A stretch of DNA of 44,148 nucleotides from Microthrixaceae bacterium (GTDB lineage Bacteria > Actinomycetota > Acidimicrobiia > Acidimicrobiales > Microtrichaceae): contig JAHRAZ010000061.1 in assembly GCA_020027475.1 (NCBI GenBank), positions 1 through 44,148 on the forward strand, in the 5' to 3' direction. This document shows, in pieces, positions 1-44,148 of this stretch. The notes under the pieces were generated by a model, which did no database searches, was not told where the DNA came from, and was given only the letters and a program-made list of their open reading frames with translations. The first letter of the stretch is position 1. Each line of letters opens with the position of its first letter. The position numbers and the translations under genes are program-made.

Positions 1-921
1 CCCGAAAAACCAGCGTCCTCCGCCGGCGCCCCCGTGGCGGTGTACGGCCATGGTTTGACCATCAGCAAGGAGAGCATGGGGCTGGTGGCGAATGCCAACA
101 GCGCAGCCGGGGTGGCGACCATCGGAATTGATGTTCCCAATCATGGTGAACGCCAGGCCGGACAGGGTGGTTACCTGCTGGATCTCACAAACCCCAAGGG
201 GCTTGGTCGGCTGTTGAGCATGTTCGTTCAGGGCACTGTCGACCACGTCTCCCTGGTGGAGGCCATCGAGGAAGAACTCTCCGGCCTGGATGTGGCCCCA
301 TGGAACCTCGATGGCAACCACGGTGATGGTGTGGCCGATCTGGACACCTCCACGATCCTCTATGAAGGCACATCGATGGGCGGTGTACTCGGCGCCTCGG
401 AGGTGGCCCTGACACCCGAAATCGACGCTGCTTTCCTGCAAGTGCCCGGCAGCGGAATTGCAGACATTCTGTATCACTCGCAGCTCTGGGTGGCATTCGC
501 CGACGTGATCCCGTGGAGTGCAGGTGCGGGCGACGCGGCGGCTCTGATGGCCATCGCCACGTCGCTCATCGATCGGGGCGAGAACGCACATCTGATGGAC
601 GACCTGCGCGAGTCCGGCCGCGCCGTGTTCCTGCAGGTCGGAGTTGGTGACCGGATCGTTCCGAACTTCACCGCGGATCGTCTCGGCGCACTTCTGGGAC
701 TGGAACAGATGGAGCCAACCCTGGGGGCAACGAATCGCCCGAGTAGTGGCTCGACTGAACTACCGGCTGACGGTCGGGGTATGAAGGAGATATGGCCGAC
801 ACACTCCGCACCGTCGAATCAGGGGTTTGTCGCTCACGTATCCTTCATCGAGCCGCAGGCACTCAAGCTCCTGGCGGACTGGCTGGACGACAGGTTGCTG
901 GCGCTCGGAGTCACTTCCTGA
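1..921 (+). CDS. alpha/beta hydrolase, 3' part (5' end outside window)
   Basis: The reading frame is open from base 1, so the start lies upstream; 306 residues are visible. Family signs: a VYGHGL strand-loop that usually carries the oxyanion hole, then a nucleophile elbow reading GTSMGG (Ser at about visible residue 127), an acidic loop VGVGDRIV that fits the catalytic Asp, and a late His in FVAHVSF. This is the order of an alpha/beta-hydrolase triad. The segment around VPNHGERQ resembles large secreted or lipase-like hydrolases, but the substrate cannot be told. The stop lies 19 bases before the ABC-F start, so the two may be co-transcribed. The fold is well supported; whether the missing N-terminus has a signal peptide is unknown. 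Confidence 0.8.
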   Translation, partial: PEKPASSAGAPVAVYGHGLTISKESMGLVANANSAAGVATIGIDVPNHGERQAGQGGYLLDLTNPKGLGRLLSMFVQGTVDHVSLVEAIEEELSGLDVAPWNLDGNHGDGVADLDTSTILYEGTSMGGVLGASEVALTPEIDAAFLQVPGSGIADILYHSQLWVAFADVIPWSAGAGDAAALMAIATSLIDRGENAHLMDDLRESGRAVFLQVGVGDRIVPNFTADRLGALLGLEQMEPTLGATNRPSSGSTELPADGRGMKEIWPTHSAPSNQGFVAHVSFIEPQALKLLADWLDDRLLALGVTS

Positions 922-940
922 ACCAAGTCCCGGATGCCGC

Positions 941-2803
941 ATGATCCTGGTTGATGCGCGCGGCTTGGCTGCGGACCGTCCGGGCAGGGCCCTGTTCAGC
1001 AATGTCGACATCACCATCTCCAGCGGTGATCGGCTGGGAATTGTCGGCCTGAATGGCACCGGCAAGTCCACGCTGATTGACGTGCTCACCGGTGTTCGCG
1101 AGCCAGATGAGGGTGAGGTGCGGCGTGGGCGAGGTGTGACAGTGGCGGCACTGGATCAGTCGCCGACACTGCATGGGAAAACGGTTGGCGAAGCCCTCCA
1201 TCACGGAAACCTCGCGAAGGAGTGGGAGGTGGATGCGGTGGCGGACCGACTCGGCATCGGTGCCCTCGATTCCTCCGATCTCGATCACCTCTCGGGTGGT
1301 CAGAGAAAACGCATCTCGCTGGCCAGGGCCTTGGTGTCCGACGCCGATCTTCTAGTGCTCGACGAGCCGACGAACCATCTGGACATAGACGCCATCACCT
1401 GGTTGGAGAAGAGGCTCTCAGGATTCCCCGGTGGGCTGCTACTGGTCACGCACGACCGGCATTTCCTCGATCGGGTGACCAACCGGATCATCGAACTTCA
1501 TAGAGGCAAGGCCCATCTCCACGCCGGAGGGTACGCTACCTACCTGGAAGGCAAGGCCAAGAGGGAGGAGCTGGCCGAACGCCGCGAAACCACCCGGGCC
1601 AACCTGGCCCGTCGTGAGCTGGCTTGGCTGCGCAGGGGTGCACCAGCACGGACATCCAAACCGAAAGCCCGTATCGCCACAGCAACAGCTCTGGTGAATC
1701 GCAGGCCCGATGATCCAATACGGCCTGAGGAATTGCCGCTTCTCGCTGCCACACCCCGCCTCGGTGACCGGGTGATAGAACTGGATGAGGTGGGATACAC
1801 CTTCGGCGAAACGGAGTCTGATACCTCACGTGGTGAGGTGAAACTCTTTGAGGGTTTGAATCTGCTGCTGGACCCTCGGGAGCGGCTGGGAATCGTTGGA
1901 CCCAATGGAGCGGGAAAGTCGACTCTGTTGGAGGTCATGGCCAAACGCCTCGAGCCAACCAGCGGCGAGGTTCGCCATGGTTCAACCGTGGTTGTCGAAG
2001 TGTTCGATCAACTGGGAACCGAGCTCGACCCAAGTCTCCGGCTTCGTGACGCCGTGGTCGGACCAGATGGCGAGCCGAGTCACCTCCACGGGTCCCTCAT
2101 GGAGGCATTCTGGTTTGACGAGGACACTCAGTGGGCTCCGATCGAACTCCTGTCGGGCGGTGAGCGCCGACGGCTCCAGCTGCTGATCACGCTCGCCCGG
2201 CAGCCAAACGTGTTGATGCTCGATGAACCAACCAACGACCTTGATCTGGACACGCTCCGGCAACTCGAGGACTTCCTGGAGGTGTTCCCCGGGGCCGTTG
2301 TGGTGGTCAGCCATGACAGGGCGTTTCTCGAACGTGTTGTGTCCGACGTGCTCATTCTGGGCGACGGGATGGCCCGTCGCCTACCCGGCGGATACCCGGC
2401 ATATGAATCCGAAAGGGTTGTTCAGCGGTCTCCGCACAAGGCCGCTGCCGTGGACGGCTCCACACGATCCGCCAGATCCAGACAGTCAGCGAGGCCCGCG
2501 AAGAAGGGCCGCTCAAAGGACGGTGCAAGCTCCGGCGCGGCCGGACAGGCCGGGTCTCCCGGGCAACGCAGCCCTTCCACCTTGCGGCACCGCATGCGTT
2601 CGGTCGAGCGTCTCATGGCCGACACCGAGTCCTCCGTCGGGGTGCTGTTGAAGGAACTGGAGTCGGCCGGTGCCGATGGAGGGGTCGAACGACTCCAGAG
2701 TCTCAGCGCTCAGTTGTCCGCAGCGCAGCAGGCTGCGGACTCCGCCGAGGAAGAGTGGCTGCTGTTGGCCTCGGAGATCGAGGAACGCGGACTCGACATC
2801 TGA
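941..2803 (+). CDS. ABC-F family ATPase (Uup-like)
   Basis: A 620-residue soluble protein with two ABC ATPase domains and no membrane segment, the ABC-F layout. Domain 1: Walker A GLNGTGKST (36-44), signature LSGGQ (117-121), Walker B LLVLDEPTNHLD (137-148). Domain 2: Walker A GPNGAGKST (320-328), signature LSGGE (404-408), Walker B with DEPTNDLD (428-435). Between them lies a charged Arg/Lys/Glu linker (about 203-245), the position of the family's tRNA-interaction motif. The tail is a Ser/Arg/Lys-rich spacer (505-545) followed by a predicted coiled coil (550-615), as in Uup. The ATG at 941 is chosen because homology begins at once; the frame is open further upstream, overlapping the hydrolase. 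Known ABC-F proteins act on ribosomes, in translation or antibiotic protection; the exact role here is not resolvable. Confidence 0.9.
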   Translation: MILVDARGLAADRPGRALFSNVDITISSGDRLGIVGLNGTGKSTLIDVLTGVREPDEGEVRRGRGVTVAALDQSPTLHGKTVGEALHHGNLAKEWEVDAVADRLGIGALDSSDLDHLSGGQRKRISLARALVSDADLLVLDEPTNHLDIDAITWLEKRLSGFPGGLLLVTHDRHFLDRVTNRIIELHRGKAHLHAGGYATYLEGKAKREELAERRETTRANLARRELAWLRRGAPARTSKPKARIATATALVNRRPDDPIRPEELPLLAATPRLGDRVIELDEVGYTFGETESDTSRGEVKLFEGLNLLLDPRERLGIVGPNGAGKSTLLEVMAKRLEPTSGEVRHGSTVVVEVFDQLGTELDPSLRLRDAVVGPDGEPSHLHGSLMEAFWFDEDTQWAPIELLSGGERRRLQLLITLARQPNVLMLDEPTNDLDLDTLRQLEDFLEVFPGAVVVVSHDRAFLERVVSDVLILGDGMARRLPGGYPAYESERVVQRSPHKAAAVDGSTRSARSRQSARPAKKGRSKDGASSGAAGQAGSPGQRSPSTLRHRMRSVERLMADTESSVGVLLKELESAGADGGVERLQSLSAQLSAAQQAADSAEEEWLLLASEIEERGLDI

Positions 2804-2827
2804 TCCGGGTACTCGGCTGGGATCACC

Positions 2828-3478
2828 TCAGGTGTAGAAGGGGTTTTCCCCCGCTTCGTGATCCGTGGTGTCAATTACTTCCTTCACCTCGGGAATCGCT
2901 TCCATGATTGCGGAACGGATTCCATCCCTGAGGGTGGCAGCAGATGCGGCGCATCCCTGGCAGCCGCCTCCCATGGTGACGTACACATTGTTTTCCTCAT
3001 CCGCTCCGACGAACTGGGCAAAGCCGCCATGGGATGCGAGCATTGGATTGATCTGTAGTTCGAGAAGCTGGCTGACCTTGTCAGGCAACTCGCCGGTCAG
3101 ATCCACGTCGATTCCCTCAAAGGGATCCGGAGTGTTGGGATTGCGAATCACCAGCCCGCCCTGCGCCGAATTTCGCGGAACGTCGAGTTCGGCACCGCGA
3201 AGGCGTTCGACCGACTCGGACTCGATGGCAACCATGAGGTCGCCAACCGAATACCCGTGGTGGCCATCCGCTACTTCATCCGGTGATGCAAACGACAGAT
3301 CGTAGGTGTATTCGCGAGCGTTGGTGCCCGTGATTTCCACCCGGAGCGAAAGGGTGTCGGAGTCGGACTCTTCGTTGCGGATGGAGATTACCGATGCCAT
3401 CGCCTCGTCAGTGATGGTCATGGGATCCGCGTCGGGACCATCTGAGGTATCCGGGCTGAGGGGAGTGTCGAGGGTCAT
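2828..3478 (-). CDS. nfuA: NfuA-like Fe-S cluster carrier protein
   Basis: 216 residues. The C-terminal half (about 132-205) is a NifU C-terminal (Nfu) domain with the cluster-binding pair Cys173-x-x-Cys176 in GGGCQGC. The N-terminal half (about 20-120) looks like an A-type (IscA/HesB) scaffold domain without its cysteines, the NfuA arrangement of a degenerate A-type domain plus Nfu. The role is delivery of 4Fe-4S clusters to apoproteins. The ATG at 3478 follows an AGAGGA ribosome-binding site; Met20 is a possible alternative start. The gene lies downstream of dxs on the same strand with a 134-base gap holding two palindromes, so it probably has its own regulated promoter. Nearby clients could include MoaA (4Fe-4S) and, outside the window, the Fe-S enzymes IspG/IspH of the DXS pathway; this link is inference. 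Confidence 0.88.
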   Translation of the reverse strand: MTLDTPLSPDTSDGPDADPMTITDEAMASVISIRNEESDSDTLSLRVEITGTNAREYTYDLSFASPDEVADGHHGYSVGDLMVAIESESVERLRGAELDVPRNSAQGGLVIRNPNTPDPFEGIDVDLTGELPDKVSQLLELQINPMLASHGGFAQFVGADEENNVYVTMGGGCQGCAASAATLRDGIRSAIMEAIPEVKEVIDTTDHEAGENPFYT

Positions 3479-3535
3479 CTGGTTCCTCTTGGAGATCTGG
3501 CCGGCTGCCTTGGGGAGGCATGGCTCGGGCCTTGA

Positions 3536-3572
3536 TGTGGTTCACACCACAATAAATGTGGTTTGCACCATG
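3536..3572. promoter_or_regulatory. tandem operator-like palindromes upstream of nfuA
   Basis: Two copies of an ATGTGGTTnnCACCA-like element start at 3535 and 3556, exactly 21 bp (two helical turns) apart. The first is a perfect inverted repeat with arms TGTGGT and ACCACA around TCAC (3536-3551). The second has arms TGGT/ACCA around TTGC. They lie 57-95 bases upstream of the nfuA start, where a regulator of the Fe-S gene would bind. The protein is unknown; the sites do not obviously match a consensus I know. Confidence 0.45.
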
Positions 3573-3612
3573 CTAATAGTGAAAACTGTTCCGGTCACCC
3601 CGGGAATCCCAC

Positions 3613-5487
3613 TCATTGAGTGTGCCCGCTGGCTGATCCAACCCAGGACAGCACCTCGTCCACGATGCCGTCCGCGTCAAGACCCAGCCGGTGCAGAATC
3701 ACCCCGGGTTTGGCCTGAGTCAGATACACGGTGGGAACACCCAGAACACGAACCGTTGGCCCGTCCGTTGGTGCGAGTTTCGACAGGGAGTCTGCAATCG
3801 AAGCTCCGATACCCCCGTCTCGCAGGCCGTCCTCGATGGAAACCACCAACCGGTGGGTGGCGGCGTCGTCGAGCATCTCGGGATCCAGCGGTTTGACCAC
3901 TCTGGGATCCCAGACCGTTACCCGGTGGCCGGCGGAAACGAGTTTGTCGGCCGCTGAGTCGGCTGCGGCGAGCATGTTGCCGACGCCGATGATGCAGATG
4001 TCCTCACCTTCACGGATCTTTCGGGCAGAAAGCCCGGATCCGCAGCCTTCGAGGTCGGGAGGCATTGCCTTCGAGAACCTGATCGCCGATGGCCCAGCGG
4101 TACACAATTCGAGTGCGTCGTCGAGCATCTGGGCGACTTCTGCGTAGTTCGACGGTGCAAACATGGTCATGTTCGGAACCTTGCTCATCAACACCATGTC
4201 CAGCACGCCGTTGTGTGATGCTCCGTCATCACCGGTAATCCCGGCTCGATCCATAACGAACACCACCGGTTGGCCGTGCATCCCGACATCCAGATTCACC
4301 TGGTCCATGGCTCGGGTGAGGAAGGTCGAGTAGACGGCAATCACCGGTCGCAGGCCGCCCATGGCCATCCCGGCCGCGGAGGTCACGGCGTGCTGTTCGG
4401 CAATCCCCACATCGAAGAATCGTTCCGGAAACTCGTCCTGAAAAGGCAGGAGGCCGGTGCTGTCGGGCATCGCAGCCGTGATCGCGACCACTTCAGGTCG
4501 TTTGGCTCCCTGATCAGCGATGGCGGCAGAGAACGCAGCCGTATAGGAACCCGGCTTGAGTTCCGACGTGTCGTGCATATTCTTGATTTCGTCGGCCTCG
4601 GCGGGTCCGTAACCTCGTCCCTTGTGGGTGAGGCAGTGAACGACCACCGGGCCTTCCATGTCGGCCGCTGCAGAGAATGCTCCTTCAAGCGAGGCGATGT
4701 CATGACCGTCGTAGGGACCGATGTAGTTGACACCCAGCTGTTCGAAGAATTCCGGAGGTTCGAACATCTCCCGCAGGGCCGCCTTCGCGCCATCCATGCC
4801 CTTTTCGATCACGGGCCCGACCACGGGGACGTCGTTGATGAAACGCTCAACGCGATCGCGATTGCGCTGGTATGTGGATGACGCCCTGAAACGCGACAAT
4901 GACTCACCAAGGCGCGAAGCGGTGGGGGCATAGGATCTGCCGTTGTCGTTGAGGACGATGATTGCTTTCACCTGTGAATGTCCGAGGTTGTTCAATCCTT
5001 CATATGCCATGCCCCCGGTGAGAGCGCCGTCGCCAAGGACTGCAACTACCTGATCGCCGGATGATGGATCTGCTGTCCCGGACCTCTTTGCAGCTTCCTG
5101 CTTGGCCACTGCCAGTCCGTGGGCGTAGGAAACGATGGTGGACGCATGGCTATTCTCAACCCAGTCGTGTTCGCTTTCGGCTCTGGAGGGGTAACCCGAC
5201 AATCCACCTTCTTGGCGCAGGTTCGAAAATCCCTCGCGTCGGCCCGTGAGCAACTTGTGCACGTATGCCTGGTGGCCGGTGTCCCAGAGGATCACATCGT
5301 CAGGTGAGTCGAAAACTCTGTGTAGGGCAATGGTCATCTCGACCACTCCCAGGTTGGAACCGAGGTGGCCGCCGTGTGTGGTCACGGCATCCACGAGGAA
5401 CTCCCGGATTTCTTCGCAAAGCTGCTCCAGTTGCTCAGGAGTGAGCTTCTTCAAGTCTTTGGGGTATTGGACTTCGTCCAGAATCAT
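3613..5487 (-). CDS. dxs: 1-deoxy-D-xylulose-5-phosphate synthase
   Basis: 624 residues, full length for DXS. The enzyme condenses pyruvate and glyceraldehyde 3-phosphate with thiamine diphosphate, the first step of the MEP isoprenoid pathway; it is cytosolic. Visible motifs: substrate-site DTGHQAYVHK (69-78), the ThDP/Mg motif GDGALTGG (152-159) with NDNGRS (180-185), and the catalytic Glu364 in VGIAEQHAVT. The transketolase central and C-terminal domains follow in order. The ATG at 5487 is preceded by an AGAGG ribosome-binding site. It lies 52 bases downstream of the flippase-like gene on the same strand and is probably in one transcript with it. Isoprenoid output also feeds menaquinone, for which menB is present in this window. 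Confidence 0.97.
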   Translation of the reverse strand: MILDEVQYPKDLKKLTPEQLEQLCEEIREFLVDAVTTHGGHLGSNLGVVEMTIALHRVFDSPDDVILWDTGHQAYVHKLLTGRREGFSNLRQEGGLSGYPSRAESEHDWVENSHASTIVSYAHGLAVAKQEAAKRSGTADPSSGDQVVAVLGDGALTGGMAYEGLNNLGHSQVKAIIVLNDNGRSYAPTASRLGESLSRFRASSTYQRNRDRVERFINDVPVVGPVIEKGMDGAKAALREMFEPPEFFEQLGVNYIGPYDGHDIASLEGAFSAAADMEGPVVVHCLTHKGRGYGPAEADEIKNMHDTSELKPGSYTAAFSAAIADQGAKRPEVVAITAAMPDSTGLLPFQDEFPERFFDVGIAEQHAVTSAAGMAMGGLRPVIAVYSTFLTRAMDQVNLDVGMHGQPVVFVMDRAGITGDDGASHNGVLDMVLMSKVPNMTMFAPSNYAEVAQMLDDALELCTAGPSAIRFSKAMPPDLEGCGSGLSARKIREGEDICIIGVGNMLAAADSAADKLVSAGHRVTVWDPRVVKPLDPEMLDDAATHRLVVSIEDGLRDGGIGASIADSLSKLAPTDGPTVRVLGVPTVYLTQAKPGVILHRLGLDADGIVDEVLSWVGSASGHTQ

Positions 5488-5539
5488 CTGTGACCTCTTT
5501 GGCGAACGCCTCCCACGCTATCGAAGCTGACCATCGCGG

Positions 5540-6610
5540 TCAGCTTGACTTGGCAGAGTTCACGCTGCGTCCTGTGAACCCTCCGGCGAAGAAGCTGGGT
5601 GCTCCCGCGAGGCTGGTGATGATGAACACCATGTAAATGAGCAGTCCGAGGGCAATTGCGTCGGAGCTGCTCACGCCTATGGCGCCGAAGAGGAACACGA
5701 AAACCACTTCGCGGACACCCAAACCGCCCAGTGAGAGGGGGAAGTTCTGCAGGATTGCCGCCGGCGGGAAAAACGCCATGCAGACAACGATCGTGATTTC
5801 GGGGATTTCGAGGGCTCTGGCGCATGCCCACAATGAAACGCACTGGAGGAACTGGAATCCCAATCCGGTTGCCAGGACCCGCAAGGCGCTGGCGGGCGAC
5901 TTGCGGAATTCGACAACGCCCAGATGCACGGCTCCCAGGTATCTGCGCCAACCCTGTCGGTCCACCAGCCGACCAGCTCCCCTTGGATGTCCCGCGAGCC
6001 ACAGAATCGCGGTCAGGGCGCCGAGGGTGGCGATGTTCACACTGAGGATCAGCGAGGTCTGGGCCCCCAGATGCAGCAGGGAAGTGTCGAGGAACAGCCC
6101 GATGAACGAGAGAACCGGCAGCACGAACCACCCGGTCAATCGTTCGAGGCTCACCGACGCGAATGAATCGGCGTAATCGTCTGTGTCGTTGCCTTGGCGA
6201 ATGACCCGAACCACGTCGCCGCCGAAAGAGGTGGGCAGCGCTTTCGAGACGAACTCGCCCGTGAGCAGATGCGAGAACAGCCTGCGGAATTCCGGCTGCA
6301 TCTCGAGAGTTTGGGAGACCTGGTACCACCTGAGGGTCTGCATCAGATAGGCGAGGAACAGAATTGCGATGGCAGCCAGGATCCAGCCCAAGGCGGCCCA
6401 CGTCGGCTCGGGGAGCAGATCCGACAGCGAGGCGTCCGGGAGGCTCCAGATGAGCAGGGCCACCAGACCCACGCTGAAGGCCAGCCGAAGCGCCAGCTTC
6501 CAGCCCCTGTTCCTGGGCATTTCGTGCGGAAGTGTCTCCGCAGAGATCTCGTCGATGGCCTCGAGGCGCTCCGATTCCTCGGAGTGGAGTTCCCCCTCGC
6601 CGTTTGCCAT
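5540..6610 (-). CDS. lysylphosphatidylglycerol synthase transmembrane (AglD/YbhN-type) protein
   Basis: 356 residues with an acidic, Glu-rich N-terminal cytoplasmic tail (1-38) followed by about eight hydrophobic segments. Family marks are LPTSFGGDVVRV in the first half and LGGLGVREV in the second, the paired glycine-rich signatures of the UPF0104/LPG_synthase_TM family. It has no attached aminoacyltransferase domain, so it is not an MprF enzyme. Relatives are proposed to flip or bind polyprenyl-linked or lipid substrates. Its position directly upstream of dxs fits a polyprenyl-phosphate-related role, but that is inference. The start at 6610 is an ATG; the N-terminal tail is longer than in many homologues. 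Confidence 0.82.
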   Translation of the reverse strand: MANGEGELHSEESERLEAIDEISAETLPHEMPRNRGWKLALRLAFSVGLVALLIWSLPDASLSDLLPEPTWAALGWILAAIAILFLAYLMQTLRWYQVSQTLEMQPEFRRLFSHLLTGEFVSKALPTSFGGDVVRVIRQGNDTDDYADSFASVSLERLTGWFVLPVLSFIGLFLDTSLLHLGAQTSLILSVNIATLGALTAILWLAGHPRGAGRLVDRQGWRRYLGAVHLGVVEFRKSPASALRVLATGLGFQFLQCVSLWACARALEIPEITIVVCMAFFPPAAILQNFPLSLGGLGVREVVFVFLFGAIGVSSSDAIALGLLIYMVFIITSLAGAPSFFAGGFTGRSVNSAKSS

Positions 6611-6683
6611 CAGTCGACGTTACCCTCGACCGATGGTTTCCGAGCCACAGGCGGACTCAGGAACCGGCGGACAAATCGGGACC

Positions 6684-6717
6684 AAAACGAGAAACGGCCA
6701 CCCTTGGAGGGTGGCCG
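6684..6717 (-). terminator. rho-independent terminator of the small lipoprotein gene
   Basis: A perfect 9-bp stem, CGGCCACCC (6695-6703) with GGGTGGCCG (6709-6717), and a 5-base loop. Read on the minus strand it is followed by a T-rich stretch (TTTCTCGTTTTGG). It lies 20 bases after the stop of the gene at 6738-6881 and ahead of the flippase-like gene. Confidence 0.75.
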
Positions 6718-6737
6718 AATCCCAACTCTTCGCCTTG

Positions 6738-6881
6738 TCAGTTGCAGACGACGCCAAAGTTCACGCCGGGCTCCTGCACCCACAGTGCGCAGCCTTCGCC
6801 AATGTCAATCTTGCAGGCTCCTGCAGCGAGTGGCAGTACGGCCAGCACGCCGATCATCAGAATTCGAGCACGTTTGCTCAT
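6738..6881 (-). CDS. 47-residue putative lipoprotein / secreted micropeptide
   Basis: A small gene with a clear translation signal: GAGGGGGA lies 8 bases before the ATG at 6881. The frame is open 20 codons further upstream but without a comparable site. The product has a basic start (MSKRAR), a hydrophobic core (ILMIGVLAVLPLAA) and a lipobox-like LAAGAC, so Cys23 may be lipidated. The mature part would be about 25 residues with two further cysteines (Cys31 and Cys46), which could form a disulfide. A strong terminator follows 20 bases downstream, so it looks like a stand-alone transcription unit. I do not recognise a family. The function is unknown. Confidence 0.6.
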   Translation of the reverse strand: MSKRARILMIGVLAVLPLAAGACKIDIGEGCALWVQEPGVNFGVVCN

Positions 6882-7066
6882 TTGGATTTCCCCCTCTGGT
6901 ATGAGCCTCCGATTGCCCCGGAAGCTGCCACGTTGTGACAAACCAATGTCTAGGGGCAGCCCCCGGTGCTGTCAATCAGAACCTGCTTCGGGCCGACTCT
7001 GCACATGGCCAACGAGGTAAAGCGCGAAATCGGGTGTGGCCGACGCGGGGATACCCGAATCGCGGG

Positions 7067-7462
7067 TTATCGAGTCCTCTGCATGAACTTCTCGATGTTC
7101 ACGGCGACCCTTGTGACCTTGCCGGCAGCCACCAGTCCCCGGTCATCCTTGGCAGTCACCTTGAACATGAGGCGGTGGCCCTCCACCCGGTCAAGGTGCG
7201 CCTCCGCGCGAACCGAGGCACCGACCGGAGTCGGACAGATGTGTTCAACCTGAACCCGAACCCCGACCGAGGTCATTCCCTCGCCGAGTTCCCCGTTTAG
7301 AGCACGCATTGTGGCTTCTTCAACCAAGGCCAGGATCCGGGGGGTCGCGAGCACCCGAACCTCACCCGAACCGATGGCGATCGCCGTGTCGTGTTCTGTG
7401 ACCGTTGTTTCCACAACACCCGTGAGTCCGGGCCGAACCTGCATGGTCGTTACGATATGCAC
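7067..7462 (-). CDS. FlK-like hotdog-fold acyl-CoA thioesterase
   Basis: 131 residues, a single hotdog domain. Thr40, Glu48 and His74 keep the 8- and 26-residue spacing of the catalytic Thr42/Glu50/His76 triad of fluoroacetyl-CoA thioesterase FlK, in the contexts LATPRILALVEEA and VQVEHICPTPVG. Family members hydrolyse small acyl-CoA thioesters; the fluoroacetyl specificity of FlK itself is rare, so the true substrate is open. The GTG at 7462 gives the longest product, but neither it nor the ATG at 7444 (six residues shorter) has a good ribosome-binding site. The gene is divergent from tldD, sharing a 199-base intergenic region in which I could not find a convincing promoter. Confidence 0.78.
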   Translation of the reverse strand: MHIVTTMQVRPGLTGVVETTVTEHDTAIAIGSGEVRVLATPRILALVEEATMRALNGELGEGMTSVGVRVQVEHICPTPVGASVRAEAHLDRVEGHRLMFKVTAKDDRGLVAAGKVTRVAVNIEKFMQRTR

Positions 7463-7661
7463 TTCACGGCGTTACGGCACACTCGTACCCCACAAACGCC
7501 CCAATGCTGGTCGAGGAGATGGCCCGATGACTCAGTCCCCGAGCCTTGGACAACACTTGAGTGCTGGTGCTCCGTGGTCGGAGCAGGGTATGGACACAAT
7601 CCCGGAATCGGCGTGCCAATCCACGTGACAATCCAACGGTGCTTGAACGAAAGAGGTTTCC

Positions 7662-9053
7662 TTGCTTGACCATTCGACAATCTCGGCGGTACTGACTGCC
7701 GGCATGGAAGAAGGAGCCGACTTCACGGAGATCTTCGTGGAGGACCGCCAGTCGATCTCGGCAATGCTCGATGATGGTCGCGTCGAAGAACTGGCTTCGG
7801 GTCGCGATCGAGGGGCGGGGATTCGTGTCGTGAGCGGTGAGACCACTGGATTCGCTCACACCGCCGACCTCTCGGTCGAGTCGCTGAGGGTCGCGGCCCG
7901 AACAGCCGCGGCCGGCGCTCGCGGGGGAACAGGGAAGGCTCTGCCGATCAGCGCGTCACCCCGGAGCGCCGCGGGTCGAACCCTGCCCACAATCCTGCCG
8001 GAGAATGTTGACAAGGGCGAAAAGGTCGCGCTCCTCAAAGCAGCGGAGGATGCGGCACGCTCCGAGAATCAGGCGATCAGTCAAGTAACTGCGAGATATG
8101 CGGACTCGCGCCGACGAATCCAGGTGGCAAACTCCGATGGCATCCATTCGGCCGACGATCAGGTCCGCACGATGTTCTCGGTTTCCACGGTGGCGAGTGG
8201 CGACACTGGAATGCAGACCGGGCGTGAATCCGTCGGCCGCACGGTCGGGTTCGAGTTGTTCTCCGAGACCGATGTGGCGGAGTTGGCCCGCACTGCCGCC
8301 CAGAGGGCCATCACCAAGCTCGCGGCCCGGCCGGCACCGTCGGGAGAAATGACTGTCGTGATCGGTCCCGGCGGTGGCGGAGTGATGTTCCACGAGGCCT
8401 GCGGGCACGGTCTGGAGGCAGATCTGGTGGCCAAGGGGGCCTCGGTCTTCGCCGGGCGGGTTGGTGAAAAGGTTGCGTCCGAGCTTGTGACACTCGTGGA
8501 CGACGGCACCATGGACGGCGAGTGGGGTCACACAACGATCGACGATGAGGGCTTGGCGGTGCGACGCAATGTGCTGATCTCCGACGGCGTGCTCATGGAC
8601 TACATGTGGGACGGACTTCGGGCGCGTTCCGAAGGACGGAATTCGTCGGGCAATGGCCGCCGCCAGTCGTATCGGCATCTGCCGATGGTCCGGATGACCA
8701 ATACGTATCTGTTGGCGGGGGAATCAGATCCGGCTGACATCGTGGCCGACACCGAGAGCGGTGTGTACGTTGCCCATCTCGGAGGTGGGCAGGTGAACAC
8801 CGCCACCGGTGACTTCGTCTTCGGCATGACCGAGGCTTACCTGATCGAAGAGGGCAGGATCACCGCTCCTCTGCGCGAGGGAAATCTGATCGGAAACGGA
8901 CCGGCCGTGCTGGCAAACATCGATGCCGTGGGCGATGATTTTTCGATGGGCGCTCCCGGAACCTGTGGCAAGGACGGCCAAGGTGTCCCTGTGGGTGACG
9001 GCGTTCCGACTCTGCGTGTCCACGGCCTCACCATCGGTGGCACGGCCGCGTGA
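7662..9053 (+). CDS. tldD: TldD family metalloprotease
   Basis: 463 residues. The zinc motif HEACGHGLEAD (His244, Glu245, His249) matches the HExxxH of TldD, and the distal ligand is present as Cys435 in GTCGKDGQGVPVG. TldD pairs with TldE in a heterodimeric protease that degrades unfolded peptides; in some systems it matures ribosomally made peptides (microcin B17) or acts on toxin-antitoxin proteins. The start is the TTG at 7662, 5 bases after AAGAGG; no other start has such a site. It overlaps the next gene by 4 bases (GTGA), indicating translational coupling with the TldE-like partner. Confidence 0.93.
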   Translation: MLDHSTISAVLTAGMEEGADFTEIFVEDRQSISAMLDDGRVEELASGRDRGAGIRVVSGETTGFAHTADLSVESLRVAARTAAAGARGGTGKALPISASPRSAAGRTLPTILPENVDKGEKVALLKAAEDAARSENQAISQVTARYADSRRRIQVANSDGIHSADDQVRTMFSVSTVASGDTGMQTGRESVGRTVGFELFSETDVAELARTAAQRAITKLAARPAPSGEMTVVIGPGGGGVMFHEACGHGLEADLVAKGASVFAGRVGEKVASELVTLVDDGTMDGEWGHTTIDDEGLAVRRNVLISDGVLMDYMWDGLRARSEGRNSSGNGRRQSYRHLPMVRMTNTYLLAGESDPADIVADTESGVYVAHLGGGQVNTATGDFVFGMTEAYLIEEGRITAPLREGNLIGNGPAVLANIDAVGDDFSMGAPGTCGKDGQGVPVGDGVPTLRVHGLTIGGTAA

Positions 9054-10399
9054 CTCCCGCCGAAGCCCAGGCGTTGGCAGACGGAATCGTTGAGAGGTCA
9101 TTACCCGGTGAACAGCTCGAGGCGGTCGTGTCCTGGGCGCGAAACACTGAGGTTCGAGCGCATGGCGGAGAACTTGAACACCTGGTTTCCGCCGAAGAGT
9201 TCGGAGTTGGTGTCCGAGTGATAAGGGACGGCAAACAAGGTTTGTCCTGGGCCGGGGTGCTCGACTCCGCAGAACTGGCGCGTTGTGTTTCCGAAGCACG
9301 CGACAACAGCGCTTTCGGAACTCCGGATCCGAACGCCGGGCTTGCTCAATCCGATTCCGTGGTTCCCCAACAGCTGGATCTTGTGGATCGCGCACTTGCC
9401 GATGTCCCGACCATCGACAAGGTCGAGATTGCGCTGCGACTGGATCGGGCGATCACCGCAGCGGACAAGCGTGTGGTCGGCCACGAAGGAGCGGATTACG
9501 GCGATGGCATTGGCGTGTCCGCCATCAGTTCAACTGAAGGGATCCGCGCAGCCGAGGAGGAGACCTCCACATTCCTGGGGACCTACGCGCTCGCTTCCGA
9601 TGGCTCAGATACGACTACCGGTTTCGGCATGAGTGTCGGACGCGGTTTCGGCGACCTGAATGTCGATTCCACCGTTGAGGAAGCTGTAGAGCGCGCCGTG
9701 TTGCTGCTGGGTGCTCGCAAAGCTCCAAGCCGGAGGACAACCGTGATCCTTGATCCGTACGTGTGCAGTCAGTTCCTGGGGATTCTGGGGGACATGCTTT
9801 CCGCAGAAGAAGTTCTCCGCGGCCGATCGCCGTTCGCGGATCGTGTGGGAGAAGAAGTCGCATCGCCGTTGTTGACGCTCACGGATGATCCCCTCTGTGT
9901 GGAGGCCCCAACCGCATCCGGTGTCGACGGCGAAGGTCTGGCCTGCCGGCCCCTGACCCTCATCTCGGCCGGCGTCCTCGAAGGGTTCATGCACAATGCC
10001 TACACCGCTAGGGCAATGGGAACGCGGAGCACCGGTTCAGCTTCTCGTGCGTCACATCGCAGTGCTCCCGGGGTGGCCCCCAAGGTGTTGGGCGTTCGAG
10101 CCGGGGCATTCAACCCCTCCGAGATTCTCGCCGAGGTTGGTGACGGCCTTCTTGTGCATGAACTTGCTGGTCTTCACTCGGGCGTGAACCCGGTGTCGGG
10201 AGACATGTCCGTGGGAGCCGAGGGTGTGATCGTGCGTGGAGGTGAGCTGGCGGAACCGGTCCGCGAGATAACAATCGCGTCGACCCTCCAGCGAATGTTG
10301 ACTGATGTTGTTGCTGTCGGGAAGGACCTGCGTTTCTTCCCTTGGGAATCCTCAGGCGTAACGCTGGCTATCGCCGACATGACGATGTCCGGCAGTTGA
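9050..10399 (+). CDS. tldE: TldE/PmbA-like protein, paralogue 1
   Basis: 449 residues, the TldD/PmbA fold without the HExxxH motif, as in TldE. Typical segments: GVGVRVIRDGKQGLSWAG near the N-terminus, GRSPFADRVGEEVASP in the middle, and HSGVNPVSGDMSVGAEG near the C-terminus. In the known heterodimer TldE is non-catalytic and helps enclose the active chamber formed with TldD. The GTG start at 9050 overlaps the tldD stop, so it is the presumed primary partner of the TldD here. A second, clearly related copy follows 100 bases downstream. Confidence 0.9.
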   Translation: MTPAEAQALADGIVERSLPGEQLEAVVSWARNTEVRAHGGELEHLVSAEEFGVGVRVIRDGKQGLSWAGVLDSAELARCVSEARDNSAFGTPDPNAGLAQSDSVVPQQLDLVDRALADVPTIDKVEIALRLDRAITAADKRVVGHEGADYGDGIGVSAISSTEGIRAAEEETSTFLGTYALASDGSDTTTGFGMSVGRGFGDLNVDSTVEEAVERAVLLLGARKAPSRRTTVILDPYVCSQFLGILGDMLSAEEVLRGRSPFADRVGEEVASPLLTLTDDPLCVEAPTASGVDGEGLACRPLTLISAGVLEGFMHNAYTARAMGTRSTGSASRASHRSAPGVAPKVLGVRAGAFNPSEILAEVGDGLLVHELAGLHSGVNPVSGDMSVGAEGVIVRGGELAEPVREITIASTLQRMLTDVVAVGKDLRFFPWESSGVTLAIADMTMSGS

Positions 10400-10499
10400 G
10401 GGCAACAAGAATGATTTCGGCAAGATGGATTATTGCAACAACGAGTCCTGCTCCGGGGCCGTGTCAGTTCCGGACAGGAATTTCGGGCGGGGAGTGAAT

Positions 10500-11858
10500 G
10501 TGACAAAGCCGGGTAATGATCAGGAGTTGTTGAAGGTCGCACAAGACCTGGTTGACGCATCGGTTGGTACCGAACAGGTGGAGGTGATCCTGTCCAATGG
10601 TGAGTCCACCACCGTGAAAGTTCATTCCGGAGAGGTCGAGTCCCTGACTTCGGCTGGATCTGCCGCGGCGGGAATCCGCGTGATCCGTGATGGTCGATTG
10701 GGATTTGCCTCCTGTGGAACGCTGAATCCAATCGTGTTGAGCGAGACCCTGGATTCGGCCCGGGACAACTGTCGATTCGCCGAACAGGACGAACACAATG
10801 GCTTGGCCCTTGCCGACGGAGTGGATGTGGTGCCCCAGAATCTGTGGAGTGACTCCGTGCTTTCGACAACCGTGGATCAGAAGGTCGCTCTCGCGTTGGA
10901 TCTGGAGCGACAAGTCATCGGTCTCGACTCCCGGGTGAGTACCGCCCGATCCACTTCCTATGGCGACGGGTGGGGTCAGGCGGCCCTGGCGTCCACCAAT
11001 GGCATCTCCAGGGTCACCTCCGAAGCGAGTTGCTCGATCGGAACCCAGCCCCTGGCCCGCCACGGTGACGAAACCCAGATGGGGTGGGGTTCTGATGCCT
11101 CGCGGGATCCAGAGTCACTTGACCTGCAGAAGGTGGCGACCGAAGCCGTCGAACGGGCCACGAAGCTTCTTGGAGCCACCAAACCGTCATCGGTCAGGGT
11201 TCCGATCCTGCTCGAGCCCCGGCTGGCGGTGACCCTCTTCGGAATGGTCACGGGAATGTTGTCTGCGGAGGCCGTTCAGAAGGGTCGATCTCCTTTCGCC
11301 GATCGACTCGGTGAGCAGATCGGTTCCGAATTGTTGAACCTGGTTGACGATCCCACCAGATCGGAGTCCTTGGGTGCCGAGGAATGGGACGGTGAAGGTC
11401 TGGCTTGTAGGTCGAATCCCTTGCTCAAGGCGGGAGTTCTCCAGATGTTCCTGCACGACAGCACAACCGCCCGTCGCGCAGGTCTGCGTTCCACCGGCTC
11501 CGCCGTGCGTGCTGTTCGCGGGTTGCCTGCCCCGGGCCCGCAGCTGTTGGTGATGGAGCCGGGCGAGACATCCGCCCCGGAGATGCTCCGCGGTGTCACC
11601 ACGGGTCTGGCCGTGCAGTCCTTTGCCGGCATTCACTCCGGGGTCAATCCAGTTTCGGGCGACTTTTCAGTAGGCGCCGACGGAGTGATGATTCGCAACG
11701 GGGAACTCGCCGAACCCGTTCGCGAACTCACAATCGCTTCCACCATCCAGCGCTTGCTGCTTGGAGTGACCCGGGTGGCAGATGATTTCGAGTGGCTGCC
11801 GGGCGGAAGCGGTGCATGCTCCGTGTTGATTGAGGATGTGTCGGTTTCCGGGTCCTGA
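10500..11858 (+). CDS. TldE/PmbA-like protein, paralogue 2
   Basis: 452 residues. It is colinear with paralogue 1: AAGIRVIRDGRLGFASCG, GRSPFADRLGEQIGSELL, and HSGVNPVSGDFSVGADG occupy the same places, and it also lacks a zinc motif. The GTG at 10500 is preferred because GGGGAG ends 5 bases before it, and the length then matches paralogue 1; the frame is open back to an ATG at 10425 with an unconvincing, Cys/Asn-rich extension. The two copies are diverged by eye, so the duplication is not recent. It ends 3 bases before the convergent SAF gene. Either an alternative TldD partner or a separate complex is possible. Confidence 0.85.
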   Translation: MTKPGNDQELLKVAQDLVDASVGTEQVEVILSNGESTTVKVHSGEVESLTSAGSAAAGIRVIRDGRLGFASCGTLNPIVLSETLDSARDNCRFAEQDEHNGLALADGVDVVPQNLWSDSVLSTTVDQKVALALDLERQVIGLDSRVSTARSTSYGDGWGQAALASTNGISRVTSEASCSIGTQPLARHGDETQMGWGSDASRDPESLDLQKVATEAVERATKLLGATKPSSVRVPILLEPRLAVTLFGMVTGMLSAEAVQKGRSPFADRLGEQIGSELLNLVDDPTRSESLGAEEWDGEGLACRSNPLLKAGVLQMFLHDSTTARRAGLRSTGSAVRAVRGLPAPGPQLLVMEPGETSAPEMLRGVTTGLAVQSFAGIHSGVNPVSGDFSVGADGVMIRNGELAEPVRELTIASTIQRLLLGVTRVADDFEWLPGGSGACSVLIEDVSVSGS

Positions 11859-11861
11859 ATA

Positions 11862-12662
11862 TCAAGGTGCTCGCAGCACGAGCACAACCGGGCCGGCCAG
11901 AGTGGCGGCGCTGACAGCGCCCACATCGCGATCGCGGACTGAGATCGTCGCAGTTGCTCCTGCCGTTTCTGAGTCCCCGACCGCCATCACCACGGCGTTT
12001 TCGGTGGCGTGGGTTACCGCTGGGCTATCCGCAGGGTCGGCATGGGAACTCGGTTTGGCAGTCCATGTGTCGCGCGGCGTGGAACCGATCACGTCCACAT
12101 GATCGCCCGCGGCCAGCTCTGGCATCGCGGAAGTGATGGGAACCGTGATCGCCCTGCGGTTGGCTCGAAGGCGCAGGCCGGATCCGGTGGTCCGGGCCAC
12201 CATCAGGATCTCGCCCGCGTCAATATGAACGGATGCCACTGTTTGGTCCTCCGGTTCGGCCGTCAATGCCTCGGCGGGAACATGATCTGCCGGTCGCAGC
12301 TCGACGCGGGTGTTGTCGGCAGATATGAGGTCGCCCACGTCAATCTGGTCTGTGGATACAAGCACTGCGGATTCGGCTTCCCAGCTGGACCGAAGATCTC
12401 GGGACGCGGCGTTGGCCTGATTCACGTGAATGAGAACCATCGAAGCGATGCAGAGTGACACGATTCGCCGGAGAAGGGCACGCCGTGCCGGTCTGAAACT
12501 CCGTAGGTGTCTGATTTGCGACTTGAGGGAAAAATACAGTGTGGAGGATTCAGACCTGAGCTTTCCGCTGATCCTGCGAGAGTTCCAGCGCATCTCGTGT
12601 TTGCGGTCAGACCCACTCTGGCTGGTTGGTCCGCGCTTTGAATCCAAGTGATTCCGGGACAT
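11862..12662 (-). CDS. SAF-domain (CpaB/FlgA-like) membrane-anchored protein
   Basis: 266 residues from the ATG at 12662, preceded by AGGGGA; an ATG at 12593 (243 residues) is an alternative. A long basic N-terminus (many Arg/Ser) leads to one membrane segment (about 67-87, IVSLCIASMVLIHV). A SAF domain follows (about 99-165): the VLVSTDQIDVGDLISADNTR and HIDAGEILMVART segments match the SAF pattern seen in RcpC/CpaB of Flp pili and in FlgA. No pilus or flagellar gene is in the window, so it is an orphan. The C-terminal part (170-266) has a beta-rich look with an Ala/Thr-rich stretch, as in CpaB C-terminal domains. Confidence 0.68.
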   Translation of the reverse strand: MSRNHLDSKRGPTSQSGSDRKHEMRWNSRRISGKLRSESSTLYFSLKSQIRHLRSFRPARRALLRRIVSLCIASMVLIHVNQANAASRDLRSSWEAESAVLVSTDQIDVGDLISADNTRVELRPADHVPAEALTAEPEDQTVASVHIDAGEILMVARTTGSGLRLRANRRAITVPITSAMPELAAGDHVDVIGSTPRDTWTAKPSSHADPADSPAVTHATENAVVMAVGDSETAGATATISVRDRDVGAVSAATLAGPVVLVLRAP

Positions 12663-12806
12663 GGCTGAGTCTTCCCCTTGCAGTCGGGTGAATGGTGCTT
12701 GGGGGAAGCAAGGGCAAGGAGGCCCCTCAAGAGAGCCAAAGCTCAAGAGCGCTCAGCGCGAAGGTGAGGAACGAGAATGTCCCGGCCCCGAAACCCGGGT
12801 GGGGAA

Positions 12807-13754
12807 TCAGGTTCCCGTCGCGATTGTGTCCGTGAAGACCAAGTCTTCGGCTGGTTCACCGGAAGTCGGAAGCGTCAGCATCTCGGTCCCGTCCTCGGTG
12901 ATGAGAATTGTGTGTTCGAACTGAGCCGAACGAAGCCCGTCCTTGGTCACGACCGTCCAGTCGTCATCCCACATTTCAAGGCGATTGGAGCCCACGTTGA
13001 TCATGGGTTCGATGGTGAACGTCATGCCGGGACGGAGCACGGTGTCATTGCGCGGATCGAAGTAGTGGGGAATTTGCAGGCTTGTGTGGAACTGTTCGCC
13101 GATGCCGTGTCCGATGAACTCGCGAACAACGCTGAAACCTTCAGAGGCTGCGTGATTCTCGATGGCCCGTCCGATGTCATACACGTGCGCTCCCGGCCCC
13201 ACGGCCTCGATGCCCTTGTGCATGGAGTCCCGGGCGGCCTTGGCCACACGCACTGATGTTGGGTCTACCTCACCAACCAGGAACGTGGCCGAGGTGTCGC
13301 CATGAACGCCACCGATGAATGCAGTGACATCGATGTTGATCATGTCGCCCTCCACCAGGGCGCGCGAGTCCGGGATTCCGTGGCAGATGACCTCGTTGAC
13401 CGAAGTGCACAGTGACTTCGGGTAGCCGCGGTAGTTGAGGGTGGAGGGGTACGCGCCCGCACCGATCATGGCCTCATGGCCAATGCGGTCCAGTTCGTCG
13501 GTGGTGATGCCCGGGCTGACGTGGCGCCCGAGTTCGACGAGTGCGTCCGCAGCCACGGCTCCGGCAGTCCTCATGCGGTCGATTTCGCTCTCGGTGCGGA
13601 TCGCCCGACTGGCGCGATCGGCCGGCTGGCCTGTGAGTGCGTAGTCCGGGCGAGCGATGACGGCAGGAACATCCCTCATGGGACCGACAATCCCGGGTCG
13701 TACCGAGTCTGAGTGTGATTTCCGTGCGGTCTTGGTGCGCTTTCGCTTGCCCAT
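12807..13754 (-). CDS. map: methionine aminopeptidase, type I
   Basis: 315 residues. All five metal ligands and the catalytic His are visible: His125 (CHGIPD), Asp142 (NIDVTA), Asp153 (HGDTSA), His216 (GHGIG), Glu249 (TIEPM) and Glu280 (QFEHTI). The enzyme removes the initiator methionine from new proteins. It carries an N-terminal extension of about 50 residues that begins very basic (KRKRTKTARK) and includes a Pro/Arg stretch; extended type I enzymes of this kind occur in actinobacteria, where the extension is thought to contact the ribosome. The start is the ATG at 13754. A 14-bp palindrome overlapping a TAGGGT box abuts it. Confidence 0.95.
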   Translation of the reverse strand: MGKRKRTKTARKSHSDSVRPGIVGPMRDVPAVIARPDYALTGQPADRASRAIRTESEIDRMRTAGAVAADALVELGRHVSPGITTDELDRIGHEAMIGAGAYPSTLNYRGYPKSLCTSVNEVICHGIPDSRALVEGDMINIDVTAFIGGVHGDTSATFLVGEVDPTSVRVAKAARDSMHKGIEAVGPGAHVYDIGRAIENHAASEGFSVVREFIGHGIGEQFHTSLQIPHYFDPRNDTVLRPGMTFTIEPMINVGSNRLEMWDDDWTVVTKDGLRSAQFEHTILITEDGTEMLTLPTSGEPAEDLVFTDTIATGT

Positions 13755-13755
13755 C

Positions 13756-13770
13756 AGGGTTTCAACCCTA
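13756..13770 (-). promoter_or_regulatory. palindrome and -10-like box at the map start
   Basis: AGGGTT and AACCCT arms form a perfect 14-bp inverted repeat (13756-13769) ending one base before the map ATG. On the minus strand it contains TAGGGT (13765-13770), an actinobacterial -10 type, 10 bases before the ATG. If used, transcription would start at or within a few bases of the ATG (a leaderless mRNA). No clear -35 box was seen. Confidence 0.3.
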
Positions 13771-13851
13771 GACCTGACGCTTGATCATTCACAGGCGTAG
13801 TTCGGGGCACCGGTACCCGATCCTGCGCGCCACGGCTCCCCGGAGGGTGAT

Positions 13852-14187
13852 TCAGTCGGCAGACGAGGGTGCCGGTGCGGTCTTCTTGGAGCCAGATGAG
13901 CCCGACTTGGAGTCGCTCGCCTTGCTCGTCGAATTGGAGGAACTGGAGTCCGAGGATTTCGAGGTGGACTCCGAACTGGATGAACTGCCGCCACCACTGC
14001 TGGACTTCCCGCTTCGGGCGTCGTTCCTGTAGAAGCCGGAACCCTTGAACGCGATCCCCACGGGTGCGAAAACCTTGCGGAGATTTCCGGAGCATTCCGG
14101 GCACACCGTCAATGTATCGTCGGCCATCGATTGTGTGATCTCGAATTCATGGGAACAGTCACGGCATCGATACTCATAGACGGGCAT
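13852..14187 (-). CDS. FmdB-family zinc-ribbon protein with Ser-rich tail
   Basis: 111 residues. The N-terminal zinc ribbon has Cys8-x-x-Cys11 and Cys29-x-x-Cys32 in YRCRDCSHEFE and VCPECSG, the FmdB/CxxC_CXXC_SSSS family. The segment KVFAPVGIAFKGSGFYRND is typical of the family. From residue 60 the tail is nearly all Ser, Gly, Lys and Asp, a low-complexity disordered region common in actinobacterial members. The ATG at 14187 has a GGAGG ribosome-binding site 6 bases away. The biological role of the family is poorly defined; regulators of formamidase were the founding case. Confidence 0.9.
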   Translation of the reverse strand: MPVYEYRCRDCSHEFEITQSMADDTLTVCPECSGNLRKVFAPVGIAFKGSGFYRNDARSGKSSSGGGSSSSSESTSKSSDSSSSNSTSKASDSKSGSSGSKKTAPAPSSAD

Positions 14188-14489
14188 TTGGTTCCTCCAG
14201 TGGCTTCATCGTGGCAGGGAGCACGATCAGCGTTACGTGAACCGACGGACGACTTGCGGAATCGGTCGGCCGACCGCTGGCACTCAAACACGATGACTGC
14301 CAATCGTACAGCGACCGGATGGACCGCTTCTAGTCTCCGGGATCATCCACCCAGTGCTGGATCGGCGAATCCCTCGCGCCGTTGGTGAAGTTGCGGGGGC
14401 GCCGCCGGTGGAGCCCCGTGCCCGCGAATGGGTGTGGACCGAATGCGCTTGTGATGTCCGGGACCGTTCTGATCGGTAGAGTCGGCCTG
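14188..14489. other. divergent intergenic region fmdB/galU
   Basis: 302 bases without a supported gene, between divergent starts. It must hold promoters in both directions. A TAGAGT box at 14477-14482 sits 7 bases before the galU ATG and would imply a very short leader, but I found no matching -35 at normal spacing. The frame of galU is open through part of this region without protein-like content. Confidence 0.4.
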
Positions 14490-15374
14490 ATGCGAAACGT
14501 GACCAAAGCCGTGATTCCGGCGGCCGGACTGGGAACCCGATTTCTGCCGGCCACCAAGGCTCAGCCAAAAGAGATGCTGCCGGTTGTTGATCGCCCGGCC
14601 ATTCAGTACGTGGTGGAGGAAGCAGTTGCTGCAGGACTGGATGACATTCTGATCATTACCGGGCGCAACAAACGATCCCTCGAGGACCATTTCGACCGTA
14701 ACTTCGAACTTGAATATCACCTCCGTTCCAAGGGCAAGGACGCAGAACTGGATCGAGTGGTGGAGCTCGCCGAAATGGCTGACATGCATTACGTCCGCCA
14801 AGGTGAACCATTGGGTTTGGGGCACGCAGTGTCGGTGGCCGCCAAACACGTTGGTGACAATCCTTTCGTGGTGATGCTCGGCGACGACATCATGAATGAC
14901 AACTCCGCTGTCCTCAGCGGGATGATCGCGGCCCACGAGCAGACAGGCGCGTCGATTGTGGCGCTCATGGCGGTTCCCCCGGATGAGATCTCGGCCTACG
15001 GGTGTGCGGCGGTGGAGCCGGGTGACGGCCAACTCAGATGCATCACCTCGATCGTGGAGAAGCCGGCTCCGCAGGACGCACCATCAAACCTCGCGGTGAT
15101 GGGTCGATATCTCTTCAATCCCTCGATCTTCGACAAGATCGACCAGCTCGAACCGGGCGTGGGCGGTGAAATCCAGTTGACCGACGCCATAGCCGACCTG
15201 CTGGATGAAGAGGAGGTCATCGGGTACGTCTTCCACGAAGGCCGCTTCGACATCGGAAAGAAGATTGACTACCTGCGGGCAACCGTGGAGCTGGCGCTGG
15301 CCCGAGACGATCTGCGCGAAGAGTTCCTGGAAGTACTGACGAATATCCTGGCAAGGGACGAATACTCTCGATAG
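14490..15374 (+). CDS. galU: UTP-glucose-1-phosphate uridylyltransferase
   Basis: 294 residues, the normal GalU length. It makes UDP-glucose from UTP and glucose 1-phosphate for cell-surface glycans. Visible: the nucleotide-binding loop GLGTRFLPATKAQPKEML near residue 12, GQGEPLGLGHAV-type loop (here RQGEPLGLGHAV), VMLGDDIM carrying the metal Asp, IVEKPAP, and GGEIQLTDAI near 228. The ATG at 14490 is chosen because homology begins at once (MRNVTKAVIPAAGLG); the longer open frame upstream is Arg/Trp/Pro-rich and not protein-like. The ribosome-binding site is weak. Confidence 0.96.
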   Translation: MRNVTKAVIPAAGLGTRFLPATKAQPKEMLPVVDRPAIQYVVEEAVAAGLDDILIITGRNKRSLEDHFDRNFELEYHLRSKGKDAELDRVVELAEMADMHYVRQGEPLGLGHAVSVAAKHVGDNPFVVMLGDDIMNDNSAVLSGMIAAHEQTGASIVALMAVPPDEISAYGCAAVEPGDGQLRCITSIVEKPAPQDAPSNLAVMGRYLFNPSIFDKIDQLEPGVGGEIQLTDAIADLLDEEEVIGYVFHEGRFDIGKKIDYLRATVELALARDDLREEFLEVLTNILARDEYSR

Positions 15375-15488
15375 CGACATCTCCATGGGGAAGCCCGCGG
15401 GAAAACTCCGTGGGAGCCTCCGACAGGGAGAGTCTCTTTTCAGCAAGTCCGAAGATCCACAACACCAACAGAGCGGGGTGTACCCATT
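15375..15488 (+). promoter_or_regulatory. possible structured leader of moeA
   Basis: Directly after galU lies an 8-bp hairpin, CCCGCGGG (15394-15401) and TCCGTGGG (15407-15414), with loop AAAAC and two G-U pairs. It is flanked by GGGGAA on the left and AGCCTCCGACAGGGAG on the right. ACTCTC (15364-15369) can pair with GAGAGT (15428-15433) to close an outer helix, followed by CTCTTTT. It could be a galU terminator, or a cis-regulatory RNA for the Moco genes. I cannot match it to the Moco riboswitch consensus with confidence. Confidence 0.35.
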
Positions 15489-16724
15489 GTGCTGATCGAT
15501 TTGGCGGATGCGAAGGCGTTTGTGCAGAGCGAACTGCCGTTGCTGGACGCTGAGAAACTTCCGATTGCCGACTCGGCGGGTAGCGTGACTACCAGCGACA
15601 TCATCTCGGGCGAGTTCGTACCGCCGTTCAACAACTCGGCCATGGACGGCTTCGCAGTATTCGCCTCTGACTTTGCCGGGGAATCCACTGCTGAAGACCA
15701 CAGGGTCCGCCGTGATCTTGTGGTGATTGGCACCGTGGCGGCCGGGGACCCGCGGAGCCTGAAGCCGGGACCCGGGCAGTGCGTCCGGATAATGACCGGA
15801 GCGGTGCTCCCGGAAGGCACCGACGCGATCGTGATTGTCGAAGACTCCGAGGTCCGCCAGACCGGCGATGGTTCGGAGGTTGTTCGACTGCTGGGTCCAG
15901 TGGAGTCGGCCCAGCACGTTCGGCGTGCGGGCGAGGACCTGAAACCGGGGGACATTGCGATCCCGGCCGGCACTGAACTGTCTGCGGGACATCTCGGTGT
16001 GCTCGCAACTCTGGGGATGGAAACGGTGTCCGTGCGAAGGGTTCCACGCGTCGGAGTCATCTCCACCGGCGACGAACTTGTGGATGACGGCAGCCCGCTG
16101 CAACCGGGGCAGATCCGCGATTCCAACCGGATAATGCTCTTGGAATTGTGTCGGCAATCAGGCTTCACGGCCGTGGACCTTGGCCTGGTTCCCGATGACG
16201 AGGCGCAGATCGAAGCTGCCTTGGTGAGCGGTGCCAGAACCTGTGATGCCCTCGTCACGAGCGGCGGCGTCTCCATGGGTGATTACGACTACGTGAAGTC
16301 CGTGCTGTCCCGGATCGGCGACATGCGCTGGATGCAGATCGCGATCAAACCGGCCAAACCGTTCGCCTTCGGGTACGTCGACGGATGCGCTGTATTCGGT
16401 CTTCCCGGCAATCCGGTGTCATCCTTGGTGAGTTATGAACTCCTGGCGCGTCCGGCCCTGCGGAAAATGATGGGTTGTTCCCGCCCGGATCGGCTGAGCA
16501 TGTCTGCAGTGCTGGATGACGACTTTTCCAGACGCCCCGACGGCAAAACCCACTTCGTGAGGGTCCTGCTGAGTAACGGTGCAGACGGGACTCTGCTTGC
16601 CCGTCGAAGTGGTGCACAAGGTTCACATCAGATGTCCTCGACTGCCGGAGCGGATGGTCTCGTGGTACTGCTGCCCGGCGACGGGCTTCCCCGGGGATCC
16701 GTCGCGGAAGTGATTCCCCTGTGA
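15489..16724 (+). CDS. moeA: molybdopterin molybdotransferase MoeA
   Basis: 411 residues. MoeA inserts molybdate into adenylylated molybdopterin, the last step of Moco synthesis. Signatures in order: NNSAMDGFAV (48-57), MTGAVLPEGTDAIV (102-115), GVISTGDELV, TSGGVSMGDYDYVK in the MogA-like domain, and VFGLPGNPVSS. The C-terminal domain IV follows. The GTG at 15489 is used; the only ribosome-binding candidate is GGGGTG about 9 bases away. It overlaps moaA by 4 bases, so the two are translationally coupled. Confidence 0.95.
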   Translation: MLIDLADAKAFVQSELPLLDAEKLPIADSAGSVTTSDIISGEFVPPFNNSAMDGFAVFASDFAGESTAEDHRVRRDLVVIGTVAAGDPRSLKPGPGQCVRIMTGAVLPEGTDAIVIVEDSEVRQTGDGSEVVRLLGPVESAQHVRRAGEDLKPGDIAIPAGTELSAGHLGVLATLGMETVSVRRVPRVGVISTGDELVDDGSPLQPGQIRDSNRIMLLELCRQSGFTAVDLGLVPDDEAQIEAALVSGARTCDALVTSGGVSMGDYDYVKSVLSRIGDMRWMQIAIKPAKPFAFGYVDGCAVFGLPGNPVSSLVSYELLARPALRKMMGCSRPDRLSMSAVLDDDFSRRPDGKTHFVRVLLSNGADGTLLARRSGAQGSHQMSSTAGADGLVVLLPGDGLPRGSVAEVIPL

Positions 16725-17713
16725 GCGACAGTACGGGCAATCTGGTGGATTCCTTCGGGCGCGTTCACCGCGATCTGCGGATTTCGGTGACCGATCGCTG
16801 CAACTATCGATGCTCTTACTGCATGCCGGCAGAAGGCATGGACTGGATGCCCCGGGAGGCGATTCTCACCTTCGAGGAGATAGAGCGAATCGCAGCGCTG
16901 ATGGTGAACCGTTTCGGCATCACGTCGATTCGCCTGACCGGAGGTGAGCCACTTGTTCGAGCCCATCTCCCGCTGCTGATCTCCAAACTCGCCGCCCTTG
17001 GCGTGGACTTGACCATGACAACAAATGGATCCCGATTGGCTGAAGCCGCAGTGGACCTTCGTGCTGCCGGATTGAATCGGCTGAACATTTCCATCGATTC
17101 CCTCGACCGTCAGCGGTTTGCACAGATCACCGGTCGGGACGACCTCGAATCAGTTCTGGCCGGGATCAAGGCTGCCCAGGCCGCCGGTTTCGATCCGGTG
17201 AAGATCAACGTGGTGGCCATGGCAGGGGTGAATCACGACGAGATCGTGGATTTTGCCGAGTTCGGACGAGCCCAAGGTTTGCTGATTCGTTTCATCGAGT
17301 TCATGCCACTCGATGCAACCCACGAATGGCTCCCCACATCGGTGCTCTCCCAAGAGGCCATCCTGGCGGCGGTCGGTGGAGCCCATCCACTGGAACCCAT
17401 CCCACGGGACTCCAGCCCGGCACAGTCCTTCCGCTACGTCGATGGTGGCGGTGAGATCGGTGTGATTCCCAGCGTAACCGCTCCGTTCTGCGACAACTGT
17501 GACCGTGTGCGGATCACGGCCGAGGGTTCGCTGCGAAATTGCCTGTTCTCAACCGCTGAGACCGACCTTCGGGAACTCTTGACCAACGGTGCCACCGACA
17601 ATGACCTCGAAAGTGCCATTCGCTCAGAAGTGGCGGCGAAAGCGGTGGGCCACGGCATCGGAAAACCCACCTTTGTCCGCCCGCGAAAATCGATGTCCCA
17701 ACTCGGTGGATAG
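16721..17713 (+). CDS. moaA: GTP 3',8-cyclase MoaA
   Basis: 330 residues, a radical-SAM enzyme that converts GTP to 3',8-cyclo-GTP, the first step of Moco synthesis. The N-terminal 4Fe-4S site is Cys27-x3-Cys31-x2-Cys34 (CNYRCSYC); the SAM-binding GGEP motif is at 74-77. The C-terminal second cluster has Cys257, Cys260 and Cys274 (FCDNC and LRNC). The protein ends in Gly-Gly, the tail that reaches the active site and is essential in known MoaA. The GTG start overlaps the moeA stop (GTGA). Confidence 0.97.
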   Translation: MSDSTGNLVDSFGRVHRDLRISVTDRCNYRCSYCMPAEGMDWMPREAILTFEEIERIAALMVNRFGITSIRLTGGEPLVRAHLPLLISKLAALGVDLTMTTNGSRLAEAAVDLRAAGLNRLNISIDSLDRQRFAQITGRDDLESVLAGIKAAQAAGFDPVKINVVAMAGVNHDEIVDFAEFGRAQGLLIRFIEFMPLDATHEWLPTSVLSQEAILAAVGGAHPLEPIPRDSSPAQSFRYVDGGGEIGVIPSVTAPFCDNCDRVRITAEGSLRNCLFSTAETDLRELLTNGATDNDLESAIRSEVAAKAVGHGIGKPTFVRPRKSMSQLGG

Positions 17714-17791
17714 AAGGAGTCCTGCGTCTGGCGATACCGGACTTGCAGGTTCGAAACGCCCAGCTTTGCCTCCGAACTATCATTGGCGGCG

Positions 17792-18295
17792 ATGACTGAC
17801 CGTGGACTGACGCATCTCGATCCCTTGGGTCGGGCCCGAATGGTTGATGTGACTCCGAAGGAGCAGACTCACCGCCGCGCGATCGCCCGAGGCCTGGTTC
17901 GGATGACCACGGAGACCACCGATCTGGTGGCCAAGGGAGCAATCAGCAAGGGTGATGTGTTGTCGGTGGCTCGAGTAGCCGGAATCCAGGCGGCCAAGAG
18001 AGCTTCGGATCAGATACCTCTGTGCCACCCGGTGATGGTCGGGGCAGTTCTGGTCAACTTCCGGATCGAGGACACCTTCATCGAGGTTGAGTCCCAGGTC
18101 GAAACTGTGGACCGAACTGGTGTGGAGATGGAAGCCCTCACCGCAGTTTCTGTTGCGTGTCTGACCATCTACGACATGTGCAAGTCTGTGGACCGCGCCA
18201 TGGTGATAGGCGAGATAGCGCTTTGGGAGAAGACCGGCGGCCGTTCCGGAACTTACAAACGCGACGGCGAAACGGCTCCTGTGGCTCCGGACTGA
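17792..18295 (+). CDS. moaC: cyclic pyranopterin monophosphate synthase MoaC
   Basis: 167 residues, the usual size. It acts with MoaA, converting 3',8-cyclo-GTP to cPMP. Family motifs: RMVDV near the start, IPLCHPV (75-81) and EMEALTAVSVACLTIYDMCK (112-131), with Lys131 and Asp128 at the known active-site positions. The ATG at 17792 is preferred; a TTG three codons upstream is also in frame. It follows moaA by 78 bases and completes a moeA-moaA-moaC set; moaD, moaE and mog are not in the window. Confidence 0.95.
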   Translation: MTDRGLTHLDPLGRARMVDVTPKEQTHRRAIARGLVRMTTETTDLVAKGAISKGDVLSVARVAGIQAAKRASDQIPLCHPVMVGAVLVNFRIEDTFIEVESQVETVDRTGVEMEALTAVSVACLTIYDMCKSVDRAMVIGEIALWEKTGGRSGTYKRDGETAPVAPD

Positions 18296-18468
18296 CCGGT
18301 TCTGAGGCGTTTGGTTGACTCTTCCGGGGGGATTTGGTGACGATTTCGAGTCGGTCAGATGTCACATCGAACAGTTGAATTCACGCTGAATTCCCTTCAA
18401 CGCAGGGGATCCACCGCATCGCCGGCCCGGTGCCGGTAGAATTGCACTCGTGTAGTTTCGTCAACTGA

Positions 18469-18497
18469 TTGTAACACTCGTCGCAAGTCCGTTAGAT
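18469..18497 (+). promoter_or_regulatory. predicted SigA-type promoter of the 18586 gene
   Basis: TTGTAA (18469-18474) and TTAGAT (18492-18497) are separated by exactly 17 bases. A start near 18504 would give a leader of about 80 bases to the ATG at 18586. The 290-base gap after moaC holds nothing else I can support. Confidence 0.45.
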
Positions 18498-18585
18498 TGG
18501 GCTCAGTGCGGATCGGTCTGGATGGTCGGCCCGTCCGGCTCAATCCCTCAGTAAATTGCGACCCGAACGGGTCTGGAGCTCTGAA

Positions 18586-19299
18586 ATGTCCAAACTGATC
18601 CTCATCGGACTTGTGGCTGTGTGGGCCGTGGTTCTGGCGCCTGACGTGCTGCGGCGTATGGGCCGTGGTCGCCGTGGCGACACTGTCAGTTCATTTTCGT
18701 CTCGGATCACCTCCTTGGGATCGATGCACCGATCCAACTCGATCGGATCAATGGATCGCTCGGCAAAACGGGCTTCTGAGGTTCTGCTTCCTGCACAGAT
18801 TCAGTCGGTGAGTCCGCAGGCGCGCACCGCACCAAACACGCCGCGGCCGGCGCGCACGCCTGCCGGGTCCAAGCAGCGCGGGTCCGGGCGACGCCGCTCT
18901 GCGGCAAAGCCTGAAACCCCTGCCAACGTGGTCGACATTCACTCGAGGGCACGTAGCGTCAGGCCGGCTGCCTCTCAGCCTCAGCAGGCTCGAGCCGCTG
19001 TCTCGCCGGTCCGCAAGCGCCGACAGGACGTGCTGGTGATCCTCGGTTCAGCAGCATTACTCAGCCTTTTGGCCACCGTGGCCTTCGGTGGATTCTTCCT
19101 GCCGATCCATCTTGCAGTTGACATGCTGCTCATCGGTTACCTGATGTTGTTGGCGCAGGTCGCCAATGGCGTAGGTTCCGTTTCGCACCCAAGCTTGGCT
19201 TCGCCTCGCTCCGTGCCACCCGCGCATCCAGCTCGGCGTTCCACGGGCATCATGGCCCATCGGACTGCGCCCATGGACCCGCAGCCGATCGCCAACTGA
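18586..19299 (+). CDS. hypothetical membrane protein with basic disordered middle
   Basis: 237 residues, no family recognised. One hydrophobic segment lies at the very N-terminus (3-20, LILIGLVAVWAVVLAP), then a long Ser/Arg/Pro/Ala-rich stretch (25-145) with low complexity. A hydrophobic pair follows at about 150-170 and 172-192, and a polar tail. The ATG at 18586 has GGAG 7 bases upstream, and a good promoter lies about 90 bases upstream. This layout (N-terminal TM, basic linker, TM hairpin) is seen in actinobacterial envelope proteins of unknown function. It lies upstream of tRNA-Ala on the same strand. Confidence 0.7.
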   Translation: MSKLILIGLVAVWAVVLAPDVLRRMGRGRRGDTVSSFSSRITSLGSMHRSNSIGSMDRSAKRASEVLLPAQIQSVSPQARTAPNTPRPARTPAGSKQRGSGRRRSAAKPETPANVVDIHSRARSVRPAASQPQQARAAVSPVRKRRQDVLVILGSAALLSLLATVAFGGFFLPIHLAVDMLLIGYLMLLAQVANGVGSVSHPSLASPRSVPPAHPARRSTGIMAHRTAPMDPQPIAN

Positions 19300-19315
19300 G
19301 CGACCCGCCGGCGGA

Positions 19316-19345
19316 TTCCGGGCCATGGAATTCACCCGCTAGGGT
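19316..19345 (+). promoter_or_regulatory. predicted promoter of tRNA-Ala
   Basis: A TAGGGT -10 box (19340-19345) with a weaker TTCCGG (19316-19321) 18 bases upstream. The -10 ends 11 bases before the mature tRNA 5' end at 19357, an ordinary distance for a short tRNA leader. Confidence 0.35.
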
Positions 19346-19356
19346 GACGGTTCGTT

Positions 19357-19433
19357 GGGGGCGTAGCTCAGCTGGCTAGAGCGCTTCGGTCGCATCGAAG
19401 AGGTCGTGGGTTCGACTCCCATCGCCTCCACCA
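19357..19433 (+). tRNA. tRNA-Ala (anticodon CGC)
   Basis: 77 bases forming a full cloverleaf. The acceptor stem pairs GGGGGCG with CGCCTCC and has the G3-U70 wobble pair that marks alanine tRNAs. The D arm is GCTC...GAGC. The anticodon stem CTTCG/CGAAG encloses loop GTCGCAT, giving anticodon CGC at 19391-19393 (codon GCG). The T arm is GTGGG TTCGACT CCCAT. CCA is encoded (19431-19433) after discriminator A. The G at loop position 32 is slightly unusual. Confidence 0.96.
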
Positions 19434-19607
19434 ACTTTTCCCGCCATGAGGTTCGGCCTTCTGGTTCTCCGTTCCATCCATCGCAGAGCCTCCGTCACCA
19501 ACGACCACCTCATCAGCAGTTCCGGGGATGGATAACGCGTCGCCTGAACGAACGCTACGCTCCATCGGGGGAGTAGTTCCCCGCCGTGTGCTACCGCAGG
19601 AGATGTT

Positions 19608-20054
19608 ATGACCGATATTGAAGAGATGGGCCCGATCGACTGGGTGCTCATCGAATTCGACAAGCCCCTGACCGGTGAAGCTGCTCCACCACTGCTGGAT
19701 CTGGTGGAGCGTGGTCTCATCCGAATCCTCGACATCATGTTCATCCGCAAGGCTGCCGACGGGACCGTCGCAGCGGTGGAGATCTCGGACTTCGGAGACG
19801 AGGGCGTACACATGGAGGCCTTCGTGGGTGCGAGTTCGGGCCTGCTGGGGGATGAAGACATCGACGCAGCCGGAGATGCCCTGGAGTCCGATACCCGTGC
19901 AATCATGGTCGTGTACGAAAATGTCTGGCTGGCGCCATTTGCTGTTGCCGTGCGCAAAGCCGGCGGCCGGTTGATTGATCAGGGGCGAATTCCCGTGCAA
20001 TCGATCGTCGCAGCGCTCGACGAATTGGACGAACTCGACAAACTTGAGGGCTGA
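19608..20054 (+). CDS. DUF6325 family protein
   Basis: 148 residues. The opening MTDIEEMGPIDWVLIEFD, then LLDLVERGLIRILDIMFI and the closing AVRKAGGRLIDQGRIP are the pattern of the DUF6325 family (formerly grouped with DUF1269-like proteins). No membrane segment or catalytic motif is seen. The C-terminus is a short acidic repeat (ELDELDKLE). AGGAGA lies 6 bases before the ATG. It is followed 86 bases downstream by a SHOCT-domain gene; such pairs are frequent neighbours in actinobacteria and may act together. The function is not established. Confidence 0.82.
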   Translation: MTDIEEMGPIDWVLIEFDKPLTGEAAPPLLDLVERGLIRILDIMFIRKAADGTVAAVEISDFGDEGVHMEAFVGASSGLLGDEDIDAAGDALESDTRAIMVVYENVWLAPFAVAVRKAGGRLIDQGRIPVQSIVAALDELDELDKLEG

Positions 20055-20140
20055 CGCCTGCAGTGGGTTCGACGCCCACTGGTGACAACCGAAGACATCA
20101 AGAACCTGAAGAACCACAAGACATCCCTAGGAGATGAACA

Positions 20141-20482
20141 ATGCCCGGAATGCGCAGAAGAAGAGGCGGATTGGTACGCACCGTCGGCCGCACGGCCGTC
20201 GTGGCCGGAACAGCCAGTGCGGTGGCCGGCGGAGTGCACAATCGCCAGTCGAAGAAGCATCAGGCCCAAGCAGATCAACAGCAGCAGGCCGCAGCCCAGC
20301 AGCAACAGGCGGCCTACGATCAAGGTCAGGCTGACTCCGCAGCCCAGGCCCAGCCGGCAGCTGCAGCCAGTGCAGGCAATGAAGATGTGTACGCCCAACT
20401 CGAGCGTCTGGCCAAGCTGCGCGATGACGGCGTCCTCACCGAAGAAGAGTTCGCCGCGCAGAAAGCCAAGCTCCTCGCCTGA
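20141..20482 (+). CDS. SHOCT-domain protein
   Basis: 113 residues. The N-terminus is Arg/Gly-rich with a weakly hydrophobic Ala/Val/Gly patch (12-32). The middle (33-75) is Gln/Ala-rich low complexity with QQQQ runs. The C-terminal 30 residues form a SHOCT domain: LERLAKLRDDGVLTEEEF followed by AAQKAKLL. SHOCT modules occur at C-termini of small proteins and are thought to mediate oligomerisation or attachment. AGGAGA lies 6 bases before the ATG. It is probably in one unit with the DUF6325 gene upstream and the methyltransferase that starts one base after its stop. Confidence 0.85.
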   Translation: MPGMRRRRGGLVRTVGRTAVVAGTASAVAGGVHNRQSKKHQAQADQQQQAAAQQQQAAYDQGQADSAAQAQPAAAASAGNEDVYAQLERLAKLRDDGVLTEEEFAAQKAKLLA

Positions 20483-20483
20483 C

Positions 20484-21332
20484 GTGGCTCAGGCCACCGA
20501 TGGTGGTGCGCCGACAACAGAGGTTCCGGACTACTCGAGACTGTCCGGTGATTACCACTGGATGTACGACGATGTGGGCCTGAAGCTGGGCACGCAAACC
20601 CCGGGTGTGCGCGCCGCGCTGCGGTCGCTTCCGCCAAATGCCGCGGTTCTGGATGTGGCATGCGGAATCGGCCTCGATGCCAAAGCCCTGGCCAACAGAG
20701 GCCTGTGCGTGTCAGCAGCAGATGCCAGTGCGGAGATGGTGGCATTGACCCGAACCTGGGTATCACAGTGTGATCCGGTGCCATCGGTGCTTCAAAGCAC
20801 TTGGCTTGGCCTGCACGAACATTTCGCTCCGCACACCTTCGATGCTGTTCTGTGCACGGGCAATTCGATCTCGCACGCAAGCAGCGACTCCGAGATGGTC
20901 CGCTGGCTGCGTTCCTTCCGCTCGATGCTTTCCCCTGGTGGGATGTTGGTACTCGATGTGCAGGACTGGGAAGTTGTTCGTAATCTGGGTGATCGCCTCA
21001 ATGTTGATCCCCGCCTGATCGAGCGCGACGGCCGAACATGTCGTCGGACCTGGACGTGGAGGTTTCCCGCCGAGCAGGAGAATCAGTGCCGCCTGGACAT
21101 TAGCTTCGAGGTAATACGAGGCGACAAGACCACGGTGAGTACACATTCCGTGGACTTGCGAGTGTTCGCCCGATCCGAATTGAGGTCTGCGACGGTTTCG
21201 GCCGGCTTCGGAAATCCCTTTCTGGATCGAGTTCCGGGCGATGACATGTACACGATGGTCGCTTACAGTCCCGACGATCCACACAGTCCCGACGATCCAC
21301 ACAGTCCCGACGATCCGCACCGGACTGGTTGA
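20484..21332 (+). CDS. class I SAM-dependent methyltransferase
   Basis: 282 residues from the GTG at 20484, directly after the SHOCT stop, so translation is likely coupled. Motif I is VLDVACGIGLDAKALA (about 54-69), followed by the acidic AADAS strand end. Motif IV-like FDAVLCTGNSISHA and the LSPGGMLVLDVQDWE strand fit the glycine N-methyltransferase-like class. The substrate is not identifiable. The C-terminus carries three copies of SPDDPH, encoded by an 18-bp tandem repeat, giving an acidic/His tail absent from the core fold. No better start is visible and the ribosome-binding site is poor. Confidence 0.85.
   Translation: MAQATDGGAPTTEVPDYSRLSGDYHWMYDDVGLKLGTQTPGVRAALRSLPPNAAVLDVACGIGLDAKALANRGLCVSAADASAEMVALTRTWVSQCDPVPSVLQSTWLGLHEHFAPHTFDAVLCTGNSISHASSDSEMVRWLRSFRSMLSPGGMLVLDVQDWEVVRNLGDRLNVDPRLIERDGRTCRRTWTWRFPAEQENQCRLDISFEVIRGDKTTVSTHSVDLRVFARSELRSATVSAGFGNPFLDRVPGDDMYTMVAYSPDDPHSPDDPHSPDDPHRTG
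21267..21320 (+). repeat. 18-bp tandem repeat, 3 copies, in methyltransferase C-terminus
   Basis: AGTCCCGACGATCCACAC at 21267-21284 and 21285-21302 (identical) and 21303-21320 (one change). In frame it encodes SPDDPH three times, just before the stop, and is probably a polymorphic slippage site. Confidence 0.9.
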
Positions 21333-21409
21333 GCGGACTCGACGATGTTGGCCGCCATTGCCCGCACCCAGGTTCCCGTCCACAGAACCATGAACCGAAT
21401 TGAGAGTCC

Positions 21410-21910
21410 ATGCACCTGATCCGAACCACCGATTCCGAACATCGCGTTGAGCGGTTGAGCCACGCGACCTATGGTTTGATCCTGCTCACGGCTGCCGTGG
21501 GTGAGATGAGGGCCGAAGTGCTGGATCCCGGGTCGGCTGCGGCTCTCTTACTGGGTGGCGCGGTTGTCTTGATCCTCGCTCACACCTACAGCCGATTCGT
21601 CGGCACGGCCGCGGGCACCGATTCGGTGCCCAGTTGGCGAGAAGCTGGTGCCTTGCTCGTCGATCAACTGGCTCTGGGGGTTTCCGCGATTGTGGCGGCA
21701 GCGATTCTCCTTCTGGCCGACGGGGGAACCATCGAGGTTCAGACCGCTTATGACCTCGTGCTCGTCGGGGCTCTGCTTGCCCTGTTTCTTCTGGGAGCGG
21801 CAATGGCGAGCCATCACCAGCGACGCTCCATCTGGATTGTCGGATTGGGTGTGGCGAATCTTGCGCTCGGGGTTGTGATCGTGGGTATCGAGACGCTCGC
21901 TGCCCACTGA
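21410..21910 (+). CDS. small integral membrane protein, unknown function
   Basis: 166 residues with four to five hydrophobic segments (about 19-37, 42-60, 82-102, 115-133, 140-160). Charged residues are few and there are no recognisable active-site motifs. A His/Arg cluster (SHHQRRS, 134-140) lies between the last two segments. The ATG at 21410 is used; the ribosome-binding site (TGAGAG) is weak. It follows the methyltransferase by 77 bases and converges with the transporter gene. No family assigned. Confidence 0.65.
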   Translation: MHLIRTTDSEHRVERLSHATYGLILLTAAVGEMRAEVLDPGSAAALLLGGAVVLILAHTYSRFVGTAAGTDSVPSWREAGALLVDQLALGVSAIVAAAILLLADGGTIEVQTAYDLVLVGALLALFLLGAAMASHHQRRSIWIVGLGVANLALGVVIVGIETLAAH

Positions 21911-21951
21911 GCGGTCGGGGTGTTGCCGCGAGCTCAGGTGTTGTTGAGCGG

Positions 21952-24900
21952 TCAGGACACCGCGGCGCCGGACCGGTTGATGGCGGCAGCGTCCGTTCCC
22001 AGGTAGGCAGCTATCACGGCCGGGTGATCCAGCACTTCCGCGGGTGTGCCTTCGAGCAGGACCTGTCCGAGTTCCATTGCCACAAGACGGTCGCACAATC
22101 CCGCCAGCAGCGGCATGTCGTGTTCGATCACAAGCATCGCCGCGCCGGTGTGTTCACAGATCTGTCGCAGTAGCGGACCCAACGCCTCTGTCTCGCGTTG
22201 GGCGACTCCGGCGGATGGTTCGTCGAGGCACATCACCACTGGTTCCTCGGCCAGCAGACAGGCAAGTTCCACGATGCGCCGGGTTCCGGTGGAGAGAACG
22301 GACACGGGGATGTTTGCGTAGGCTCCAAGCCCGAGCAGTCCGAGCAGGTCGTCCACCTTGGTGCTGGTCATGTTCTCTGACAGGTAGCTGGCAGGCTGGT
22401 GGGTGGCGTCAGCCACAAGCGACCGACTCGCAACCGTCCTTTCGCAAGCCACTGCCAGCACATCGCGAACACTCAGTGACGGAAACAGTCGGGCTTCCTG
22501 GAAGGTGCGACCAAGCCTGGCTCTGGCGCGTTCGTTCGGAGCCCAGTCAGTGATGTCCGTGTCGCGGAATGTGATGGTGCCTTCGTCAATTGTGTGGAAC
22601 CCTGAAATGCAGTCCATCAGCGTGGTTTTGCCGGCCCCGTTCTGTCCGATCAGCCCAACAATTTCACCGGGGCGAACTTCGAGGTTCACGTGAGAGAGTG
22701 CCTGGACGCCGCCGAAGCGTTTGGTGATGTCGGAACAAACGAGAATGGGTTCGCGCTCCTCGATCGGCCGGTCATCGACCGACACTGGCTCGAGGCGAGC
22801 CAAGTCGATCGCAGCGATCTCTTCGGATTCCTCTGAGTCGTCGCCCCCGCCGGCCCCTTCGATGAAGACAGAGCGGAGCAGATCCGGTCTTTCGATCAGC
22901 TCCCGGGTTGGGCCTTCGAAGCGAACGGTGCCCTTCTCCATGAAGACCGCACGTTCGGCCAGCGTAAGCGCCACGTTGATTGACTGCTCGACCACCACAA
23001 CGGTGATGCCATGAGCATTCATCTGTTTCACGACTCCGCACAAGGCTGAAACGATCATGGGGGACAGCCCCAACGACAACTCGTCGATGAGGATAACTTG
23101 CGGTCGCAGCAGCAATGTCATGGCCATTGCCAACTGCTGCTGTTCCCCACCCGAGAGGTCACCAGCCATCTGGTTTCTGCGTTCTTCGAGCACGGGGAAC
23201 AGGCCGTCCAGGTCCTCGAACGAGTCGTTGATTCGTTCGGAGTCTGTGCGGAATGTCCAACATGCCAACCGAAGGTGATCATGAACGGTCAGGGTGGGGA
23301 AAATCGCCTTGCCGCCGGGCATGAGAGCCAAACCCTGCCTGACGATTTGTTCGGGACTCATCCTGGAGATGTCGACATCACCGAGCATCACGGTGCCATT
23401 GTGGGGCGCAAGCCCACAAATGGCTTTGAAGATCGTGGACTTGCCGGCTCCGTTGGTGCCCAACAGGGCGACGATCTCCCTGTCCTGCACGTCCAGATCG
23501 ACGTCGAAGAGTATCTGGAGCTGGCCGTAGCTGACGTTGACCCCGGAAGCTGACAGCGCTGGGACTGCTGAACCTTCGGTGTTGCCGGGCGTGGGAATGC
23601 TCAGAATGGATGAATCGACAGGGTGCTTTGCGGCGGGGACCGGATCCGAATCCGGGACCTGATGCGGGCTTCCGTCGGTGGTCTTCGCATCTTGGTCCAC
23701 AACCACAGGTGAATCGTGATCCCCGGCAGCCGGTGATTCCGAGTCGTCGCTCTGGTCGTCGGAGTCCTCCTGCTCGCCGGTCGGCACAGGACTCAATGGT
23801 CGACCTTCGAGATCCAGTCCTTGGCGGGCGGCGAGGCGGGACAAGAAGAAGTCCCGAATACGGGCAGCCAGCCCGGCTAGTCCCGAGGGCACCAGCCAGA
23901 GCACGATCAGAACACCGAGACCGGAGGCCACCAGCCGCAGGATGTCGCTTGCGTCCTGGAGTCCTCGACCGCCTCCTGCACCGACGATGGCCCCGGGTAT
24001 GGAACCGAGTCCGCCAATGGTGGTGAGGGAGAAGACGTCCACGCTCATCGCGGGGGCATAGGAGCCACCGCGGGCTCCGTGGTTGACAAGCATGTGCAGG
24101 CCGCCCGCGAGGCCGGCGATTGCGCCGGAGAAAACGAATCCTGTCAACCGGATCCACATGGCGGGAACCGACGCTGCTTCTGCGGCTTTCATGTTGTCGC
24201 GCGATGCAAGTAGCAATCGTCCAGAGCGCGACCTGCGAACACCAACGGTGAGCATGACCACGAAGGCAAGGCATGCGAGGGTGAAGTAGAGCATGGCGCG
24301 CTCATCTTCGAGGTTGATTCGGCCCCAGAGAACCGGGCGTGCCACAGACTCCGGGATGATGGCGGGGAATACACTGGGGTTGAGAACGAAGGAGTCCAGT
24401 ACCACGGCGAAGCTCAGTGTCACCACCGCCAGGAACGGACCTTGGATGCGCAGCGCCGGGATTCCGAGAAGGAACGCCACGAATGCGCCGGTGGCCACGG
24501 CTACCGCCAGGGAGACAAAGAGGTCGGTGTTCCACTGGTTGATGAGGTTGCCCGCGACTATTGCCGCGGCCCCGACGATGGCGAACTGCCCGAGGCTGAT
24601 TTGTCCTCCCCACCCGGTCAGAACCACGAGGCTCACGCCGACAATCGCCCAGCAAACCATTATCGAACCGGTGAAGGATGCCCCGGGTTCGAGAATCATG
24701 GGAATGAGCACCACAGCGGCGACCAGCAACGCAGCCATGGACCACTTGGCGACACGGACCGGGGTCATTGCGGCGATCAAGGGACTCACGGGCCGGATCA
24801 GTTCGGCATCTTTCCATCCGCTATCAGCGTCGTGAGCCCGGGATCGACCGCGGGCCTGAGTGAGGAGTCCGATCAGGATCACCGCCAGAGTGACCACGGA

Positions 24901-25875
24901 GAGCATCTCGGGGTTGTTGGTGTTCCAGCGAATGGTCTGATCGAGAACCCCGAGGGCCATCGCAGCGCCGAACGCCTTGGGCATCGATTCCATCCGACCG
25001 AGAATCGCCGCTGCCAATGCTGCCAGTAGAACGTCGGGCCCAAGCATCACTGATGGGGCAATTCCCAGAGTGGGAGCTCGTAGTACGAGAGTTAGCGCTG
25101 CCAGGCATCCGGCGAGGGCCCACACAGCAGTCGTCAGGCGTTTGACCGGAATCCCGAGCAGTCTGGCCCGGTCGGTGTTCTCGGCGCTCGCCCGAATCGC
25201 GGTACCGGCCAGAGAGCGTCGCATGAACCATGCGAGGCTCATCACCACGATCGGAACCACGAACAGGGGAAGTAGATCGTTGCCATCCACCTTCACGGGT
25301 CCGAGATCGAAGTTGAAGGTGGACAGGGGTGTGGTGAACGGTGGGATCAACAATCCGGATGCACCGAATATCCGTTCGGGGATAAGCAGCTCGAGACCAC
25401 CCAGAAGTTGCGCAAGTCCGATGGTTGCCACGGTCAGCACCAGGCGGGGAGCCTTGGCGAATCGCCTTATCACGGTGAACTCTGCGAGAGCACCTACGGC
25501 GAGGCCCACAAGGGGTCCGGCAATCAGCGAGATCCAGTAGGGCCATTCCCAGGTCTGGAACAAATGCACAGCGAAGGTTCCGCCGATTCCGGCAATGGCC
25601 ATGTTCGCGAAGTTGATCACCCGGTTGGCACGCCAGATGAGGATGAGGCCTACGCTGGTCAACCCGGTGGTGGAGCCGAAGATGATCCCGAGAGCCACAA
25701 CTCCGACAGGTACCCCCTGTGGCAACAGCGCCGCTGCGACGGCCCACACCGCGAGTGCGGCGAGGGCGCCGATCGTGATCTTGGTGGCCTTGTTGGGCTT
25801 CCATGGCGGTGTTTCGGACTCCGGTGAATCCTGGGGCCCTGCGGTGAGTTCGTGCTCGTCGATTCCCGTGGTCAT
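21952..25875 (-). CDS. four-domain LivH-LivM-LivF-LivG fusion, branched-chain amino acid-type ABC transporter
   Basis: 1307 residues holding a whole importer core except the binding protein. Residues 35-340 are LivH-like permease (EFTVIRRFAKAPRLVL; RASAENTDRARLLGIP). Residues 375-680 are LivM-like permease (GWGGQISLGQFA, 421-432; LLLASRDNMKAAEAA). An acidic Asp/Ser/Pro linker (690-770) leads to a LivF-like ATPase: Walker A GTNGAGKST (806-814), signature LSGGE (907-911), Walker B Asp-Glu 931-932. A second acidic linker (1008-1042) leads to a LivG-like ATPase: Walker A GQNGAGKTT (1077-1085), non-canonical signature LSTGT (1194-1198), Walker B with DEPSAG (1218-1223). There is no internal stop or frame change. 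It lies 25 bases after the binding-protein gene. HAAT-family importers take up amino acids, amides, urea or related solutes; the substrate here is unknown. Confidence 0.93.
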   Translation of the reverse strand: MTTGIDEHELTAGPQDSPESETPPWKPNKATKITIGALAALAVWAVAAALLPQGVPVGVVALGIIFGSTTGLTSVGLILIWRANRVINFANMAIAGIGGTFAVHLFQTWEWPYWISLIAGPLVGLAVGALAEFTVIRRFAKAPRLVLTVATIGLAQLLGGLELLIPERIFGASGLLIPPFTTPLSTFNFDLGPVKVDGNDLLPLFVVPIVVMSLAWFMRRSLAGTAIRASAENTDRARLLGIPVKRLTTAVWALAGCLAALTLVLRAPTLGIAPSVMLGPDVLLAALAAAILGRMESMPKAFGAAMALGVLDQTIRWNTNNPEMLSVVTLAVILIGLLTQARGRSRAHDADSGWKDAELIRPVSPLIAAMTPVRVAKWSMAALLVAAVVLIPMILEPGASFTGSIMVCWAIVGVSLVVLTGWGGQISLGQFAIVGAAAIVAGNLINQWNTDLFVSLAVAVATGAFVAFLLGIPALRIQGPFLAVVTLSFAVVLDSFVLNPSVFPAIIPESVARPVLWGRINLEDERAMLYFTLACLAFVVMLTVGVRRSRSGRLLLASRDNMKAAEAASVPAMWIRLTGFVFSGAIAGLAGGLHMLVNHGARGGSYAPAMSVDVFSLTTIGGLGSIPGAIVGAGGGRGLQDASDILRLVASGLGVLIVLWLVPSGLAGLAARIRDFFLSRLAARQGLDLEGRPLSPVPTGEQEDSDDQSDDSESPAAGDHDSPVVVDQDAKTTDGSPHQVPDSDPVPAAKHPVDSSILSIPTPGNTEGSAVPALSASGVNVSYGQLQILFDVDLDVQDREIVALLGTNGAGKSTIFKAICGLAPHNGTVMLGDVDISRMSPEQIVRQGLALMPGGKAIFPTLTVHDHLRLACWTFRTDSERINDSFEDLDGLFPVLEERRNQMAGDLSGGEQQQLAMAMTLLLRPQVILIDELSLGLSPMIVSALCGVVKQMNAHGITVVVVEQSINVALTLAERAVFMEKGTVRFEGPTRELIERPDLLRSVFIEGAGGGDDSEESEEIAAIDLARLEPVSVDDRPIEEREPILVCSDITKRFGGVQALSHVNLEVRPGEIVGLIGQNGAGKTTLMDCISGFHTIDEGTITFRDTDITDWAPNERARARLGRTFQEARLFPSLSVRDVLAVACERTVASRSLVADATHQPASYLSENMTSTKVDDLLGLLGLGAYANIPVSVLSTGTRRIVELACLLAEEPVVMCLDEPSAGVAQRETEALGPLLRQICEHTGAAMLVIEHDMPLLAGLCDRLVAMELGQVLLEGTPAEVLDHPAVIAAYLGTDAAAINRSGAAVS

Positions 25876-25900
25876 GCGCCGTCAGCCCTCAGCAGTCGGG

Positions 25901-27655
25901 TCACCGCGTGGATTTTGGATTTCCCGCCGGCCATTTGCCGATCGGGAATCTACGACCCCCGTTGGAATCGATGTAGGCACCTTTGCTGCGGGTGGCCACC
26001 GACACTGCATTGGGATTCCAATGTACTTCTCGGGCATCGTCGGAGGTGCTGTAGTCGTTTGGGCCGAATCCCCATGTGCCGTACGGTCCGGTACGGCGGG
26101 GGTAATCGAACATTCCCTTTTCGAAACTTGCGGGATTCAAGTTCGGTCCCGCCATCTGGACGCCGATGGCCAGCAGATAGAGCTGGTTGTAGATGATGTC
26201 AACTGCGATCGAGGGTTCGTCCGGTCGCACTGACTTGTAGGCACGATAACCAAGTGACTGGTTGTCCGCCTGGGTGGGTCCGGTGAAGGACACCCCGAAT
26301 GCCCGCTGCCACACCCGTTGGTCCATGATCTGGCCGACCAGGTCGTAGTCCATCAGGGCAACACCACTGACCACTATCTCCGGGAAGTAGCGCTCCTTGG
26401 CCATGTTGGCGGTGAGGAAGTTGAGGAAAATCGGATCGCAGCCACAGATCAATGTGGTGATGTTGTTGGCTTTCATCTTGCTCAGCGCGGTCTTGGCATC
26501 GCCAGAACTGTTCACGGTGAGCTGGTACTTGACGTCGAGTGCCAGATCTCCGCCGTGTCCGGTTTTGTTCAGGACGCCCTTTCCGGCGTTGACACACTCC
26601 TGATACTGCGCGTTGGACGGGGCAATGACTGCCAGTCGGCGCTTTTGGGCGTTCAGCGGGGCGCCGGCATTTTCAGCATTGCGACCGCCCATCTTCTTTC
26701 CGTAGTAGGAAAAGACGCTCTCCACGATGGTTGAGCAATCCGTGAACTGGGTCCAGGAGTAGGGGCGGCGTTTGGCGAGCCAGTTGCGCGACACGAAGGG
26801 TGCTCCGGTATTGATCACTCCCTTTGCCGACAGAGCATCCGCGTAGGCGGGTGTGATCGCCGATACGTCGGCGAAAGCCTTGATCTCCTGTGCGACCTTC
26901 AGCGCATCAGCCTGAGCACCCTCCTGGCCTCGATCAAGGGCTTCCTGAAGAGGATCGCCCTTGCCGTCGAATATCTCCAGTTTGAGCTTGCGCCCATAGA
27001 ATTGAAACCTCTGGTTGAGGTAGTCGCTGATACCTTCGATCGTGCGGATGATTTTCTGAGGCGGTTCGTTGGGAATGTGGGCTCCAGCGCTCTTGGCGAT
27101 GGCATCGCCGAGCCCGTTGGTGAAACCGTCGACTCGAACCGCTACCTTGATCTCCTTGTCAGAGACTCCGCGGTGGGTGGCTCCGCCGTTTGACCCGGAG
27201 AACTGGATGCACGGAGGGGAGTACGGATCACCCTTGATCTGATGGGATCCGCATCCGGCTACCTTGGTCGGCCCAGAGTTCTTTCCGCCGCCTGAACCTG
27301 AGCCGGACCCGCCTGATCCGCCGCCTGAACCTGAGCCGGACCCGCCTGATCCGGACCCGCCTGATCCGCCGCCTGAACCAGACCCGCCTGAGCCCGAGGA
27401 TCCACCTGTTCCATCCAGAGCGGAGGCGCCTTCGCCGGTTCCGTCGCCGTCTACGCCGCCTTCGCCGTCTACGCCGCCTTCGCCGCCTTCGGGGTCATCC
27501 AGGTAGTCACCGATCGATCCGGCCTCACCTGCATCGACTCCGTTGGAATCCGGAGCCTGACTTGGAACGAGCAGCACTACTGCCAAGAAGATGGCCGCGA
27601 AACCGATCAGCGGGCCATAGCCGCGAAACAGTCGGTCTTTGAATGGAGAACTCAC
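25901..27655 (-). CDS. membrane-tethered type-1 periplasmic solute-binding protein
   Basis: 584 residues. A basic N-terminus (MSSPFKDRLFRGYG) and one uncleaved-looking membrane segment (14-31) replace the usual lipobox. A long extracytoplasmic stalk follows: acidic Gly/Asp/Glu (40-75), then almost pure Gly/Ser (83-125). The ligand-binding domain of the Peripla_BP_6/LivJ class spans about 165-575, starting at SDKEIKVAVRVDG; Cys135 and Cys149 may form a disulfide at its edge. The GTG at 27655 has AGAGGA 7 bases upstream and overlaps the upstream stop by 4 bases. It is the natural partner of the LivHMFG fusion encoded next. Transport substrate unknown. Confidence 0.88.
   Translation of the reverse strand: MSSPFKDRLFRGYGPLIGFAAIFLAVVLLVPSQAPDSNGVDAGEAGSIGDYLDDPEGGEGGVDGEGGVDGDGTGEGASALDGTGGSSGSGGSGSGGGSGGSGSGGSGSGSGGGSGGSGSGSGGGKNSGPTKVAGCGSHQIKGDPYSPPCIQFSGSNGGATHRGVSDKEIKVAVRVDGFTNGLGDAIAKSAGAHIPNEPPQKIIRTIEGISDYLNQRFQFYGRKLKLEIFDGKGDPLQEALDRGQEGAQADALKVAQEIKAFADVSAITPAYADALSAKGVINTGAPFVSRNWLAKRRPYSWTQFTDCSTIVESVFSYYGKKMGGRNAENAGAPLNAQKRRLAVIAPSNAQYQECVNAGKGVLNKTGHGGDLALDVKYQLTVNSSGDAKTALSKMKANNITTLICGCDPIFLNFLTANMAKERYFPEIVVSGVALMDYDLVGQIMDQRVWQRAFGVSFTGPTQADNQSLGYRAYKSVRPDEPSIAVDIIYNQLYLLAIGVQMAGPNLNPASFEKGMFDYPRRTGPYGTWGFGPNDYSTSDDAREVHWNPNAVSVATRSKGAYIDSNGGRRFPIGKWPAGNPKSTR
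27285..27400 (-). repeat. 33-bp tandem repeat coding the Gly/Ser stalk
   Basis: Two exact 33-bp units (27288-27320 and 27321-27353), then degenerate copies to about 27400. On the minus strand they encode GSGGSGSG-type sequence in the binding protein. The repeat probably allows stalk-length variation between strains. Confidence 0.85.
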
Positions 27656-29226
27656 GCTATTTTCCTCTTGTTCTTGCGTCCGACCAAACGGTCTCCCATG
27701 GAAAGCCCGGCTGCGCCGAGAAGGGCCACAAGTCCCACAGCGATTGCCGGCCCGCTACTGGGACTTGTCAATGGTGACTTGGTGCCGGGTGCTGCGATGT
27801 CCTCGAGGTCCGGCTCCTCGCTGTCTGAGAACTCCTCGGGGAGGGCGGTCTCGTCGAACGAGCCGTCGTCGAAGTCGTCGCCGAACGATGCGTCGTCCTC
27901 GAACGATGCGTCATCGAAGTCATCGCTGTATCCGAAGTCATCGCCGCCGAAGTCATCGCCGCCGAAATCATCGCTGTATCCGAAGTCATCGCCGCCGAAG
28001 TCATCGCCGCCGAAGTCGCTGGAGGTGGTGTTCGCAGGCTGATCTCCGGGTTCGGGCTCGTCCGCTGGTTGCTCGGCGGCTTCCGCTGGCGGAGCTGGTG
28101 CAATTGGAGGCGATGAGTAATCTGTCTTGTCAGTGGTCGCAGTGGCACCACCCACGGAAAGCACGACCTGTCCCGCGCCCCCCAAGGCGTTGTCCAGTGC
28201 ATCAATGATCGTCCATCCGATCGCCCGGGTACAGTCTTCATCCAAGGACTTGTTCCGTACGTCATTCATGAACTCCGACCCGAGCAGCGGTGTCAGGAGT
28301 TGCTTCCCTATAGGGGCGTTGGTGAGCACGAATCCCATGGGCGAGATACTGATGCCTTCGCCGACATCGGCTGGTTGTACTTCAGGAATCTGAAACTTGA
28401 GGCCCAAGCCGGAGAACAGTTGTCCGACTGCCCATTTGAAATCGTTGAATGTCTTGGCGGTGTTGTCGGCGTTCTGGGTGATGCCGAACAGACGAACGCT
28501 GTCGAAGGTGAACGTTGCGTTTTCTGACTCCTCCGCGCCGGAGCGCTTCTCGGCGGTCCAATGCGGGTTCTTGATCTCGATGATCCCGCCCATGAGCGAC
28601 ACACGCTTGGCCCAGGACTCAGCCTTGGCAATTCTGACCCCGTTGCGGAACTCGGTGGTGGAGGCTGTTTCGGCGCCGTGGACCTTCAGAAGCACGAGGT
28701 CGGCCGTGATGATGTCGGTGGATGCCTTGGACCAAGGCTGCTCCGTTGCCCAAGCGTGTTGATTGCCGATCACCTGCTTGGATTGCGACGTGCCCTGCAT
28801 GGCGGGCCAGAAAACCTCACTGCTGGCACCCTCGCTTGCACCCTCTGTGAAGGAGTCAACGCTTGTTTTTGGAGGCAGGGATGCCGTGTCCCACATCGGC
28901 AGAACCGTCCCATCGCATTGCGGCAGGGCAAAGATCGGTTCCAGTAGTCCGAGGTCGAGAGCCCGGCCTTCCGCTTGGGCTGTTATGTCGCGATAGCTGG
29001 CGACAGATCTTCCGTATGTGGCGCCCAGAGTGGCACCGCCCGAGCCCAGTTCTACGCTGACGGAGCTCGCCCAGGCATTGGCTCCACCTCTCACGATCTC
29101 GCCGGAACCGCCAGGAGCGGAACCTTCTTGCGCCGATGCGGGGGTCGCCGAGGCGAAGAGTCCCAACGCACAAACGAACAGAGCCAGGCTCCCCGTCTTT
29201 TTCAAAAGCGCACTCGTGCGTGCCAC
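27652..29226 (-). CDS. secreted, C-terminally anchored protein with acidic DDFGG repeats
   Basis: 524 residues from the GTG at 29226, which has a strong AGGGGAAGG site and starts an ideal signal peptide: MARTSALLKK, hydrophobic core, cleavage near ASA-Q (32/33). A GTG at 29262 is a weaker alternative. The body (35-370) is a globular, unrecognised domain. Then come a Pro/Ala/Glu linker, an acidic repeat region with two copies of a 16-residue unit built from DDFGG and DDFGYSD, and a very acidic stretch. The C-terminus is a membrane segment (about 492-510) with a basic tail (GRKNKRK), so the protein is held on the outer face of the membrane. No LPxTG motif. It is the first gene of the transporter operon. 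Confidence 0.75.
   Translation of the reverse strand: MARTSALLKKTGSLALFVCALGLFASATPASAQEGSAPGGSGEIVRGGANAWASSVSVELGSGGATLGATYGRSVASYRDITAQAEGRALDLGLLEPIFALPQCDGTVLPMWDTASLPPKTSVDSFTEGASEGASSEVFWPAMQGTSQSKQVIGNQHAWATEQPWSKASTDIITADLVLLKVHGAETASTTEFRNGVRIAKAESWAKRVSLMGGIIEIKNPHWTAEKRSGAEESENATFTFDSVRLFGITQNADNTAKTFNDFKWAVGQLFSGLGLKFQIPEVQPADVGEGISISPMGFVLTNAPIGKQLLTPLLGSEFMNDVRNKSLDEDCTRAIGWTIIDALDNALGGAGQVVLSVGGATATTDKTDYSSPPIAPAPPAEAAEQPADEPEPGDQPANTTSSDFGGDDFGGDDFGYSDDFGGDDFGGDDFGYSDDFDDASFEDDASFGDDFDDGSFDETALPEEFSDSEEPDLEDIAAPGTKSPLTSPSSGPAIAVGLVALLGAAGLSMGDRLVGRKNKRKIA
27918..28018 (-). repeat. 48-bp tandem repeat (with 15-bp sub-repeats) coding the acidic region
   Basis: A 48-bp unit occurs twice (for example GCTGTA at 27925 and 27973), itself made of 15-bp GCCGCCGAAGTCATC units. 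It encodes DDFGG, DDFGG, DDFGYS on the minus strand. Confidence 0.88.
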
Positions 29227-29306
29227 TGCCTTCCCCTTTCCTCCGGGCTTCCCGACCCGCACCGCTCAATGTAACGCTCCCGAGCCGCTTCCAGGCCAGA
29301 ATCGCC

Positions 29307-29341
29307 GGGTAATAGTACCCACTTATTGAGAAATGTTGGAA
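29307..29341 (-). promoter_or_regulatory. putative promoter of the transporter operon with palindrome over the -10
   Basis: On the minus strand TACTAT (29317-29312) lies 18 bases after TTCCAA (29341-29336). A start near 29305 would give a leader of about 80 bases to the GTG at 29226. A perfect inverted repeat, GGGTA and TACCC around ATAG (29307-29320), covers the -10 box, the position of a repressor operator. Confidence 0.4.
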
Positions 29342-29449
29342 ATCCGTCACTAAATGTCGAACACCTGGCCAGGTTGTTGCCCGCAAATCGTCGAATCTGG
29401 GACAGTCGCGCTCGGGAAGTTGAAATGGGTGAGTTCAAATGGGTTGAAG

Positions 29450-31051
29450 TCAATCCAGACTCTTGAGTGCGCGCCGATCCAGCTTCTGAGCGGTCGTCAG
29501 CGGGAGGTTGTCGATGTACCTGATCTGCTCCGGCAACTTGTGGCGGGCCAAGGTGTTGGCTGCGAAGTGCCTCAGGTCCTCGAGCGAGGGTCGATCAGCT
29601 TTTGACTCCACCACGACGACGGCCAATCCGATTTCTCCCATGACTTCATCGGCGCGAGGGGTGACCGCGACCTGTCGCACGGCGGGATGTTCGCTGAGGA
29701 CGGATTCCACTTCCGTGGGATGGATGTTGTAGCCGCCTCGGATGTACATGTCGCCTGTTCGCCCTCGCAACACATGGTTGCCCTGTGGATCCACGATCGC
29801 CAGATCTCCACTGCGAAGCCACCCGTCCTTTGTGAACGCGGCAGCGGTGGCTTCGGGGTCGCCGAGGTATCGAGACATCACGGCGTCGGACCGAATCTGC
29901 AATTCCCCTTCTACACCGGGCGGCAGCTCCTCACCGGACTCGTTGGCGATTCTTGCCTCGACGCCGATTCGGGGCTTGCCGATCCCCTCAACGATGTCGG
30001 TGCCGGGTGAGGTATCCCGGGACAAACCCACACCACCCGACTCGGTGGAGCTCCAGCGCACTGAGTAGGTCACTGCCAAACGTTCACATGCTTCGGAGAT
30101 CAGGGAGGCAGGAGAGGGAGCGCCACCGGCGATGACCAAATTCAGCGACGACAACGCTGCGGGCTCCAGGTGCGGCGAGCGAAGAATCAGCGCAAGTTGT
30201 GGGGCGACCACGCCGAGGGCGGGCATGTGATGTTTACTCAACAACTCGATTGCGGCATTCGCCTTCCAGCGGTCCATCACATGAAGAGTGACGCCGACCC
30301 GGAGGTACCAGCCGAACTTGAGCACGAACCCCACATGGGCAAACTGGGTGGAAGAGATCATCGCCGAGCCGCCACCCCAGATGTCTTGGGCGTTCGCTCC
30401 AAGGTCGATGTCGCGAACCGCCTGTGCCTGGCGTTCCAGGAACAACGCTGCTTTTGGTGACCCGGTGGTACCCGAAGTGAAACAGGCCGCAAACGGACGC
30501 TGTGGTCCGCGCTCGTGAGGCGGGACAGTGGTTTCAGAAACCGGGTTTTCCGCCTGCGGGCCGCCGAGATGGATCAGTCCTGAAGCGCCGAGTCTGGCCA
30601 ACTCGGGATGGGGCAGTGCTGGTGGGGAGGGCTGTGCTGGTGGGGAGGGCTGCGTCCGGGAGCATTGCTGCGTTTGTGAGGTGGTGGTTGTTGGACTCCG
30701 GTCTTGCCCACCGGCGCTGCTCGAGGGGTCCGTCGGCCCGTCGAGGATCAGATCCGGTCGTATCAGGTCGGTCATGGAGGCGCGTTCTGCGGCACCGGCA
30801 ACGGGGCTGATCCCGGCGAAAAGTGCACCGACACGGTCCGCGGCCACAGCGGCCACAACCCATTCGATGCCCGATGGCATCCGCAGCGCCACCACCGAAC
30901 CGACTCCAACGCCGAGATGGGCGAGTTGACGGGCCACAACTTCGGACCGCTCGAGAAGCTCAGCATGGGTCAGCTCTGCGGAAGCGGTGCACAGCAGTGT
31001 CTTGTCACCGAATCTCCGGGCGGTTTGCGCCACCACTTCGCTCAGCATCAT
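29450..31051 (-). CDS. AMP-dependent acyl-CoA synthetase / ligase
   Basis: 533 residues of the adenylate-forming class I family; it activates a carboxylic acid to acyl-AMP and then acyl-CoA. Motifs: P-loop TSGTTGSPK (192-200), RWSSTESGG (A5-like), the hinge region SGDLAIVDPQGNHVLRGRTGD and GYNIHPTEVE. The C-terminal catalytic Lys is in TTAQKLDRRAL, where the usual Gly before Lys is Gln. Residues about 108-155 form a Ser/Thr/Gln/Pro-rich insert not found in typical family members. The ATG at 31051 is preferred; the open frame extends 38 codons further. It is divergent from the SDR gene by 51 bases. Substrate unknown; nothing points specifically to MenE. Confidence 0.87.
   Translation of the reverse strand: MMLSEVVAQTARRFGDKTLLCTASAELTHAELLERSEVVARQLAHLGVGVGSVVALRMPSGIEWVVAAVAADRVGALFAGISPVAGAAERASMTDLIRPDLILDGPTDPSSSAGGQDRSPTTTTSQTQQCSRTQPSPPAQPSPPALPHPELARLGASGLIHLGGPQAENPVSETTVPPHERGPQRPFAACFTSGTTGSPKAALFLERQAQAVRDIDLGANAQDIWGGGSAMISSTQFAHVGFVLKFGWYLRVGVTLHVMDRWKANAAIELLSKHHMPALGVVAPQLALILRSPHLEPAALSSLNLVIAGGAPSPASLISEACERLAVTYSVRWSSTESGGVGLSRDTSPGTDIVEGIGKPRIGVEARIANESGEELPPGVEGELQIRSDAVMSRYLGDPEATAAAFTKDGWLRSGDLAIVDPQGNHVLRGRTGDMYIRGGYNIHPTEVESVLSEHPAVRQVAVTPRADEVMGEIGLAVVVVESKADRPSLEDLRHFAANTLARHKLPEQIRYIDNLPLTTAQKLDRRALKSLD
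30616..30651. repeat. 18-bp exact tandem duplication inside the ligase insert
   Basis: GTGCTGGTGGGGAGGGCT occurs at 30616-30633 and again at 30634-30651. On the minus strand it encodes the SPPAQP/SPPALP part of the low-complexity insert. Confidence 0.9.
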
Positions 31052-31102
31052 CTCGATCGTATCCACGCACGGGGAATCGCCTGACCGCGATACGGTTCCG
31101 CC

Positions 31103-31909
31103 GTGCTCACACCACCCGAATTCGACATGAGGGGCAAGCGGGCGCTGGTCACGGGATCGGCACAAGGAATCGGAGAAGCAACTGCGCGGGCGCTGGCCGC
31201 CAGTGGTTGCCTCCTCGTCCTTTGTGATCGCAAAGCACCAGAGCTGGCCGCCGTGGCCGCCGATCTCGGGGAGAGCACCGAGGTGTTGTCACATGACCTT
31301 GACGTTCGTGACGGTGCAGCGGTGATGCAAATGCTGGACCACGTCGGCTCCGTCTGGGGTGGGCTGGATGTGGTGGTCAACAATGCCGGCGGGGGATTCT
31401 TCGCCGCTGTTGAGGACGTCAACGACCGGGGTACCGCCGCTCTCATCGCCGAGAATTTCACACAGGTTCTCGACGTGAGCAGGTCTGCCCTCGAATTGAT
31501 GGACTCAGGTGGTTCCGTAGTGAACATCACCTCTGTGGAGGCCCACAGGGCCGGCCCCGGATTCGGGATATATTCCGCCATGAAGGCAGCCGTGGAGAAT
31601 CTGACCAAGACCCTTGCCCTGGAGTGGGCTGAGCGCCGGATCCGCGTGAATGCGGTGGCGCCGGACATGATTCCCACACCGGGTGATGCCGGACTGGCCG
31701 AGGCAGCGGGAGCCACGTCGGGCGCCGGTTCGTGGTCGATGACTCCCTGGCCAGAGGAAGGTACTCCGGCTGATGTGGCCTCTGCGGTTCTGTTCCTGGC
31801 ATCCGACATGAGCCGGTTCGTGACCGGAACCACCATCGCAGTAGATGGTGGCACTTCAGCCGCGGCCGGCTGGAAACGTCGCAAGCAGGACGGAGTCTGG
31901 GTGCTCTAG
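31103..31909 (+). CDS. short-chain dehydrogenase/reductase (SDR)
   Basis: 268 residues, classical SDR. Cofactor motif TGSAQGIG (17-24), NNAG (93-96), catalytic Ser144, Tyr157 and Lys161 (YSAMK). DR at 42-43 (LCDRK) after the second strand suggests NAD(H) preference through the Asp. The C-terminal FVTGTTIAVDGGTSAAAGW is typical of family members that act on hydroxyacyl or steroid-like alcohols, but the substrate is unknown. The GTG at 31103 is used; an ATG at 31127 is a shorter option. It is divergent from the acyl-CoA synthetase, and its stop codon interlocks with that of the convergent antiporter gene. Confidence 0.9.
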   Translation: MLTPPEFDMRGKRALVTGSAQGIGEATARALAASGCLLVLCDRKAPELAAVAADLGESTEVLSHDLDVRDGAAVMQMLDHVGSVWGGLDVVVNNAGGGFFAAVEDVNDRGTAALIAENFTQVLDVSRSALELMDSGGSVVNITSVEAHRAGPGFGIYSAMKAAVENLTKTLALEWAERRIRVNAVAPDMIPTPGDAGLAEAAGATSGAGSWSMTPWPEEGTPADVASAVLFLASDMSRFVTGTTIAVDGGTSAAAGWKRRKQDGVWVL

Positions 31910-33705
31910 CGCTCAGGTGCGTCAGGATCCGGACGGAGAGCAATCACCGTGTCTCCGGGCCGCAGCATCAGTCGCCGGCTTGCTTCGCGGATGTGTACGC
32001 CATTGTCGTGAACCTTCGCCAGCGGCACCGCTTCCGGATGCGCCCTGAAGTAGTCCCTGGCTTTGAATGTCTCCGTGAGTTTCGTGGCGGCGACCTCCCA
32101 GCCCGATTCCAGGTTCGCCTCGATCGTGTCGATGTTCGCGTCGGCAGTGAACAGTGTCCTGCCGTACGTCTGAGCGGAACCCGGCCGCCAGGGGCCGGAT
32201 CCCATTCCGTGGGGAACGAGCTGGAAAACGTTGCGTCGCCCGATCTCCTCCGCCGCGTGCCTGGTGGCCAATGCGTTCACCTCGTCTTGCGAGCTCATCG
32301 CCAGGAAGATCTGAGTCTCTTCCAGATGGGCTGCGGTCCAGGTATCTCCATTGAGCACTGATCCCCAGTGAGTGGTCAGGCCCTCCATGCGCGCACTCGT
32401 GAGGTTTTTCCGATCCATTCCGATCAACGTCACGAGGGCACCTTGTTCGGCAAGTCTCTTGGCCAGCTCCCGCGCCAATCTGTTGGATCCGAGGATCACC
32501 GTGCGCATCTGATCGGGATCGATCAGACCCAGCCGGTTGGCCAGAGGTCTGGCCCCGAAACCGGACAGGGTTACGGTGCCGGCAATGATTGTGAACGTTG
32601 CCGCCACGAGGATCTGGGCGTTCTCGACTTCGATTTCCGACAACCGGATGGAGAAGACCGATGCCACCGCCGCTGCAACGATTCCTCTTGGAGCCGTGGC
32701 CGCGATGAAACCTTTCTCCGAGCGAGTGAGTCCCGAGCGGATGGTGGAGAGCAGTACCGACACCGGGCGGACCACCAGTACCAGGACCGCGAGGAACGCG
32801 GCGTTCTGCCACCCGAGGCTGCTGAGTGTCTCGGGAGCAATCCTCGCTCCCAGCAGAACGAACAGTCCGGAGATGAAAATGGTTCTGAGCGTCTCGTTGA
32901 ACTCCAGAATGTGGCGGACCGAAACCCGGTTCTGCGCTGCCAGGGCCACGCCCATCACGGTGACTGCCACGAGGCCCGCCTCCGGCCGCACCTGCTCCAC
33001 CAAGGCGAACACGATTGTCACCACCGACAGTGTGGTCACGTTGTGGAGGTGATCGGGAACAAGATAACGACTGAACGTCCATGCAATCAGGGCAGCGCCC
33101 AGGACACCGGCGGTGACCCCGACGCCCGCAATGACGATCAGGTCGATAACCCACGAGCCGCTGGATTCCGGTTCGAAGAATGCCTCGAAGAGGAGAACCG
33201 CGATGATCGCCCCCAGGGGATCCACGAGTGTTCCCTCGGCTTCGAGGATGTGGGCGACCTTCCCGCGTAGTCCGATCGAACGGATCAATGGTCCGATCAC
33301 GGTGGGTCCGGTGACCACCAGCACCGCGCCGAGGACCAAGGCAAGCTCGTAGCCAATCCCGAATATCATCGAGGCGGCCGCTGCGGTCGCGAGCAAGGTC
33401 ACCGCAACGCCGACGCTCAGAAGGCTCCAGACGGTGGTACCGGCATCGCGGATCCCTGTCACCCCGAGTCCGAGTGCGCCTTCGAAGAGAATCACGGCCA
33501 CCGCCAGTGAGACGATCGGGAACATGAGGTCGCCGAGCATCTCGTCCGGGTCCAGCGCGCCGGTGATGGGACCAACCAGCAGTCCCGCTGCCAGAAGGAA
33601 CACGATGGCCGGAACGCGAAGGCGCCAGCCGAGCCACTGTGCGGCGGTACCGATGAAGAGAATCCCTGCGATGGCGAGAACCACTTGGCCTTCCACGACT
33701 GCCAA
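31906..33705 (-). CDS. CPA1-type Na+/H+ (or K+/H+) antiporter with C-terminal Rossmann-like domain
   Basis: 599 residues. The first 400 form about 12 membrane segments with the NhaP-like pattern, including the acidic motif EAEGTLVDPLGAI near 155 (with the Asp expected for ion exchange) and SEKGFIAATAPRGIVAAAVAS. After about 400 a soluble Rossmann-like domain starts (VILGSNRLARELAKRLAEQG), similar to TrkA-N/RCK regulators though the glycine motif is incomplete (GSNRLA). The last 80 residues resemble a TrkA-C-type domain ending RRLMLRPGDTVIALRP. The start is a TTG at 33705 or a GTG at 33696; neither has a strong ribosome-binding site. The ion cannot be decided from sequence. Confidence 0.88.
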   Translation of the reverse strand: MAVVEGQVVLAIAGILFIGTAAQWLGWRLRVPAIVFLLAAGLLVGPITGALDPDEMLGDLMFPIVSLAVAVILFEGALGLGVTGIRDAGTTVWSLLSVGVAVTLLATAAAASMIFGIGYELALVLGAVLVVTGPTVIGPLIRSIGLRGKVAHILEAEGTLVDPLGAIIAVLLFEAFFEPESSGSWVIDLIVIAGVGVTAGVLGAALIAWTFSRYLVPDHLHNVTTLSVVTIVFALVEQVRPEAGLVAVTVMGVALAAQNRVSVRHILEFNETLRTIFISGLFVLLGARIAPETLSSLGWQNAAFLAVLVLVVRPVSVLLSTIRSGLTRSEKGFIAATAPRGIVAAAVASVFSIRLSEIEVENAQILVAATFTIIAGTVTLSGFGARPLANRLGLIDPDQMRTVILGSNRLARELAKRLAEQGALVTLIGMDRKNLTSARMEGLTTHWGSVLNGDTWTAAHLEETQIFLAMSSQDEVNALATRHAAEEIGRRNVFQLVPHGMGSGPWRPGSAQTYGRTLFTADANIDTIEANLESGWEVAATKLTETFKARDYFRAHPEAVPLAKVHDNGVHIREASRRLMLRPGDTVIALRPDPDAPER

Positions 33706-33838
33706 GTATTGCCTGCGGTGGATACCTTGCGGTGCGCCTACGGATTGTGACCTTGTCGTGGCTGCTCAATCCGGACCGCAACGGCGATCCAAGTGTCCCC
33801 GATGATGCTCGCGGGAAGCACTTCTGTGGCCGCTCCTG

Positions 33839-35017
33839 TCAGGCCGCAGCCACCTCGGCTGTCGTGGAGCGCCGCCAGCCCGGGCCGCGGAACACATGGC
33901 TCAAACGATCTTTCCAGTTGCGCGACTCCACCACGTCATGGGCAATGTCGGTGTATTCGTGTGTTGCCACGACAATCGGATTGAAGGTGTCGATGTTCTT
34001 GGTGAGGCCGTACACCACGGGTTCGTCCTCGGGTTCGAATGTTCCGAAGAGTTTGTCCCAGATGATCAGGATGCTGCCGTGGTTGCGGTCGAGGTACGCC
34101 CGGTTGGAACCGTGGTGGACGCGGTGATGCGAGGCCGTGTTCAGGACTGCCTCGGCCGGCCCGATGGATCTGATCAACTCGGTGTGAATCCAGTATTGAT
34201 AAATGAGGTTCACACCTCGCGCCCGCTCGATCACCGTGGGGTTCAGCCCCAGTAGCGAAAGGAGCCCATAGGGCACGAACAGTCCGAGAGCCTCGGCGAC
34301 CGGCTGTCGAAGGGCAGTGGAGAGGTTGTAATGCTCGCTCGAGTGGTGGACCACATGAACGGCCCAGAGGAAACGGGTCTCGTGCATCATCCTGTGATTC
34401 CAGTAATAGATGAAGTCCCATCCGGCGATCGCCGCCAGGCTCGGGATCACCCCGGTTCCCCAGTCAGGGAGGACCCGCTTGTCGAAGAGCTTGCCGGCCA
34501 TGGTTCGATTCGCCCAGGTTCCGGCGGCCACAGCGACTCCGGCAGCAATGGAGGTGAGGGCTGCTCGGCCGCCGATCTTGCGGGCGAGGCGCTTCATTCT
34601 TCGGTTTCTGGGCTGCACGGACTCGGCGACATCGGTGCCCGGCTGTGACTCTTCGTCCCCAGCCCCGGTCGTGGCGTTGATTCCGGATGGTTCACCCTCC
34701 AGCGGAATGCTTCCCGCGTCGAGGTCGATGGATCTGACCCATGCATCTGCAAGTACCGCAGCCACCGCAGCGGCACCTGCGACACCGATGACGGCCTTGC
34801 CTCGCCAAGATCTCGCCGGATCGAGCTTCAGTGAGATCGGTCGGATGATGAGCGGAACGACCAGGCTTCCGACGCCCATCGACAGGCTGGCGATCGTGTC
34901 CGCCATCTCGTAGTCACCGCCCCGGGGAGCGCGATCGTCCTCGGTGTGCTTCATCCACCACGCCTCAGCGCCCATCGTGGAGAAGTAGAAGGGGATCGCC
35001 GCCACGGTCAGGTCCAT
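33839..35017 (-). CDS. fatty-acid hydroxylase / sterol desaturase superfamily protein
   Basis: 392 residues. The di-iron His clusters are all present: HRMMH (208-212), HVVHH (221-225) and HHRVHH (297-302), plus His313. Membrane segments flank them. An N-terminal part (1-100) carries two to three hydrophobic stretches, and a polar, acidic insert (about 97-140, with DLDAGSIPLEGE) precedes the catalytic half, making the protein longer than many bacterial members. It uses O2 and a reductase to hydroxylate or desaturate a lipid chain in the membrane; the lipid is not known. The ATG at 35017 is chosen over an upstream TTG. No reductase partner is visible nearby. Confidence 0.88.
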   Translation of the reverse strand: MDLTVAAIPFYFSTMGAEAWWMKHTEDDRAPRGGDYEMADTIASLSMGVGSLVVPLIIRPISLKLDPARSWRGKAVIGVAGAAAVAAVLADAWVRSIDLDAGSIPLEGEPSGINATTGAGDEESQPGTDVAESVQPRNRRMKRLARKIGGRAALTSIAAGVAVAAGTWANRTMAGKLFDKRVLPDWGTGVIPSLAAIAGWDFIYYWNHRMMHETRFLWAVHVVHHSSEHYNLSTALRQPVAEALGLFVPYGLLSLLGLNPTVIERARGVNLIYQYWIHTELIRSIGPAEAVLNTASHHRVHHGSNRAYLDRNHGSILIIWDKLFGTFEPEDEPVVYGLTKNIDTFNPIVVATHEYTDIAHDVVESRNWKDRLSHVFRGPGWRRSTTAEVAAA

Positions 35018-35065
35018 GGAGGCAAGATACAACCGAAGGTCAAAAGGTGACGGCTCGAAGCTGCA

Positions 35066-35782
35066 TCACTCGGTCATAGCGGCCACCAAGGGACCGAATT
35101 CCGCCGTTTCGCGTTCGCGGGCAGCTTGCACCGCGTCGATTCTGGCGGCGGTGAGCAACCTCTTTGTCGCCATGAGTGGTCCGAGCGGCAACCCGGCGAT
35201 GTGGCGAGCCATCCCCATCGCCGTGTTCATGAGTTCTGTTGGCGGCACGGCTTTGAGGGCAATGCCACACTCAACCGCTTCTTCTGCCGAGAGCCACGGT
35301 TCGGTGTAGAGGATCTCCGATGCACGCTGCCAGCCCATGATCTGCGGCATCAGGAGGCTGGCCGCTGCTTCGGTGGTGACCCCGAGGCTTATGAAGGGAA
35401 CCTTCAGTCGTGCCTCGGTGGACATGTAGACGAGATCGCAGTGCATGAGGAGAGTCATGCCGATTCCGACACCCACGCCGTTGACTGCGGCGATCAGCGG
35501 CTTCGGAAATGCTTCGGCCACGGGTATGAACTGCTCGTATCCTGGTTCGAGGCCTTCGAGGCAAGATGGGTTGTTGAGCTCGGACAGGTCCTGGCCTGCG
35601 GTGAAAGCGCGGCCCTTGCCAGTGAGCACAGCACAATGGATGGCGTCGTTCTCCGCAGCCGCCGCAAGTGCGCTTGCAGTAGCGACCCAGAGTTCCTGAT
35701 TGAACGCATTGAGTGCATCCGGCCGATTGAGAGTGATCAAGCACACTCCCCCTGCGGTTTCGATCTCGAGCAAATTGCTCAT
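35066..35782 (-). CDS. enoyl-CoA hydratase/isomerase family protein, isomerase-like active site
   Basis: 238 residues, crotonase fold. The CoA/oxyanion segments are GKGRAFTAGQDLSE (55-68) and NGVGVGIGMTLLMHCDL (101-117). The two Glu residues of true hydratases are missing: the first site reads GIGMT, and PFISLG takes the place of PEILLG. Instead Glu138 in TTEAAASLLMP aligns with the catalytic Glu of delta3,delta2-enoyl-CoA isomerases (PEGxSSxxxP). The ATG at 35782 has AGGGGG 8 bases upstream. It is divergent from the aminotransferase and lies 48 bases upstream of the hydroxylase gene, in the same direction, so the two may be co-transcribed. Confidence 0.86.
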   Translation of the reverse strand: MSNLLEIETAGGVCLITLNRPDALNAFNQELWVATASALAAAAENDAIHCAVLTGKGRAFTAGQDLSELNNPSCLEGLEPGYEQFIPVAEAFPKPLIAAVNGVGVGIGMTLLMHCDLVYMSTEARLKVPFISLGVTTEAAASLLMPQIMGWQRASEILYTEPWLSAEEAVECGIALKAVPPTELMNTAMGMARHIAGLPLGPLMATKRLLTAARIDAVQAARERETAEFGPLVAAMTE

Positions 35783-35951
35783 GTGTCGCCCCCTTGGGTG
35801 CTGACACCATCGGAATCCCGAGGATCTGGACCCTCTTGTGTGTTGTTGCCGGCATCGGTGGTTGTTGGAGGCCGGCAAACAGGGTTGTATGGACCGCACG
35901 AGTTGTACGTCCGGCCGGGCGTGCAGCATTGGACCATCGGAGGATCCTACG

Positions 35952-37289
35952 GTGGAAGACCCAAGAATTCCCCAATCAGCGACCAACCATGTGTTTCATT
36001 CCTGGTCGACACATCCGCAGTTGGATCTTCCGGAGATAGTCGGCGGATCGGGTTCGACATTCTGGGTCTCCAATGGCGATCGGTACCTGGACTTCTCCAG
36101 CCAGTTGGTGAACCTGAATCTTGGGCACCAGCATCCTCGATTGGTGGAAGCGGTTGTCTCCCAGGCGCGGCAGCTCTGCACCGTGGCTCCCAGTTTTGCC
36201 AATTCCGAGCGCACTGAGGCCGCCAGATTGATAGCGGAGCGGGCCCCGGGGGATCTCAACTCTGTGTTCTTCACCAACGGCGGAGCCGAGGCGATCGAAA
36301 ATGCCATGCGAATGGCGAAGCTGGCGACCGGGCGACCGAAGGTTCTCAGCGCGTACCGGAGCTACCACGGCGCCACCGCAGGAGCCATTGCTCTCACGGG
36401 GGAACCGAGAAGGTGGGCATCCGAGCCGACGATCGGTGCAACGGTGAAGTTCTTCGGTCCATATCTCTACCGTTCGGCCTTCGATGCCGACACCACCGTT
36501 GAGGAGTGCGATCGTGCGCTTGGCCATCTGGAGTCGGTGATCGAGATGGAGGGACCCCATTCGATTGCGGCGGTGTTCGGAGAAACCGTGGTGGGCACCA
36601 ACGGTGTGCTGGTCCCACCGGACGGTTATCTGGCCGGGGTTCGCGACCTGTGCGACAGACACGGAATCTTGATGGTTGCCGACGAGGTAATGGTGGGCTT
36701 CGGAAGGCTTGGTGAGTGGTTCGGAGTTGACCGCTGGGGCGTGGTTCCCGACCTGATCGCCTTTGCGAAGGGAGTGAACTCCGGATACGTACCACTCGGC
36801 GGAGTACTGATCCACGATCGGGTGGCGGCGCAATTCTCGGATCGTGCTTACCCCGGGGGACTCACATACAGCGGACATCCACTGGCGTGTGCTGCTGCGG
36901 TGGAGTCGATTCACATCTTCGAGGACGAGCAGATTCTCCAAGGGGTGCGGCGGCGCGCCGAGGAGGTGATCGAACCGGCCCTGGCCGACATGGCCCGGCG
37001 CCATCCCTCGGTGGGAGAGGTACGCGGATTGGGTGCATTGCACGCTGTGGAACTGGTGAAGAACAGCGCCACTCGCGAGCCTCTGGTCCCATTCAACGCT
37101 TCTGGTGCAGAAGCAGCCCCGATGACCGAGGTGTTGACTGACCTGAAGTCCCGCGGGGTTTGGCCAATTGCACACTTCAACGGCATTCATCTGGCTCCGC
37201 CGCTGGTGATCACCGATGAAGAACTGAAATCGGGTTTGGCCGCGTTGGACGAGTCTCTTTGCGTCGCCGATGGATTCGTGGTCGATTGA
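35952..37289 (+). CDS. class III (omega-type) PLP-dependent aminotransferase
   Basis: 445 residues. PLP-site residues: GGAEAIENAMRMA (110-122), SYHGATAGA (137-145), Asp244 (VADEVMVGFGRLG) and the Schiff-base Lys273 (FAKGVNSGYVPLGG). The GTG at 35952 is chosen because CGGAGGA ends 7 bases upstream and homology starts soon after; an ATG at 35889 would add a Cys/Ser-rich extension with no such site. The substrate-binding segment resembles those of taurine- or beta-alanine/4-aminobutyrate-pyruvate aminotransferases, but I cannot choose. It is divergent from the isomerase-like gene. Confidence 0.9.
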   Translation: MEDPRIPQSATNHVFHSWSTHPQLDLPEIVGGSGSTFWVSNGDRYLDFSSQLVNLNLGHQHPRLVEAVVSQARQLCTVAPSFANSERTEAARLIAERAPGDLNSVFFTNGGAEAIENAMRMAKLATGRPKVLSAYRSYHGATAGAIALTGEPRRWASEPTIGATVKFFGPYLYRSAFDADTTVEECDRALGHLESVIEMEGPHSIAAVFGETVVGTNGVLVPPDGYLAGVRDLCDRHGILMVADEVMVGFGRLGEWFGVDRWGVVPDLIAFAKGVNSGYVPLGGVLIHDRVAAQFSDRAYPGGLTYSGHPLACAAAVESIHIFEDEQILQGVRRRAEEVIEPALADMARRHPSVGEVRGLGALHAVELVKNSATREPLVPFNASGAEAAPMTEVLTDLKSRGVWPIAHFNGIHLAPPLVITDEELKSGLAALDESLCVADGFVVD

Positions 37290-37371
37290 GCTGATCGAAT
37301 CGCTCATCCAGGTTCGGAGTCGAGTCGGGACCTGTGACCGGGCCTCCCGCAGTCGTGGGTACGCTGGCGGA

Positions 37372-37815
37372 ATGAGTTCTGGATCAAATGCCGAGTACAA
37401 ACCAAGCCCATGGGAAGTGATCTCTGATCATGTCGAGCGTTATCTCGATTCGGATGGTGCTGACGGCGCTGATTGGGAGGGATCGCAGGTCATCATTCTG
37501 AGCACAACCGGCCGCAAATCCGGCAAGCTCCGCCGCACTCCGCTGATCCGGGTGCGCGATGGCGACAACTATCTCGTGATTGCCTCGATGGGTGGCGCAC
37601 CCGATCACCCTGCGTGGTATCTGAACATGGCAGAGAATCCCGAGGTCACGGTTCAGGACCGCGCCGAAGTCCACGAATTGGTCGCGAGGAGAGCCACGAC
37701 GCAGGAGAAGGCTGCATTGTGGCCAAAAGCCGTTGAGGTCTGGCCTGACTACGACAGCTATCAGGCGAGCACCGATCGTGACATACCCCTGATGATCTGT
37801 TCGCCACGCCAATAA
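37372..37815 (+). CDS. nitroreductase family deazaflavin-dependent oxidoreductase (DDN-type)
   Basis: 147 residues, split beta-barrel FDOR/DDN family, which binds F420 (deazaflavin). Family motifs: ILSTTGRKSGKLRRTPL (51-67), DHPAWYLNMAENPEV (87-101) and a closing RDIPLMI. This family is largely limited to actinobacteria and some other F420 producers; members reduce quinones or nitro compounds, and M. tuberculosis Ddn is the pretomanid activator. The ATG at 37372 is preceded by GGCGGA; a longer frame starts at 37270 inside the aminotransferase end, without protein-like content. The natural substrate is unknown, and F420 genes are not in this window. Confidence 0.88.
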   Translation: MSSGSNAEYKPSPWEVISDHVERYLDSDGADGADWEGSQVIILSTTGRKSGKLRRTPLIRVRDGDNYLVIASMGGAPDHPAWYLNMAENPEVTVQDRAEVHELVARRATTQEKAALWPKAVEVWPDYDSYQASTDRDIPLMICSPRQ

Positions 37816-37870
37816 GTCCCCACCGCTCCAATCGGCCTGACCGGTCCGGGTCGTCGAGAGACATTCTGCT

Positions 37871-37883
37871 CAACTAACAGTTG
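37871..37883. promoter_or_regulatory. inverted repeat upstream of the MarR gene
   Basis: CAACT-AAC-AGTTG, perfect 5-bp arms, centre 38 bases before the MarR ATG at 37915. MarR proteins often repress their own gene from such sites, so autoregulation is plausible. Confidence 0.4.
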
Positions 37884-37914
37884 TTGTGTGCAATGGTTTA
37901 GGTTCCAAGATGCC

Positions 37915-38388
37915 ATGGGCGAACCGACCCTCGAAGACACCCTTCTAGAAGCAACACGTCCGATGGTCGCCATCGCTTCACGGTCCCTGGCTGCACAGGA
38001 GGACCAGATCACCATCGTCCAGTACCGGGCCATGGTGGTCCTGGCTTCGAACGAGCCATGCAAACTGTCCACCTTGAGCGAATCATTGGGCGTTCACGCT
38101 TCGACAGCGACGCGCATGTGCGACCGTCTGGTCAGCAGGGATTACATGCATCGTGCGCGGTCCCGGGACTCGCGGCGAGAGGTTCAATTGACGCTGACCG
38201 ATCGAGGCCGTGACCTGGTGGCGTCCGAGACTGAACGTCGACGTTGCGAGATTCAGCGGATTGTCGACGCGATACCTCCGGCAGATCGAGCCGCCGCCGC
38301 GGCCGGATTGCGCGCATTCATCGAGGCCTCGACGGTTGTGCTCGGGGCCACCTGGCCCGAATCGCTGGACAACGCAGGCCGTCGATGA
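37915..38388 (+). CDS. MarR family transcriptional regulator
   Basis: 157 residues from the ATG at 37915 (a GTG at 37888 is an alternative). The winged helix-turn-helix spans about 32-100: YRAMVVLASNEPCKLSTLSE, then the recognition helix HASTATRMCDRLVSRDY and the wing RDSRREVQLTLTDRG, which is the MarR pattern. The C-terminal helices (100-157) form the dimer interface. The ligand is unknown. Likely targets are its own gene and the ClC gene 133 bases downstream; the gap holds a 25-codon open frame (38411-38488) that I do not consider a gene. Confidence 0.88.
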   Translation: MGEPTLEDTLLEATRPMVAIASRSLAAQEDQITIVQYRAMVVLASNEPCKLSTLSESLGVHASTATRMCDRLVSRDYMHRARSRDSRREVQLTLTDRGRDLVASETERRRCEIQRIVDAIPPADRAAAAAGLRAFIEASTVVLGATWPESLDNAGRR

Positions 38389-38521
38389 ACTCAATCGGAT
38401 CAAATCCTGCATGCCCGGACTTGCCGATATCCCCGGAGTTGCCGGAATCCCCACAGCTGACGAGGTCCGGAATCGTCCGCGCTGGTGATGGCAGCTATTC
38501 CGAGGGCGCAAGGGTTGTGCT

Positions 38522-39805
38522 GTGACCCTTCCCCAGTGGTGGTACGACGAGCTTCGCAGCTTGGCTGTGCGCTCGCGGCAGGTCGTGTTGCTGGCCGCGC
38601 TCACCGGAGCAGCAACTGGTGCGGCTGTTGCCGCGTTCGAGTTCCTTGTTGTCGAGGTCATGATCGAGAAGTTGCTCTCCACCCCGGTGTGGGCCCAGGC
38701 CATCATCCCGGTCTGTGGTCTGGCTGTGGCGGTGCTGGTACTGCGTTACTTCGGACCAAACGCCACGTCGTCCACCGCCGATGAATACATCAAGAACTTC
38801 CACGACCCCGGGGAACGTCTGTCGTTGCGACAGGCATTCGCCCGTATCGGAGCATCGGTTGCAACTCTCGGTTCGGGTGGCGCACTCGGGCTCGAGGGAC
38901 CATCGGTCTACATGGGGGCCACGATCGGCTCCCGGATTCATCACCGGCTTCCACCAAAATTCCGGGGAAATGCCCGCACGCTGCTGGTGGCGGGAGCCGC
39001 TGCCGGGGTGGCGGCGATCTTCAAAGCTCCCGCAACTGGCGCTATCTTCGCTCTCGAAGTCCCTTTTCGCGATGATCTGGGTCGGCGATCCCTGCTTCCC
39101 GCGCTGGTTGCCGCGGCCAGCGGATACCTCGTGTTTGTGTCGATCAACGGAACACAACCTCTGTTGCCGATCTCGAGCAGCGCAGGGTTCGCCGCGGTTG
39201 ACCTGATCGCCGCTGGTGTCGTCGGTGTGCTTTCTGGCGCCGGCGCCCGGCTGTTCTCGGGAGCCTTGCGTTGGGCCAAGGGATACACGATCCGAACCAA
39301 TCCTGCGCTAAAGGTGCTCGTCGGTGGTTCGTCGCTGATCGTCTTGTTCATCGTGTGCCGCTTGGCGACCGGAGAGAGCCTGACCCTTCAGAACGGTCTG
39401 GGTGTGGTGTCGTGGGCATTGGATCCCCAGCAAGGGGTCGGGTTGTTGTTGTTGGTGTTTTTTCTCCGCGCTGCCGCCACCACCGCCACTGTTGCCGGAG
39501 GTGGGGCCGGAGGTCTGTTCATCCCGCTGGTGGTGGCCGGCGCACTACTTGGTCGCGCCGTGGGCGGTGTGGTCAACTCGCCGCAGGAGTCGCTCTACGT
39601 AGTGGTTGGAATAGCAGCTTTTCTCTCCGCCGGATATCGGGTTCCCCTGGCAGCGATCATGTTCGTGGCGGAGACCACAGGCCGTCCCAGTTTCGTGGTG
39701 CCCGGACTCATCGCGGCAGTTGCGGCAGAGCTTTCCGCAGGCCACAGCTCGGTGACTGCTTTTCAGCGTGCTCCCGACTATCTGGGAACCACCGGGGACA
39801 ACTGA
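38522..39805 (+). CDS. ClC family chloride channel / H+ exchanger
   Basis: 427 residues, about 11-12 membrane helices, no CBS domains. Signature motifs: GSGGALGLEGPSV (117-129), whose Glu125 is at the gating-glutamate position of the GxEGP motif; AGAAAGVAAIFKAPATGA (158-175); and GGGAGGLFIPLVV near 325. The classical GSGIP selectivity motif is not present: the region reads STADEYIKNFHDP, as in many short prokaryotic ClC proteins. It may therefore conduct another anion or act as an exchanger. Start GTG at 38522, with AAGGG about 10 bases upstream. It follows the MarR gene in the same direction. Confidence 0.9.
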   Translation: MTLPQWWYDELRSLAVRSRQVVLLAALTGAATGAAVAAFEFLVVEVMIEKLLSTPVWAQAIIPVCGLAVAVLVLRYFGPNATSSTADEYIKNFHDPGERLSLRQAFARIGASVATLGSGGALGLEGPSVYMGATIGSRIHHRLPPKFRGNARTLLVAGAAAGVAAIFKAPATGAIFALEVPFRDDLGRRSLLPALVAAASGYLVFVSINGTQPLLPISSSAGFAAVDLIAAGVVGVLSGAGARLFSGALRWAKGYTIRTNPALKVLVGGSSLIVLFIVCRLATGESLTLQNGLGVVSWALDPQQGVGLLLLVFFLRAAATTATVAGGGAGGLFIPLVVAGALLGRAVGGVVNSPQESLYVVVGIAAFLSAGYRVPLAAIMFVAETTGRPSFVVPGLIAAVAAELSAGHSSVTAFQRAPDYLGTTGDN

Positions 39806-39857
39806 GTCGCGAAGATGCGGGCCTTCGGCGCTGCGCGCCGGACCTACAATTTCGGAC

Positions 39858-40793
39858 ATGGCCGTTTCCGAAATCTTCAATCCCTCCGCGTGGCATGAGG
39901 TGGATACAGTCGAGCTGACGGGGACTCCACTCACGGACATCACCTATCACCGAGCCACAGACGGCGGCATCGTTCGCATCGCCTTCGATCGACCTGACGT
40001 GCGCAACGCATTCCGGCCTTCCACCGTGGACGAGCTGTACCGTGCGCTGGATCATGCTCGTCAATCCCCTGATGTGGGGTGTGTCCTTCTCACCGGAAAC
40101 GGACCCAGTTCAAGAGACGGTGTCTGGGCATTCTGCTCTGGAGGCGATCAACGAATCCGCGGCCGTGACGGGTACCGGTACACAGAAACCGAGGATGGCC
40201 AACACGCCGAGACAGCCGCTCGCATCGATCCGGCCCGCACCGGGCGGCTTCACATACTTGAAGTACAACGAATGATCCGAACCATGCCGAAGGTGGTCAT
40301 CGCCGTGGTTCCCGGATGGGCCGCGGGCGGGGGACACAGCCTTCATGTGGTGGCGGACCTCACGATCGCCAGTCGCCAGCATGCGCGGTTCAAACAAACC
40401 GATGCGGACGTGGCCAGCTTCGACGGCGGATTCGGATCTGCATACCTCGCGCGTCAGGTCGGTCAGAAGTTCGCCAGGGAGATCTTCTTTCTGGGAGACG
40501 AGTATTCCGCCGAAGACGCACATCGAATGGGAATGGTCAATGCCGTGGTCGATCACGAGGAGCTGGAAACCGTGGCCCTCGAATGGGGACACAAGATCCT
40601 TTCCAAGAGCCCAACCGCTCAGCGGATGCTGAAGTACGCGTTCAATCTGATCGACGACGGTCTGGTCGGGCAGCAGGTATTCGCAGGTGAGGCCACCCGC
40701 CTGGCCTACATGACTGACGAGGCAGCCGAGGGTCGCGACTCCTTCCTCGAGAAACGTGATCCTGACTGGTCCGAGTTTCCCTGGCATTACTGA
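39858..40793 (+). CDS. menB: 1,4-dihydroxy-2-naphthoyl-CoA synthase MenB
   Basis: 311 residues, close to actinobacterial MenB. The crotonase enzyme closes the naphthoate ring in menaquinone synthesis. Diagnostic segments are AFCSGGDQRIRGRDGYRY (91-108), ASFDGGFGSAYLARQVG with catalytic Asp189, and the conserved end EGRDSFLEKRDPDWSEFP. GGDQRIRG is found in MenB but not in ordinary enoyl-CoA hydratases. The ATG at 39858 starts the homology; an earlier in-frame start lies in the ClC gene end. No other men gene is in the window; the acyl-CoA synthetase 9 kb away is not clearly MenE. Confidence 0.95.
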   Translation: MAVSEIFNPSAWHEVDTVELTGTPLTDITYHRATDGGIVRIAFDRPDVRNAFRPSTVDELYRALDHARQSPDVGCVLLTGNGPSSRDGVWAFCSGGDQRIRGRDGYRYTETEDGQHAETAARIDPARTGRLHILEVQRMIRTMPKVVIAVVPGWAAGGGHSLHVVADLTIASRQHARFKQTDADVASFDGGFGSAYLARQVGQKFAREIFFLGDEYSAEDAHRMGMVNAVVDHEELETVALEWGHKILSKSPTAQRMLKYAFNLIDDGLVGQQVFAGEATRLAYMTDEAAEGRDSFLEKRDPDWSEFPWHY

Positions 40794-40891
40794 ACTCGAC
40801 CCACAGGGTTCACGAGTTCGTCCGTCGGGGTTACCGGGCTCGATTCGGCGGGCAGTGTCGCAACGCCGGACTTGCACCTGCGAGACCGGCC

Positions 40892-41206
40892 TCAGTCCGT
40901 GCGGCGGGCCTTGCGCAGTCGCCGCATCACGGGAAACCCCCAGAGGAATGCCGAGAGTGCCCACCATGCGGGGCGTCGGAGTTGGGCCTTCCTGGCTGAG
41001 CGGTATACGACGATCGCTTCTGCAGCGTGGATGGCTCCGGTGCCGATGAGCGTCGCGCTGACAACGTTGCGGCTGACAGTTCCTCCGGTGGCGTCGTCGA
41101 AGGCGTCCCACGCGCGGTCATCAATTGACACAGCGGTCATTGTGGACACGCCGGCCACCACGAATATTCGCCAGGGGAGTCCTGGAGTAGGGGAGATGCT
41201 TGACAT
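40892..41206 (-). CDS. small membrane protein, TMEM254/DUF4499-like
   Basis: 104 residues from the ATG at 41206, which has GGTGA 5 bases upstream (ATG 41212 and the longer start at 41230 fit less well). Hydrophobic segments lie near 12-27, 50-65 and 80-92. The C-terminal half (HAAEAIVVYRSARK, then WWALSAFLWGFPVMRRL) matches the pattern I know from DUF4499/TMEM254-type proteins, with a conserved His and GFP motif. The function is unknown. It is convergent with menB and divergent from the large secreted protein. Confidence 0.6.
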   Translation of the reverse strand: MSSISPTPGLPWRIFVVAGVSTMTAVSIDDRAWDAFDDATGGTVSRNVVSATLIGTGAIHAAEAIVVYRSARKAQLRRPAWWALSAFLWGFPVMRRLRKARRTD

Positions 41207-41288
41207 GCGCATCACCGTAGCGTTCAGCAATCCCGTGGGTGTTCCCGGGACATGGGGTCTTTGCCCAGAAGGTTCCCCCTAGCGGTAC

Positions 41289-41318
41289 TTGACGAACTGT
41301 GGACTGGGAAACCAGACT
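41289..41318 (+). promoter_or_regulatory. possible promoter of the large secreted protein
   Basis: TTGACG (41289-41294), an 18-base spacer and CAGACT (41313-41318). The -35 is good; the -10 keeps only the A at position 2, A at 4 and T at 6. A leader of about 65 bases would precede the ATG at 41389. Confidence 0.3.
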
Positions 41319-41388
41319 CTCCAGAATTGTCGTGGCGTACTGGCTGTGCGCTCGGCTGTCGGCGCAGGCGCCGATGGAGGGGAACCAA

Positions 41389-44148
41389 ATGAGGCGAATC
41401 GGCATGCGTACCAAGGTTGGTTTGGTTCTGGGTGCCACGATCCTGCTGTCCGTACTTCTGATGCCAGGTGCTCGCGCCCAGAAGGTACTTGATCCCGGAG
41501 CTTTCGCGATCAATCCGACAGGCGGATTCCTGCGCATGCGCAACACCGTGTTCGATCTGACCCCGAATCCGCTTCCACAGTGCTCGGACGGCGAAGACAA
41601 CGATAGTGACACCAGAGTCGACGACGCTGACCTCCAGTGTGTTGCCGGCCCCGATGGAGAACCTGCCACTGCCGATGACAGCGAACTAGTCGCCGGATTC
41701 CAACCCAAGCAACCGTTTGAACTGGCTGGCTCCATTGACGCCCAGGGTGTTGTGACGGTCCCGAAATCCGGAGTGAAATTCCCGAAAATCTACATTCCGC
41801 TGGCACACCCGATCTCGGGCGACATCAACGTGGTGGAGGCCACCATCGTGGCCACTCACGACTCGACCGGCACCCTGAATCCCCTGACCGGCGACGCCGA
41901 ACTCCGTGTGCGCGTCAGGGTGGGCCTCAAGGGTGAAGTGTTCGGTGTGAACCTTGGTTACACCTGTTCGATCGGAACCGACTCCAATCCGATCGACCTG
42001 AACGTCCTGACGACCGGCCTGACCCATCCTCCGGCCGCAACTCCCCCCATTGCCGGTGTGCGGTATTCGACAACCACGGGATCGCTGCGGCTCGTGAACA
42101 ACGACTTTGCCGTTCCCGGTGCAAGCGGGTGCCCGGTCAATCTGTTCGTCAATGTGAATGGCATGATCAACCAGGAGGTTGGGATTCCGTCAGCATCGGG
42201 TTTGAACGAAGCGGAGTTGACCGGTGAGGTTGTTCCGGCGCCGGCCAGGGCAATTGTGGCAAAGATCTCCGGAACCACCGACGGACCAGCGCCATTGGCA
42301 TTGACTCTTGATGCTACGGAGTCCGCGGTTGTCAAGGGTCCTGCCACATATGACTGGGAGATGATCGAAGGATTCTCGGGTACGCCGTGGGCCACGCAGA
42401 CCGGCGCTGTTGTACCCATGACATTCCCCAATCCGGGGTTCCACAGGGTTCGATTGACGGTCACGGATGCCGACGGAGACCAATCCACGGTGACGTCCGT
42501 GGTCCACGTCGGAGAACCAGAGACAACCACGACCACCACAAGTTCATCCACTACGACTACGGCAAAGCCGACCACCACTACGACTACGGCAAAGCCGACG
42601 ACCACTACGACCACGGCGAAGCCGACCACTACGACTACGGCGAAGCCGACAACGACGACCACGGCGAAGCCGACCACCACTACTGAGAAGCCGGTCACGA
42701 CGACTACTGAGAAGCCGGCGGCCGGAGTTGACCGGGTGACACTCGACATCGGTGGCTCGTTGAGCTATTCGGCCTCCTCCGAACTCCTGTCCGGAGACCT
42801 GAAGATTCAGCGCAAGGGTGACGATGTGAGGGCGATCGTCGGCCGCGGTGAGTTCAGCGGACCATCCGGTGAGCCGGCCTCGGTGGTCATGAACATTCGA
42901 CGGCTGTGGATGTTCGATCTCTGGGTCGGATCCGTCACGGTTCGGGACAACGCCGACAACGTCAAACATCGCATTCCCTTTGTCGGCGAGGTGGAGGTCG
43001 ACGGAGACACCATCTCCGGATCCGGCACCTGGATCTCACTCGGAACCTTCCCGAACCTGTTCCAGCCGATGACTCTCGACTGGTCGGTTCAAGATTCCGT
43101 CCCGGCACCAGCGGCGGCCACGAGCCCAGCCCCGTCGACAACGACGACCACCACGGCGGAGCCGACCACGACGACGACGGTCAAGCCGACAACGACGACC
43201 ACCGAGAAGCTGACCACGACCACTGAGAAGCCGACCACGACGACCACTGAGAAGCTGACCACGACCACGGCGGAGCCGACCACGACGGCGGTCAAGCCGA
43301 CCACGACGACCACTGAGAAGCCGATCACAACCACCACTGAGAAGCCGATCACGACGACGACGGTGAAGCCGATCACGACGACTACTGAGAAGCCGGCGAC
43401 CGGAGTTGGCCGCGTGACGCTCGACATCGGTGGCTCGCTGAGTTACTCGGCCTCCTCCGAACTCCGCTCCGGAGACCTGTTGATTCAGCGCAAGGGTGAC
43501 GATGTGAGGGCGATCGTCGGCCGCGGTGAGTTCAGCGGGCCATCCGGTGAGCCGGCCTCGGTGGTCATGAACATTCGACGGCTGTGGATGTTCGATCTCT
43601 GGGTCGGATCCGTCACGGTTCGCGACAATGCCGACAACGTCAAACACCGCATTCCCTTTGTCGGCGAGGTAGAGGTCGACGGAGACACCATCTCCGGATC
43701 CGGCACCTGGATCTCACTCGGAACCTTCCCGAACCTGTTCCAGCCGATGACCCTCGACTGGTCGGTTCAAGATTCCGTCCCGGCACCAGCGGCGGCCACG
43801 AGCCCAGCCCCGTCGACAACGACGACGACCACGGCGGAGCCGACCACGACGACGACGGTGAAGCCGGTCACGACGACCACGGTGAAGCCGGTCACGACGA
43901 CCACGGTGAAGCCGGTCACGACGACGACGGTGAAGCCGACCACGACCACGACAACCACGACGACGACCACGACAACCACGACGACGACGGAGAAGCCGGT
44001 CACGACGACGACGGTGAAGCCGACCACGACCACGGCGGAACCGACCACGACGTCGACCACTACGACCACTGAGAAGCCGGTCACGACGACTACGGAGAAG
44101 CCGGCGACCGGGGCTGGCCGCGTGACACTCGACATCGGTGGCTCGTCG
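41389..44148 (+). CDS. large secreted Thr-rich repeat protein with PKD-like domain, 5' part (3' end outside window)
   Basis: An uninterrupted frame of 920 codons from an ATG with GGAGGGGA 5 bases upstream, still open at the window edge. Residues 1-30 are a signal peptide (basic MRRIGMRTK, hydrophobic core, PGARA-Q). Near 65-85 is a CSDGEDNDSD...DDADLQC segment, a calcium-loop-like motif of bacterial surface proteins. A beta-rich region (100-290) leads to a PKD-like domain (about 293-376). Thr/Pro/Lys-rich linkers then alternate with a module starting VTLDIGGSL: unit 1 is residues 450-584, unit 2 676-810, and unit 3 starts at 912. I do not recognise the module. The product is probably a cell-surface or secreted adhesin or matrix protein with an O-glycosylatable stalk; this role is inferred from layout. 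Confidence 0.85.
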   Translation, partial: MRRIGMRTKVGLVLGATILLSVLLMPGARAQKVLDPGAFAINPTGGFLRMRNTVFDLTPNPLPQCSDGEDNDSDTRVDDADLQCVAGPDGEPATADDSELVAGFQPKQPFELAGSIDAQGVVTVPKSGVKFPKIYIPLAHPISGDINVVEATIVATHDSTGTLNPLTGDAELRVRVRVGLKGEVFGVNLGYTCSIGTDSNPIDLNVLTTGLTHPPAATPPIAGVRYSTTTGSLRLVNNDFAVPGASGCPVNLFVNVNGMINQEVGIPSASGLNEAELTGEVVPAPARAIVAKISGTTDGPAPLALTLDATESAVVKGPATYDWEMIEGFSGTPWATQTGAVVPMTFPNPGFHRVRLTVTDADGDQSTVTSVVHVGEPETTTTTTSSSTTTTAKPTTTTTTAKPTTTTTTAKPTTTTTAKPTTTTTAKPTTTTEKPVTTTTEKPAAGVDRVTLDIGGSLSYSASSELLSGDLKIQRKGDDVRAIVGRGEFSGPSGEPASVVMNIRRLWMFDLWVGSVTVRDNADNVKHRIPFVGEVEVDGDTISGSGTWISLGTFPNLFQPMTLDWSVQDSVPAPAAATSPAPSTTTTTTAEPTTTTTVKPTTTTTEKLTTTTEKPTTTTTEKLTTTTAEPTTTAVKPTTTTTEKPITTTTEKPITTTTVKPITTTTEKPATGVGRVTLDIGGSLSYSASSELRSGDLLIQRKGDDVRAIVGRGEFSGPSGEPASVVMNIRRLWMFDLWVGSVTVRDNADNVKHRIPFVGEVEVDGDTISGSGTWISLGTFPNLFQPMTLDWSVQDSVPAPAAATSPAPSTTTTTTAEPTTTTTVKPVTTTTVKPVTTTTVKPVTTTTVKPTTTTTTTTTTTTTTTTTEKPVTTTTVKPTTTTAEPTTTSTTTTTEKPVTTTTEKPATGAGRVTLDIGGSS
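42736..43139 (+). repeat. long direct repeat, unit 1
   Basis: 404 bp, coding the module of the large secreted protein. By eye only about 14 bases differ from unit 2, and only two amino acids change (Leu to Arg, Lys to Leu). The period to unit 2 is 678 bp. Confidence 0.92.
43414..43817 (+). repeat. long direct repeat, unit 2
   Basis: Second copy of the 404-bp module. A third copy begins at 44122, a period of 708 bp, and runs out of the window after 27 bases. Differences in period come from the Thr-rich linkers. Confidence 0.92.
43813..44100 (+). repeat. Thr-rich linker, short degenerate repeats (also 42520-42717 and 43135-43396)
   Basis: Arrays of about 24 bp encode TTTTTVKP-, TTTTTEKP- and TTTTAEP-like octads, built from ACG/ACC codons. 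The third linker also contains an uninterrupted run of Thr codons near 43940-43988. The minus strand reads as poly-Val and is only a mirror of this repeat. Confidence 0.9.

Follow-up and report, generated by a model that had tools for sequence, protein, structure and literature searches.

A Liv-type ABC importer with a membrane-tethered binding protein and a candidate accessory surface protein in Microthrixaceae and other Actinomycetota

Organization of the locus

We analysed a contiguous stretch of 44,148 nucleotides from a Microthrixaceae bacterium (hereafter the window). On the minus strand, between positions 21952 and 29226, the open reading frames and a check of the sequence place three genes in the order SURF, BP and importer, which encode a membrane-anchored surface protein (SURF), a tethered substrate-binding protein (BP) and a fused ABC importer, respectively. 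The features of the cluster and its 5' neighbour are as follows:

27652-29226, minus: SURF, predicted secreted, membrane-anchored surface protein of 524 aa from the GTG at 29226 (open reading frame; family alignment A1)
29131-29226, minus: SURF signal-peptide-like N-terminal segment, residues 1-32, with a hydrophobic stretch at residues 6-24
28117-29094, minus: SURF beta-rich domain, predicted extracellular, residues ~45-370 (conservation; AlphaFold model)
27763-28116, minus: SURF acidic low-complexity linker with DDFGG repeats, residues 371-488 (composition; homologue comparison)
27697-27753, minus: SURF C-terminal transmembrane (TM) helix, residues 492-510, with a basic tail after it (hydropathy)
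27652-27655, minus: 4-base overlap (GTGA) of SURF stop and BP start (sequence)
25901-27655, minus: BP, TM-tethered substrate-binding protein of 584 aa, Peripla_BP_6 (Pfam; alignment A6)
27566-27622, minus: BP N-terminal TM helix, residues 12-30, motif RLFRGYGPL...LVPS (conserved across the family)
27254-27559, minus: BP Gly/Ser-rich stalk, residues 33-134, 74% G/S/T/P/A
25904-27253, minus: BP ligand-binding domain, starting C-x(n)-Q-x-GDPYSPPC (Pfam; alignment A6)
21952-25875, minus: fused importer, 1307 aa (Pfam, NCBIfam)
29450-31165, minus: acyl-CoA ligase (AMP-binding), 5' of the cluster (Pfam)

The SURF frame is open to 29262, which is merely its first start codon; judged from the sequence, the GTG at 29226 is the likelier start, because a GGAGG/AAGGGG stretch resembling a ribosome site (GGAGGAAAGGGG) precedes it. 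Overlapping or abutting SURF-BP junctions are found in the homologues as well, and BP and the importer are spaced by 25 bases. The three reading frames, the 4-base overlap and the 25-base gap given in the first-pass annotation are all borne out. Promoter and terminator scans gave scores no better than those of shuffles. The genome to which the window belongs encodes a single SURF, yet several other Liv-type permeases.

The importer runs from LivH-like and LivM-like permease domains to LivF/UrtE-like and LivG/UrtD-like ATPase domains (Pfam, NCBIfam), with two PF02653 (BPD_transp_2) stretches (E 6.9e-50), two PF00005 (ABC_tran) stretches, and PF12399 (BCA_ABC_TP_C) in one of the ATPases. The best NCBIfam models for its ATPase domains were UrtE and UrtD, with the LivG model also scoring high; one domain lies just above the UrtE cut-off, and the cut-offs of UrtD (just below) and LivG were missed. 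Because UrtE is so narrowly passed and UrtD so narrowly missed, we describe the importer as Liv/Urt-type, short of a safe call on substrate. Its two LivH/LivM permease domains and two LivF/LivG-type ATPases, together with a Peripla_BP_6-type binding protein, place the system in the HAAT/Liv class.

BP matches PF13458 (Peripla_BP_6) with an E-value of 1.8e-9 and 38.2 bits, against a gathering cut-off of 31.7. Across its family, the TM motif (RLxRGYGPL...LVPS), the stalk, and the start of the domain (CxxxxQVPGDPYSPPC) are conserved, the stalk being ~100 aa here and 58-160 aa among homologues. In 16 of 17 BPs there is no cysteine ahead of the domain, and the lone exception sits inside the TM helix; since no cysteine precedes its domain, BP has no lipobox. 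The earlier suggestion that BP is fixed by a TM segment and a Gly/Ser stalk instead of a lipid anchor thus agrees with the single helix at residues 12-30. This arrangement points to a type II topology with the domain outside. The predicted structure model of BP has a pLDDT of 38.6.

SURF itself has no match in Pfam or NCBIfam. An AlphaFold model built on eight sequences depicts the ~330-aa domain as beta-rich at middling confidence, with a whole-chain pLDDT of 60.5 and values by block within residues 45-370 of roughly 50-94. In the family alignment, the residues of the domain that never vary are of the types G, P, A, W, R, and C. Two conserved cysteines (C104 and C332) could form a disulfide. 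A TM helix and a basic tail are present in every untruncated SURF homologue of A1, and a type I topology with the domain outside is predicted. Foldseek and VIA-align searches with the model found no confident structural relative, and profile searches of the PDB with SURF, BP, and a distant SURF branch (described below) returned no relative for any of them. The only hits were weak and porin-like (best Foldseek E 1.4e-3, TM 0.13-0.19, VIA Z at most 6.4); we read them as reflecting an antiparallel-sheet arrangement in common and left them unused.

Conservation of the three-gene module

Protein searches of 248 genomes of the order identified SURF in 28; the weakest matches (below about 30 bits) do not belong to the family and were left out of the counts. 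Contig ends truncate three loci; in the others (20/20, window included), SURF is immediately followed on the same strand by BP and a Liv-type importer, and the arrangement is the same in all 15 further loci found through SURF in class- and phylum-level searches. The gene-neighbourhood search that the first-pass annotation had suggested therefore gives adjacency in 35/35 informative SURF-found loci. Certain lineages encode the importer as two genes, permease-permease and ATPase-ATPase, and beyond SURF, BP, and importer no neighbour is conserved in most loci. A contig search with a closer SURF alignment returned nine loci, Microthrixaceae MAGs among them, and homologous loci with named records come from Microthrixaceae and other Actinomycetota MAGs. 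Because the three-gene layout is kept in dozens of genomes, it is not a product of chance.

SURF-BP fusions and shared phylogeny

We also identified two loci in which SURF and BP are encoded as one protein. In L180 (G423:C286; positions 1969-5538), a single open frame of 1190 codons comprises SURF with its TM helix, then another TM helix, a stalk, and BP; L181 (G416:C593; positions 1607-4099) has the same arrangement as far as the contig end that cuts its frame. The two frames, which come from two genomes of one genus, share 61% identity over the SURF part. The fusion runs through the membrane-proximal ends of both proteins, and would leave the C-terminus of SURF and the N-terminus of BP both facing the cytoplasm, with the two ectodomains together outside, which is compatible with direct contact between them.

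The converse search, in which a BP profile was run against 298 genomes and the flanks were fetched, identified a well-supported clade of six TM-tethered BPs that keep the importer and have no SURF; more distant BPs have no SURF either. As this clade retains its importer, SURF is not strictly required for transport. On a BP tree of 72 rows, SURF presence and absence requires two changes, against a mean of 16.7 after shuffling, and these can be read from the tree as one gain and one loss. Pairwise distances of SURF and BP are correlated (r=0.84, with values as high in 0 of 2000 permutations), though such distances contain shared species history, so that we give more weight to the fusions and to the behaviour of paralogs: copies within a genome (e.g. 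three in G003) are each closest to the matching system elsewhere rather than to each other. Taken with the 35/35 adjacency, the fusions in two genomes and the tracking of BP phylogeny by SURF uphold the initial view of one co-evolved three-gene system.

In L139, a locus without SURF, the stretch ~100-750 bases upstream of BP encodes a different secreted protein of ~208 aa, rich in Gly and Thr and unmatched in Pfam, which may be a replacement for SURF. In L153, a ~310-aa lipoprotein is encoded directly 5' of a distant TM-tethered BP; it contains the lipobox-like sequence LAACSSS and is likewise unmatched in Pfam.

A putative docking or loading role for SURF

We consider it fairly likely that the locus encodes a Liv/HAAT-type ABC importer with a dedicated third component, SURF, acting beside BP; SURF is best read as an undescribed accessory subunit of Liv-type importers. 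SURF would present its beta-rich domain outside the cell, following a secreted N-terminus, and remain anchored through a flexible linker and the C-terminal TM helix, with BP held in the same membrane by its N-terminal helix and flexible stalk. There, SURF may bind loaded or empty BP, or the substrate itself, such that a tethered rather than freely diffusing BP would be kept loaded and brought to the permease. We hypothesize that SURF, beside BP, helps with docking or loading or provides a scaffold.

The strongest competing explanation, which we regard as unlikely yet deserving of weight, is that SURF is a structural or assembly partner, which either keeps the tethered BP stable or in position within the cell wall or aids assembly of the complex. 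A fast-evolving domain with few invariant polar residues would suit such a role, as would fusion through the membrane-proximal ends and the tolerated loss of SURF in one clade; however, a conserved domain of this size with its cysteine pair is not obviously needed for a purely mechanical function. Far less probable is a sensor subunit that signals BP occupancy across the membrane by way of the basic tail, for while the TM helix and a basic cytoplasmic tail are conserved, this tail has merely about 13-23 residues and lacks a signalling domain, and the cluster has no conserved regulator gene beside it.

A distant branch and the choice-of-anchor P superfamily

Weak SURF matches led to a distant branch (alignment A10), whose profile aligns with that of A1 with a probability of 98.5% (E 1.9e-15). 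Its members also have a signal-like N-terminal stretch and a C-terminal TM helix, and they are usually encoded last, at the 3' end, in Liv-type operons of a different kind (permease-ATPase-ATPase-SURF2). All 20 fetched loci of this branch (L204-L223) are in Liv-type operons, as are seven more (L166, L167, L168, L171, L183, L187, and L188). A similar small TM protein is encoded after the distant-branch SURF in L166, L167, and L171.

The NCBIfam model for choice-of-anchor P proteins (NF040603.2) matches 8 of the 22 sequences of the A1 set at E-values up to 0.1, and 13 of 21 members of the distant branch at E-values up to 0.01. SURF of the window gives no match to this model at E-values up to 1, and among ten SURF homologues that were rescanned only those of L043 (30.3 bits) and L052 (39.2 bits) exceed its curated cut-off of 27 bits. 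The matches by A1 members and the alignment of the A1 and A10 profiles together establish homology at the level of the superfamily. Within 1.5 kb of generic choice-of-anchor P loci of the phylum, ABC genes are absent in 28 of 30 cases, and the two loci with ABC genes nearby are SURF-like. Since generic members thus lie mostly away from ABC genes, we regard the transporter-linked proteins as transporter-dedicated branches of the superfamily. The concern that the surface-protein family might occur mostly without the transporter was unfounded for SURF itself, and holds for the wider superfamily.

It is this distribution of generic members that could suggest an independent surface function for SURF (in adhesion or the cell wall), with the operon shared merely for expression. 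We judge such independence slightly less probable still than the sensor, given the invariable adjacency, the SURF-BP fusions and co-phylogeny, and the repeated occurrence of distant-branch members within other Liv operons; a reading of SURF as an operon hitchhiker was rejected on the strength of the fusions and the co-phylogeny.

Substrate and neighbouring genes

The first-pass annotation had proposed that the acidic DDFGG protein might capture a divalent metal or metal cofactor and guide it to BP, which we consider very improbable: the linker of the window protein does have a net charge of about -37, but its DDFGG tandem repeats (27915-28017) are confined to the closest relatives, the linker is near neutral in most homologues (outside the family of the window it is mostly G/S/T/P/A-rich, with 0-13% acidic residues), the domain has no conserved D/E/H set, and the established cargoes of Liv/HAAT systems are amino acids, amides, urea, and organic acids, not metals.

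An acyl-CoA ligase is encoded upstream of the cluster in the window and in L039, L040, L043, and L059, that is, five ligases in 165 kb, where genome density (577 genes in about 65 Mb) would predict about 1.5, though four of these ligases belong to genomes that are related. We regard this ligase as a lineage-specific neighbour rather than a core part. Other neighbours of cluster members are mixed (TetR, SDR, P450, acyl-CoA dehydrogenase, and mce), and lipid- or acyl-CoA-type genes are close to some other members too. As acyl-CoA ligases adjoin the cluster, a carboxylic acid that is CoA-activated after import may be put forward as a weak lead on the cargo.

Elsewhere in the window, we identified a short-chain dehydrogenase gene (31103-31909, plus strand), whose relatives occur near SURF at varying positions in six other loci, and genes of fatty-acid hydroxylase and enoyl-CoA hydratase type (33839-35986, minus strand) upstream of the acyl-CoA ligase and a Na+/H+ exchanger. 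Three PmbA/TldD-type metallopeptidase genes lie in a row at 7662-11858 (plus strand), and positions 42548-44104 contain long tandem-repeat arrays of ~24 bases (ACGACGACCACGG...) that probably code for Thr/Pro-rich repeats.

Implications and comparison with known systems

Searches of the literature found no description of the three-gene system or of choice-of-anchor P proteins, and the system is not described in the family libraries searched, in keeping with its early designation as an undescribed system. Tentatively, and with somewhat less assurance than we attach to SURF as a dedicated third component, we propose a new class of ABC-importer subunit, in which a stalked, choice-of-anchor-P-like SURF would dock with a stalked BP to form a permanent extracellular capture-and-delivery complex with a Liv-type permease. 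Such a class would span at least two distantly related branches of Liv-type importers, occurring in Acidimicrobiia as well as in other classes of actinobacteria. If this is correct, a second extracellular membrane protein kept over deep actinobacterial lineages would represent an unrecognised class of importer subunit, and a function could be assigned to some of the choice-of-anchor P proteins, a superfamily that has a name in NCBIfam and no stated function. Moreover, the Acidimicrobiia are abundant and seldom cultured, and their uptake physiology is made directly testable.

What is new at this locus is a Liv/HAAT importer variant whose BP is TM-tethered and which has an additional dedicated surface protein. 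A textbook Liv-type importer consists of one binding protein, two permeases, and two ATPases, and importers of this class (TC 3.A.1.4: branched-chain amino acid, urea, and amide) share the Peripla_BP_6, BPD_transp_2, LivF/UrtE-like, and LivG/UrtD-like parts that we identified here. In the system of the window, however, the permeases and ATPases are joined in one chain of 1307 aa, BP is tethered by a TM helix and stalk rather than a lipid anchor, and SURF is present as an extra component. OpuA-type importers have a binding domain fused to the permease and thereby held at the membrane; the binding protein is membrane-held in both systems, whereas here BP is separate from the permease and is partnered or fused with SURF. 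More generally, choice-of-anchor P proteins are, like the SURF homologues, membrane-anchored and extracellular, and what sets SURF apart from the sampled generic members, most of which lie away from ABC genes, is its dedication to a transporter.
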